64,000 bases of DNA from contig QNGE01001730.1 of NCBI GenBank assembly GCA_008508345.1, forward strand, positions 55,660 to 119,659, read 5' to 3'. Shown piece by piece: positions 1-64,000 of the stretch. The notes below the pieces were generated by a model that was not told the DNA's origin, did no database searches, and saw only the letters and a list, made by a program, of their open reading frames with translations. This stretch comes from Paragonimus westermani (lineage: Eukaryota > Platyhelminthes > Trematoda > Plagiorchiida > Troglotrematidae). Position 1 is the first letter of the stretch, and each line of letters opens with the position of its first letter. Both the position numbers and the translations under genes were made by a program.

Positions 1-55
1 CGCAGCCGCACTAGTAAATTGAATTCTTGTTAAACGTATACTTTGCGCCGTCCGC

Positions 56-560
56 TTGACAGGTTCCGTTAAGGCCAGCTCTAGACGCAAGACTGTCAGA
101 AATCCACTCATTGTGTCTGCTTACGCTCCTACTGTCTGTAGTGACGTCGGCGTCGAAGACACGTTCTACTCGGATCTGGCCGCTCTCCCTCGGTCGACAC
201 GTGGCTCTGGTATAGTTGTTCTGGTTGGAGATGTGAATGCTCAAGTCGGCTGCCTTGGTGAGACCGAATGTCGTCTGTATGACAGGTTTAGAATAACGTC
301 ACAACGATCAGATGATGGCGGGCGATTGTTGCAGCTGTACGCTGAGCACAAGCTATTTTTGGCCAGCACTAGTTTTAGGCATCGTGCACATCACTGCTAC
401 ACTTGGCGACCGCCTTCTCCGGATCAGGCCTAGTCTCAGATAGACCACATAGCCGTTAATAATGGGTGGCGGGGGTCCATTCGACACTGTCGTTTGCATT
501 GAAGCACACACACTGATTCAGACCATGCGTTCACACCTTGTCGTTTCGTTCTTACTTTTG
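56..560 (+). pseudogene. RTE-type endonuclease domain (EEP fold), degenerate
   Basis: The open part (56-433) reads as the C-terminal half of an exonuclease-endonuclease-phosphatase domain: VSAYAPT, then a spaced DTFYSDL, then VLVGDVNAQVG (the GDxN catalytic motif), LLQLYAEHKLFLAST and YTWRPPSPDQA. After the stop at 433 the same frame continues with SQIDHIAVNNGW, the conserved IDHI/H region, and then SDHAF. In LINEs this domain nicks the target DNA before priming. The N-terminal half lies outside the window. The stop inside the domain and later frame breaks make it non-functional. Confidence 0.75.
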
Positions 561-1099
561 CTGGGCAACCACCGCACTGACAACAACAAACGGCTGTTAA
601 GAAGCTGGCTATGCCATCGGTAAAGCATAAGTACCAGATCAGCTTAGAAATCAGGCTAAGCAGTTCTCACTCTGGAGATTCTAACAGCTGCTGAACCCAT
701 ACCTCAGACCATTCGCGAAGCAGGTACTGTAGCATGCTGCATGGGGGTTCGTGGGTTGAACAAACATTGGATCTCGGAGAAAACTCTCAAGTTGTTAGAA
801 GCCAGACGGAGCATTCTTTCTAACAGTTCACATAATAAGCCTCGGAGAGATATCCGTAGGAAGCTGAAAAGTAGTTTAAGGGCTGATCGTGTGGCTTGTT
901 TCATAGAGACAGCTATGGAAATGAAGACCACTTTGGCTTCAGGGAACACCGGCAAACCCTTCAAGTCTATCCGTGCGACTGGTCTCGGGTGACCGTCTGT
1001 CAGTGGAGCTATCACCGAGACAGATGGCACGCTCGTCTATAATCAGTCGAGAACGTTAAAGCGCTAAGCGGAACACTTTGAGGGTCACTTTAGCTGGTC

Positions 1100-2300
1100 T
1101 CTTGCTTCTACTGTGTTGCCACCACAAACTTGTAATGTAGCACCCTGGTCGGTAGATTCGGAACTACCCACTAAAAATGAGGTCTACAGTTGCATTTCGC
1201 CTCTCAAACGTAATAGGGCTGTTGGTCAAGATGATATCGTGCCGGCAATTTTCACAGAAGGTGAGGAGGCGTTAGTAGACTCATTGACTCAATCGTTCCA
1301 ACTTGTGTGGACGACGGATAACATCCAGTCATTTCTAGGGTTCTGACATCACTGTATTTCGTCGACTCACTGCAGCCCGGGAGGCAAACGTTAGGTAAGA
1401 ACGGGCAGGATTTCGCCCTGAGCCGGGATGTATGGATCACATTTCCACTCTTCTTCATATTTTGGAGCAGCGTCAAGTGTACCGCAAACCAACAGTCGCT
1501 GTATTTCTCGACTACAAAGTTGCGTTTGATTTGGTGGGTCGCTTAGACACAGAACATACTGTCGACGTATTATTCCCATACTTCAGCTCAGGCTAAGGTT
1601 TACCGTGAACTATCTGACAGTTTCAGTACCGCAAGTTGTGTACGTCGAGGCTATCCAATTTCACCGCTTTCGTTCAATGTTGTCACAGACGAAATAATGG
1701 AGGACTTTTTCCGGCACTCACAAGATGTCTGCCTGGACCATCCACCTGGTGGAAGACTGACTGATCTTCGTTATGCTAACGAGTGTTGCTGTTTGACACT
1801 TTCCAAGTAGCACAAACAATGCTATAAGCTACTTTACGCTTTGCAGCCTCAAAATGCAGAGTGTTTGTGTAATACTGCTGTGATTACGTAGACTTAATGC
1901 TAGACAATGAAGCCGTGGAAGTTGCTGACCGGTTCGTACACCCTGATAACTGCATCAGCAGCGGCGGTGGTGTAGGGAATGAAGTAGAATTGCTTATCTC
2001 TAAAGGTGGGGCAGTATTCGCTGATCTGAGACGCCTATGGCGATAGAGAGGTATCTCTCTGAAACTCAAGGGGAGTATATATCGGAAAACAGTGAGGGTT
2101 TTATTACTTCACGACAACGAAACTTGGCGGGTGTTTAGTACTGATTGTCAAACGAGTTCTTTTGTTCAATCCTTACATTTGCGCAGACCTAGATGATCAA
2201 GTCATGTATTAGGGATGACAGCTAGTCGACAGTCACACCGAGCACTCTCTGCCGACACTGCGGTCGACTGGTGCAAGGTGGACAGATGATGACCTGGTGT
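1100..2300 (+). pseudogene. RTE-type reverse transcriptase, multiply frameshifted
   Basis: Blocks of RT can be read in different frames. They start with PLKRNRAVGQDDIVPAIF near 1200, then a region equivalent to FLDFKAAFD near 1500, then VRRGYPISPLSFNVVTDEIM near 1640-1700 (motif B type), and LTDLRYANECC near 1757. The last is motif C, where the usual YADD is YANE. Further on, LRRLW (2030), LLHDNETW (2105) and HRALSADTAVDW (2240) match the C-terminal domain of RTE proteins. At least four frame changes and several stops separate the blocks. The altered catalytic motif and the frame breaks show a dead copy. Confidence 0.65.
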
Positions 2301-2745
2301 ACACAAATGAAATCCTTTATGAAGGGGTTGGTCGCTGTAGGTCGGGTTCCCCTCCCCGGCTGAGGACCGCGCAACTCCTACGGTCGGTGGCTGGATACTT
2401 TAGATGGCAACTAACCGAGCTCAATAGCGTGAATGTTGTCAATGTTTGGATGAGTTGTCTGTTAATTGAGTCCACTTAATGACGCGGGGCAGTGAAAGCC
2501 GTAAGGAAGCTGTCTTCCTAATGGCCCCATATCTATACTCACAGCTCGGCTGTTTTTGGCAAGGTGTAGGCATCTTGATATTGCATGTTTGAATATAGGC
2601 ATTGCTGTTTTTAGTCGCTTGGCCGCTTCCCTTCCCATGTTTTCTATTCTCTTGCTATACATGGTTTGTTTTTTTCCTCATGGTCGTGTGGTAGCTAAGC
2701 ATCAGTGTGGACCACTGATGTATTTTTGTCTGTGACGATTATGAT

Positions 2746-3489
2746 GAAGGGGGAAAATTTCAACCACTCTCATAAAGGTCCGACTCCAGATGTCCATATC
2801 ATCGACGTGTAGAAAATCTGGTATACAGACAATTGATGGGTCCAATGTGTTATGTAACAATGATCCCACTTGCTTTGATCACTAAAGCGTACGCTATTAC
2901 TTACGTTCCAGAGGAGTACGATTTTATAGCTACCTCAGGAAGAATACAAGTAAGTCCCAACGGAAACCTTGCGCGAAACGTCTGATACAGAAGTGTCCGT
3001 GGAGCAGAATTCTGTTATCTGGTACCGAAGACGCACACAGTGCTCACGAAAAGGCACGAAATCGGTGTACAACATCGGTAAGAACAGACCGTCGCGGCAG
3101 TTAACTCAATCTCGCAGAAGTTCCCGTTAACTGCCACAAACAGTTCTATGTGTATGTTGCATCCGTCAAGAAATCTCGACCAGCTGTATCACCACCAATG
3201 GGCCAATTTGTTTAGTTACCTAGAAGTCAGGAGGCGGCTGAAATACTCCGCCCCCAATACACAACCACCTTTGTTGATCCAGACAGCACGGAACAACCAA
3301 CAGGCCTGAGTCACAACACCACAGTCGAAATCTCCCATGATTTCTCGGAGTCTAACCTCAGATTCAAGTTTCTTCGGCTCGATAAGCCACGACAGCTTGC
3401 CGCCCGTTCTTTTAAGTAATGTGCTGCGGTACTAGTTGTTCCATTTTCGGTGCTGTTCCGGCACTTAGTCATCCTTCCCAATCCTTGGA
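2746..3489. other. Unassigned sequence
   Basis: No reading frame, RNA or repeat that I can name. It lies between the RTE 3' end and the first recognisable piece of a CR1-like LINE, and may be the decayed 5' part of that LINE. Confidence 0.3.
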
Positions 3490-3925
3490 AGCACGGTGCC
3501 AACTAGCCTATCTACAGAGGCGGCAACAGAACCAACTCAGACAACTCTCTCAATAGTACTGCTTCTATATGCTTCCAGGGTAATGGACAGCATAGCGTAT
3601 GACACCATGAGGGTACGGTTCCGACCCACTGAAATCCGAACGCATCATCTGCACGGATCCCGACAAAGGATAATCGTACACCACTACCTTGGTGACGATT
3701 GTCGACATCCAAACCACCGCTGCGGAAGAGTGCCACTCAGTAGATGTTGTTTTCCTGGACTTCGCTGAGGCTTTTAATAGAATAAATCACCGTGTTCCGC
3801 TTGGTAACCTACCAGCTATGGGCCGCGTCAGCCGGTAATGTAAATGGATCCGACACTATTCGTCAAGCAAAACCCATGTAGCACATGGCCCACCGCGACT
3901 GAACGGTTTCCTGCGGGTTTCGGTG
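3490..3925 (+). pseudogene. CR1/Jockey-like LINE reverse transcriptase, piece 1 (motif A)
   Basis: At 3743 the frame reads DVVFLDFAEAFNRINH, RT motif A of CR1/Jockey-type LINEs, followed by LGNLPAMG and, after a frame change, KWIRHYSSSKT near 3842. This is the order expected between motif A and motif B. Homology stops near 3925, before motif B, which reappears at about 5660. Together with pieces 2 and 3 it appears to be one element opened by insertions; that link is inference from colinearity and orientation. Confidence 0.6.
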
Positions 3926-5625
3926 GGCCATGAGAAAAATCATCGAAACAAGCATCCCATGAAATAATTCTTCGAAAAGTAAATGTCTATAAACATCACC
4001 TCGAAATCGATGGTGGCTACAGTTACATGGTCAGGGCACATGGACGTAGAAAAATATATTAGGCATACAACGTCGGGTACACTGTAACGGGTATTAACTG
4101 AGTGGGTACGAATTCCGACAATCTGATGCTTCTTTCATACCGCCAAACTGTAGGCTATAACCTGGTACATTCTTAAGAGTTAGTAACTTTTGTGAAACTG
4201 AGAAATGCTTTCGTAATAAGCCCGCCCACACTTGGTGTTTTTAGAGGACACCTTACGAAATGTTACAGACGGCAATCAGTGACGTAGTTCACTTCGAACC
4301 GTCTCTAACAATACCCAAGATCTTTGTATAAAAGCATTGGGCGCTCAGAAAAACCCTATTATGGATTATGTTATGTAACCTCATGTTCCAAGAACCACTC
4401 AGGACCATGCGCAATAATCCTAAGCTCTCGAAATCTGCATTCATCTGCTCAGCAAAATAAGTGACATTTGTTTAAATGACGTCGTAAAGTCAGACATCTT
4501 TAATCGCTATTTTTGGAGCTCGCTGAGGTAAGATTTGTGCATGTTGGACGGTTATGCTGTTCTACGGATGGACGTGAGAAGTTAGCCGCTGTTGTTCATT
4601 CCCATGGGTTATTCACGGATAGTGCTTTCCGAAGGTCATTTAATTATTGTTCTATTGTAACGCGCAACCAAAACCAGCGAGCGCGCACGAATTGAATTTG
4701 AGTTGTAGAACGGGGCGTGCTGCTGTGTTGTCGGTGCCGTTTTAGCTTTCGTTTGTGTAAGTCGTGTGCATGGCTTACTGGGCCTTGGGCTCATGTTTGT
4801 TCGCATTGTTTCTCCTTTCAGAACTGTCGTTCGAACCCCCGCTTCGGAAGAGCGCTGTCCCCTGGTGCGTCCGCGTTGCCCGAAGGTTGGTCTGCGAAGT
4901 CACGGGCATCCAGAGTAGAGTCGGCTGGCCTGCATGTTACACTATGTAAAATAATAGCCGAGTAGTTGCAATTCAAAAATATCCATGAAATTTCTATCAT
5001 TGTGGTTCATGTTCGAATATTGCACAAGTTCATGAGGTTATGTTGAAGTTGCCCTGTGTGAACAGGCAAATGTCCGTAGTATTATTGCAATGCCCAAAAG
5101 GAATTCTGTAAAATTGTTAAGCTTCACGTTTGCTCTATCTCCATTATTCACGGAGATATGGAATTTCAAAGATACCTGTAAAACTGGTGTTAATATTGTT
5201 TAATTTCGTTCACTACACATTTCCCTTGCATTCTTCCGCAGGTTTCCCCAGTGTGTATCAAAGTGTGGTGCAGTCGCTCCAACGTCGAGGGCGAAATTTC
5301 TGAACACGTGCATAACGGACTGTATGTTTCCGATGAACTTGTGTAAACTATCAAATAAACTTTCCATGTTTACAGACACTTTGCAACATTCTTCATGGGC
5401 GGTGTCAGTAAACCTGGAGCGAGTAACAAAAGTGAAGGGGAATCCGTTTTTATAATGAAAAAAGAATTTTGCGGACCGCGTTGAAAGTCTCACTGGCGAT
5501 TTTTTCCCCGGGCCCGTCATGGCCTGCGCGGGGCCAATGCGAGGCCCTAGACTCACTGCCCGCCTTTGGCCTGCCTCTGGCCCACAAGGGCCCTTGCGGG
5601 CCCCACAACGTTTTGCTACTTGGGG
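3926..5625. other. Segment separating LINE pieces 1 and 2; content unassigned
   Basis: About 1.7 kb with no recognised domain. It includes a GC-rich stretch at 5500-5640 and a 163-codon minus-strand open frame (5200-5691) that overlaps LINE piece 2 antisense at its start. That frame has an Arg/Gly/Pro-rich first half and a less biased second half (MESLFDSLHKF, then HVFRNFALDVGA). I recognise no family, and antisense overlap with a LINE argues against a real gene. The segment may be an insertion into the LINE. Confidence 0.3.
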
Positions 5626-5917
5626 GCGTACTCTGTGTGGACCAACGGCGCGCTGCTTGCCGCCTTCGATATTCCTACGGGTGACCCCCAAGGATCAGTA
5701 CTAGGTTCTTTGTTAATCCAATTGCGACTTACCAACCGTCAGCTAGATCCCCTTGCGCATCTATGTGGACGATACTAAGGTGTAATGTACTCTACCTTTC
5801 TCCCAAAGACTGCTCTTCTATGGCGGGATCTCGACGCAGTGCATCGGTGATCGGTAGAGAGCATTCTCTCGTTTGACACTACTAATTCGGAAATTATGCA
5901 TGCGCTGTATGAAACTA
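5626..5917 (+). pseudogene. CR1/Jockey-like LINE reverse transcriptase, piece 2 (motifs B and C)
   Basis: AAFDIPTGDPQGSVLG ends at 5706, giving the motif B signature QGSVLG at 5689-5706. After a frame change IYVDDTKV follows at 5759-5782, which is motif C with the YxDD aspartates intact. Then LWRDLDAVH and ILSFDTTNSEIMHALYETSK, the region where such RTs carry a WS.EN..LPLN..K segment. Sequence similarity ends near 5917 at a palindrome. Stops and at least two frame changes are present. Confidence 0.65.
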
Positions 5918-5919
5918 GC

Positions 5920-5959
5920 AAACTCTAACGGATTAGTGGCCACCAATCCATTAGAGTTT
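5920..5959. repeat. Near-perfect 40-bp palindrome with no loop
   Basis: The 20 bases at 5920-5939 are the reverse complement of 5940-5959 with two mismatches. The palindrome sits at the point where LINE piece 2 ends, so it may mark an insertion boundary. Confidence 0.8.
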
Positions 5960-5961
5960 GG

Positions 5962-6030
5962 TAGTATCACACTGGAACACTCGGCCGTTCCCTGAGGGAT
6001 ATTTGAGTGTTTCAAAAGGAACACTCACCG
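5962..6030. repeat. Hairpin-rich block, left flank of the DUF4806-like gene
   Basis: Contains GGAACACTC twice, GTTCCCTGAG once and GAGTGTTTC once, arranged so that short stems can form (GAGTGTTTC, AAAA loop, GGAACACTC). The same words build the 85-bp inverted-repeat element at 8238-8322, on the other side of the DUF4806-like gene. Confidence 0.5.
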
Positions 6031-6723
6031 AACTTTCTTGTGTCTAATTTCTGTGTACCATTTCGAAGGTGTAAATGCTAATGAAAATTATACACATCAT
6101 TTTTGCTATTCGAAAACGTGTAAGCAGACCTACACCACTCATATGAATTTTGTTTCATCGAACTACTTCGCATTAATGGTGACTGCGCCAGAGGACTAAT
6201 TTCAGCTATCTTGCTCAACTCGTTACGTGGAAAATGAGCAGTAACGAGTCGAAAAGGCCGAGGGGTTGTTCGCGTGCTAATTTTTGCCGTCTGGCTAAAC
6301 TAGCGCGCCAGAAGCGTCCAGGAGGCAACTGCAAGACACCCACGGCCTTTGTGGTGGAGTAGGAACAACTGTGGACCGCGACTGTTGGATGACAACGGAA
6401 TTTCGAGAATTCCTATTGTGCATCGATCCAGTGGCGTTGAAATGAGTGGTAGATGACAAAATCTACGAAAACTTCCTAAACTTTTCAGTTTCTGTATACC
6501 TGCTTTGCTGCCCAAAGTGGTGTCTGCACTATGTGGATTTCGTGGAGTGGCAATGCACTCGTTGGTGATGCAAAGGACTGCTTCTACCAGTAAAGGACAA
6601 TTTTGTATTTTACCCAGCAATGCACACTTGAAAATTTGTCCGTAAAATAAATCTTACCTAATTTCATTCTGTTTCCTTGACCAACAACACCATACTTGCG
6701 CTAATGAACACTTTCATTTCCAG
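6031..6723. other. Upstream region of the DUF4806-like gene; nothing recognised
   Basis: A 106-codon minus-strand frame (6300-6620) has no recognisable domain. The last bases before 6724 form a plausible 3' splice site (pyrimidine-rich, then CAG), so an upstream exon may exist, but I could not identify one. Confidence 0.3.
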
Positions 6724-7975
6724 ATGTATGATGTTGTTGAATTCGATGATGAAAGCGTGGGGATAGTGTACAGGTCGTGGATTACGCAGCCAGGGTTTGC
6801 GCTCTGGCCGGGATTGCCATCTACGAAGCATCACAAGTTGCTCTTGAGTGGGATGACAGCACCCTTTGGTTGAAAGCTGTTCAAAACCGAGATGCATCGC
6901 GCAACAGGTACGCGCTTTTGTTTTTCCTAACATTTTCCAGATGACCTGCAATTGATTTACAGGTACCAACGATTACTGGAACAGTTATCAGACATACCAT
7001 CGTCTGACGCCACAGATATAATGAATCGCGGTGGCAAACGTAAGAGGTACAGTGAAGTCGCCTTGAGTCGCACTTGCAGACAACCTATCGTTCGTTCTGA
7101 CTTCACGTATGGAGTTCAAGATAAACGGAAACCTCCAGTGTACGGCGTCGACACCGACTATTCTCGACCATCACCACACTTGCAGAATATGTCGCACGCA
7201 TCTCCATCTCAAACACGATGGACATTGGGATCACTGGAGAACCTGCCCTCTTTCTCCAGCCTTATTGTTTCCAGGTATGACATTGGTAAAATGTCATTCA
7301 GTACGCATTTAGCTCCACCATCGTTAATCCAACGACAGCACACAGTGGAGCAGTGTGCAAAAACGACGCTGCCAAAGAAGTGAGAGAGCTGAAAGGTAAG
7401 TCCGTTGAATGCAAATAATCACCGTGTTCACCAGGTGTAATGGAGAACTTAGTTCTCCAAAACATCCGAATCCGCGAGGAGTTGCATGCCCTACGGCTGG
7501 AAGTAAATGCATTGCGATTCCAACATGCAGCTCGCAGGACGTCATCCACTTCCCCTTGTGATTCCCCATGCAGTCCATAGGGGACATGCGACTGCTGAAT
7601 ATGAAGTTGGGAGAAGAAGAATTATATACCCAGCTGGTATGTTCAAATTTTCCTATTCACAGTACGCGGGTGACCTTTCTTAGCAATGTCGGCGGCACAT
7701 CCATAGGTGAATGCACTCGTAATGTTATGAGAACATTATTGACGGATAAAGTGGCGAAACCATAAACTGGAGAGGAGTAAACAATCTCGTCTCCATTGCC
7801 TCCTCACCGTTGGCCGCAGCCATCGTTGGTATGTTCGATAACCGAAAGTCTTCACTTGTTTCATGTAAAATCCATCATGAAGAAGGCTTACCCCGGCTGA
7901 TCGCACGCAGACTTCAGGGGAACCATTCAAAGGTGGATTCAGAGGGCGAGATTGTGTGCAACCAAAAAAGCTGAC
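6724..7975 (+). pseudogene. DUF4806-domain-like gene, broken
   Basis: Pieces in the order seen in DUF4806 proteins. (1) VVEFDDESVGIVYRSWI and then LWPGLPSTK, the N-terminal V-F-W-P module (6724-6820). (2) After a frame change, WLKAVQNRDASRN ending at donor 6907, spliced over a 55-bp intron to YQRLLEQLSDIPSSDATD at 6963. (3) A basic KRKR patch. (4) EVRELK ending at 7395, then a 39-bp GT-AG intron, then a coiled-coil-like ENLVLQNIRIREELHALRL from 7435. (5) FLSNVGGTSIGECTRNV and LLTDKVAK, then NWRG in another frame, and finally IQRWIQRARL. The function of the domain is unknown. Frame changes near 6830, 7300, 7560 and 7755 mark it as a pseudogene, unless tiny introns that I missed account for some of them. 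Confidence 0.55.
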
Positions 7976-8237
7976 GATCTCGTCACCGACGTCTTTACAC
8001 TGTGATTCTAATTATGTATTCGTCAAAGTTATACAAATATTGCTGTAAAAAATTGCGCTCAATATAACGTGTGATTATCTGTGTGCCTTCTACATAGTTC
8101 CTCGTGAATTGGAACATTGCATCGTCGTTATTGTGCGAGATTAGAATTACTTTTAACGCTACTGAGCTCCGTTGAGAAATAGAGAATGAGCAGCATGTGA
8201 TAAGATCGCTTAATGGGGCTGCGCGCATTTTACCCCC
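7976..8237. other. Unassigned spacer
   Basis: AT-rich and without recognisable features. It separates the DUF4806-like gene from the inverted-repeat element at 8238. Confidence 0.3.
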
Positions 8238-8322
8238 ACCGTTCCCTGAGTGTTCCCAAAGTTTCTAGTTAGAACACTCAGGAATCACTCGGGCAACGCC
8301 CAGGGAACACTCAGGGAACGGT
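8238..8322. repeat. 85-bp element with perfect 20-bp inverted ends
   Basis: Positions 8238-8257 are the exact reverse complement of 8303-8322. Inside are a second stem (GAGTGTTC with GAACACTC) and GGGC AAC GCCC, so the whole block can fold into a long hairpin. Related words occur at 5962-6030. It could be a tiny MITE or foldback, or the end of a larger element. Confidence 0.75.
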
Positions 8323-9285
8323 CGTGCTACTAGGGAGGCAACCGCTTGTCATTGCTTCTCAAGGGAAAGACCTTGAGACTCTACTTTCGGAAAACCTCTG
8401 TCCTAGCGCCAATACGCTGGCATTAGCGAAGAAAGCAACGGGCAGGTTGACGGCGCTTAGCAGATTACCGGGGAAGTTCTTGGAAGAATATTTTTCGCGC
8501 GTCCTTGGCGCTCTGATGAGACTTCTGTAAGAGGCAAAAATACAAGTACGTGCTTCAAGGCCGGCCTAACTAAGCCATATCCGGTTGGTGGAAAACCGAC
8601 TTCCTTTCAACAACATTGTTCAGTTCCCATACACACACCAAAGTAACAAAAAGGTCTGGCGAAAACTCCGCTTCGTTCCCTCTCAGCGGACGTGATCCAG
8701 ACACCCTTGTTTCAAAAGATCTAAGAGTATTGAAAAACCGCACCATTAATGCACCAAGCGAACGGTGCAATACGCATAGTGTAACTGATCTCATCTCATA
8801 AACCCTTCTGGTCCCATCTAGAACTGAACGAAAAAACCTGTTTACCTTTCCTCAGTTAAGACATCAAGCTAAGTGAAGGAGCATTAAAAGAATGTCAGAA
8901 ATGATGAATGTGTGTGATGAGACTCGATTCCGCGTGGTAACACGATTGTTCGCGAAAATATTTACACTACAAAACACCGATACACTAGCCCGTTCGTCCT
9001 CAGCGAAAAGACAACCCTCCGGAGTGGGGAGGCGGTACTGTAGACCCAACTACAAGAACTTCTCCACGGCAACACGCGTATCACGACAATGAAATGCCCC
9101 CTCAAGAAGAACACACCCCTGATTCCAGGGATGAATGTAAGCAAAATGTTGGGGAAAGAATTCTTTTCTTAAGGACCCGTCCTAACTGCCAAAAAAATGG
9201 ACTTGCCATTCTTGGGAATTTCAGTGCCTGCCGATCCCCTCGAAATTCGTTTGCCGATTCTTGCAATGCTTTCATGATCCATAGT
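8323..9285. other. Unassigned sequence between the inverted-repeat element and LINE piece 3
   Basis: Several open frames of 60-82 codons on both strands, none with a recognisable domain or splice context. The segment separates the hairpin block from the resumption of the LINE near 9286. Confidence 0.3.
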
Positions 9286-9598
9286 GGGTTTAGTACAGTG
9301 GACATCATGAAAATCAACCTGGAGAAAGGACTGGGCATCTGACTGTCGGCTAATTTATCCTTCGCGTATCACCATGAGATGGCGGTGGCGAAGAGATTCG
9401 CTGCTCTTAGGATAATTAAGCGCACTTTCCCCCGCATAGACAAGAGGGCGTTTCAAACACTTTACAGGATTATATGAGGCCGCTTCTCAAGTATGCGAAT
9501 CGGGTCGTGTATACGATCATGAATAAAAACATATTAGCTGTTCAGCGCGGCCAGCACGCGGCTACCAAGCTGGTAGCAGGCCTAACGAATGTCACGTG
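9286..9598 (+). pseudogene. CR1/Jockey-like LINE reverse transcriptase, piece 3 (C-terminal)
   Basis: Reads GLGI, then LSANLSFAYHHEMAVAKRF, RIIKRTFPRIDKRAFQTLYR and, after a frame change, MRPLLKYANRVVY, ending with QHAATKLVAGL. This matches the segment after RT motif C in CR1/Jockey proteins (KDLGVW, then R.F, then Y..YVRP.LEY, then VQRRATKLV.GL). It continues, in order and orientation, from piece 2. The homology ends at 9598, where the Penelope-like element begins on the other strand. Confidence 0.65.
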
Positions 9599-10431
9599 AG
9601 TTTTCTGATGGTTGGTAACAGTGTTGGTGTTGTTCGTGGCTCGGGTTGATGGTTTTGGTATTGATATGTTCGCCGAGCTTGGCATTCAGGTTGCAAACGT
9701 TTATCACCAACCAAAGTGACATAATCAGTGCGTGAGTGTTTCATCGCATAGTTTTGAATGTGGCGTTTGCTGAAGTTGGATCGATGCCTGCTCTTATATA
9801 GCAGAGTGGGTTGATTTGCTGGTCTGAATTCTGGTTGGTCGCTTTCTGTCGTGTTTGGCCTGACACACCATTGGTTGATTTTGTCGCAACTGAGCTTTGG
9901 CCTGATGTCCGATCGGTTATTCCCTGGATTCCTTGGGCTGGAGTCTGATTGGCTGCTCTCTCTGTCGTTTGGGCTTCCCAGTAGTTGGGCTTGATGACGT
10001 TCACGTCTCCTCAGATCCTTGATTCGCATTGGTTCATAGATTTTGTCTAGTTCAATGTGTTTGTTCATCGGACCGGTTGACGAGCGCCAAGCTCCCAGAA
10101 ATTCTCTTGCATGTTTGATATTTGCCTGAGTAAGGATTTCTGTGGTGTTCAAGTTGAAGGCATATCTAGTTTCATCCTCGTGGGCGGAGATCAAGGAAAG
10201 TTGATCGTGCCTCTTGATGGCCAGTTCGTGTTCACGCAATCGTGTTGATGATTTTTGTCCGGTTTGGCCGACGTGGTGCTGTCTGTAGTCATGGCATTGG
10301 ATTTTGTAGATAACGTTTCTTCCATCGGCGGGTTTGAATTGTTCTTTTGGTTTTGATAGTATCCTTCTTAGTGTTGCTGTTGGTTTGTGCGCTAGGGTGA
10401 TACCGTGTGTTCTTAGTAGTCTTGCGGTCAT
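9592..10431 (-). CDS. GIY-YIG endonuclease domain of a Penelope-like element
   Basis: An uninterrupted 279-codon frame, unusual in this window. Residues 8-30 (THGITLAHKPTATLRRILSK) match the pre-nuclease linker of Penelope-like proteins. Residues 40-75 hold the nuclease signature: VIYKIQC (GIY position), HHVGQTGQ (YIG position, His for the usual Tyr), then TRLREHE with the conserved Arg. A glutamate in HAREFLGAW fits the later acidic position. After residue 150 the protein becomes Arg/Ser/Asn/Gln-rich with no domain. The nuclease is thought to cut target DNA for insertion. The chosen ATG may not be the original start: the same frame runs back to a stop near 10480, and homology (CTIIHHTSK) begins upstream of it. 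Confidence 0.75.
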   Translation of the reverse strand: MTARLLRTHGITLAHKPTATLRRILSKPKEQFKPADGRNVIYKIQCHDYRQHHVGQTGQKSSTRLREHELAIKRHDQLSLISAHEDETRYAFNLNTTEILTQANIKHAREFLGAWRSSTGPMNKHIELDKIYEPMRIKDLRRRERHQAQLLGSPNDRESSQSDSSPRNPGNNRSDIRPKLSCDKINQWCVRPNTTESDQPEFRPANQPTLLYKSRHRSNFSKRHIQNYAMKHSRTDYVTLVGDKRLQPECQARRTYQYQNHQPEPRTTPTLLPTIRKLT

Positions 10432-10720
10432 TTTTGATGTATGATGTATGATAGTGCAGTTCGTTTTGTTGGTGGCTCAGCGGTGTTGGACTCTCTGTTT
10501 TTCCGTAATAGACTCCGACTGATGAAGTTTCGTGGGTATCCGCTGCAAAGAAATACGCGGTGTAGGTGGCTTTCTTTCTTTTTCCGGAGCTCTGCGGTGA
10601 TGCAGTGTTTCAGCCCGTTTGAACAGAGTTCGAATGCAACTTATTTTATGGCAGACTGGGTGGCTGCTGTGAAAACTAAGGAGTTGTTCCGCGTGTGTTT
10701 CTTTCCGATTAACTGAGGCC
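9592..10720 (-). mobile_element. Penelope-like element, 3' part
   Basis: Minus-strand remnant. Upstream of the open GIY-YIG frame, broken pieces read HRVFLCSGYPRNFI and RTLLKRAETLHHRR (10500-10660), the linker that follows the RT domain in Penelope-like elements. The RT core itself is not visible. The element ends where LINE piece 3 stops, so it probably inserted into that LINE. Confidence 0.7.
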
Positions 10721-10854
10721 TCTAGTGTTCCATCAGGTTTGCGGTTGATTATTTCATCGAGGGACAGCAGTTAGTTGTCGTTCTCCATCTCCATCGTGAA
10801 TTTAATATCGTTGTATTCACTGTAATCGCTAAGAGCGGCGGTACTGTAGCGTTT
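10721..10854. other. Short unassigned stretch before Gypsy-1
   Basis: Probably contains the 5' limit of the Penelope-like copy and the left flank of Gypsy-1. No target-site duplication is evident. Confidence 0.3.
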
Positions 10855-11182
10855 TGTGCAGCATTTTGTACTTCATACTTTTTATTGTTCATTCTTTTCG
10901 CCTTCATCTAACTCACGCGTGCACTGTGGGTTTAAACCATGTTAAGCGATCGACTCCATAATCGATAATAAAAATTGACTTCCGGGATCGTGAGCCGTGC
11001 GTTTTCTCTGCGTTTCGTGTCGTTCGAGTACAGGTTTCGGAATAATTAAATACTAATGGAACCAACCATTTATTCCGACAAACATTTCTTAGGAGCAGCA
11101 CTAAGGGTCGTATCCACTGGAATTTCTAATTCAACGCACCTCCACGAAATATTGTGAATCATTTCCTTTTGTTTTCATCACA
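10855..11182 (+). repeat. Gypsy-1 5' LTR
   Basis: Starts TGTGCAGCATTTTGTAC and ends ATCACA (TG...CA). It aligns along its whole length with 23834-24163, roughly 80% identical by eye with small indels. The divergence suggests an old insertion. Confidence 0.75.
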
Positions 11183-11454
11183 CTTGATATTGTTTGGATC
11201 CACTATATAAACTGGTGAGCCCGGATTTTTTGCCATTTTCTCTTTTGTACATGTGTTTTCTTTTGGTTCCGTAATCTATATGCTCAGAACTCTCAGCATT
11301 TTCCAATGAGTTCTGAATTTGACACTAGTTTATTTTCCGAGAACGCTATTACCCTGAAATTACCTGCATTTTGTACTTCAAGCCTCAGCTTTTGGTTCAC
11401 TCGAGTGAGAGCATTTTTTCGATTTTGTTCGATTGCTTCATAATTCGCCATGCT
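11183..11454 (+). other. Gypsy-1 leader, primer-binding region
   Basis: Carries CTATATAAAC at about 11203 and then GGTGAGCCCGGAT, similar to the sequence I associate with the primer-binding region of CsRN1-type elements. No coding sequence. Confidence 0.4.
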
Positions 11455-12115
11455 TCCTTATATGGCTACACAGTTGCCCACATATATTGCTTCCGAAATG
11501 ATTAATATGCTTGACCCCATGCCAAATGAGTGCCCATAAGATAAACTCAAAGCTGTTGTTTCAAAGCTTACCACGGCGTCAGATGAGGTCAAGCTCCAAC
11601 AATTACTTTCCGGTGTGGAGTTGGGTCACCACACCTCTTCTAAATTGCTTTGTCACGTGAGATACCTGACAGTTGGTTCCATCTCCGGGCAACTGTGGAC
11701 CAAATGCCTCCCGCTCAACACGTCAGTCATTTTGTCAGTACAGGACCCCGACACCCCACTGGAAAACTTAGCAGACAAGGTTCACGAGTGTTTCTTCAAG
11801 CGTTCCATCAATCACGTTCATGATTCTTCTCCTTACGCTGACACCCAAGAAATGCTTGATAACCTCCAACGTAAGTTGATTCAGCTAACATTCACTGTGA
11901 ACAACTTAGCCGGACGCCTCATTAAAGGCCGTAAATTTATTCACACTTGCCCCCGCTCTTGCACGCGACCTCGCATATTTGAGCTGCAAACCTCTGGCAT
12001 CTGTTACTACCACTGACGTTTCGGTGACGACTCCCGAAAATGCAAACGCACATGCGCACATGACAGTCCACGCACTAAGGGCAACACCAATCAGGGAGAA
12101 GACCCGGTCAGCAAG
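11455..12115 (+). pseudogene. Gypsy-1 gag (capsid and zinc knuckle)
   Basis: The first stretch reads MATQLPTYIASEM, with a stop, then DKLKAVVSKLTTASDEVKL, QQLLSGVELG and PDTPLENLADKVHE, the capsid pattern of CsRN1-type gag (LKA.L..RT..SE, LQQLL..EELG, L..LAD). The 133-codon open part spans 11615-12016. Just after its stop, CYYH at the end and FGDDSRKCKRTC in the adjoining frame form the C-x2-H...C-x3-C finger characteristic of this clade. Gag would package the element RNA. One stop near 11537 and a frame change near 12016 inactivate it. Confidence 0.7.
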
Positions 12116-12129
12116 TAATGGCGACAGCT

Positions 12130-12430
12130 GCTGCTGGCCAGCCCGACAGTCGCCTGTTTTTTGTTTAGGACAACTCTACCGTACTTCGGTTCCTTATTGA
12201 AAACGGTGAAGTGGTCGGCGTTATATCCCCAGGTAGAAGTAAACGCGATCTCGAATCCGCATAGTACACCCTACAGGTAGCCAACAATTCCGAAGTCTTG
12301 ACCTACGTCCAACACCCAATTATCAGCATCGATTTTCTCACCAAGTACGGTTTGGCCGTTGACCTCAGCCGCCGGAAACTCGTAGACAGCATCACTACTC
12401 TTTACGTTCAAGATAAAGCCACCGCCATCA
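12130..12430 (+). pseudogene. Gypsy-1 protease, active site lost
   Basis: In the correct order after gag: RLFF near 12148, then LIENGEVVGVISPGR where the aspartic protease should read D-T/S-G, then HPIISIDFLTKYGLAVDLSRRKLVD (12310-12390), equivalent to the IxGxDFL flap-to-C-terminus region. The catalytic Asp-Thr-Gly is absent and several frame changes occur. Confidence 0.6.
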
Positions 12431-12529
12431 ACTCGATCAGGCTTCGAAAGGCTTAACCGGAAGCCAACCAGTATACAGTCTTGTTGAAACGTGATGTTGT
12501 CTATCATTTCATCACCAAGGGACCATTCA

Positions 12530-13360
12530 ACTTCGCAAGTTCGCGTCGACTGCCTCCGGAGAAGCTGAAGATCACCGAGGCGGAATTTACGGAAATGCTA
12601 CGTTTAGGAATTATCCATCCCTAAAAGAGCCCATTGTCATCGCCTTTGCGCCTGGTCCCCAAGAAGACTGCGAGAGACTGGAGGCCATGCAGTGACTACC
12701 GAGCACTGAGCAACGTTACCATGCTTTACCGTTATCGGATTCTGCATATTCATGACTTTTCCACTAGCCTTTCCGGGAAAGATATCTCATAAAATAAATT
12801 TAATCAAGGCATATCATCAAATTCCTGTGGATGCCGATGACATCGCTCACAACCCCGTTTGGCTTCTTCGAATTTTTTGTATGCTTTCTGGCCTCAGAAA
12901 CGCCGCCCAAACGTTCCAACGCTTCATAGCCCTAGGTTTCCGCGGAATAGACCTTGTGTTTGCTTACAGTGACGACATGCTGGTTGCCAGCAACAATGCA
13001 CAGAGGCATCTCTCTCGTCTGAAGTCTGTCTTTGAACGTTTAACTCACCATGGTGTCACCATCAACACGACCTAATGACTCTTTGGTGCTTCCTCCATTG
13101 GCCTTCTCGGTCATCGCATCGACGGAGACGGCATCAGGCCATTGAAGGATCATCCATTGCCTCAGTCTACTGAAGGCCTCAGTCGATTTTTGGGATTGTC
13201 AATTAATATTGTCGCTTTATCCCCAACTGCTCTGACATGCTGGAGCCCCTGATTTATCTGCCGCAGAATAACCCCAAAAAGTTTGCCTCACCCAAGAGGC
13301 CACTGCTGCTTTCACATCCGTCAAGCAGACCCTGGAAAATGCCACATCTCTCGGCTATCT
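12530..13360 (+). pseudogene. Gypsy-1 reverse transcriptase
   Basis: RPPEKLKITEAEF and EMLRLGII at about 12550-12620, then [11 protein letters not shown], then KINLIKAYHQIPVDADD (motif A region, 12790-12845), LRNAAQTFQRF (12890) and AYSDDMLVASN at 12962 (YxDD with Ser). The RT-RNase H linker follows: LTQEATAAFTSVKQTLENA and then TSLGYL, ending near 13360. There the protein is cut off exactly where RNase H should start; it resumes as integrase at 21064. RNase H and the integrase zinc finger are missing. Frame changes and stops are numerous. Confidence 0.7.
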
Positions 13361-13361
13361 G

Positions 13362-13595
13362 GGTCATCATCATCATGTACAGCAATACACCAGTGGTTCA
13401 CGCTAATGCTCCGCTGCCACACAATCATGAAGAAAAAGAAAACCCTATATAGAACGGAAGAAGGAGAAAAGAAAAGGACGGGAATGGACCTAACTACTGA
13501 AAATAGCTAAATCTATATTCAAACATTCAACATCAAGGTGCCTGCGCCTTGGAAACAAACAACTGAGCTGCAAGTGACAGGGAGGCGTCATCAGA
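13362..13595 (-). mobile_element. RTE 3' tail, copy in Gypsy-1
   Basis: Reverse complement of the RTE 3' end seen at 2500-2745, beginning with a CATCATCATCATG run (13367-13379) that is the ATG-type repeat at the 3' end. The GCCACACAATCATGAAG and AACTACTGAAAATAGCTAAATC words are shared with 58565-59200 and 62965-63545. It abuts the broken end of the Gypsy-1 RT, so it probably inserted there. Confidence 0.65.
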
Positions 13596-13993
13596 GTGTT
13601 CCCTACAGAAGCATAGTTTGTTGTCCCTACAGCGCGTGTTCCTACTCCCCCTCAGCTGGCTTCCTCTCTGCCCCATCTGGCCAACACTGTGCACCCTGTG
13701 ATCCAATCAGGTGTCTCTCTGATTTGCTAGTCTTCATTGGTTTTCACTTGAAATAAATGGGCAGTACATGTCGGGAGGACGCCTTCTTCCGAACTAAAAG
13801 CATGAGGGCAATTGTTGTTCATTTGCCGATTTTATTTGAGGATCATTTAGGGGGTCTGGTCTCCACGGGAGTTCCAAGTATGGATGCGGTTGGAGCGAAA
13901 ATTGGGCGCTTCAAAGTTCCATCGGGGTCTTCATAAGGCATCCGATCCACCAAAACCGCTTTCGGTGACCATAAGAGATGGGTGTACGACATA
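13596..13993. other. Unassigned sequence before Gypsy-4
   Basis: No recognised domain. It may be further RTE sequence or flank into which Gypsy-4 inserted. Confidence 0.3.
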
Positions 13994-14001
13994 ATACACA
14001 A

Positions 14002-14180
14002 TGTTTAACGTTCGTAACCCAAGCACAATAGAGTCTACCTCACACAAAAAGAGAAAAGTCACAAGGCAACGAGGAACGTGTATTAACACAACACATATAC
14101 CGAAGGAGATCCAGGTCACGCCGTGTCCTTATCCATATATATATTTGGGACCCCACGGTCCGGAAACAAACCACAAATCA
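14002..14180 (-). repeat. Gypsy-4 3' LTR (proposed limits)
   Basis: On the minus strand starts TGATTTGTGG just after GAAAACGAGG (a possible polypurine tract) and ends GTTAAACA. A TATATATATGG box lies inside. It is repeated at 19931-20109 with very few differences. Confidence 0.55.
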
Positions 14181-14195
14181 AAAGTTGCCTCGTTT

Positions 14196-14963
14196 TCACT
14201 GACTGCTGACCTCGAGTTCTGGTTGGTCATCTTCCTCAGCTCCGTGCATAGATGCGGCCAGCCCGCCTGTTCGAGGACCTGAAAGGGAGCAGAAGGGAGT
14301 GTATGTGGTCAAACAAGATGGCGGCACACTACAAGCTATTACACTACTCCCTCCTGTCGAAATCACTGGCCGCAGCGCTTCTGACAGTCCTCCTTCTGGC
14401 GGTATACTACACTCCTCAGCTACTTCCAAGTCGTTTCCATTAGTCGGCCGATCTCGTCCTGCAGTATCTCGCTTCAACCGATTGAAGTGTACTATCCCGA
14501 ACCCAGACCGGTCGTTGTTGGCTTCACGTATGGCACAGGTGGATTAGGAAATAATCTCATGCACAACATATGGTCCCTTCCATTCGCGGAACGATTTTCT
14601 GGAAACTCCGATCTCCGACGCTTCCGCACGTAGCCAGACTTCATTACCCGGTTCCAGGGGGCTCCCATGCGCCTTCTTATCATAATAATCCTTTCGCCTC
14701 TGCCGGGCCGTTCGCAGGTGTTCACGCGCTAAGGTATATGCCTCCGTCCATCCGTCACGTAATTGGATGAAGTAATCGGAAATCAACAGTTTGTCTGGGG
14801 GCAACCTAGAAACAAGCAAATCAGATGGCAGCTTCATTTTCCTCCTTGTCGACAGATAAATTTGGAATTGTTCTGTACAGGAATGGGTGCTAGCCCGGTA
14901 TGCAAGCAGGCACTGAGGAACGGCGGCGTCCCACGATCTGGTGTTTTCTGAATTCACGAACAT
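14196..14963 (-). pseudogene. Gypsy-4 integrase C-terminus and pol tail
   Basis: The frame at 14963-14544 reads LLAYRASTHSCTEQ, then LRTARQRRKDYYDKKAHG, the F-x-P-G-type EPGNEVWLR and EWKGPYVVHEI, the C-terminal domain pattern of Gypsy integrases. A frame change then leads to VHFNRLKRDTAG, the classic end-of-pol motif, and a Ser/Pro/Glu-rich tail stopping at 14196. The segment up to 14741 is duplicated at 20125-20670. Confidence 0.7.
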
Positions 14964-15041
14964 CTTGAGGGGAGATTTTAACGTGCGATTGATGCGTTCA
15001 ACCTCACCGTTGCCATGTGGGTGATAGGCACTCGTCCTCGT

Positions 15042-15356
15042 TTATCTTATGCCTAATATCCTACAACGTTCATGCATCAACGCACTTTCGAAATTTGGTC
15101 CTGGATCAGAATGCGGCTGGGTCGGAGCACCCCAGTGCGAAATCCAATGGTCAAAAATGAATTTGGTGGCTGTTACACCATCTACTGTTGGGAATGGCAC
15201 AGCTTCGTACCACTTGCTGAAATGGTCTACCATCACTAGGATGCATCGGTTTCCCAGGCTAGTATACGGTAGTGGTCCAACAATATCGACTTTTACTAAA
15301 TCATTCGGGCATCCCGTCAACATACTCCGTGACTGTGCTGAGGCATCCGCGCCCAC
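15042..15356 (-). pseudogene. Gypsy-4 integrase catalytic core
   Basis: Reads NDLVKVDIVGPLPYTSLG, then CILVMVDHFSKWYEAVP and HWGAPTQPHSDPGPNFES. These are the first catalytic Asp (VDIVG) and the second (SDPGPNFES), both present. The frame ends before the third acidic residue, with the C-terminus resuming at 14963. It is separated from the zinc-binding region by the non-coding stretch 15357-15728. Confidence 0.7.
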
Positions 15357-15728
15357 CGTTGCCGGACGTCACCTGTTCACATGTGCACGCACGGACGTCA
15401 CCTGTTCACATGTGCACGCGTGTGTGTTCCTCTCTCTCCAACCCCGGCCCCGGACGAACCAGTACTGTTACCCAAACAATCGATTGGGTGTCTGCTTGTC
15501 TTATCTGTCTCGTTACTATTATGATGTGATTCGCTCGTGTTCGATAAAGCTACGTGCTATTGCCGTCACGTGTTTTCACCCCACTCTGGGCCGACTGCGT
15601 GTCAGGGCTCGCAGTTCAACGTGGTTCTAAGTTGTGACAGGTGCGCACTGTCGTCTCTTAGGGCCTCCAATTTGTTCAAACAGGCTACAATTACTGCACA
15701 CATTTCTGACGTCCCTTTGCTGGTGCGG
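15357..15728. other. Non-coding insert splitting the integrase zinc finger
   Basis: The zinc-finger frame stops at RQRLW (15729), where related proteins continue with the Cys pair of the HHCC finger. About 370 bp without coding homology follow before the core at 15356. The same insert follows the second copy at 16384-16720, so it was present before the duplication. Confidence 0.5.
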
Positions 15729-16330
15729 TCACCATAAACGCTGTCTTGCAGCAGCTTCCAACTTTTTCCGGCCCGCACGCCCCAACTTCTCATAAAGCTC
15801 CTCCAAGACCACACGAACCGCTGATTCGGGGACTACACTCAGGGCATCATACTCGGGGCCGTATTGATAGTATAGAACACCATCGGGTATATAGAGATGG
15901 TTCCACAACGACCACAAACAGCGCGTCTCCCAACTGCATCCTGCCATCCCTTCGGTGGTCGGACGTGGACCACCCTCTTTTAATCGGTTGTATATGATTT
16001 GTAGATCAGCATCGTTGTTTTGGGTGGTTGCCCATCGATCACTTTCTTTCGGTCTGACAGTAAACATCGAAGAGTAACTAGCCGATCATGACGGGCAATC
16101 TCCGTGACTGCGATTCGGTTGTCTAGACAACGCATCAGCGTTTCTGTGACGCAATCTAGGCCTGTGTTTGCATTCAAAGCCATACTCTCGTGGAAAGTCT
16201 TACCAACGAGCAACCTTTTTCTCTGGGTCTTCGAAATTTTCCAACCACTGAAGAGATGAACGGTCCGTTTGCACCAAAAAACGTCTCCCTAGGAGATAAT
16301 GGTGGAAGTGTTTGATAAGCTGTACCAATG
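15729..16330 (-). pseudogene. Gypsy-4 RNase H end and integrase zinc-finger start, copy 1
   Basis: Two frames: GLDCVTETLMRCLDNR and CLLSDRKKVIDG (linker), then RPKESDRWATTQNNDADLQ, LYIPDGVLYYQYG and LEELYEKLGRAGRKKLEAAARQR. The last corresponds to the start of the H-H-C-C zinc-binding module. Identical to 16721-17322. The right edge (16330) joins unrelated bases, so this copy lacks the RNase H body. Confidence 0.65.
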
Positions 16331-16720
16331 CCAGCAAGCCAAACTAAATGGGGAAGGAATGTAGCATCAGCGCCCACCGTTGCCGGACGTCACCTGTTCA
16401 CATGTGCACGCGTGTGTGTTCCTCTCTCTCCAACCCCGGCCCCGGACGAACCAGTACTGTTACCCAAACAATCGATTGGGTGTCTGCTTGTCTTATCTGT
16501 CTCGTTACTATTATGATGTGATTCGCTCGTGTTCGATAAAGCTACGTGCTATTGCCGTCACGTGTTTTCACCCCACTCTGGGCCGACTGCGTGTCAGGGC
16601 TCGCAGTTCAACGTGGTTCTAAGTTGTGACAGGTGCGCACTGTCGTCTCTTAGGGCCTCCAATTTGTTCAAACAGGCTACAATTACTGCACACATTTCTG
16701 ACGTCCCTTTGCTGGTGCGG

Positions 16721-17506
16721 TCACCATAAACGCTGTCTTGCAGCAGCTTCCAACTTTTTCCGGCCCGCACGCCCCAACTTCTCATAAAGCTCCTCCAAGA
16801 CCACACGAACCGCTGATTCGGGGACTACACTCAGGGCATCATACTCGGGGCCGTATTGATAGTATAGAACACCATCGGGTATATAGAGATGGTTCCACAA
16901 CGACCACAAACAGCGCGTCTCCCAACTGCATCCTGCCATCCCTTCGGTGGTCGGACGTGGACCACCCTCTTTTAATCGGTTGTATATGATTTGTAGATCA
17001 GCATCGTTGTTTTGGGTGGTTGCCCATCGATCACTTTCTTTCGGTCTGACAGTAAACATCGAAGAGTAACTAGCCGATCATGACGGGCAATCTCCGTGAC
17101 TGCGATTCGGTTGTCTAGACAACGCATCAGCGTTTCTGTGACGCAATCTAGGCCTGTGTTTGCATTCAAAGCCATACTCTCGTGGAAAGTCTTACCAACG
17201 AGCAACCTTTTTCTCTGGGTCTTCGAAATTTTCCAACCACTGAAGAGATGAACGGTCCGTTTGCACCAAAAAACGTCTCCCTAGGAGATAATGGTGGAAG
17301 TGTTTGATAAGCTGTACCAATGATAGCATTTCCTTCCTAGTAGTACAATAATTCCTTTCACTATCGTTGAGTCTTCTGTTCCCATAAGCAATGACGCGCT
17401 CTACATCGTTCACATCTAACTGGGGCAGGGCAGCCCTTATGGCAGCTCCAATAGCCTCCGTGTCTAGAATAAACATTTTCGCGCCTGCCTTGGTATCCGG
17501 AAGCAC
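16721..17506 (-). pseudogene. Gypsy-4 RNase H and integrase zinc-finger start, copy 2
   Basis: From 17506: ILDTEAIGAAIRAALPQL (the D-x2-x5-GA RNase H start, with Asp present), RRLNDSERNYCTTRKEML (the conserved E-x-NY region), HFHHYLLGRRFLVQTDRSS (the TDH-like motif, here TDR) and LENFEDPEKKVARW. A frame change then leads to NADALSR-type sequence near 17110 and the zinc-finger start at 17059-16721. This copy is continuous with the RT and is the ancestral one of the pair. Confidence 0.7.
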
Positions 17507-17529
17507 TAGAATAGGGGCAGTGCACAGTA

Positions 17530-18464
17530 CATCTTTTAGCCGGTTAAACTACTGTTGGCACTTCTCAGACCACATAAAGCAAGGTCCTTTCTCAGTCATT
17601 GTCGTTAAGGGTTTAGCCATATGAGAAAATCCGGGAACAAACCGTTGACAATAAGAAGCCAACCCGAGAAAACTGTGGACCTCGTCAGCACTCACAGGAG
17701 TTGGTCATTCTTTCGCCTTACGCACATTTTGGAGATCACAACCCACACCGGCTATGGAGATGAAGTGTCCTAGGTATTTCACTTCAGTCTGCACGAAAGA
17801 ACATTTCGTAGGATTTAACCTCAATCCCGCCTCATTTGGTTTGGAGAGGACGTTGGATAAATTACACAAGTGTTCATCATTAGATCGTCCATGGATGTGC
17901 ACATCGTCCAAATAGACCAGGCACTGTCTAAAGATTAGATCACTCAGCACCTGTTGCATTAACCTCTGGAAGGTGGCCGGCGCATTCGCTAATCCGAATG
18001 GCATGGTTTTGAATTCATACGGACCGGAGGGAATTACAAATGCGGTTTTCATGCGATCATTGGTCTCTACTTCCACTTGCCCATAACCAGACTCCAAATC
18101 CAGGGTTCTTAATCATTCAGCTCCCGAAACAGCATCAATGTTTTCATCGATCCATGGTAGTGGAAACAAATCTTTTTCAGTCACCGCATTTAACTGACGG
18201 TATTCAACATATAATCTTAGAGAACCAAACTTTTTCTTAACTAACACTACCGGAGACGCCCATGGGGATGTTCACGGTCGGATGACATACCCTTTCCAAC
18301 ATTTCCGCCAACAGTTTTTGCACCTGCTCTCGGAAATGGACTGGTGGGCGACGAGCCGCTTGCCGAATCAGGCGTGCCCCTCCTGTATCAACACTATGTC
18401 GCACGACATGGGTGCGCCCAGGCAGCAGTCCTTCCCACCAGAAAGTCGCTCGGTGCTTCTCCAT
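17530..18464 (-). pseudogene. Gypsy-4 reverse transcriptase
   Basis: From 18464, frames read EKHRATFWW..., PVHFREQVQKLLAEML and MGVSGSVS (the RT N-terminus), KKFGSLRLYVEYRQLNAVT, LESGYGQVEVETND (motif A region, Asp of the usual LDL-S-GY lost), FVIPSGPYEFKTMPFGLANA, FQRLMQQVL, QCLVYLDDVHIH (motif C, YLDD intact, near 17905) and LRLNPTKCSFVQTEVKYLGH. The region 17705-17530 adds the thumb segment (FLGLASYCQRFVPGFS). At least three stops or frame changes. Confidence 0.75.
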
Positions 18465-18756
18465 TAATTCCCGTACTTTGTGTTATATGTGCTGGAAGGT
18501 GGGAAATGATAACCTTGATAATTTTTTGCCACTCGGATTCGAGGTGCGCCTATTCACTGGCTGGGTGCTGTCTTGTGGGAGCTCCCACAAGACCCGACAA
18601 TGTTTTGTACGCAGGTACCAAAGGAAAACGCTCACCAAACATACATACCGCACGATCAGACAGGTCCAGGACACATCCGGTGGAGACTGAACAATCACTT
18701 CCCAAAATAACGTGAAATGGTAATTTAGATGCACCCATGAAGCTCAGCGTGCAAAC

Positions 18757-18963
18757 CTAATTCCCTGCCCACACTATTCCGCCAACACAAGCCAGGATAT
18801 GTAATGGTTGTCCACTAACAGCTAGAACCTGGCCGATAGGCCCCGCAACAACTTTGAGCTGGCAGGTAGTATACGTCTCTTTATCAATCAGGTTAAATAT
18901 AGACCCGGAATTCAGCAAGCGATCAGAGTCGCGACCACTAATTTGTGCTTTCAAAACGTACAC
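18757..18963 (-). pseudogene. Gypsy-4 protease
   Basis: Reads ISGRDSDRLLNSGSIFNLID, matching the aspartic protease active site LLDSGS with Asp changed to Asn, then GPIGQVLAVSGQPLHI. It precedes the RT in the right order. The loss of the catalytic Asp would abolish activity. Confidence 0.6.
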
Positions 18964-18969
18964 AGTGTA

Positions 18970-19650
18970 GCAACCCTATTCTTATATTTAATAACAGGAG
19001 GGATAAGCGACTGACACACCGGAGACTTATCAACATACGCACGCTTCCCAGCGGATAATGGGCACCAACGTGCCAGGTGCCCATGCCGGCCCCAAGCGAA
19101 GCAACTCCGCCAGTCGGACCGCCCGTTCATTGGAACTTCCGCTCTTAGCTGGCCTTGTGCACAATCTTCGCCCCTTCTGTAAGCGCTTCCGCGGGCCAAC
19201 AGACCCTGCCCTCGATTAGCGAGAGGGCCCTGCGTCACACAAGTGAACTGTTTATCAGCAGGCTCCACACGTCCCGCCGAGTCTAACGATTCAGCCAACT
19301 ATTTAGCCTTGGTCAAGTTTTTAGGGGAGCGGAGAAGGAACTCACGCTGACACTGCGACCGTCAAATCCCTTCCAAAAACCTTTCTAAAATACAGCTTTT
19401 CCTCTGCTCTTGCGTCTCTTCTACAAAAACCATTCGCGCTGGTCTCCTCAATTGCTGAATATAATCCATTAATCTTTCCGTACTGCGTTGGCGTCTCTCA
19501 TGAAACTCCCTCCGATATTCAAATGCAGGGCGAAGACCTGCGATCCTTCGTTGTACAAAGTGAAATAGGATCTCAAGATTCTCTGGGGTGTCAAAATCAA
19601 CCATTTTTCCGTATGCCTCACGGGAAAGCAAGGTCAACACAGCATCCACA
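18970..19650 (-). pseudogene. Gypsy-4 gag with altered zinc knuckle
   Basis: The frame 19649-19362 reads FEYRREFHERRQRSTERLMD, YIQQLRRPARM and CILERFLEGI, the capsid C-terminal pattern of Gypsy gag. After stops, 19298-18951 ends with CFAWGRHGHLARWCP, a CX2CX4HX4C knuckle whose second Cys is Trp. Gag functions in RNA packaging; this copy is broken by stops near 19362 and 19300. Confidence 0.65.
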
Positions 19651-19930
19651 TGCCGGTCTGGGAGAAGTGTTTCACGTAGCGGTGCACGTGAACTTCCCAG
19701 AAGTGAAAGCCTTCCCCAATAATGTATCCCTTCGGTGCCAGAAGTACACGCTCCTCTCGTACGTGACCTGCATGATCAGTGTCTGAAATACACACTTCCT
19801 AAGCCTCTTAAATAAGTTTTGGCATTTTTCCGGTACCTGTTGAACTGAGCATTATTCGTAAATTCGTCCCATTGTGGGTGTCAAAAACGTAATATTCCAA
19901 TGGGTCGGTCACAAGCGAAAAGATACACAA
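19651..19930. other. Gypsy-4 leader region
   Basis: About 280 bp between the proposed 5' LTR and the gag remnant on the minus strand. No clear primer-binding site recognised. Confidence 0.3.
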
Positions 19931-20109
19931 TTTTTAACGTTCGTAACCAAAGCACAATAGAGTCTACCTCACACAAAAAGAGAAAAGTCACAAGGCAACG
20001 AGGAACGTGTATTAACACAACACATATACCGAAGGAGATCCAGGTCACGCCGTGTCCTTATCCATATATATATTTGGGACCCCACGGTCCGGAAACAAAC
20101 CACAAATCA
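19931..20109 (-). repeat. Gypsy-4 5' LTR (shared with an upstream truncated element)
   Basis: Near-identical to 14002-14180 at offset 5929. The final CA of the 3' copy is AA here. Confidence 0.5.
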
Positions 20110-20670
20110 AAAGTTGCCTCGTTTTCACTGACTGCTGACCTCGAGTTCTGGTTGGTCATCTTCCTCAGCTCCGTGCATAGATGCGGCCAGCCCGCCTGTT
20201 CGAGGACCTGAAAGGGAGCAGAAGGGAGTGTATGTGGTCAAACAAGATGGCGGCACACTACAAGCTATTACACTACTCCCTCCTGTCGAAATCACTGGCC
20301 GCAGCGCTTCTGACAGTCCTCCTTCTGGCGGTATACTACACTCCTCAGCTACTTCCAAGTCGTTTCCATTAGTCGGCCGATCTCGTCCTGCAGTATCTCG
20401 CTTCAACCGATTGAAGTGTACTATCCCGAACCCAGACCGGTCGTTGTTGGCTTCACGTATGGCACAGGTGGATTAGGAAATAATCTCATGCACAACATAT
20501 GGTCCCTTCCATTCGCGGAACGATTTTCTGGAAACTCCGATCTCCGACGCTTCCGCACGTAGCCAGACTTCATTACCCGGTTCCAGGGGGCTCCCATGCG
20601 CCTTCTTATCATAATAATCCTTTCGCCTCTGCCGGGCCGTTCGCAGGTGTTCACGCGCTAAGGTATATGC
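20110..20670 (-). pseudogene. Second copy of Gypsy-4 pol 3' end
   Basis: Same sequence as 14181-14741: LRTARQRRKDYYDKKAHG, EPGNEVWLR, EWKGPYVVHEI and the VHFNRLKRD tail. Upstream (20671 on) the homology stops abruptly. A pol 3' end directly upstream of a 5' LTR is not part of a normal element; it suggests two copies sharing one LTR, one of them truncated. Confidence 0.7.
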
Positions 20671-21063
20671 TTTCACCAATCGGTGACGCTTAACCAACTG
20701 TATGTTCCTGACCTACGTTTGTATATTGCGTTCTTGGGTGTTCTGCAGTATGCTTCTTCGGTGGCGTGAGTTATCCTCGTGCACATAACGGAAATGGTAA
20801 GGATACCGTTCAGAAATAACGCATTCTGCAAACCGATCCAGCGAGTTCGCTCGCAATTTTTTTCTGTGGTTAGCCTTAATTCGCGCCCGCCGCGCGCGGA
20901 GCTCTCACCATTTTTCCACTTGGGAACATGCGCACAAACATACGTGAATGGGCCAAACACTGACCGTCCTGTCAGCGAAGTGAGGTGCGCTGACACACCA
21001 TCACCACACCTGGCACTTTCAGTGTACCTGACGCCAGTTTCAAACAAGTTCATGTTGACACAG
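20671..21063. other. Unassigned stretch between Gypsy-4 and the Gypsy-1 integrase
   Basis: A long minus-strand open frame (20673-21281) runs across here and antisense to the integrase, with no recognised domain. Contains the right edge of whatever opened Gypsy-1. Confidence 0.3.
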
Positions 21064-21668
21064 TAGCCCCCCTTCCACCCCTGAATGGCTTTACTCATTT
21101 GTTGTCTTGTATTGATTGTTTCATACGCTGGCCACAAGCAACGCCCATACGCGACACCCCGGCCGAGAACATCGCGTGGACGTTCGTGGAAACCTGGATA
21201 TCCTCCTCCGGCGTACCTGATTTCATCACTATTGATCGCGGTTCTCCGTTCATATCCACGCTGTTTGGTGAGCTGAGGCACTTACTCGGCTGTGAAAAAC
21301 TTCCAAACAACCGTGTACCACGCAGTGTCGAGTGGCGAAGTGGAAAGATGCCATCGTCAACCTAAAGCTACCATCTTTGCTACGGCATCTGACCCCATCT
21401 GGTCGAAAAGCTTGCCATTCATTTTGCTTGGCATCCGTAACACTATCAAGGAAGACTTTGGCTGCATTCCTGTTGAACTTGTCTATGGCAGCATCTTACG
21501 CCTGCCAGGCAAAATGACTACGGATTCTAGAACCACTGTTGAGATTGACCCAGCACCTTACGTTACACGTCTGAAACCGTTCATACGCAAGTCGAAGCCC
21601 GCCACCGACGAGGAACAGTCCGATGCAGACCCAAATGCATGAAGATCTGCTTACCATGCTAGCACACA
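21064..21668 (+). pseudogene. Gypsy-1 integrase core (continuation of 12530-13360)
   Basis: Reads LNGFTHLLSCIDCFIRWPQA, TPIRDTPAENIAWTFVETW, SSGVPDFITIDRGSPFISTL (second catalytic Asp in IDRG) and, after a frame change at 21290, TTVYHAVSSGEVERCHRQ (third acidic position, VER) and LPFILLGIRNTIKEDFGCIP, then PVELVYGSILRLPG. Near 21645 MHEDLLTM matches the start of the C-terminal domain, which then breaks at about 21668 and resumes at 23436. Same strand and same lineage as Gypsy-1 gag and RT. Confidence 0.75.
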
Positions 21669-22055
21669 TTAGGGATTATTTAGGGATAAGTTACGGCAGT
21701 TTCGGAATGAACTACGTTCGGAATTTGATGGGTGTGGGGTTAAGGGGCGAATTACGTCAATCTTGGGATAGATAACGGCCGCATTTTGGTGGCCAACGCG
21801 GAAGCAGCAAAACTGAACCTGAATAAAATGCTGCGGGATTAATTCTGCTATCATTACCCGTCTCTATAAATGTAATCATATGAGAACCGAGGAGAAGAAC
21901 TTTCACATATACGAAATCGTTCATTGTACGCATAGTTGTTTTTTGCTTAAGTACACTCCGACGCACAACGCGTTCAGTTTCTTCATATTTGAATTTCATC
22001 AGGTTTATCCTGACAGGTTCCTACGTCTTCTACCATTTCGTTACTTCGTTTGAAG
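21669..22055. other. Left part of a 1.76-kb insertion in the Gypsy-1 integrase
   Basis: No domain recognised. It begins where the integrase C-terminus is interrupted. Starts with TTAGGGATTATTTAGGGATA, but no matching terminus was found near 23430. Confidence 0.3.
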
Positions 22056-22850
22056 ATGTCTAACAATCAGCAATCTGAAGAAAATACGAGTACGTATTAA
22101 CGATTATATGTTGCTCTCAGTGGAATATAGAATTACTCGTTAATCGTTCCACTATTCATTGTCACGTCCGCTGTGCTGTGGAAGGTTTCCACGCTAGCGT
22201 TTCTAATGCTGGACTGGAGCTCTTTGAGCACCATGCACCCACTTCGTTAGAAGGTGGTTGTGAATGCTTCCTTTATGTAGCCGACAATGGTAGATGTTCC
22301 CGAGCAAGCAGAAAAATGTGAATTGTTGCAGGAAACTCGTGATGCTCAGGACGCTCAGTCTGTTATCAAACAATCTTGTCGACCGGCTTCGAGAATGGGT
22401 TGTTTCAAGTAGTACTCCAAGAATGCAAGTCAGTCGACTGTTGCAAATTTTTAGAGAAAGTCTGCCTGAACTACCGTCCGATACAAGAACAGTTGTCGAA
22501 TAATTGCAGGTTTCTCCGGTGGATAAGATGAGCGTGACATACGTGCTCACTTGTTTCCCCTCCAAACTGTTGCACAGTTCAAGGACCTGGAGTACGACTT
22601 GAGAAAGCAGCCATACAGGAAGTTTGTGGTAACTTAATATGAACTATAGTAACTGTTCTGGGTAGATTACTTGCATGGATTGAGTATCCCCCCTCCCCAC
22701 GGCAACTTGTTCGTCGGTGCATGAGGGAAGCCAAAGGCACCGAATTGGCGTTGCACATGACTTATGCGGGTGGAAAAGGGAAGATAGCATTTAGGTATTT
22801 CACGTTGCGACACGCTATTGAAGGTGAATGTAAGCGTGATGAAAGTCTCA
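22056..22850 (+). pseudogene. Second DUF4806-like gene fragment
   Basis: The frame at 22294-22503 ends with LVDRLREWVVSSSTPRMQVS and RLLQIFRESLPELPSDTRTV, a module (LL.IL...LP.DARTLL) that I associate with the N-terminus of DUF4806-type and related transposon-linked proteins. At 22575-22630 another frame reads FKDLEYDLRKQPYRKFV. After a likely intron, RQLVRRCMREAKGTELALHM, TYAGGKGKIAFRYFTLRHAI (22685-22815) fits the C-terminal DUF4806 pattern (VRR...ELAL...GKxGKxAF...AI). Function unknown. Exon limits could not be made consistent, so intact versus broken is open. Confidence 0.45.
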
Positions 22851-23435
22851 AATGAACGCGGAAGTGCTACCGTCGAAGCATCTCTACTCAGAGACCAAGA
22901 GAGGAGACGTGAGCACGTGGATAAAAGTTTGGTTTTACAACGCCCTAGACAGAGAAGGAGTAAGAGGAACAAGAAGAGAAAGAAAGCAGGTGAGGCAAGC
23001 ATGTTACCATGTGCCTCGTTGATATTTGTGAAAACGAGATGAATAATTTGCGTTGATTACCCATAGACAACAGCATCGTGTATTCTGGCGCTTACGTGTG
23101 CGTGACGAATGCTTTCGTGCATAACGATGACTATGAACTCCATAGATTGGTGAATAGTTTAATATTGTATCGTAAATATTGGCATATATCTTTAACACAC
23201 CTCCAGGCTGTGCGTGATATATATATATATTTATATACAACACCTCACCCACCACTCTCGGGTTGTTTAAGCTAAACTGTCGACCCAATGTCAATATTTC
23301 TAACACTATACTCCGAGTTCTCTTTCCGTGCCTACGTTGGTGGCAATCGTCAATGTTTATCGCATTTCTTATGTTGCTTCATTGACATCTACTTCTCTTT
23401 TCCCGTCCCTTGGTGTTTATCCGTGTCGACGCACG
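22851..23435. other. Right part of the insertion; includes an (AT)n run
   Basis: A Lys/Arg-rich open frame (22818-23042) contains KRNKKRKKAG followed by a GTGAGG donor-like site; it may be a further exon of the DUF4806-like gene. Otherwise nothing recognised. Confidence 0.3.
23215..23240. repeat. AT-rich dinucleotide microsatellite
   Basis: GTGATATATATATATATTTATATAC: about ten AT units with one interruption. Confidence 0.85.
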
Positions 23436-23760
23436 CGGTCTTTTCATCCACCTTGTGATGGTCCGTTTGGAGTGCGTGAAGGCGAAGATGAGTACTGTTC
23501 CATCAACCGTAATGATTCAGTACGCATCGACCGCCTAAAAGCGACCCGTGTAGATTCTTTTTAGATGCCTCCTCCTTATCCGGCCATGGTTACCAATCCA
23601 CCCCATCCAAGTCTTCCGAATAGACCCACTGCACAAACTCTACAAGCAGTTTCAGGATCCATTACACCCGTCGATGACGTACAGCACCTCCATTCCCCTC
23701 CACCACAAACACATCACGGATGACCCTGCAAAATTCCCGTCCGTTCCGCGCGTTACACAG
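23436..23760 (+). pseudogene. Gypsy-1 integrase C-terminal end
   Basis: Reads FHPPCDGPFGVREGEDE and SINRNDSVRIDRLKATRV, the YDGPY-V and V-S-I-D-R-L-K-P signatures that close pol in CsRN1-type elements, followed after a stop by a Pro-rich stretch and NSRPFRALH near 23730. It continues the protein broken at 21668, so 21669-23435 is an insertion in Gypsy-1. Confidence 0.7.
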
Positions 23761-23833
23761 ACTAATGTCATTCGTTTTATTTCGATCGTCTCATGCGCCA
23801 ACTAACGCTCTAGAGAGGGGTTTCGCGACGATT

Positions 23834-24163
23834 TGTACAGCATTTTGTACTTTTTATACTTTTTATCGTTCCTTATTTTCGCCTTTATCTAAATCACGAG
23901 TGCACTGTAGGTTTCAACCAGGATAATCAACTGACTTCATATTCGCCAATAAAAAATTGACTTCCGGGGTTGTGAGCCGTCCGTTTTCTCTGCGTTTCGT
24001 GTCGTTTGAATACAGGTCTCGGAAGGATTAACTACTAACGGAATCAACCGTATTTCCATCGCAAATTTCTTACCAGCAACACTACGGATCGGATCCGTTA
24101 GAATTTAAAATCCAACGCGCCTTCACGGAATATTGTGAGTCATTTCTCTTTGTTTTTATCACA
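23834..24163 (+). repeat. Gypsy-1 3' LTR
   Basis: TGTACAGCATTTTGTAC ... ATCACA. Aligns with 10855-11182 along its length, with conserved blocks such as AAAAATTGACTTCCGGG and CCGTTTTCTCTGCGTTTCGT (single-base differences nearby). Confidence 0.75.
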
Positions 24164-24184
24164 TGTTGGTTCCGCTTTCATGCT

Positions 24185-24561
24185 TGTAGTGACCCGGAGA
24201 CAACCCCCCATCTGCCTGCTGTACGATGTGTAGAGTCCTTCCTGATATCTTACCTCACATTGTACATAGGAACTTGAGATTCTTTGCCTGCCGTCTGCCT
24301 GATGCATGAGATCGCATTTGTTCGTTTGCATGCCTGTTGGTGTATGCGCGCCACACACCTTTTCCGGCTTGCTCGAGCGCTTGGCGGTCGGATCCTCGGC
24401 CTCCCTAGCTACTTCGCGTATCGGTGTCGTCTAGCGCTGATCGAGACCATTTGTAATTATTGCATAATATATTTTCGGTCCCTGCAATTATCTGTATTTT
24501 CATTTCGCGTCTGGTATTCCTGCGTATACCTGAGGAAAAGTTAATTTAGTGCACGTAGGCA
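24185..24561 (+). repeat. Gypsy-2 5' LTR
   Basis: TGTAGTGACCCGGAGAC ... GTGCACGTAGGCA. Matches 28549-28927 from GGAGACAACC to GTGCACGTA at a constant offset of 4366; only the terminal bases differ visibly. Confidence 0.85.
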
Positions 24562-24699
24562 ATGAAACCGCTGAGCCCGTACACATTCATTTTTTCGCAC
24601 GTATATTTTGTTTTTCTGACGTGAGTTAACGCAACATTTTCACTTATTAATTTAATTTAATCTCTAGTGCTGTCGAAGTTATACAAGAACGCATTTTTG

Positions 24700-25165
24700 A
24701 CTCGCCAGACGTTTTTGTCAGTGCTCTTTCAGTCCTGATCGCACCTTCTAGGGAGAACAGTCCTCAAAGCTGGTTTGCATAGATAGAAGCCACTTTTGCG
24801 TTGAGAAACATCAAAACGGAACTGACGAAGTTCCATTATGTAGTTGCTGCTCTTCCGCCTCACGTCGTAGACAAGGTGGACGACATCTTGGAGCTTCCAG
24901 ACTCCGTTTAACCATATGAGCAGCTTAAAGAAGCCATTATCAAGTGTGGAAGCCTCTCGGACCGCCAACGCATTGCTCAGCTGCTGAATTTGACCGCGTT
25001 AGGCGACCAAAAGCCCTCACAGCTTCTGAGCTTTATGCGACGCCTCGCAGACCCGGCTCAGCTCGAGGAGTCCTTGTTGAAGGAGTTATGGATCCAGCGA
25101 CACACTAGGAACATTTGCCAACCCTCAAGCGGCCCCGTCGCAATGGGCTGATACAGCCGATCGTA
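24700..25165 (+). pseudogene. Gypsy-2 gag
   Basis: One frame, interrupted only by stops, reads IEATFALRNIKTELTKFHYV, VAALPPHVVDKVDDILELPD, PYEQLKEAIIKCGSLSDRQR, IAQLLNLTALGDQKPSQLLS and FMRRLADPAQLEESLLKELW. This is a textbook CsRN1-type capsid (W....E..F, K...V...L, L..EELGDRKPSQLL.RM). Stops at about 24780 and 24910 interrupt it. It should form the virus-like particle core; no zinc finger is seen after it. Confidence 0.75.
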
Positions 25166-25384
25166 TCTGGGAGACATACAGAAAACAGATCTTCCAAGTA
25201 TTCGCACCAGCGCCGGAACCACTGGCGAACTTCCATGTCAGATCCAGGTGCTCAGCACTCAAAGCTCGCGCCCGCACTCACCCTCACGTGAGCCTAAGGA
25301 AAGAGCCGCCCAGTCGATATCTAAGAGGCGACAGGTGCTCACAAGAAGTGTCAACCCTGATCACAGCTGGTACCACCAGCAGTT

Positions 25385-25846
25385 TTGCAACCGTGCTCGA
25401 TTCTGCAGCAGTCCCTGCTCCTTCTCCATAAAGGACCAGGAAAAATAGCCAGCCAGCACGTCGCGGCGACCGACGTCGCTGGCTCCAGAAGTCATCTGTT
25501 TTTTATTCGAGACCGCGAGTCGGGAGTTCGCTATCCCATCGACACTGGTGCAGAGATCAGCGTTCTCCCATCGGATTCTCGCGAAAGACTTACGCCTATT
25601 ACTGTTTATGGTCAGCGTTCTCACACCTTGAACTTAGGCCTTCGCCGCACTTTTCGATGGCTTTTCACCGTGGCAGACGTCCAAATGCCAATCATTGGCA
25701 TCGATTTTCTCGAGCGCTTCGACCTGCTAATTGGCACACAACACCGTCGGCTAGTCGGCCGTACAATGGACTTGTCTGTTACCGGGACTTTGACCAACGT
25801 GGTTCCAATCAGTTCCGTGTATCGCCCGGGTAGCACGAGCACTTAG
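25385..25846 (+). pseudogene. Gypsy-2 protease
   Basis: A 153-codon open frame. Residues near 40 read HLFFIRDRESGVRYPIDTGA (IDTGA is the intact aspartic protease active site), then EISVLPSDSRERLTPITVYG, and MPIIGIDFLERFDLLIGTQH at residues 100-120, the IIGxDFL segment. It would cleave the polyprotein. A stop at 25846 separates it from the RT, where functional relatives read through. Confidence 0.75.
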
Positions 25847-25859
25847 GCTTCTCTTATCA

Positions 25860-26690
25860 AACAATTTCCGACCATCTTCAGACAACCGACCTCGCTACCG
25901 CCAGTGCCTGGTGCAACGCAGCATCACATCTCCACTGGCCCACCGATGTTCGCTAAAGCTCACCGTTTAACACGGGATAAGCTGGGGATAGCGCGCGTCG
26001 AGTTCAAACGCATGCTCGAGCTCGGCATCATTCGCCCGTCGGATAGTCCCTGGGCTTCTCCTCTTCAGATGGTGTCGAAAAAGTCAGGAGACTAGCGTTC
26101 ATGTGGAGATTATCGCGCGCTTATCACCGCCACGGCACCCGACAGGTACCCCATGCCGCATATTCAGGACATCACGGCTAGCCTGAGAGGCACCCATGTG
26201 CTCTCGAAGCTCGATCTGGTTCGTGCCTACCACCAGATCCCAGTTGCCGCAGACGACGTCACCAAAACAGCGATAATTAGGTCATTCGGCTTGTTCGAAT
26301 TTCTGCACATGCCGTTTGGTCTCCGAAACGCTGCTCAAACATTTTAACGATTTATGGACGACGTCACTGGAGGTTTCGACTTTGTCCATTCCTACATCGG
26401 CGATGTTTTGGTGGAGGAGGAGCATCAGAATCATCTGCGATTGCTTTTCGAACGATTTGCAGCATATAACGTCATTGTGAATGCGGATAACCGCGCTTGC
26501 GGTCAACCACCAGTCGAGTTCTTAGGATATCATGTCGATCATCACGGCATCCGGCCGCCGACCGACAGGGTACAAGCGACTCGCGACATTCCCCGCCCTA
26601 CCACGCTCTCCGCTCTCCGTCGTTTCAACGGCACGGTCAACTATTACCGCCGTTTTGTTCCGCATTGGCGCAACTCATGCACCTTTTGAC
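25860..26690 (+). pseudogene. Gypsy-2 reverse transcriptase
   Basis: Reads HHISTGPPMFAKAHRLTRDK, FKRMLELGIIRPSDSPWASP, SKKSGD, stop, CGDYRALITATAPDRYP, VLSKLDLVRAYHQIPVAADD (motif A with Asp), FGLFEFLHMPFGLRNAAQTF, stop, RFMDDV, then SYIGDVLVEEEHQNHLRLLF (motif C is YIGD, second position Gly for Asp) and FLGYHVDHHGIRPP, RFNGTVNYYRRFVPH. Stops at 26095 (TAG) and 26346 (TAA) are single transitions from the Trp and Gln expected there. The motif C change alone should abolish synthesis. Confidence 0.8.
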
Positions 26691-27304
26691 CGACTTACTC
26701 CGTGGTCGTTCCAGCGGCATCGTTCAGTTGTCAGAAGCAGCCGTCGACCTGTTCGATCGCACCAAAGACACTGTGGCCGACGCAGTGATGCTTCACCATT
26801 TCGACGCTAATGCCACCACCAGCATATCTGTAGACGCTTCCGAAAGAGCTGTTGGTGCCGTACTCCAAAAGCTCGTCGATGGCACCTGGTGACCGCTTCC
26901 ATTTTTCTCCGGACGCCTGTTACCCCCCTAGACGAGGTGCAGCACGGTCGGCCGTTCGTCACTTTCGATACGCCCTCGGAGGCCGCCAATTTGTGATCGT
27001 AACTGATCACAAACCGTTGGTATACGCCTTTCGCAATCGTTCCGAACGCCATTTACCCCACGAAGTGCGCCACCTTGATTTCATCTCGCAGTTCTCTACA
27101 GACGTGCGACACGTCTCTGGCAGTGACAACGTTGTGGCTGACGCTCTGTCACGCGTTTCAGCACTTGTTGGCCACGACATTGTCGACTTATCAGCTATGA
27201 CTGACGCACAACGTGCGGGAAACGACCTCCACGTTTCCTGCCAGCAATTGTCATTCCGCCTCGCGAATCTTCCACTACCGACATCATCGGAAACGATTTT
27301 GTGA
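26691..27304 (+). pseudogene. Gypsy-2 RNase H
   Basis: HLLTDLLRGRSSGIVQLSEA..., then ISVDASERAVGAVLQ (first catalytic Asp at 26830), a stop after DGTW (26892), PLPFFSGRLL in the adjacent frame, and from 26960 GGRQFVIVTDHKPLVYAFRN and SGSDNVVADALSRVSALVG, with the final Asp of ADALSR. All landmark motifs remain, spread over three frames. Confidence 0.75.
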
Positions 27305-28510
27305 GGTACCTCCGCTGGACACCCTGGTACAATCGTACCTTCAGTATCACGACGTCGCGTGTTTGACACTCCACACAACATTGCCCACCCTGGCATCCGG
27401 GCCAGGGTCAAACTTGTTTCCGATGGGTACTTCTAGCCCAGTATGCAAAGGGCTCTTCACACATGGACGCGATCTTTTCCTAGCTTGTCGCCAAGCCAAG
27501 GTACATGGCCACGTGTCGGCCACGACTGGCATATACCCTTCGATTGCCCCTCGACTCTCGCATTCTCACATCAATATTGTAGGTACTTTACCACCCTCGA
27601 ATAGCATGACCTATATCTTGACGATGGTAGACCGGTTTACGCGTTGGCCAGAGGCCGTCCCTATACCCGACGTCCGTTCGGAGACCGTAACACGCGCATT
27701 TGTTGAACGTTGGGTTGCACCCCACGGTTGCCCGGCCACAGTTACAACTGACAGCGGCCCCCACTTCGAAGGCGGTTCTTTTGCGTATACGTTGAACGCA
27801 CTTAGATGTCGTCACACACTGACTACGGCATACCACCTGGCAGCGAATGTCATGGTCTAACGCTTTTATTGACAACTAGAAGCAGCCCTTGCCGCCGTCG
27901 ATGCAATCCGTTAAACAGAAGCACTTCCAATGGTTTTACTTGGCATCCTCGCGGCACTCAAGGACGACCTTCACGTTCTAGCGCCGAACCCCGTTATGGT
28001 CAACCGGTGCTTCTCCCCTGCGATTACTTCTCGTCCGCCATAGGCGCACTCCGATACGATGCTTCCAACGCCAAGCAACTTGCTTCGCATATGCCCCACC
28101 TTTGCGTCCCGGACACAAACAAAAACGGACAAACAAAAAAGGCGTTCCGTTGCTCGTCCGCCTACTTAAGTTTGCCAGGTAAGTTTACCATTTGTTTGTG
28201 CCCAAACTTACCTATATCGCTTTCCATTTCCGTGCACGCGCTCATATCCTGGATCGATCGAAGTTTGCAACGCGAATGCTGTTATGTGACCACTATGTTT
28301 GCCTCCAGGAACACGACAGGCGAACTCTCAACTCCCCCATTCGTTTCGATGCGGTAGGAGAGGATATTTGAGAAGGAGCTCGCTAGGAACTGTTGGCACT
28401 AGTACTCTTCCACTTGCGGCGTCCAGGAATTGCAGTACCAACCGCAAACCGGTGCAGCGTGAACCAGGGCGGGCCAAGGATGGCTGGCCTCAGTTGGTCC
28501 TCACATAGAT
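27305..28510 (+). pseudogene. Gypsy-2 integrase
   Basis: The zinc-binding start (HPGIRARVKLVS, FLACRQAKVH with one Cys replaced by Phe) spans 27380-27500. The core reads LSHSHINIVGTLPPSNS, where the usual catalytic Asp of HxDIVG is Asn, then YILTMVDRFTRWPEAVPIPD, WVAPHGCPATVTTDSGPHFE (second Asp kept) and TTAYHLAANVMV followed by TAA where the third acidic residue belongs. The continuation (EAALAAVDAIR, ALPMVLLGILAALKDDL) and a C-terminal tail run on to about 28508. Dead by at least three independent lesions. Confidence 0.8.
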
Positions 28511-28548
28511 CGACGGGTTGCGTTTGCAGTACCCTTCTGGAGGGGGGA

Positions 28549-28927
28549 TGTTAACTGATCTGGAGACAACCCCCCATCTGCCTGCTGTACGATGTGTAGA
28601 GTCCTTCCTGATATCTTACCTCACATTGTACATAGGAACTTGAGATTCTTTGCCTGCCGTCTGCCTGATGCATGAGATCGCATTTGTTCGTTTGCATGCC
28701 TGTTGGTGTATGCGCGCCACACACCTTTTCCGGCTTGCTCGAGCGCTTGGCGGTCGGATCCTCGGCCTCCCTAGCTACTTCGCGTATCGGTGTCGTCTAG
28801 CGCTGATCGAGACCATTTGTAATTATTGCATAATATATTTTCGGTCCCTGCAATTATCTGTATTTTCATTTCGCGTCTGGTATTCCTGCGTATACCTGAG
28901 GAAAAGTTAATTTAGTGCACGTACGCA
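28549..28927 (+). repeat. Gypsy-2 3' LTR
   Basis: TGTTAACTGATCTGGAGAC ... GTGCACGTACGCA; pairs with 24185-24561. Preceded by the purine run GGAGGGGGGA (28539-28548), a good polypurine tract. Confidence 0.85.
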
Positions 28928-30052
28928 CTAACTGCTCACTGTAAACGGAGTGTATTCGATCTAAACGTGCCCTGTGGATATTGTGGTAACCGCGTTAATA
29001 CGAACGGTCAGTGTGTCCAACCATAGGTCGTGGCGTTGTGACTGTGGGGTACTCGTAGGCTGACCGTCGAACGGGTCACTCCAAAGTGCTTCTTGCGGTA
29101 CAATGCTTCCGTTCTCGTTGAACCTCTTTGCTTTTCTGAAAACATGAAATTCCATCCCCTGGGTAGTCATGTAACTGCACAAAGTTGCCGATTTCTTCGT
29201 TACCTTAATGCCAAAGCAACTTACGTCGGATTATGGTAAGCAGTATATACTCTATGCAGATCACGTCGAATTTCGCACACATTACGTTTAGAAGTCGTCA
29301 GCTGCGGCCTTGTCTACCTACTCACGGCGCCTCCAAATTTCAGTGGTTTCCAGTTACATGTGGGGATGATCATAAACACAGACGTTTCAACTGTCGACAC
29401 CCATTTCAGGGGATATGGAACGCAAAAGTTCAAGAAAAATTATCTACAACTTACACGATGCATTTTTATTAATCATTCGTTGCTAATTTCTTCTATCTAC
29501 CCATCTATCTTTCACGCACTAAAACAGGAAAGTTTCCTACAGCACAATAGGTATATTTCATACTTTCCTGAATATTTGGTCCACATTTGTTCACATGATA
29601 TTCCAGACCCATATATTAACGGTATACCAACGACAGCGTTCAGTTCCTGCAGATAAATTTCAGCGGCCCTTTTTACAATCTGACACTACTACTCAAGTTA
29701 GGCGCGTGACAAACCATTTTCCCCGTGAATGTTGACCTTGATGTATTATTAAATCTTGGTACCAATTGCTTGTGGAAACTTGTTTCTGCGTAATTTTCCT
29801 TCCTTGCTTTCCCTAGCTTGACCTTTGTGTATATGTACCCTAGTTTCATTCTCGCTTGACCGCTTCGCCAACAAGTGCGTGTTGCATTTGGTTATATTTA
29901 CGTGTGCCGTTAGTCTCTGAGCTTTTATATTTGGTAGATTTACTATAGAGGTTTGTTGTTGTCTTCCATTATTTGGTTTATCATATTGTTTTTTAACATC
30001 AGCACCTTATTAATAAGAAACTGCCTATACGATTGTCGATGACCCTGTAGCG
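28928..30052. other. Unassigned 1.1 kb upstream of the LINE RT
   Basis: No domain recognised in any frame. It may be flank or the decayed 5' part (endonuclease) of the LINE at 30053. Confidence 0.3.
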
Positions 30053-31723
30053 ATGTGCAAAATCTTCAGCTCACATTTTGCTGCCTCGTTTGGCACAGAA
30101 AGCTTTGCATTACTTGCTACTATCCCGTCAAAAACAGATAAAGTTTTGAGTAATGTTTTGGTTGATGTTCGATGTGTTCACTCACAGTTAGCCTGCATCA
30201 TGCCCTCAATCCATCCCGGACCAGATGGTATCGCACCAATGATCGTCAAGCAGGCAGGTGAGGATCTACCCATTCACTTACTGAATTTGTTCAACTTATC
30301 ACTTTTATCCAGTACATTCCCTACTCAATGGAAGCCTCAATCATTATGCCTCGTCACAAGAGTAGTCCAATGCGGGACGTTAGTAACCACAAGTCAATCT
30401 GCTCGAAAATCTTTGAAAGGTTAATAAGGATGCACATAGTCGAGTTCTTAAGGACACAAGACCTCAAAAACTCTTCGCAGCACGGTTTTATTAGTAAATG
30501 CACTTATATGACATGTCAGCTGGAATTTTTAAACCATGTATCGACGTCCGTTGACGCAGGGAATGCGGTAATTATCCCACTCTTAGACATACAGAAGGCT
30601 TTTGATCGTGTGCCTCATAAACGCCTCTTGATCAAAGTAGCATTTTTTGGCATACAAGATCCCTTGTATAGCTGGCTGTCGTCATACCTTGAAGGTCGCA
30701 CTCAAACAGTCAAAATAGGGGAGCACAATTTAACACCAAAGCCAGTGACTAGTGGGGTGGTCCAAGAATGCTTTCTGGGTTCGTTGCTCTCCTCAATGCA
30801 CATGAATGACTTACGCAACATTATTACTCATGGCAGGCCCTTTCTGTTTGCTGACGGTATCAAAATCGTTTACACATTCCGCCAGGGCAGTAACATCAAT
30901 TTCTGTCTACAAAATATACGGCAGGACCTAGTGTCATCGCAGTTGTGGTGCAGAGCATGGCTGATGTCGTTCTCAGCGGACAAATCGAACATCATCACTT
31001 ATGGTTGTAAAATTACCTCGTGGCTCCATATCACTAGATGGTTGTGATATTGATACAGCCACTTCGGTCAGAGATCTAGGAATAGGGTACTCAAACTCCT
31101 TCAATTTCTCTGAAAAATTATGCTTCCAGGTAGCAAAAACTAAAAGAACAATAGGCCGTATCAAAAAGGCGTTCAGTTTACCAGCTGCCAGGCTCACGCT
31201 CAACAAAATATGTGCTCGGCCTCCACTCAAGTATTGCACTTTCATTTACTGCCATCTACGTAAGTCTGATAGGCTTTTGTTAGGAAATCTTCAACGATCG
31301 TTTACCAAAAGCCTATTAGGATATTCTTCTTTGCTGACCTATCGACAGCGCTGTGAAAAACTTGGTATTGATCCACTTTGGTTGCGTAGACTAAAGTTGA
31401 CGCAGCTGTATAAACTCACACATTCGGATGTGATTACCACGGCGTTTCCCGTCCGCTTACAACGCAGCCCTCCATACAGTCTATGAAGTGGGGACTCCAC
31501 CTCGCCAACCTTGATATCCCGGAAAAGTGTACGTGCGAACTTCTTCCTCGTAAAGTATTCCTACATTTGGAATAAACTTCCAGATGAGGTTAGAGCCAGT
31601 AAAATCATTCAGCGTTTTAGAAAAGGTTTCGACAGCTATCTTACGTTAAAAAACACAACGACTATCTTCAAGCCCTCTGTATCATTTGATGACCTTTTTG
31701 AGTGTGGTCCGAGAAACATTTAG
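30053..31723 (+). pseudogene. CR1/Jockey-like LINE reverse transcriptase and C-terminus
   Basis: Three long frames with only two main frameshifts (near 30330 and 31010) and one stop (31486). Landmarks: MPSIHPGPDGIAPMIVKQAG (fingers), SKIFERLIRMHIVEFL, SQHGFISKCTYMTCQLEFLN, IPLLDIQKAFDRVPHKRLL (motif A), VTSGVVQECFLGSLL (motif B, usual Gly-Ser altered), FLFADGIKIVY (motif C, FADG instead of FADD), DLGIGYSNSFNF, RTIGRIKKAF, RCEKLGIDPLWLRRLKL and, near the end, FSYIWNKLPDEV-type sequence at 31560. It lacks an endonuclease. The motif C change makes it catalytically dead. It is repeated at 34421-36091. Confidence 0.8.
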
Positions 31724-31776
31724 CCGTCAGATGCGCATTACGTGGATAACCACCCCACTGTCTAACGCCCCTCGAC

Positions 31777-31777
31777 N
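31777..31777. other. Single N: assembly junction
   Basis: One undetermined base. Bases from 31778 repeat those from 27410 at a constant offset of 4368, as expected if two overlapping contigs were placed side by side without merging. Confidence 0.9.
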
Positions 31778-32876
31778 AAACTTGTTTCCGATGGGTACTT
31801 CTAGCCCAGTATGCAAAGGGCTCTTCACACATGGACGCGATCTTTTCCTAGCTTGTCGCCAAGCCAAGGTACATGGCCACGTGTCGGCCACGACTGGCAT
31901 ATACCCTTCGATTGCCCCTCGACTCTCGCATTCTCACATCAATATTGTAGGTACTTTACCACCCTCGAATAGCATGACCTATATCTTGACGATGGTAGAC
32001 CGGTTTACGCGTTGGCCAGAGGCCGTCCCTATACCCGACGTCCGTTCGGAGACCGTAACACGCGCATTTGTTGAACGTTGGGTTGCACCCCACGGTTGCC
32101 CGGCCACAGTTACAACTGACAGCGGCCCCCACTTCGAAGGCGGTTCTTTTGCGTATACGTTGAACGCACTTAGATGTCGTCACACACTGACTACGGCATA
32201 CCACCTGGCAGCGAATGTCATGGTCTAACGCTTTTATTGACAACTAGAAGCAGCCCTTGCCGCCGTCGATGCAATCCGTTAAACAGAAGCACTTCCAATG
32301 GTTTTACTTGGCATCCTCGCGGCACTCAAGGACGACCTTCACGTTCTAGCGCCGAACCCCGTTATGGTCAACCGGTGCTTCTCCCCTGCGATTACTTCTC
32401 GTCCGCCATAGGCGCACTCCGATACGATGCTTCCAACGCCAAGCAACTTGCTTCGCATATGCCCCACCTTTGCGTCCCGGACACAAACAAAAACGGACAA
32501 ACAAAAAAGGCGTTCCGTTGCTCGTCCGCCTACTTAAGTTTGCCAGGTAAGTTTACCATTTGTTTGTGCCCAAACTTACCTATATCGCTTTCCATTTCCG
32601 TGCACGCGCTCATATCCTGGATCGATCGAAGTTTGCAACGCGAATGCTGTTATGTGACCACTATGTTTGCCTCCAGGAACACGACAGGCGAACTCTCAAC
32701 TCCCCCATTCGTTTCGATGCGGTAGGAGAGGATATTTGAGAAGGAGCTCGCTAGGAACTGTTGGCACTAGTACTCTTCCACTTGCGGCGTCCAGGAATTG
32801 CAGTACCAACCGCAAACCGGTGCAGCGTGAACCAGGGCGGGCCAAGGATGGCTGGCCTCAGTTGGTCCTCACATAG
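31778..32876 (+). pseudogene. Gypsy-2 integrase, second copy of 27410-28508
   Basis: Identical to the integrase part described at 27305-28510, beginning inside the zinc-binding region at the contig junction. Confidence 0.85.
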
Positions 32877-32916
32877 ATCGACGGGTTGCGTTTGCAGTAC
32901 CCTTCTGGAGGGGGGA

Positions 32917-33295
32917 TGTTAACTGATCTGGAGACAACCCCCCATCTGCCTGCTGTACGATGTGTAGAGTCCTTCCTGATATCTTACCTCACATTGTACA
33001 TAGGAACTTGAGATTCTTTGCCTGCCGTCTGCCTGATGCATGAGATCGCATTTGTTCGTTTGCATGCCTGTTGGTGTATGCGCGCCACACACCTTTTCCG
33101 GCTTGCTCGAGCGCTTGGCGGTCGGATCCTCGGCCTCCCTAGCTACTTCGCGTATCGGTGTCGTCTAGCGCTGATCGAGACCATTTGTAATTATTGCATA
33201 ATATATTTTCGGTCCCTGCAATTATCTGTATTTTCATTTCGCGTCTGGTATTCCTGCGTATACCTGAGGAAAAGTTAATTTAGTGCACGTACGCA
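32917..33295 (+). repeat. Gypsy-2 3' LTR, second copy
   Basis: Same as 28549-28927 at offset 4368. Confidence 0.85.
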
Positions 33296-34420
33296 CTAAC
33301 TGCTCACTGTAAACGGAGTGTATTCGATCTAAACGTGCCCTGTGGATATTGTGGTAACCGCGTTAATACGAACGGTCAGTGTGTCCAACCATAGGTCGTG
33401 GCGTTGTGACTGTGGGGTACTCGTAGGCTGACCGTCGAACGGGTCACTCCAAAGTGCTTCTTGCGGTACAATGCTTCCGTTCTCGTTGAACCTCTTTGCT
33501 TTTCTGAAAACATGAAATTCCATCCCCTGGGTAGTCATGTAACTGCACAAAGTTGCCGATTTCTTCGTTACCTTAATGCCAAAGCAACTTACGTCGGATT
33601 ATGGTAAGCAGTATATACTCTATGCAGATCACGTCGAATTTCGCACACATTACGTTTAGAAGTCGTCAGCTGCGGCCTTGTCTACCTACTCACGGCGCCT
33701 CCAAATTTCAGTGGTTTCCAGTTACATGTGGGGATGATCATAAACACAGACGTTTCAACTGTCGACACCCATTTCAGGGGATATGGAACGCAAAAGTTCA
33801 AGAAAAATTATCTACAACTTACACGATGCATTTTTATTAATCATTCGTTGCTAATTTCTTCTATCTACCCATCTATCTTTCACGCACTAAAACAGGAAAG
33901 TTTCCTACAGCACAATAGGTATATTTCATACTTTCCTGAATATTTGGTCCACATTTGTTCACATGATATTCCAGACCCATATATTAACGGTATACCAACG
34001 ACAGCGTTCAGTTCCTGCAGATAAATTTCAGCGGCCCTTTTTACAATCTGACACTACTACTCAAGTTAGGCGCGTGACAAACCATTTTCCCCGTGAATGT
34101 TGACCTTGATGTATTATTAAATCTTGGTACCAATTGCTTGTGGAAACTTGTTTCTGCGTAATTTTCCTTCCTTGCTTTCCCTAGCTTGACCTTTGTGTAT
34201 ATGTACCCTAGTTTCATTCTCGCTTGACCGCTTCGCCAACAAGTGCGTGTTGCATTTGGTTATATTTACGTGTGCCGTTAGTCTCTGAGCTTTTATATTT
34301 GGTAGATTTACTATAGAGGTTTGTTGTTGTCTTCCATTATTTGGTTTATCATATTGTTTTTTAACATCAGCACCTTATTAATAAGAAACTGCCTATACGA
34401 TTGTCGATGACCCTGTAGCG

Positions 34421-36091
34421 ATGTGCAAAATCTTCAGCTCACATTTTGCTGCCTCGTTTGGCACAGAAAGCTTTGCATTACTTGCTACTATCCCGTCAAA
34501 AACAGATAAAGTTTTGAGTAATGTTTTGGTTGATGTTCGATGTGTTCACTCACAGTTAGCCTGCATCATGCCCTCAATCCATCCCGGACCAGATGGTATC
34601 GCACCAATGATCGTCAAGCAGGCAGGTGAGGATCTACCCATTCACTTACTGAATTTGTTCAACTTATCACTTTTATCCAGTACATTCCCTACTCAATGGA
34701 AGCCTCAATCATTATGCCTCGTCACAAGAGTAGTCCAATGCGGGACGTTAGTAACCACAAGTCAATCTGCTCGAAAATCTTTGAAAGGTTAATAAGGATG
34801 CACATAGTCGAGTTCTTAAGGACACAAGACCTCAAAAACTCTTCGCAGCACGGTTTTATTAGTAAATGCACTTATATGACATGTCAGCTGGAATTTTTAA
34901 ACCATGTATCGACGTCCGTTGACGCAGGGAATGCGGTAATTATCCCACTCTTAGACATACAGAAGGCTTTTGATCGTGTGCCTCATAAACGCCTCTTGAT
35001 CAAAGTAGCATTTTTTGGCATACAAGATCCCTTGTATAGCTGGCTGTCGTCATACCTTGAAGGTCGCACTCAAACAGTCAAAATAGGGGAGCACAATTTA
35101 ACACCAAAGCCAGTGACTAGTGGGGTGGTCCAAGAATGCTTTCTGGGTTCGTTGCTCTCCTCAATGCACATGAATGACTTACGCAACATTATTACTCATG
35201 GCAGGCCCTTTCTGTTTGCTGACGGTATCAAAATCGTTTACACATTCCGCCAGGGCAGTAACATCAATTTCTGTCTACAAAATATACGGCAGGACCTAGT
35301 GTCATCGCAGTTGTGGTGCAGAGCATGGCTGATGTCGTTCTCAGCGGACAAATCGAACATCATCACTTATGGTTGTAAAATTACCTCGTGGCTCCATATC
35401 ACTAGATGGTTGTGATATTGATACAGCCACTTCGGTCAGAGATCTAGGAATAGGGTACTCAAACTCCTTCAATTTCTCTGAAAAATTATGCTTCCAGGTA
35501 GCAAAAACTAAAAGAACAATAGGCCGTATCAAAAAGGCGTTCAGTTTACCAGCTGCCAGGCTCACGCTCAACAAAATATGTGCTCGGCCTCCACTCAAGT
35601 ATTGCACTTTCATTTACTGCCATCTACGTAAGTCTGATAGGCTTTTGTTAGGAAATCTTCAACGATCGTTTACCAAAAGCCTATTAGGATATTCTTCTTT
35701 GCTGACCTATCGACAGCGCTGTGAAAAACTTGGTATTGATCCACTTTGGTTGCGTAGACTAAAGTTGACGCAGCTGTATAAACTCACACATTCGGATGTG
35801 ATTACCACGGCGTTTCCCGTCCGCTTACAACGCAGCCCTCCATACAGTCTATGAAGTGGGGACTCCACCTCGCCAACCTTGATATCCCGGAAAAGTGTAC
35901 GTGCGAACTTCTTCCTCGTAAAGTATTCCTACATTTGGAATAAACTTCCAGATGAGGTTAGAGCCAGTAAAATCATTCAGCGTTTTAGAAAAGGTTTCGA
36001 CAGCTATCTTACGTTAAAAAACACAACGACTATCTTCAAGCCCTCTGTATCATTTGATGACCTTTTTGAGTGTGGTCCGAGAAACATTTAG
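34421..36091 (+). pseudogene. LINE reverse transcriptase, second copy of 30053-31723
   Basis: Identical frames, frameshifts and motif changes (FADG and QECFLG) as the first copy. Sharing every lesion argues for an assembly repeat or a very recent duplication, not two independent insertions. Confidence 0.85.
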
Positions 36092-36144
36092 CCGTCAGAT
36101 GCGCATTACGTGGATAACCACCCCACTGTCTAACGCCCCTCGAC

Positions 36145-38185
36145 ATGTGAACGCGGCGGTTTATGATAAGTCCAGCAGAACGACGTCATGTAAGCATTAG
36201 TTATCAGACGCTCAGTTCATTCGGCTCTCCAAACCGTCGACTCAATTCTCCCTATGCCACAATAAATCCCGAGTACATAGCAGAATACCACAACTAGCAG
36301 TATATAGTGTTTTATGTTTCAGCAATCACAGCAAAAATAATAATATCGTATGAGTTCTTTTTCAAGAAACTCCGCCAGCATATCGTTTGTCTTAGTAAAT
36401 GTTACAACTCCACATTTTCTCATCTAACGTGTGGAATTATATTCTCCTTTTCGATCCCCATATTATCCACTGAGCGAGAGAAAACTTTTCTACGACAGAT
36501 GGGTGCACGAAATTCGTCTTAGCTGAAAGGTTCGCGAAATGTTCAACTTTTTGAAGTTTTCCGGGGAATTGACGAAATCCTGCGCTTGAATCTACCCAAT
36601 CGTTCGCTGAATTTTAGGATTTTCCGCCCTACCTTGTCAACGCCGACCTATCTTGACATTTTTAGGACGCCAATTTCATTCCTTAATGGTGGAACACTCC
36701 AAAGATGTGTTTGGACATTCTTCCCGGAGTGATCTTGAAATATTTAAAAAATTACCTATCCCACGAACTTGTAGAGAGTGAAGTAGTGTAACATCATATT
36801 TGTTAAGACTAGATCTGTGAAGCGAACGAACTACCTCCTTCGCTATTGCTCGCGTCAAAGTTTTCATAATCTTCATATATTTGCCTTTTGACCACATCCC
36901 TCTTGACGGGAGGCCTCACATTTTGCTATTGATTACTTATTCGTTTTTATATGGTTTGTAAATATCTTCAGTGGTCGCGCATAACCAAGCGTGCTTCCCA
37001 CATATGCGTTGAGATATATATATTATTGTTATCATTATACGACCGTCCTCCCTTTTGGGTCTGAATCGGTTGCTCAACGAACTCAGGATTTGTAGGTGTT
37101 CGTTGTTTACAGACGATACTCGTGGATCCAGCATATCGATAGACGTCACGAAAAGACTGAGCGATGTTCAAACAACCAAAAGATCAACAGGTTCTCATTG
37201 AAAAATTGGGACTTAGTAACCATTTATACGCCGTCCCATATGCACTGAGGGTAGAGGCAGCCATGTGATAATGTCATTTGCGACCACTTTTAAAAGCGAC
37301 GCTACGTCAACTAATATTTCCATGAAACCTTGCAAAAGTGAGGGAAAAGTATGAATATAATGAAGAATAAGAAGGCTGAAAACGTTGTTTTGCATATTTT
37401 ACTGTCAGATCCGTTACTGCACCTGTTGAAGTACGGTGCAAAAGTCGTGTGGTCGTGTATTTTCATTTCCATGGTATGTTCAAAACACCGCAAAGCTGCG
37501 CCTTCCCAGGTTGAGGGATCATGTATTACACCTCAAAAGTTGCAATAAATGCACTTATATTACCTGAACAAGTAAAGTGACATCTCTAATGGGGCGTTTC
37601 TGCAAAAATGATGGGAAATTTCTCATCGCCACAATATTACTTCCGGCCCTTATTAGATATACTTCGATTTTCTGAACACTGTACAATATGTGCAACTGCT
37701 GAACTGTAGGTACTGCGCCTGTAATTTCGGTTTCAGTAGTTTTGTAAAATAGTTAGGAAAACCAGAATTTGCGTCAAATTGACTGTTTCTCCTCTTGAAC
37801 CATCTCCGAGTTCACTGGTCAGGAAAGCCTCGATAGCCTTCAAATGGTTCAGCGGCTGGCCTACGCCACGGAGTTTTCGGGTCATTTTTTGTCTAAATCG
37901 CATGCTCATTTTGCTTCCGGGTCAGTTATTCAGGTACATACCAGTCGAGAAAATGTCATCCCTGAAAGCGATTACAAGATTTTATCTGATGGTTGCTCCT
38001 CTTTATGAGCCATACGGTACGACGTGAAAGTTTGCCGATATGTTCTACTCTCTCAGCGTCAACTGGCGTGCTGCCTAGTTTATTGCCCACCGCTTATAAT
38101 TGGGTGTGGCTTGTCATTTTTGCACAACCAAATGCTTATCTGTCTAAGAGCCAATCACCCGACTTTACTTTTGTTATCTCTCCTA
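36145..38185. other. Unassigned sequence
   Basis: About 2 kb without recognisable coding. Open frames are all under 85 codons and without domain signatures. The first 400 bp may include the 3' untranslated end of the LINE. Confidence 0.3.
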
Positions 38186-38189
38186 AGGT

Positions 38190-38345
38190 TATACCGATTC
38201 TTACTTGTGCCATTTCGGTCACGACAGTTTAGTCCTAGTGTCACAAGCACTTATGACTGTGATGATTGTTAGTCCATATTTTTCTCAGGTGCAGATTTCA
38301 GTGATAGTCACCGGTGTTTTCTCCAATTTATGGCCTGCCGGTCTG
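38190..38345 (+). repeat. Dispersed repeat, copy 1
   Basis: Shares an ungapped-looking order of words with 42625-42785: GATTCTTACTTGTGCCATTT versus GATTCTCACTTGCACCATTT, TGATGATTGTTAGTCCATAT versus GGTGATTGTTGGTCCATTTT, GTTTTCTCCAATTTATGGCC versus GTTTTCTAATTTTTGCCGGT. Around two thirds identical by eye. Class unknown. Confidence 0.5.
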
Positions 38346-41300
38346 AGTATGCAATATGCGTTCACGGTGGTAACTGCCCCGTTCAGCTGACCATAGCTAT
38401 GAGCAACACTGATAAGAACGCACGCGAGAAATTCACGACAAGTTTGTATGTGTGCTGTCCACGATACATTATATATACCTTATCCACAGTCATTAATGTA
38501 TTTCAAATCCTATACTACGCCTGTCGTTAGGTCCATCATATGCCTGCAGCGCACTATAAAAAAACGGTGAATCAGTTGGCTCTTGGTCAATGTTTACATC
38601 CACCGCAGAATTTAATGACTACGGATAGCAGTTACGCTGCTATACGGTGTGTCTATTGTTGTCACTGTCAAAACCAATTAATCACCTCACCAAGGACAGA
38701 TTATTTTATGCACTCCTTCCTGGGTCCGATCACGATATCACTTTATTCCCCTCTGCCATCGAAGACACTATTCTAAACAAACACGACACGGAAAACATTC
38801 TTCCCGCAAAATTTAGACCAATCGTTCCGCCAATCTCATTCCTCAGCAACAAATAATTGCATGTTGCGCAGTGTCGCATCTAGGCACCAGTCATTTTTGG
38901 ACCACCAGTTGTTAGTCCTGGTGCCCCACGGGTGTCTGATTGTGGATCATCTGTGTATGTCGACGGCAGACTTTCTTGAAAGCGTTTAACCACTATTGTT
39001 CTCCAATCAAACAAAAACTTACAGTGTGATCTGATGTGACAGCTTCACCATTTCAGCGAAAAGAGGTTAAAACCCCTCAAAACAGGTTTTTGTCTACGAA
39101 AGCAACCGAAGCTAGCACAGGTGTTCTGAAAGAAAACAAAGTGAGCAACACTGAAGCAAGTTAACGGAAGCTGTCAGGCAAATTAATGTGTGTAATCATG
39201 TCGGTGTTTACATTTGCTTGGATTGCTCGAGCTTTTATGCATTCCATCCGAGATATTTGTAGCAAATACGACTACTGTGCATGATTATTCAATCCACCGC
39301 ATATGAATATGTGGAATTTGACTATTTTGTACTTCCGCTTCACTAGCTCTCTATGTTGCAACAGTTTTCTCTATGTTCCGTTTTTACTAACAGGACATAA
39401 TTTGTAAGCGTTACCTACGTCACGTGGACCTTCGAGTTGCGTTTCTCAGTGACACGAAAAAGCGACGGTTCGTCCTAAAATGACTGTTTTCGGCCCGAGG
39501 TTTCTCTGAATGTGAACGCCAGGAAAATCCGTCTCTTTCTTCTAGTTTTTATTATCAACGATCTTTTTTGTTATGGCTTATTAAAGTTTATAGTGGCTTC
39601 CCATGCAGTTGCGGCCAACAATGTCATCGCCTTTGCCCCACTCCACAGCTACAGTTTGTTCAATTTTAAATGAAATCATCTGCTTTCGACAAGCCTTTAA
39701 CCCCTAACTTCAATACCTGAATATTTCAACGGCTGTCGTCATTTCTGGTGCGGAAAACAGATTTGCTTGCATCAGAAAAAATTTGAACGGTTGACGTGGA
39801 AGTCATTATCTATGACGCGGTTGTAGTGTATTCTACCCCGCTGCGGGTGTATGGCTTCTACATTTGCTTTTTATCTAATGGTTATATCCACATAGAAGAG
39901 AGCAGCCGTTAGTTATCAGCCCATTCTAAAGCATACGCGAATATTCAGAATTCGCTTCGGCTTCGCAGATATGCCAGCTCGCCACCCGTGAGGACTTTTT
40001 AGCGAGGGTACAAAATGGTATCACATCACTTATCGAAATGGAGAATATTCCTGCTCGCCGTATGTGTCCTATACCTACCGACCCGCGGCTTTACATATTT
40101 GGCTTGAAGTATCTGTTCTATCATCATCGACCTGTTACACAAGAGATCCACCTGGGAAAGCTCGGGGTTTCGCAACAAGGCAGTCGATACATATCAGGGC
40201 ATACATCAGGAGGGAATAAATAATTCCAGCCCACGGTGAGAGCGTCGTTTACCGCTGAAGGGCCGGGGTGTAGAGTTTGTAAATGGAACTCTCGCTGAAC
40301 ACTACGGAGCCATTGTGTTACTGAGACGGACGCAAGGTACGTGGTTTGAAGTTCGCAAATGATGCTGCCACGTGATCCTCAATGAGACGGATAAGGTGAG
40401 GAAAATGTACGCCCAGGCAGCTGATGAGCGGCGGCCCAGCGCCTGGTGCACACCAGACAACGAAATTCGAATGGGAAACCAACAACTCTGAGGACGACGA
40501 AAATTCGTTCGTTGCTTGACTACAAAAAAACCCGAAGTGTGGGCGACTGGGGCGGTTATGGACGCAGACGTCAACAATCGGGGGATCGGTGTGACTGCAC
40601 AACTCCATTGTCTGGCTGAGACATATCTTTGTCCTGGATTGATCGGCATACCACATCATAGCCCGACAACCCCATCAGCCGGCTGATTTCACCCGAAAAA
40701 ATTGACACCACTCTCCGCGAATGGCTACATTGGGTCATGAATCATTTACTATAGGTGCTATAGTTCAGACCTCAGAGTCAATGGAAGTGTCCCTCAGGCC
40801 TAAAATACTTCAAAGGATGCGGTCTGATTAATTGGAATTTATATGATGTTAATGTGGAGGCGAGAATTAACCCGATACTCGGGCGGCCCAGTAGAAAAAG
40901 GCGTTGAAAATGAAGCATCCGAAAAGGGTTCACAACTAGCCGCCAGTCGACGGGAGATCGGTTTAATGAAACAACCAGCTATATCTCGAGGTGATAGTAT
41001 GCCATAACACCAAGGAAAAAGATTCAATGGATAAGCTATTTATTTAAAAAAAGAAGACTGATACCATATGCTTGTCGTGGTGGAGAAAAACTCATCATGA
41101 CTTCTTCATGGACAGCAAAAGACGAGAGACAGACAAAGTCAGGATCGACTCCCTACAAACAAGCCGAAACTGGTACAACGAATGTGAAGTTCAGCAGCAT
41201 AGCAAACAAGGAATGATAAGTGTGCCACCCAAATTTCAAAAAATCAATTACTCATTGTTTGTGTTAGTCAAAACTGCAGATAGTCTCATTTTGCCCCCAC

Positions 41301-42620
41301 AATGTTCAAGTACCCTTGTTTGCTTTAAGAAGTTGAATACTAACTGAATGGAAGGGATTCGATTCACTCTCGATGAAAGTAGTCATCAGTAGGTTAACGA
41401 AGCAGCAGCGCACCATCTGCTGGGCCCCGTAGTAGATACGAACCTTCCCTGGTTGGGTTATGTCACTTACACCGGACGAATCTCGTCTATCGAAATCTCC
41501 TCCACACACGAAGGAGAGTTCGATGAATTAATGTCTTGCGTCGCCGTTCATATTTTTAGGTGTCTAGGTGACAGTTAATTTCGCAAAAGTAACCGATGAG
41601 ATGCGAACGAAATGTCATTGCGCAAGACATCTTACATGCTACTATTCGCTTTTTTAAAATTTATCGATGGGAACCATTGTTTCAAACTTCAGACAGTCAG
41701 ATGGTTCACTCCGTGGAAACCCGTAGAGAATGACTAGCACTGATAACTGTTTTCCGTTACGTCTATAACGCACAAATGTGATTTGCTGTGAATTCTATTC
41801 ATTGCGATAATGAAGTTAAAGACAAAGGAAGAGCAACTCCGGTTGTGTTCTGGTTGGGGAAGGGTATCTGACAACTGTGTAGTTCGCTCATATGTTGTTT
41901 CAACGTCGGAACGAGCGGAAAACGATCACTTGAGTGTGAGAAGAGAATTCGCAAATTTTTCGTCGAATATCAAAATGCATTTCGTAGGGATTAGAAATTT
42001 TACCCGGTGACTTGGCTCCGCTGCAATGCGAAAAATCGATTGCACTTCAAAATTCCGCATGTTCACACTTCTGTTGACAAAAGTGTTCCAGATTTTTGAC
42101 AACTATGTAATATTGGCCGTCATGATCGATTTCGCGTCTTGAAAATGCTTCCATCGGAATTTCTTAGTTGAACAGATGATCCCACCTTGTGTAAACTCTC
42201 AATTTTGCGCAGCTCGGGAGATATATATGAAATCGCAGTTCTGGACCACACTGCGTTTGTGTTGCAGCTAACGCTGAACATCAACACGAATTCCAACGAA
42301 AGATATGACACCACGTTTGCGAGTAAGCTGTTTATCTGGATTAAATTTTCAAGCTGTTTCCATGTCAGCATTTCCGGTAGAAACTGGTCAGAAACGTTTG
42401 CTCCTGAAAGCCATTGCAGCCGACGTTACCACGTGGTTGGTTCTATCTGCGATGCCTATTACAAGGTATAAACATGAATATCATATATCACTGTATCAGT
42501 GACAGCTAGCCTACTCTTGGGCTTAACGCCTGTTGGCTGGATTTGAGCGTAGATTGCCACTTGAACCGAAGTCACTGCTCACTTATCCTACGGCTGATGG
42601 CACACTTTGACTCTAGCCGT
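38346..42620. other. Unassigned sequence
   Basis: About 4.3 kb with no domain that I can name. Two overlapping minus-strand frames of 113 and 115 codons (40302-40659) show no family signature; plus-strand translation there gives only short pieces. No RNA gene recognised. Confidence 0.3.
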
Positions 42621-42624
42621 TTCT

Positions 42625-42785
42625 CGGAGGGTAAAATTGATTCTCACTTGCACCATTTCAGCTAAATTCGTTCACCCTCCGTATCATGGATGCTCGTGCT
42701 TCTGGTGATTGTTGGTCCATTTTTCGCCAGCTGTAGACTTCGGTGGTGGTACCAAGTTTGTTTTCTAATTTTTGCCGGTCCATAT
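42625..42785 (+). repeat. Dispersed repeat, copy 2
   Basis: Partner of 38190-38345, in the same orientation. It ends about 100 bp before the foldback element. Confidence 0.5.
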
Positions 42786-42887
42786 GCGCCACATAAGATC
42801 ACGGAGTACCATCCCAGGATCTCCACGTTGGTCAGATCAGGGGTCAACAATGTTACCTAATGTTAATGACATTCCGGCGCTGGATTA

Positions 42888-43534
42888 CACTACCGCTGAA
42901 AGGCATAGTGTTCACCTCGTTTATAGCTGATGTTTGAGACGCAAAATACCAGCCTTGTCACTAAGGGTTTGCGCGATGATGGGGTCGTCGTGCTGACTGC
43001 AGTGGACTCAGCGACTAGATGAGATCCCATAAATTTCGTCGGAAGGTAATTTCGTTGAGCTCTTTCTTCTTCCCTGGGGCTCGATTTGGATCGGGATGTG
43101 TGCAAACAAGGGCGCTGTTTCTCAACTGCTTACCATGGCCCTCGCACATCGTACGTTGGAGAGCGGATCGGCCTGGCAAACGGCTGCAGTGGTATAATCG
43201 AAGTGTTTTTCGAAGAAAGTGGAGAAGGAGCAGTATAGTGTTTTTCAAACGGTTCCAATAGAGACCTATTTTGAGTTCGCAGTTTGTGTTGACTGGCTAC
43301 AAAGCATCGTCCCTGTTTTCACACATCCCGATCCAAATCGAACTCCAGGGAAGAAGAAAGAGTTTAACGAAATTACCTTCCGACGAAATTTATGGGACCT
43401 CATCTGGACGCTGAGTCTACTGCATTCAGCACGACGACCCCATCATCGCGCACACCCTTAGTGACAAGGCTGGTATTCCGCGTCTCAAATATCAGGTACA
43501 AACAGGGTGAACACTATGTCTTTCAGCGGTAGTG
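42888..43534. mobile_element. Foldback DNA element with CACTA termini and ~226-bp inverted arms
   Basis: Left arm 42888-43113 and right arm 43309-43534 are inverted copies, about 90% identical by eye, around a 195-bp spacer. The ends are CACTACCGCTGAAAG and its reverse complement, with TA on both outer sides (a possible 2-bp target duplication). It contains no transposase. CACTA (CMC/EnSpm) elements begin with CACTA or CACTG, and such elements are known in schistosomes. A non-autonomous member mobilised by an autonomous relative is the simplest reading; a Tc1-like origin with TA duplication is the alternative. Confidence 0.7.
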
Positions 43535-46198
43535 TAACATTAGGCCACTACGATACATTTATGAAAAACCGGAACACTTGTCAGCAAAAGTGTGAACATA
43601 ACCAGTTTTTAGGTGCAGCCGTGTCTTCCCATTGCAGCAGAACCAGTACACTGGTTAGAATCCTTCTACCTCTGTAAAATGGTTTTTTATATTTTAGAAA
43701 ATTTAGAAAATCTTTTTCCGCGCTCTGATGGCCGTTTCCAATTCGCTTCGACATCAAAACATCATACCGGCGAATTAAACAATTGCCCGGTATTTCACAG
43801 TGTATGTTGCACTTTAGTTTGGCGGCCGAGTGAACATGCCGCAGGTGTTATCAATCCAGAAAAAACTATTATTCAACGGTTCATACATGGGAGATTGCAA
43901 TACTGAACTTTTAAGTTGACTGTTGAAAAACGTTAATAACCGCGCTTATCCAGCGGCAAAATTATAGGCGTTGCTTTTCACACGCGAGATAACACTTCAC
44001 CACCTTGATTTTTCAACTGCGGAAAATTCACTCACCATCTAACCGGTTGTGTACGGTTGTTGCGATGGACCAGAGTATAGGGTATGCAACACTTTGCCTG
44101 TTAAAAAATCGCAACGCCAAAAAGTCTGTTTCTCAAAGCGTTGTCGATGCAGCCTTACACATCACCAACCTGTCGGTGGGGGATGCAGATTAATTTGTCG
44201 CCGCCTTGTTTTGAAATTGAACCCGCTCACTCCAACCTACCTTCTATCCTTGTGTCATCGTTCATCTCACTGTTTCTTCACCGTGGGTCATACCTATACA
44301 TCCAAGTTTTTCTTAAACTAAAAAGTGTGAATAAATAGTTTCCGTATATCATCACATAAGCCTACTTCTCAACTTTAGGAAATGGACAAGTAGAACCCAG
44401 TTTCTCAAAGTGTAGGTTAACTTGCGCCCTGACTGCTGCCCATTTTGCATACGACACTCATGAACAGTACACTTCGCGATACGAATTCACTGTCTTTTTC
44501 TTGACACAAAGATAATCTCGTTAAAAACATGCTGCCATCTCGCGACGCTCGAAAGATAGCCAAACTAATCCTGTCAGCTGAATGTTGATAAAGTTTATTT
44601 CTGTTGCCACGCGTTCTTCCTACCTGTTCTATTTTTCTTTATATTGCCATCGATCTTCCAGCTTGGACATCTGTAAACCCCCTCCAAACAAAACCAATTT
44701 TTCGATGAGATCCCTATTAGATCGCAACAACACACATGGCTGAAAATCCATTAACCGTATACGTCAGTAAAGCACTAAAACACGTTTCGATGATTTTCAA
44801 CATTAACCTGTGTAATCGGATTGCAAATCAAAGTGCACCTGTTTCCAAATGCAACCACGACACAGCTGAATGGAGCAAACATACTTCACACATAAACCTT
44901 CAAGGATTTACATCATCCCACAGCGTTTGTGTTGACGAGGGGTTTTAAGATCTAAGTCTTTAATACCAACAAGATGTACAACATTCCGGGGAAAACCTGC
45001 AGTCTCGGGTTAATTCGCATTGAACCCAAATACATGAATGGGCCTTTAAATTGACGGCCTTTTTTGCTGAACCATTGTGAGCAGCACGGCCAAACAGAAC
45101 ACACAATCGAAGAGTACTGCAGAATTGTTGTGAGGTTACTGTTTTGGCATTTGTCTACACATGAAGCATCTGTACAATCTACTGCCCAAAACAGTAGACA
45201 GCAATCAACCCTAAAGTCTACTGCCGACTGTCAGACACAGAGGTGTCTCCGGGGTTTCGACGCCTTTGTGTTATATGACCAATATGTATTAGGCTGGTTG
45301 TCTTGAGATTGCACTCGGAAAAATCAGAGCGAAAACGTGTTAGTACAAAAATGCGCGGCACCCAACAGTAGTAGGGCAGCTTCATGTTAACATGCACCTC
45401 ATATAAAACACACCGAAGTTTACAGGCTTTTGTACACGTCTACTATGTCGGCCGTGCAGTGAGAGGGACAGCGCAGGGTTGATGTCTGGTGTGCCTGAGG
45501 TAGGCTCGATGCGTTTGGTGCGAGACGTAGGAACTCCGTATATTGGCAGGACACAACGCACACATTCAGCAGCAAACGAGAGCTTACCTTGGTCTGTTGA
45601 AACCACTCTGCGTTTACTTTCAGGGTCAACGGTGATAGGCTGCATTTGGTGACTTTAGAGGTTTGCCTTAGCCACCTGCGTGTATGAATACTTGAGAACA
45701 GAAAGAGAGGTTGTCCTCTCAGTGCACGACCGACGACTATTCACTGCCATTCTGTGGACGTGTCCGTTCACCAGAGGTGCTACTTCCCGTATTGGAGAAG
45801 GTTGGTCTGCACAATCTTCCACGAAGACGTTGAGCAACGCGTAGCGATAAACCGATATTCCTAAATATTTAAAACAAGATTGGATCGTAATTCCACGATG
45901 CTATTGAACAAATTATCGAGGTGAATCTTCAGACAACCTCAACAGTTTCGATTGACAGATCGTTTCCGGGGAATGGGTTACAATTTGCTGCTGAACGGGC
46001 TAAATATGAACTATAATCACATAAAAAGGCATTCATACCCGAAAGAGCTCTTCCGAGCAGCCAACAAGTTCAAAAAAATGGGGATGAGCCGAACTTCAAA
46101 AAAGGGGGGTGCATGCACCACTCAAGTAAAGTACAATGACCGACAACTTGCTATTCGCACAACCATCAAATTGACGTGACAAAACAAAATCGTCTAGG
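43535..46198. other. Unassigned sequence upstream of Gypsy-3
   Basis: Frames up to 97 codons, none recognised. The Gypsy-3 3' LTR, if it survives, should lie near 45300-46190, but no repeat partner was found with confidence. Confidence 0.3.
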
Positions 46199-46624
46199 TC
46201 AAGGTCCAATTAACGTCCCGGAACAAGGTGGTTGAATGAAGAGAGGTGAATATTCAGGGTAATTGGGTTGGGTCGGATTTTCACATGACTGTCGTTCAAA
46301 AATTCGACACATGGTCGACAAAATGAACAGCAGTTCGTTAGACAAAGTCAAGTGAAGCCGTAGACTAATCGAGCTGGTGTTGACTTCATGTCCACCTAGA
46401 AGGTTGTTACGCAACATCAGGAGAACCAGTGACAAAGATAACTGCCAGGAAGGGTAAGCGGATGCGTCCAGAGAGACTCTCAGCTGGCAGTGAAAACGTT
46501 CTACCATCGTGCTGTAGTATGGCTGGAAGACGGTGGTACATATGTGCACGAACCCAGGTGAATTCATAGGATCTCTGGAAGATCTCAAACTGAGAGACTT
46601 GATACGTTTTTCACAGTGAAACAC
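46199..46624 (-). pseudogene. Gypsy-3 integrase, C-terminal half of core
   Basis: Reads STMVERFHCQLRVSLDASAY, PSWQLSLSLVLLMLRNNLLG, matching the third catalytic glutamate (VERFH) and the following helix of CsRN1-type integrases (compare LPLVLLGIR). The pieces upstream (46630-47100) are too decayed to assign. The frame ends in a non-homologous tail. Confidence 0.6.
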
Positions 46625-47337
46625 CTAAAGTGGACCACTCGGCTTTTCAAAACACGGCATCCACCTTCCGAAAGCACAATCTGGGAGGTGGAATTGCTTG
46701 CCGACATCCAGTGAGAAGGTCAACACGATTCAGGGGGAAGGTGATACCGTTAGGAGGTGCCCATGGTTCGACGAGTTCAACGTGTACGTGATGAAGGCGT
46801 GCACAGTGTACAGGGACTACACTAGTGAGGCTCCTGGTGTGCCCATGAACATTGAAACGTTGACATTCCAGACAGCAGTGGGCCTAATCACAGACGTTGG
46901 TGTTCGCCGCGAACCATGCAGACCGTTCGCTGATGAGTTCCACAGAAGCACATACACCGGAGTGCAGTATGTCGTGCAGTGGGTTGAATATTTCACGATG
47001 AAACGATGACGGCACTGTTGACTTTGTGGAACACCACACATGATGGTGTCCAGTGGTGTAGTTGAAAAATGTGCTGTGTTTTGATAGGGCTGTGTTGACA
47101 AGGTTGCACTAACTTCTAACCACCTGATTGTGCAGAAGCCGTGGCGGCCAAGTCGAGGGAACTGAACACGGAATCGTTTATCTGATATAAATGTGATACG
47201 GCATATGTGTCAGAATTGTCGAAACCTGAGGCAAGTTGCATAGATGTCGTGAATTTGTAGCTAAGTTCGAAAGCTCGATTTCCTTGAGGGAACACCCGTC
47301 TGTTGCAGAGTCCAAAAGATACATCAATGGTTTGTGG

Positions 47338-47732
47338 TCAGCGCGGACCATGAATTAACGGTCTAAAAGTACATGAAGAAAATGGTTGACTACGAGGGGA
47401 ACGGCAACCAGTTCGTAGCCAAAAGTGCTGTGGCAAAATTACGCGGGCTGTAATACCTTTGGAAAATTCGCTATAGGTTGCAGTTGTTTGCTCCAAAACC
47501 GTTGTGACAGCACTAACGGCCATATCGGAAATTTCGAATACAGCCAACAACTGTGCGTGGACGCCAGGAAGGACGAATAACGGGCCGTGTTTGAGGTGGT
47601 TTTTACAAGCTCCTTGAAGGCCATGCGCACGACATCGGTAAGGGGCAGTTTGTTGCTGTATTCACATAGGAGATCGATTATTGTCTGCATGGTGTGCGCA
47701 TGACGATATTTTAGACGAACGTAATGATTCAA
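47338..47732 (-). pseudogene. Gypsy-3 RT-RNase H junction
   Basis: Two frames: LTDVVRMAFKELVKTTSNTA (the linker helix, 47732 side) and ISDMAVSAVTTVLEQTTATY with SEFSKGI (the D-A-S-x2-A-x-GAVLEQ and FSK/R region), followed by FGYEL-type and TDHKPL-type sequence in the adjoining frame near 47350. Confidence 0.5.
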
Positions 47733-47845
47733 CAGACAGCGAATTTGGCGAAGCTACTTAGAAGACGAAGGTTTCAGATAAACTTGGATCGCCCAAACTT
47801 TGGGGAGGACGGTGAGATCCGGTGAGCGAAGAGTTCAGTAAAGGA

Positions 47846-48227
47846 CTAAGCTGAATCCCATCTTAGTGGACCGACTGCGGTAAGATAACCGGTCAACTTG
47901 TCAAACAGTCTGCATAAAAAAAGATGTTCTGCTTCGAAAGAATTAGCGACCAGTGTGTCATCGAAGTAACGATCAACACAATCTGGACTACGGTTGACTA
48001 AGCACATACTGCTTTGGAGAATGTGGGTAGCCTCGGTCAACCCAAGTGGTATCGGCAGAAGCTAGAAAAGGAGAAATAAGGTAATCCGGCGGTTTTCGGT
48101 TGACCATTACCAGCCACCGGAATTTGTGACAAGGTCGAGTTGAGGCAATTTCGTTGAGCAAATTTTTGCTTACAAAAAATGCGGTGAGACCTTGCATGTA
48201 CGGAATCAGACACTTATCAGACATCAT
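47846..48227 (-). pseudogene. Gypsy-3 reverse transcriptase, palm end
   Basis: CVDRYFDDTLVANSFEAEHL near 47960 contains motif C as YFDD with the usual following LVAS-type context. Upstream (48227-48040) SKNLLNEIASTRPCHKFRW probably corresponds to the motif A region, heavily changed. Confidence 0.55.
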
Positions 48228-49185
48228 GAAGCTACTACGGTCACGACTGTCACCATGAACACGTCAGTGCTCTGAAAATTCGGGAACCGAATGCTACAGT
48301 AAAGGCTAAAAACTACCAAAAAGATGAGCAATCTTTATTTCGGTCAGGCGCATTAACGATGTGCTGGCGCGTTTCCGTTTTTTTAGGAGACAACCCATAG
48401 GGCCTGATTGATATGGGTGAATTGCAGACTCCTTTGTGATGTACAACGTCGGGGCACACTAAATACGCAACTGCTGACGTGAAGCAATGAGGACGAGCGA
48501 CAGCACTGTATTACTCACACCGCCACCATTCAGTAGTGGGGCAAGGGACTGGATTCTGAAGCCGAAATGGCCGCGGAAGAATACAAGGGGGAACTTTGGA
48601 GTGTAACATCGCATGGAGTGGTCCTGACTACATAAAGGAGCTCAGCATTGGCGCCCTTGGCAACCGTGATTTTCTGTGATCATTATCGTACACAAATGAG
48701 CGCATTCGTCTATGGTCCCGTTGGAACGCATAAATTATTGGTTGGCTTTCAAAACAGACAACCCTTGCGTCACCCGTGTTCTTGGTTCGCAACTGCACGG
48801 TGGGGCCCAAATTCAAGAAAACGAATTTTTGACAAGTGGTTGTATGGTAGTACCATTGGTAGCACAAAGATGAAGAATCTCCGGTCATGACGCCCAAGTA
48901 CAGGTCGATGGAGTTACACTCACCTGCGCTCTCCAGTTCGCCAGGAATATTGTGCCTGTGAAGTCATCCTAAATGAACACTGCCGGCCCGGGGGGTGCGC
49001 CAGCAAAGTTGGTAGCAATCAGTCATCGACAACCCTGCTTCCCTTGAAGGGATAACAAGGTGTTGAGAACCTCGTGGTTTTAACACCTCACCACCCATAT
49101 TTCCAACAGTAGTTTCCACAAAACTGAGTTACGTCTATGGTAGAACCTGTTAAAATGACGGCTTGGGGTGCAAATCTGACGGCGG

Positions 49186-49549
49186 TTAATATTTACACTT
49201 TGAATTTTCGCATAATGCAGCTACTTCTGTGAACAAAGCTTCTATCCCTGAACGGTCGGTTGACTGAGAACTGATTGGATGCTCTGGAGTAAAAGTAACA
49301 ATAAGGCAGAATGTTCTTGGGGAGATGACCCTGCTGGAGGTGGTTTGGGATTGCTTCGCCATTCGGTTGGAAATTTTGACAACCTCGGTGAGTGTTCGGA
49401 AGCTGACCACGGGTGCAACGGATTGGGCTGTTCCAGGCGGTATATACACTTAAAGCTCTTGCAGACGTGATTGGTCTATGTGAGAACACTTTGCAAGCTT
49501 CTACAGTTTTCGAAGTATTGCCAAAAGGTATCCACCACATGGCCAGCAA
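49186..49549 (-). pseudogene. Gypsy-3 gag fragment (tentative)
   Basis: IPPGTAQSVAPVVSFRTLTE and VVKISNRMAKQ resemble the LP..V...L.......L..LAD.AD.I end of CsRN1-type capsid. Position upstream of RT on the same strand supports the call; similarity is weak. Confidence 0.4.
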
Positions 49550-52500
49550 GTTGATTAGAATCTATTCCCTTGATCCTTCTGATGTTCAAATCTTGCTTTG
49601 GTCGCTTTGTGTGTAACTTCCCCATGACTCTGCAACCTAACCGGACATAACTACCGGTACATTTTACACTGGTTCCATCTGCTTTTATTTGGCTTGTTTC
49701 ACAGTGGGCGAGTGTTAACTGTTGTGGTTGACATCAAAGGGAATTATGGGACACTTCTTTACGTTCATTTTCAACATTTAAGCAGTCGATTTGTGCAGTG
49801 GAGCACAATTTTACTGGCGATACCGGCTGACAAAGTCGAGGTATGTAGCTGCTTGTTTTGTATATTTCATTGTTTGCCAAATGTTAGTGTAGAATATGTG
49901 ATTTAGTTTGTTTTTGGATTTGGCGATCGTTATCTGTCAACGCTTTGCTTGTTGACTGTTCTGTCCTAACAGAGCACCGTTCGTTTAGCCATAGCCTACT
50001 GAATATCTGCCGCCGTTGTCTTCCCTTAAGGTGTTTACGTTTGGTTACTGCACCTCGAGGGTGTAATAAGGTAACTACATAGGCTGATTATGGATAGCGT
50101 CAAGAAAATGCGTTGTGCCTTCCATTTGAAATTATACGCAATGCCTGGCTGGGTTCTGATCAATTGGGTTGTTGAATGTTTCGGTTTCGGGACGCACGGG
50201 CCACAGCAGCTGGTCCATCTCAAAGGTTGAGAAACTGCAAAACCCAGTTGAGATTGCGCATGCAAATTCAAGTGTTTGGTGTCTTCAGCAGACACGGTAA
50301 AAACACAGGGCAGCATGTGATGTATATAAACGCGGATATAAAATAAGGCACTAAATTTCAAAGTCCATCTAAAACTAGCAACCACAGAATATCATATAAT
50401 GCTTTCAGTAAAATGTGATAAATGCTGCACGTAATTGGCCCCCCTAGTGGAGGTGACCATTCAAAGAGCATGAAAAGAAGCTGGAAGGCTAAAATATTCC
50501 GCTTTGACAAATAGAGTGAAAGGGATTTCGGAAAGTCTATTTTCAACTGGTCAGTAGTTCGTGAGAACACTTTCACGAGGATACATTTCAAGTGCAACAA
50601 GTACTCCAGTGGCAATAATGCGCAGTAAAAGACAGCGCAGCACTCTGCAGATCACCAAGGCTGAGGGGACGGAAATATACAGCCAGTGGGCATTGTACGT
50701 ATACCCCGCGAAAAAAAGGAGTTAAGGATTTCCGCAGGGAAATAGCGTACGCAGTTATACCGAGCAAACGCATCTCACTAGTGATTGCAACATGTATGAC
50801 AATGTTACAGAAAAAAATTGGACCATCGCTAGAGTTTGCCACGGTGAACCACACGGAGCATCAGTAGCAAGTAGAGTGTGCACGTGCACCAGTAGTGTCA
50901 AATGCGTCATTTTGGGTGGGCTGCGTGCAGTTGTGCCAGGTAAGCAATGCAGACCGCACAAAATTATCGCGCGAGTAACCCAAATTTTGATTGGACATCT
51001 GTGCTGTAGTTGCTGTTCTCCATTTGAGCTTTTTCGATCCGATCATCAAAATTCACAGTTTTTGTCACCGCTTATCGTATTCGTTTTATTGACTATTAAC
51101 TGATTAGATACTTGCTCGCCTTGACTGTTTCCGCATTTGCGTATTGCTCCCGCCATTCTTCGCCTCTCATGACGTTACCGCAGTCGATTTTGTTTGCGGA
51201 CCACGGCAGACTGACACGCTTGACATCCAGCAGCGTTGGTAGATAGGTTTTACCGAGCGTTTGCAGCCGATACGGCTGTTTCAGGGCTGCTCTTAACGGC
51301 AAGCAGTGCCATATGTACCAACAGTGGTAGAACTTTAAGTGTATTTACACTCTACTCATCTACTCAAATGCGTCATTTATTGGCAGGAGCTGATTTTTTG
51401 AAAAAGCTACAGATTTTCTGGGACTGTACTAGCCCCACTGCCCCCCACCTTCAGTAAGAAGAAGGAGGGTGCGTTTGAGCGGGCTGCAAGGCGTCCTGAA
51501 ATATATACGCTCGACCGATGTCCACGGTATAAAAAGCCGTGAGTGAAACAAAGAACACTTCATCTGACACTAATCGAGGACTGAACTCACTGGATAAGTA
51601 ATTTGCGCTCGTCCTTTCATGTGTGGCGGTTACTTGTGAGGCAGTGGCTTCGTGCAGTGCGCAAATTGAGCATGAGTGATATTCGCAGACCGTGACTTAT
51701 TCAGTTATCGTCAGGAAAAATTTATTTTAAGAGATATTCCGCCCTATTGCCTTGGTATATGATGCAGAAACTGGAATCACCTAAATGTGTGTCACGGACT
51801 TAAACGTTCGGTTTAACTAGCCGTTAGGTGAAAATGACCTTATCATATGTTAATTTTGAAATTCCATAGGGCCGCCACTATGGGTGATTGCTTGTTGACA
51901 AATGGATGTCGAAATAATGTGCATCTAGGCATACGACTATGCAGACATCAGTTATAAATTCAATAACAGGATATTTTTGTTCTCAGGAAATGGACTATAT
52001 TGCGACTTCCAAGGCGATGTTTGGTGAGTTCCTTCACATATACGTACACAGTTATCTTGCAGATATCGAAATCGGTGGATAGGACTACGAAGCTTTATCT
52101 GATAGGCGACTTCAGTCATCCGGAAGGATATTCAGAAGGCATGCAAAAACAAATAGCTACATTCTGCGCTTACGAAAGGCGGTAATAGAGTGTTCCTTTT
52201 TCCACAGTCTTCAAATAGATCATTCATGTTGATTACTCTACGTGTTCAATCTTACACCCGTGTTAAGGTGTGTCTCAGCATACGGTATGGTTTGCCTCCA
52301 CTCGTGCGCCGGACCGATTGCGCTGAATTTTTGTAAGCTTTCAACTGGGAAGTGCTTCTCGATGTCGGTTGTTCAGTAGGTCACCTTGTCCGCATTCCAG
52401 CGCTTGTCTCGCCCCCACGAAATATGCGCAACCATGGTAACGGTGAATGGCTATAACATGCACATAGGCATGCCGAATGTAACTGAAGAAATACCGCACA

Positions 52501-53194
52501 TTCGCCCAGTTTTTGCGCACAACTTTACGTTGCAACATCCGTACTGGCTCATCTTACGTTTTCAGGTCTATAAAAACTTAATACTCATGATCCAACGACG
52601 GTTAACTCGCCGAAATTATAGTCACGTTTCGGCACCTATATGCTTCCAAAATTCGGGAAATGTATGTCTCATAACGTCGACGATACCTGTCTTTATAATA
52701 TTCGATTACTGAATCTCCAAAATGAGGTGAAATGCAACTTCCGGTTATTTTTACATTGATCGTTATACCATTGATCCACCGCAAATCATCCGCTTACGCC
52801 TTTGTAAGATTAAAACACAAAACATCCTCATCAACAGAATTCAACGATTTCGCGAACTGAAACACGTCACCAAAATTATAACTTCTATGACTCAAAAACC
52901 TTTTTGCCTCGCAGATTACAGAGACATTTGCGGCCTACCGATTACACGTAGCCAAACTGAGGGAACTCCCGCAAACTCGAGGGATGGGAGACAAGATTTT
53001 TGGGGACGGTTTCCGAACACATCCCGTCAAGGTAAGCAAATTGGAACGGTGTTAAACATTTCTCATCCACCAGGGTAAACAGATTTGTCTTTCGCTGGCA
53101 GACTCCGCATCAGAGCTACCGAAAAGTCATTCTGACTTCTTGTGAAGTCAACTGCGGAGACTAAAGTGGAAGGGGTGCTAGACAAACGGTCGAA
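49550..53194. other. Unassigned sequence between Gypsy-3 and the next LINE
   Basis: Frames up to 118 codons, none with a recognised domain. At 51385-51420 AGADFLKKLQIF hints at a Gypsy protease C-terminus, but nothing around it agrees. A TATAAAA at 51529 may be a promoter box of an unrecognised LTR. Confidence 0.25.
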
Positions 53195-53716
53195 ATGAAG
53201 AACCGTTATGCTTGTCCAAATGTCTACCGCTGGATCGCAGATTGTCTGGGCGGCAGAAACGCTCCGAGCTTGCTAGAACAAGGCCGGGCATCAAGGCTCA
53301 CCTGGACGCCAAGCCAACACAAAAGTCCTTGTATCCACTCACAAGAGGGGGCCAGCGTCCATGAATGGATCGATCCACGCATCTGCGTCTACACCAGATG
53401 TGGCTGCACCTATTGGATGGACAACCGTCTGTGGACCTGCACTGGTTTAAAAGAGTGGCTCCTAAAGGCGCTACATGACAACACTCTTTCACGTTTCGAA
53501 TCACTCTATCTCAAATACGTCCTTCTAAAAGCTTTCCATTGCAATGAGTCATCTGGGGTCACTTTTTGGCTTTCGGAAAGCCTCATACTTAGCACATTCC
53601 AGCAACATTTTCCCCCGATAGATCGAGGTCGTTCCGTATCAAGTTATCTTCGAAACCGAAACCCCACCCAAGCTTTCGGGGATGCGAAACTAAAAACCAC
53701 CATCCCCGCGGATTAA
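53195..53716 (+). other. Open frame of 173 codons, unassigned
   Basis: Longest open frame in the 36-55 kb region. Cys- and Trp-rich in the first two thirds (for example GCTYWMDNRLWTCTGLKEW), with no domain that I recognise and no clear splice sites. It ends just before LINE sequence starts at 53780, so it may be decayed LINE sequence. I would not call it a gene on this evidence. Confidence 0.25.
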
Positions 53717-53779
53717 GAAGGCAAGAAATTTCCGATCTTGGTGAGATAAAAGCGGACGCAGCGTCCAACAATGACAGCC

Positions 53780-55050
53780 ACATGTGCTCAGGCTTTGATG
53801 ATTCTGCCCCTATCCTACAAGAAGACTCAAGAGAAACGCGATCTATCTATGCACCTCTCTCTGCTTCTGGGACTGTTTCTCAAGCTGCTCTCGGTGTCCT
53901 TTTGTCTCTTTTTGTACCTCGTGCAATCCTCAGGTATTTGACCTCAATTAACCGCTTCCCTGCTATGAGGCACGGCTTTCTTACCGAACGGTCATGTACA
54001 CTTAATATGTTAACGAACATCGGTGGCCCGAGAGAGGCTACAGGCACGGCCACAAGACGACGCTATCTTCATGTAATTTGGTATGGCCCCAGACAATGTT
54101 CGACGAAGTCCTGTTGTAATTTAACTAGAAGTTTATGGGATCCATGAAGAGGTTCCCCGCTGACTTTTATCCTTTCCTGGTAGCAGTACTTTCGAAGTGA
54201 AAACCGGACCGGATCTCACTTCTTATCCTTCCCGATCTCCGATGCAGTTCCCCAAAAACCCGTACCTAGTCTGTTGTTGTTTTCCATTTAACTCTACAAC
54301 CTTCCTGACCTTAGTTCTAACGACGCTCTGCTTTATGCTGATGATTTAAAAATCGGTGCAATGCAGACTGGCCATGGCCGTGTTAAGTGTTGGTCGAGAG
54401 ATTGGAGTCTCCCCCTAAACGACAGCATGTGTCCACATATGTCGTTCGGATGAGAATCCAGGATCCTATTCGTGATGCGTAGTGCACAGGTTGACCTCAA
54501 ATAATATTTGGGGATTTGGCTGTCGCCTGATTTATCACCACAAGATGGCCACCAGGAAGGGGTTTGCAACTCTTGGGATGATACGAAGAGCCTTTTGACC
54601 AGATACACAGGCATGCCTTTCAAACGCATTACGGTTCTATATACAAGACTGTTGCTTGCGCATGTTAATCGAGTCAGCTACACAGGTTTGAAAAAGATAT
54701 ATTCGCCATTGAGCGTGTCCAGAGACTAGCCACCAAAAATGGTCCCCGGATTGCAGCATTTTTATTACAAGTCTCGTGGAACCCGCAAAAACTCAGTATT
54801 CACCAGCTTCTTTATTAGAAGAGGACTCGTACAGAAATCCTCTACTTCAGCAGCCAACAACACTTGAAGGGGTCACGAAACTAAGCTCTGTAAGCTACGA
54901 CCCAGGACCTCCCTCAGGCAACAGTTCCTCTCTTGCAGGGTTATCACCTACTGGAACGACGTTCCGCCGGAGATTGTTAGCTGCACTTTCAAGGACCGCT
55001 TCAGAGTGTTATTAGGTTTCCACTTGCTCAAGACATTGTTAGATTAGTGC
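53780..55050 (+). pseudogene. CR1/Jockey-like LINE reverse transcriptase and C-terminus
   Basis: LTSINRFPAMRHGFLTERSC near 53940 (QHGF..GRSC region of the RT), then LYADDLKIGAMQTGHG at 54331 (motif C with YADD intact), LGIWLSPDLSPQDGHQEG near 54510, a frame-shifted C-terminal RRA/YVRP segment, and at the end WNDVPPEIVSCTFKDRFRVL near 54955-55010, the usual C-terminal W-N-x-LP..V motif. It resembles the LINE in pieces at 3490-9598 (LGIWLS and the following segment). Numerous frame changes. Confidence 0.65.
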
Positions 55051-55676
55051 TTAATCCGTTCTTGTTACTTTGTGTAACCCCCAACAGCGGTTTATGACTT
55101 GTTTTCCAGAACTGCTTTTCAGGGCAACAGCAAACCTTCGAACGCAGAAACGGGTAAACCGTCGAGATCTGATGGACTTGAAGCGTCAACCTTGAACCCG
55201 TGAACAAATCGCTGAAATCGATGAAATCAACAAAACTATGGACTAGTTCATATCGAGTTATATGTTCAGCACATTTAGAGAAGTTTCGTCGAATTCCACG
55301 TGAACTCAAGTGCCAAAGTGTTGGCTACTGTCTTCGAAGAAACTCTGAGGTCTTCAGAGGAGTCTGATATACTGGTATAATATTGGGAAAATTTTCGCAC
55401 AAATCACCTACGCTTCGTAAAAATTTAAACCAACCCAGGTAACAAGTGTCGGTCCGGCCGTATTCTGCGTTGTGTTAACAGCCGTTTTTTGTCGGAGAGT
55501 TGGCAACTGGTACGGATTGTTTCGTATTCAAACAACCAAGATACCCAGTTTCTACTTCGGGTACCTCTTGTTTTACTGTACTATTTTTCTGGTCATGAGG
55601 GAGAGTTGCTTGATTATTTTAAAGGGGCATTTCAATCTGTTTGCACGTGCTTGGTTCCCTCTCATTTGGTGATCTC
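55051..55676. other. Upstream region of the SLC7-like gene
   Basis: No coding recognised. It should contain the promoter or, in a flatworm, perhaps a trans-splice acceptor. The T-rich stretch near 55560-55600 followed by several AGs could serve, but nothing decides it. Confidence 0.3.
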
Positions 55677-58600
55677 ATGCAAGTAATGGGGTCCACCTTT
55701 AAAAGCACAGCTGAAGTCTCAAAGGAGAAAGCTGTTGGACTAAAAAAGGAGATTGGGGTTTTTCAGGGGATTAGCATAGTTGTTGGAATTATTGTGGGTT
55801 CGGGAATTTTTGTATCCCCAGTTGGAGTTTTAAAAAACACACAATCAGTTGGGTTGTCATTTATTATGTGGTTTGTCACCGGGCTTTTCAGTACGCTCGG
55901 TGCCATCGTGTATGCAGAGTTAGGTGTTACCATACCGAGGTCCGGAGGTGAATACACATACATCCTTGAAACCTTTGGACCATTTTTGGCGTTCATGGCT
56001 CTCTGGATTACATTTGTCGTGATCGGAACTGTCGCCTGCGCAGTAAATTCGTTGGTCCTTGCCGAGTATGTGCTTCGTCCTTTTTTTGACTGCGACATAC
56101 CGAAATCAGCCCTGCAATTGGTTGCACTTTTGGCTTTACGTAATTATTATTGATTGATTGATTGATGTGATATTATAGTGACTCTATGTTTCATTAATTG
56201 TCACCGAGTTACATGGGCTACAAAATTATCGATCATATTCACCACTTGCAAAGTGGCTGCCCTGCTACTGATCGTTGGTTTCGGCTGTTACTACCTCGCC
56301 CGTGGTAAGCACATTCTAATTCTAATTTCTTGTGAATATTCCAAGGAAACGTGAACAGTTTCAGAGACCCTTTCGAAGACAGCGCGATCTACCCCGGGGC
56401 TCTTGCTAATGCGTTTTATCAGGGATTTTGGGCATTTTCTGGCTGGTAAGTCCCATTTCTAATCGCCTTTCACGCACATTGGCCGACTGAACAGACTTCC
56501 GTAATAGCACATGACCTTAACTTCTTTAAATCCAACGAAAGTCAGTGCAGGTCATGGGGAATTGTGCGTTCAATTCGTGATAATCCCAGCGGAGATAACA
56601 TGGAAGTTGAATATCGCCCTCGTTGTCTTGCGCAGTGTATTGTTTCACTTTGTTCATTCCATTCCTTAATTAGTACATAATTCGGTTAGGTGGATGAAAA
56701 GTGATCGGGAAAGAGAGTTCTTGGTAGGTGGAGTAAAAAAAAGGTTGACAGTGATGCTAACCAGAAGTCACTGGTCGCGTCTCAAAAGGTTTCGTTGGTC
56801 CGCGCGATGCTAATCCGTGATTCGTACTGCGCCCACACGGATGTGCTGCTAGGGTTGCTCCAGCGAAGGTAAAATTGATAGATGGCTTCCCATTATCGGC
56901 TGTCCGTTGCTGTTAGTAAAAGCTGCGTTATCACGGTTTGCGTCACGGTACCATTCAGATTTTGTCTGTGTAAACAGGACTTACCGATCTCATTATTTAT
57001 CCCATAAAAGGTTTACGCATTCTTTTTAGTTGACAATTTGGTTAACGTATTCACACCCTGAATGATTTCATTAGCTGTCTGTCACGTTATGTACGGTGCT
57101 CACATCGGAAAATTGTCCGTTGCGCTGTTTTGCGTGGTGATTTCGCTTCACAGTTTTCATCATACATTTGTCATTGCAGTGTCAGACGTAATGACTTTGA
57201 CTGAATTATCTTGTTGACCGGTGAAATTTTTCTATTCTTATTCCTTAAATCGATGTGCACTGACGAGCGCAAATTCGATATGCATTTGCTATATAGTAAT
57301 GTGATTGTTGCTTGAGAGGACTCACCAGCTACTCTGTCGATCATTGCTGTTTTGAGGATGGTAAAGTTCTAACAATCTGAGATTACCTAACCCGTATGCG
57401 GTACATTTAGTTGTCGCGTTCTCAGACGTTGGCATCTTGCACTACCTGGAGACAGACTAAAAAATGGAGAGATCGATTAACCGGTGTCAAAACAGCATTG
57501 GCGTTCAACAGCGTATGTTGAGAATGACTGTTTTCAAATTTCTAGCGCTTCTGCTTGTTTAGTTAAGGCGACTGGAAAATTCTATGCGCAGCTGCCGTAC
57601 GCTTACAGAATGCACATGAACAGACAACACCTTGCACAACTTTCAACTTGTTACCAAGTAATAAACCTTTGGCGTCATGTTTAGGCTGTATTGACTTTAT
57701 CAGTTACAAGTTCTCAGCTTCACAGTTTGTAAACACGGAAAGGAATAACAAAATTAATGAACACAGACCACTGGGTTGTTGTCTGTTGATATTGTTTGTA
57801 TTACCGTAGACTTTATTGTTTTGATACCTTCAAGAAACCTGCCTTTTCACGGTTAAAAAATGGACTGGTTCATGTTTTCAAGTAGGACATTGTTATGAGA
57901 TATCAAATTAACATTTTTCTTGTCCTAAGTCTATGCTGCAAGTTAAGTTTATTGCGCAAGTTGGTGAAGTGTTAGCAGATGAACTTATTGTGAGTTGTCT
58001 TGTTATTTATTTATTCTAATTGAGGTGTTAGTTGGTATCGGACTTTTCACAACTTGTTTGTTTTATCAACCGGCCATCGTATCTGTTCCACAGAGTGCTT
58101 TGTTGTGTAAGAGTTACTGTCAGTGCATTCACCATTGCTACAAACAACCGAAAAGACTTATAGTTTTAGGTGAGGCTTGTTCAATTCTACTAGTTACAGC
58201 ACACCATTATGTGTCTTCTGCAATAGGTGAATCGCTTCTAGTTTTCTCTGGTTTCCGCAGAACACCGCTCAGCTTCAGCTAAGTGTCCTGAGTGGTGTCT
58301 TTTCTGGTTGCAAATATGAGTCTGTTCAAATCTGTGAGGTGTTTTGAAGCAATTTTCTCGCGTGCGAGGCTGATCAGAGGTAACAATGTTGATTGTGATT
58401 ACGGTAACAGTTTGAGCCCCAGTAATGCCTGTAGCTTTCTGTTTTGTGAATACTGATGGCAACCTGCCCATATGCAACTTGACGTAACACCAGAATTCGG
58501 GCGACCAGCAGTTGGGTACGTTTACTTTTAACTGTTTCCCATTCCTGTACAGTACCACTTTCGTTCTTCATCCTCATTATTATAGGCAGCAATATCCCCG

Positions 58601-61600
58601 TGGTTCTCGGTGGTGCTTAACTGCCATACAACCGTGATTATAAAAACCAACTCGTGGCGAGGAAAGGGAAAGTAGAAGATGGAGAGAGAAAGAAACTAAC
58701 TACTGAAAATAGCTGCGTTTCTATTCCGACATTCAACATTAAGGCGTCTACACTTTCCAAACAAACAACAGAGCTCTAATTAAAAGCAAGTCATTGCCAA
58801 CAGCAGTTTATTCACGACTTTCACCATCCCATGCCGTTTAGACGCACTCACTTTACAGACAACTCGGTCAACCAACAACATTCACGCCACTCAGCCTGAC
58901 TAGCTGCTCTCTTGTCTAACGTCTGTAGCCACCAGCTATGTGTTTTGAGGTCTCCAGCCCGAGACACAAACCACATCCTTAATGGTTAACCCCTTGGTTA
59001 AAACTTCATTCTTCCACGTCAGGTCATCATCTGTTCCTCTCGCACCTTACGGCAGTCGGCCGCAGCATTGGCGAAGAGTGCTGGGTGTGACAGACGTCTA
59101 GCTGGGATTCTTGGTAAATGGTCCAACCATTTGTCTGTGAAAATATAAGGATTGAGCAATGAACTTTGTTTGACAATCAGTGCCTAGTACCTGTTTCCTA
59201 GCCCTTTCGTTGCTTACATGTTAGTGCCACCCGATACGAGCGGTTGAACGCGGATATCGATGGTCAAGCAACTGAGGACGGCTCACGTCTTCCACCTAAG
59301 CGACCAAGTTTCTCAGCCGTTTTTCGCCCATCGTTATTATTGTACCCTAGTATATGTAAACTCCGTTTTCTAGTTCACCTTGCCCTATCTTAAACCTGTC
59401 ACTGGGCCAAATTGGGACCGCACAGTGACTAACTATTTTCATGTTGCTAAGATGTTAAAGACCCAAAAGTAAACCGTTTCTGACCGGTAAAACGTGTTTG
59501 TGTTGAATAAATGTATGCTGATACCGGGCTCCAAGTGACGAATGATTCGTTTCCTTTGTTTACCAGTTTAGGCATCGGTAAGGGAAACTTATGAACTTCT
59601 CTGTGCTTTAGGCTGTCTCGCTAGTGTTTTCATAATTGTGACACTGTTCTCTGATTTGGGACGGTTTGGGAAGGGCACTTTTAAACAAAGATCATTTTGA
59701 CCCAACAGTTGACCCTGTTTACTTGCTTGTTGTATTATACCGGTGGGAAACGTGCGGTATACTTCAGGCTTCTATTGATGTTTTGTGCACCCATTTCGCG
59801 CAAAACAGCCGCAAAAACCAGACATCAGAGTCACGCTGCATTCTTGAGCTAGACAACCTCTTCACTGTTCAATGTCTCGAACCCTAAAACCAGGCAATGC
59901 GGATGTTTTCCTTCATGTCACACACCCTCCACCGCACGAACAGCTGGGCTGTACCGAATTTCAAATGTTACTAATCTTACCGTTTTACCTTACTGCTGTC
60001 ATTATTTTATGTATCTTCAAGCGATGTTTTCTAAAGGTGAGACGCGTGGTGAATATTTACGGTTTTGTTCTTTACGATCCAGGATAAATGGATCAACAAG
60101 CTGTTCTAGACAATATTCATTTGAATCTTAAGAGGAATTTTTGTTATAACTCTGAAATTCAAATTTGGAAGTCTAGTGTTATATAACAGACAGTTTTGTT
60201 GTGAGTGGCGTACTATTCACGAGTAGTACATTACCCACGGGCGACACTCAGGAACAAAAGGGCAAGCCCCGAACGCGACGGACAAGAAGAGACTATCGGA
60301 ACAGTGTATACGTGCTGTGTGAGAACTGTCACCAAGGCGAATGACAACGTACTGTCCCCCAGTGTATGTGAGTGCATGTCTGCTGTGCAAGTGACTGCAC
60401 GTGTTTGTGGTTTAATTTTTGACGACCTTACGGGAGTTTGCACAATACACGAACACGCAGGCCAAGAGTCTTTTGTGGACACAACACTGGCAAGTGTACT
60501 TGCTTCCAGGTGGCTGAAGGTATAAGCGTAGCTTTCTTAGAATTTATGTGATACCAATGCAGAATATCATGGTCAACCTGGTGGAAATATTGCACTTTGG
60601 TCCAGAACATCACTGTGGTCCTTGAATCCGATCGCTGTGAACAATCACTCATACGCTGCCAGACTTAGTGCATTGATTAAATTTTGTTGGCTTAAATCAG
60701 AAAGGCTTTATGTGCTTGTAATATAACATGGGCAATTATAAATCGATGGAGCTTTAGGAACTGAAATGTAGCGACAGTTAGGTCGCTGGAAAAAGATGCA
60801 GTTGCACACAGTCGTTGGTTCACATATATCTAACGATGTATACTTTTTTGCCGGGCCGCGACTGAACAACCCCATTTTTTCTATTTTAAGTAGCAGTCGC
60901 TGAAACGTGTGTCATTTTCCAAGCTAGAAGCTTATTCTTATATCGTTGTTATGTGAACTCTAAGTTGTTGATGACTACTGGCTTTTGTGAGGGTAAGTAT
61001 GCTCGTTTGTATTACGACAGACGTTGGGAAATTTTATGAAGATTCTCCTGTCACGTGGTGGTTTAAAAAAGTGAAACTCACCACCAAGTGATGTCCATAC
61101 TGCATACCTTTGGAAATTAATTATTAAGGCTAACAGTGTTAGATATCGTCCTATTGTTTCCGGTATAAACGTAAACGACTTATCATTATTTTGTATCGCA
61201 TTGCGTCCAGTGAATGTTTTTTCGCATACCTCGTTCGCTTAATCCTGACTTGAGCCTTCATTCGTTAATACTATTCACCTTTCTGTTAGTCACATAAAAC
61301 AAGTTTTCAAAGTCAATATAAGAAGCTCCATCTTATCGTCTAATCACACACAAATTGAGGTTGCTGCCGAACATCCAAATCTGTCATTAAACTAGCATGA
61401 TCCTGGGGGCAGAAATGCCCATGAGATGACGTAGCATGCCTCCCTTTATTTCGGCATAAAAAATGAAGGTCACTGTCTACCGAGTTAATTTTTCAACCTC
61501 TGTCCATCGGTTGCTTGAGTACAGATTATTCAGTTTAACTGGAAGACTTTTTATGTTACGAATTTGATGCCTGTGTTTAGCTTTTTGGGGAATCACAGTA

Positions 61601-61668
61601 CCCGTTTTTTCACGTCTTTTCAGGAATTATCTCAATTTTCTCACTGGCGAAATGAAGAACCCCGCCAG
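55677..61668 (+). CDS. SLC7A: SLC7/LAT-type amino acid transporter light chain, 5' four exons
   Basis: Exons 55677-56139, 56179-56304, 56346-56445 and 61624-61668; all junctions are GT-AG and keep one frame (244 codons so far). Residues 23-33 lead into TM1 with VGSGIFVSPVG (residues 40-50), the GSG substrate-binding signature. IPRSGGEYTYI follows in the TM2-TM3 region. FFDCDIPKSALQLVA carries Cys139, aligned with the Cys that links human LAT1 to the 4F2 heavy chain. Exon 3 gives GFWAFSGW (TM6) and exon 4 NYLNFLTGEMKNPAR. The family exchanges large neutral or basic amino acids across the plasma membrane as a heterodimer with SLC3A2; schistosomes have such light chains. Start chosen at the first of two nearby ATGs (55677, 55686). 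The remaining TM7-12 exons were not found before 64000. Confidence 0.9.
56140..56178 (+). other. 39-bp intron 1 of the SLC7-like gene
   Basis: GTAATT ... ATATTATAG; a (TTGA)n tetranucleotide run occupies about half of it. Confidence 0.85.
56446..58564. other. First part of SLC7 intron 3
   Basis: Donor GTAAGT at 56446. No exon or repeat recognised. A TM-like frame at 57995-58282 (ILIEVLVGIGLFTTCLF) does not match the transporter and has no good splice context. Confidence 0.4.
58565..59200 (-). mobile_element. RTE 3' tail in SLC7 intron 3
   Basis: Reverse complement similar to 2137-2745: CACTGATTGTCAAAC, then the CACACCCAGCACTCTTCGCC block (coding in the parent element), AACTACTGAAAATAGCT (plus strand) and a terminal region ending in CTTCATCCTCATTATTAT. 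5'-truncated. Confidence 0.65.
59201..61623. other. Second part of SLC7 intron 3
   Basis: No transporter exon recognised. It includes a 106-codon open frame (60205-60525; Cys-rich middle, no known family) whose second half reappears after the N at 63551. Ends with the TTTTCAG acceptor at 61617-61623. Confidence 0.35.
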
Positions 61669-61765
61669 GTATGTTTATCTGAATTCTCGGGTTGTTATTG
61701 GCCTTGTGGTATGCATAGTCTTGATCATCTTAATTACCACACATTATCTCCTTATCATTTATTTG

Positions 61766-62558
61766 CTACGGTAGTTCCGTTGTATAATGCTGGAGGTTGA
61801 GGTTATAAGGCAGTAGCTTCACTGAGCGGTTGAAGTCTACAATGTCCGCATGCGTTGTGCTGTACGTCATTTTCACTCGGAAACCTTCGTGTTTGCGCAG
61901 GATAAACTGGAATCCATCCTTGCCCACCTTCACTATAGTCACGTGCCAATACCCTCTAGTTTCACTGGGATTGGTGAAGTTAAGTTTCATGCTCCAGCTT
62001 AAGTCTTGTCTCTTTGGCTTTACTTTGTGTTGTCTTAAGGGTTAAACTTGGTCGGAACGCCTCAAGTACTGTTTCTGTGCCCATCTGGGTATCGCTTCTA
62101 CTCTTGAGACACCATCTCGAGATAACCTCGTGTGCTGCAAGATGTTCTGCAGAGCTTTTGTGATTGTTGCCATTCTTCTTAATTTCGCTCCATTGAAGGC
62201 AGCCACCTTGACCCAGAACACACTGTCCCTCACACCCGCTTCATCATATCGTTTACTCATATATAGTCTGTTTGCAACCAAAAAGTGTTCAGTTGAAAAT
62301 TAAGGCACAACGGCGGAATGATCGACACGTGCACTTAACAGAAATCCCATTCACTGTGCGAACCTCTGGCGCAGAGGTCTCTTCTGAAGGAGCACCGCAG
62401 ATACGGTGTGGGTGGTTTACTCTTGAACTGCAAAACTTGTAGACAATCATCGGACCATCCCTCTGATCCCGACTACCACTGACTATTTCGAGCTGAAAGG
62501 CGAACTTCCGAATAGTCTGTTTGAGGACCGTGAGTTTTATTTGTCTGGAATTGTCCAA
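61766..62558 (-). pseudogene. SWIM-zinc-finger-like remnant (MULE transposase type), tentative
   Basis: Minus-strand frames in sequence. 62558-62289 ends with VNGISVKCTCRSFRRCALI, the C-x-C start of a SWIM finger. A frame change then leads to FLVANRLYMSKRYDEAGVRD (62281-62220), where SWIM proteins have C-x-H followed by V..R.....YD-E-x-V. A third frame (61990-61766) reads VTIVKVGKDGFQFILRKHEG, which I cannot place. The second Cys-x-His pair is not cleanly visible, so the assignment rests on spacing and flanking pattern. It lies downstream of SLC7 exon 4, opposite to the host gene. Confidence 0.35.
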
Positions 62559-62964
62559 AAGCTGGAGAATGCGTTATCATCGAGAAACAGCTAGATATTG
62601 TATTCCCCGAATCGTGGTCGCGCTGGTCGTGGGCAGGGTATCGGTAGGAATATATGCGGAAAGGACGGCAACTTAGCAGGTGAGCCGACCGTCTTTGGGA
62701 ACAGTTCAAATGACCTGTTCGGGCCACTCGCAGCGAAAAGTGAGGATTGTGTGACTAGTTATGACGCTCCCAACGTCTGAGGCCAAAATGAATTCGAAGT
62801 TTGAACTAACAAAACGCAGTAAGGCCTCTGGTCAGAATCTTCTTTCTCTATCTTTTTTCAAAGATGATTGTGAGGGAGTGTTGTCGGAACTAGTCACACT
62901 TCTTTTCTTACAGGAAGTTGAAAGAGTGCCTTATGGCTAATGCTTATCAAGCGATTCTCATTCT
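62559..62964. other. Unassigned sequence
   Basis: No feature recognised. It may be the upstream part of the SWIM-like remnant. Confidence 0.3.
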
Positions 62965-63545
62965 AGGAAAAGGTTTCAGACAGACAGCAATACGTCAGTT
63001 GTTCATATTAATGCTCTAATGCCACACAACCATAAAGAAAAAACACAAATCCTATATAGGAAGAGTAGCAGAAGAGGGGGACGGGAAGGGACGTGGCTAC
63101 TAAAATAGCTAAGTCTATATCCAAACAGACAATATTGAGGTGCCTACACCAGCCGAGGCGTAAGTAAAAGTAAGGTTCATCAGTAAGACAGCTTCCTTAC
63201 GGCTTTCACTGCCCCGTGTCATTAAGTGCACTCACTTCACAGACAACTCGGTCAAACAACGACCACATTCGTCCCACTGAGGTCGGTCAGTTGCCATCTA
63301 AAGTATCCAGCCACCAACTCTGTGAGTTGTGAGGTCTCGAGCCTGGGAAATGAAGGCGAGATACAGTGACCAACCCCTTCGTGAACGATTTCATTTGTCT
63401 ACGCCAGGTCATCACCTTTCCACCTTGTGCCAGTCGACCTCAGTGTCGGCAGAGAGTGCTCGGTGTGACTGGCGACTAGCCGCCATCTCTTATACATGAC
63501 TTAATCATCTAGGTCTACGCAAATGTGAGGACTGAACAAAAGAAC
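62965..63545 (-). mobile_element. RTE 3' tail, downstream of SLC7 exon 4
   Basis: Reverse complement closely follows 2137-2745, for example CACACCGAGCACTCTC, TGCCGACACTG, TGGGACGAATG and the AGCCGTAAGGAAGCTGTCTT block that both copies share exactly. It keeps the C-terminal coding end and the whole tail. It stops 5 bp before the N. Confidence 0.75.
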
Positions 63546-63550
63546 TCGTT

Positions 63551-63551
63551 N
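63551..63551. other. Single N: assembly junction
   Basis: Sequence from 63552 repeats that from 60315 (offset 3237), the same signature as at 31777. Confidence 0.9.
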
Positions 63552-64000
63552 CTGTGTGAGAACTGTCACCAAGGCGAATGACAACGTACTGTCCCCCAGT
63601 GTATGTGAGTGCATGTCTGCTGTGCAAGTGACTGCACGTGTTTGTGGTTTAATTTTTGACGACCTTACGGGAGTTTGCACAATACACGAACACGCAGGCC
63701 AAGAGTCTTTTGTGGACACAACACTGGCAAGTGTACTTGCTTCCAGGTGGCTGAAGGTATAAGCGTAGCTTTCTTAGAATTTATGTGATACCAATGCAGA
63801 ATATCATGGTCAACCTGGTGGAAATATTGCACTTTGGTCCAGAACATCACTGTGGTCCTTGAATCCGATCGCTGTGAACAATCACTCATACGCTGCCAGA
63901 CTTAGTGCATTGATTAAATTTTGTTGGCTTAAATCAGAAAGGCTTTATGTGCTTGTAATATAACATGGGCAATTATAAATCGATGGAGCTTTAGGAACTG
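63552..64000 (+). repeat. Repeat of 60315-60763
   Basis: Identical by eye over the 449 bp visible, running off the window end. Probable unmerged contig overlap, so the true sequence probably continues from the 60315-63550 stretch only once. Confidence 0.85.

Follow-up and report, generated by a model that had tools for sequence, protein, structure and literature searches.

DUF4806-like relics in Paragonimus westermani derive from TRC-type transposons in which a protein with a predicted BEN fold appears to be the regular second gene

The window analysed here, a 64,000-nucleotide stretch of the P. westermani contig QNGE01001730.1, holds two DUF4806-like segments that were originally predicted to be genes lying inside interrupted retrotransposons. 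Joining the flanks of each segment confirmed this placement. For copy 2, 40 matches were listed, four of them from the window itself and a near-identical contig (C8112), and all 36 remaining matches listed cross the join. For copy 1, 45 were listed, three from the window and C8112; 14 of the remaining 42 cross the join and 28 cover a single side. On this sequence evidence, copy 1 was inserted into a LINE-like element and copy 2 into a Gypsy element, where the LINE label comes from the original prediction and motifs judged by eye, and the Gypsy label from a Pfam integrase match of 26.2 bits (E 9.6e-6), below the 32.6-bit cut-off. The features of copy 1 are as follows.

5958..8335, + strand: copy 1, a decayed and internally deleted transposon of TRC/CACTA type; left end aligned with C1153, C6736 and C5070
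5959..5970, + strand: left terminal inverted repeat, decayed, TGGTAGTATCAC against family CCCTAGTAGCAC; left-end alignment
6234..6371, + strand: the element's 5' exon, interrupted by an in-frame stop; 70% identity with the N-terminal end of P0124 (P. westermani), E 1.5e-15
6374..6544, + strand: transposase gene remnant; 49% to transposase P0012, E 5e-12, and matching the L051 transposase, E 1.6e-9
6724..8002, + strand: DUF4806 pseudogene; tblastn with P0122-P0131 and three-frame reading
8272..8330, + strand: sub-terminal repeats, CACTCAGGGAA-like, with 11-bp spacing; repeat search
8324..8335, + strand: right terminal inverted repeat, GTGCTACTAGGG; pattern scan and right-end alignment

C5070 is a full relative of copy 1, about 4.1 kb long. 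When 40 of 809 candidates were scored, at least 39 other copies matched copy 1 at 84-87%; 34 of the 39 end at query 2198-2243, which corresponds to window 8297-8342. The prediction of a gene in copy 1 held as to its DUF4806-like character, but three-frame reading and tblastn show a pseudogene with frame changes and premature stops, in pieces at 6724-7272, 7308-7397, 7440-7550, 7550-7774 and 7753-7827 and a C-terminal helix reaching 8002. The Paragonimus protein P0123 aligns to 6733-7272 at 67% (E 6e-101), and further Paragonimus protein alignments cover 7338-7550, 7550-7774 and 7753-7827 and continue to 8002. A first model of exon 1, with a frame switch, was dropped, since P0123 and P0124 show one frame with a stop; the frame-switched model was part of the query in the Pfam scan, the DUF4806 genome scan, the upstream-transposase count and the profile search. 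Copy 2 is organised as follows.

21653..23402, + strand: copy 2, an internally deleted transposon of a second TRC family, within Gypsy; matches to a 4.9-kb element and empty sites
21654..21665, + strand: left terminal inverted repeat, CCATGCTAGCAC, family CCCTGCTAGCAC; alignment with L051, L044, L043 and L036
22281..22500, + strand: transposase N-terminal remnant in two frames; residues 1-74 of L051 ORF1, 72% and 79%, E 3e-27
22484..22491, no strand: internal deletion junction; abutting matches at query 14-852 and 845-1467; L051 coordinates
22485..22989, + strand: DUF4806 C-terminal exons with stops present; three pieces at 73%, 51% and 47% to P. s. miyazakii P0121, PF16064 20.6 bits

The left 0.84 kb of the 4.9-kb element is matched by window 21653-22491 and its right part by 22484-23402, and the matches flanking the junction overlap by at most 8 bp. 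Most of the transposase has been lost at this junction, together with the 5' portion of the DUF4806 gene, and the right end with its terminal inverted repeat is gone as well. Of the gene placed at 22056-22850 by the original prediction, the DUF4806 assignment stands for 22485-22989, but 21653-22491 is the left end of the element with the transposase N-terminus; 22056-22484 was rejected as DUF4806 gene sequence, since it belongs to the left part of the transposon. Each of the two window copies is a decayed, dead derivative with most of its transposase gone.

A profile check of the domain gave weak matches, at 14.3 bits (E 0.05) for copy 1 and 20.6 bits (E 5.8e-4) for copy 2, both below the Pfam gathering cut-off of 25 bits for DUF4806 (PF16064). 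Among eight Paragonimus relatives scanned against Pfam, P0125 (32.3 bits) and P0129 (30.1 bits) exceed this cut-off, P0122, P0126, P0130 and P0131 fall below it, and P0123 and P0124 have no DUF4806 match. Because the window copies score below the cut-off while P0125 and P0129 pass, we call the window copies DUF4806-like relics. The pieces of L051 ORF2, scanned singly, gave no DUF4806 match in Pfam, and an NCBIfam scan of three proteins gave no match. Searching with L051 ORF2 as a single protein recovered one relative, and a profile search recovered 11, all from Paragonimus. The domain had been thought rare, but the genome holds at least 188 DUF4806 matches, counted in the 120 candidates scored among 1640 at first look.

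The suggestion of a mobile element that carries the gene is well supported, as both common termini and target-site duplications were found, in the copy-1 family and in the second family. The copy-1 family has terminal inverted repeats CCCTAGTAGCAC..GTGCTACTAGGG, and all eight copies with both ends readable carry a perfect 2-bp target duplication; C3247 (lacking the left repeat, right end altered), C2454 (lacking the left repeat), C1153 (left end only) and C6278 (right end only, without the final GGG) were excluded before this count. Unrelated flanks adjoin the common repeats and duplications. In the second family the repeats are CCCTGCTAGCACA..GTGCTAGCAGGG, with the family end CCCTGCTAGCAC, and two of four copies show a 2-bp duplication. 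A third group (L046) has a terminal repeat starting with CCC, CCCAAGCAGCAC, and the one copy assessed has no 2-bp duplication. Regularly spaced sub-terminal repeats adjoin the ends, at 11 bp in the copy-1 family, where spacings of 11 or 22 bp recur in nine other copies, and at 20-21 bp in the other family.

These properties indicate a cut-and-paste DNA transposon of the TRC type, an animal type related to CACTA/EnSpm that includes SmTRC1 of Schistosoma. A CCC core in the inverted repeats (CCCTAGTAGCAC or CCCTGCTAGCAC) is shared by both families and by SmTRC1 and other animal TRC elements, and the first 12 bases of the Tribolium repeat, CCCTAGTAGCACCG..., are those of the copy-1 family (PMC1636069, available portion). 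The same portion of that paper describes 2-bp duplications in 7 of 14 SmTRC1 copies, lengths of 4.5-5.2 kb in Schistosoma and Tribolium, a CACTA-related transposase, internally deleted copies, insertion into LTR retroelements, and two tandem ORFs in a single transcript (clone B4). The second SmTRC1 ORF, PrA, is given no domain there, whereas the second gene here encodes DUF4806/BEN, and the portions outside Transposase_21 are termed not detectably conserved (DeMarco et al. 2006, PMC1636069).

Relatives of the window copies elsewhere in the genome have a DDE-type transposase gene followed by a DUF4806 gene, between CCC-core inverted repeats. A same-strand upstream transposase segment is kept in 31 of the 39 other copy-1 family copies (40 of 809 candidates scored), and in the 10-kb stretches examined an upstream transposase match was found at 12 of 14 distinct DUF4806 loci, two of these matches spanning only 35 aa. 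The order recurs in two diverged families whose ends can be read, and in other groups besides, and both genes show coding constraint of similar degree. The gene models P0124 and P0128 hint at a 5' exon joined by splicing to the DUF4806 exons. The DUF4806 gene is no passing cargo; it seems to belong to the element as its regular second gene.

Predicted models of relatives, as opposed to the window copies, support a RAG1/Transib-like fold for the transposase and give DUF4806 the DNA-binding fold of BEN domains; many of the best structural matches of DUF4806 were solved as DNA complexes. We assigned catalytic residues in an alignment of 16 sequences (A1), in which D198, C217-x2-C220, H412-x3-H416 and E436 are invariant or nearly so. 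The C(2)C and H(3-4)H motif of the CMCT clade (CACTA, Mirage, Chapaev, Transib, RAG1) is present; its position between the second D and the last E is given as a rule for EnSpm, Transib and RAG1 in the available part of PMC12730594. Transposase_21 (PF02992, cut-off 28.6 bits) scored 25.7 bits in P0012 (E 7.5e-6) and 15.4 bits in P0070, and L051 ORF1 has no Pfam match. A PDB search by sequence gave three chance-level matches. Viral contigs gave no pattern match with the transposase alone, and 16 with the transposase alignment, none of which was confirmed.

What might the second protein do? We consider it likely that DUF4806 occupies second place in a two-gene TRC-type transposon and that this BEN protein binds the sub-terminal repeats and helps the transposase at the ends. 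The sequence itself shows a pair of genes between inverted repeats with 2-bp target duplications, present in many copies, with empty sites and with coding constraint on both genes. The transposon would have a gene for a DDE-type transposase, followed closely on the same strand by one for a protein whose C-terminal part holds DUF4806; this putative BEN protein would bind the regularly spaced repeats adjoining the inverted repeats and, once bound, may help the transposase to locate the ends, bring them together or regulate them. We infer this binding, and that transposition depends on the protein. The best reading, by analogy, is a TnpA-like binder of transposon ends, as TnpA serves TnpD in maize Spm. 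Spm/En has the same two-protein layout, transposase TnpD plus TnpA, and the TnpA sites of Spm lie in sub-terminal repeats; unlike the present elements, Spm is a plant element with ends CACTA. TnpA is not known to be a BEN protein. TNPD interacts with TNPA and stabilises TNPA DNA binding (PMC1636069, available portion).

The BEN protein could instead be a captured, host-derived regulator that controls expression or silencing and takes no part in transposition. Host chromatin proteins and transcription factors contain BEN domains, which fits such an origin. A predicted role of this kind is stated in the available part of PMC11075544, and Spm TnpA also regulates its own promoter (PMC1636069, same portion). 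However, a gene order common to diverged families, with similar constraint on both genes, is more what one expects of an old component than of a gene captured recently, and we regard this alternative as unlikely. The protein could also work through RNA or protein contacts, leaving the transposase alone, or host proteins, to bind the arrays. RAG1-fold transposases have DNA-binding parts of their own, and tandem duplication alone could yield regular spacing, but the predicted BEN fold with its DNA-complex matches, and array spacing in two families of roughly one or two turns of the helix, make this improbable. Copying of ordinary host DUF4806 genes among repeats by segmental duplication would suit the gene families annotated in zebrafish, Hydra and a beetle (available parts of PMC11075544, PMC7642931 and PMC13270666) and the near-identical contig C8112, but is highly improbable and already contradicted at the sequence level by common inverted repeats and 2-bp duplications beside unrelated flanks, and by the empty sites of both window copies.

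RAG1/RAG2, ProtoRAG and Transib are also among the closest known systems; they share the RAG1-like transposase fold (predicted here) and, for RAG, a two-gene layout. RAG2 is a kelch protein, and RAG/Transib duplications are 5 bp; here the partner is DUF4806/BEN and duplications are 2 bp. The C(2)C and H(3-4)H motifs are likewise shared with RAG1/Transib (PMC12730594); the word BEN does not occur in that paper. Our literature searches found no link between TRC transposons and DUF4806/BEN, nothing on CACTA elements in Paragonimus, no work joining EnSpm with the BEN domain and no title tying BEN to CACTA. The DUF4806 subtype of BEN is not known to be linked to transposons. This subtype (Pan et al. 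2023, as cited in the available part of PMC11075544) is the same Pfam domain with the BEN fold that is predicted here, but is described from host genes, whereas here it lies in a transposon gene.

TRC transposons are already known. With a DUF4806/BEN protein as their second product, a widespread but uncharacterised domain would gain a definite setting and a role open to experiment, as the putative DNA-binding second protein of animal CACTA-type transposons. A broader and more doubtful idea, which we hold tentatively, is that DUF4806 belongs fundamentally to transposons: across the animals, this BEN-fold protein would partner RAG1-like TRC transposases and read helically phased end repeats, so that the lineage-specific expansions in Hydra, zebrafish and a beetle would be TRC copies or domesticated descendants. 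If true, RAG1-RAG2 would no longer be the sole example of a two-protein recombinase of RAG1 type that feeds host regulators. Annotators who meet an expansion of DUF4806 genes should be aware that its members may be copies of a mobile element. For SmTRC1, whose second ORF is unexplained, DUF4806/BEN is a candidate.

The two DUF4806-like genes reported earlier in the window are real: Paragonimus proteins align with its DNA at 6733-8002, in copy 1 (5958-8335), and one does so at 22485-22989, in copy 2 (21653-23402). Neither copy reached the 25-bit Pfam cut-off for DUF4806 (PF16064), with 14.3 bits for copy 1 and 20.6 bits for copy 2; among eight relatives scanned, the proteins P0125 (32.3 bits) and P0129 (30.1 bits) exceeded it. 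A profile of the DUF4806 genes found 11 related proteins, every one of them from P. westermani, P. skrjabini miyazakii or P. heterotremus. We searched the organism's own genome as an 823-Mb assembly of 9701 contigs, window included, and five places, two of them mutually identical, scored above the Pfam cut-off.

Both gene regions belong to repeats. Searching at the protein level with copy 1, as a query that contained one wrong frame switch, gave at least 188 matches (best 120 of 1640 candidates scored). A DNA search with window 6100-8350 returned the window and 39 other copies at 84-87% identity (best 40 of 809 candidates), and 34 of these 39 stop within query positions 2198-2243, at the right end. 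The copy 2 region resolved into two repeats abutting at 22484-22491 (best 40 of 457 candidates). Both belong to a single 4.9-kb element, present in two genomic stretches at 95.3% identity (L051, 4850-9748; L044, 632-5528), and copy 2 is therefore an internal deletion derivative, in which the left 0.84 kb is fused to the right part and the right end is gone.

Across several element families, the DUF4806 gene typically follows a transposase. Ahead of the gene in copy 1, protein matches identified two features:
6234-6371, 5' exon
6374-6544, transposase scrap
We then compared sixteen genomic stretches of up to 10 kb, which are not a random sample because they were picked by a match to the left or right part of copy 2 or to PF16064. 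Counting L036 and L037 as one and setting aside L049, which duplicates the window, they hold 14 distinct DUF4806 loci. A same-strand transposase match lies upstream in 12 of the 14 (just 35 aa each in L045 and L047); the two loci that lack it are L046 and, in L039, a second element that is truncated. Within their stretches, L043 and L050 retain transposase without DUF4806, as does a second, distant transposase match in L042. In the copy-1 family, 31 of the 39 other copies carry the upstream transposase segment, partial in C1545, C3247 and C4319; the DNA search did not show it in C1146, C3616, C1476, C7366, C1246, C6736, C8182 or C1153. One copy, C5070, measures about 4.1 kb end to end and has matches to the 5' exon, to transposase and to DUF4806. 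In P. westermani, gene model P0131 encodes, in order, a stretch resembling sequence downstream of copy 2, transposase and DUF4806. Gene models P0124 and P0128, from two Paragonimus species, splice the DUF4806 exons to a 5' exon that lies upstream of the transposase or inside it, a hint of alternative splicing of the TnpA kind.

The original prediction that the gene travels with a mobile element was borne out by shared termini and 2-bp duplications. We retrieved eleven left and eleven right ends of the copy-1 family; the terminal repeat is present in nine of the eleven left ends and missing from C2454 and C3247. In C838 and C4672, where this repeat has one mismatch, it was recognised by eye. 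Leaving aside C1153 (left end only), both ends were readable in eight copies, and all eight have identical 2-bp flanks (AT in C5070 and C6736, TA in C2348, AG in C273, GT in C2893 and C838, TT in C7, AC in C4672), an identity expected by chance in about 1 in 16 per copy. Of four copy-2 family members compared, the 2-bp flanks agree in L051 (TG) and L036 (AA) and differ in L044 and L039. C2348 and C2893 share their first 150 bases exactly despite different flanks, which suggests that these elements moved recently. A third TRC-like group (L045, L046, L047), with ends CCCAAGCAGCACA and GTGCTGCTTGGG and a weak transposase trace, accounts for three of the five places above the DUF4806 cut-off.

Animal TRC transposons are already described by DeMarco et al. 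(PMC1636069): their ends have a CCC core, 7 of 14 SmTRC1 copies show 2-bp duplications, a Tribolium end begins CCCTAGTAGCACCG, and an SmTRC1 transcript has two tandem ORFs that are compared to Spm TnpD and TnpA. DUF4806 is likewise already known as BEN, from work cited in PMC11075544. In the literature searched, which excluded Repbase, we found no published report linking TRC transposons to DUF4806/BEN.

Both copies were also said to interrupt retroelements, and this held for each. When the flanks of copy 2 were joined, 40 matches were listed (best 40 of 149 candidates), four of them the window and contig C8112, and the other 36 all cross the join at 74-78% identity. Joining the flanks of copy 1 gave 45 listed matches, three from the window and C8112; 14 of the remaining 42 cross the join (65-72% identity) and 28 are one-sided. 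Because joined-flank matches run across, copy 2 is inserted in a Gypsy element and copy 1 in a LINE-like one, so named from motifs as read both originally and by us. Window 23565-23744, which follows copy 2, is the sequence resembled by the start of P0131, which continues into TRC; insertion of TRC elements close to the 3' ends of Gypsy elements may be recurrent. At the junction of the LINE-like flank and the left end of copy 1 lies a 33-nt palindrome (5907-5972, no spacer, 85% complementary), which may be extra sequence, since matches crossing the join fall short of the query's length.

In C8112, copy 2 and the right flank of copy 1 are both present, about 100% identical to those of the window, with a spacing about 5.9 kb shorter than in the window (8336-21640), so this contig is either allelic or duplicated, with a large indel. 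The minus-strand ORF at 9592-10476 looks like the GIY-YIG part at the end of an element of the Penelope-like kind; in Pfam it gave a weak unrelated match and nothing else. At 27201-35854, identical ORF sets lie about 4.37 kb apart, the second with a single N at 31777, possibly an assembly duplication.
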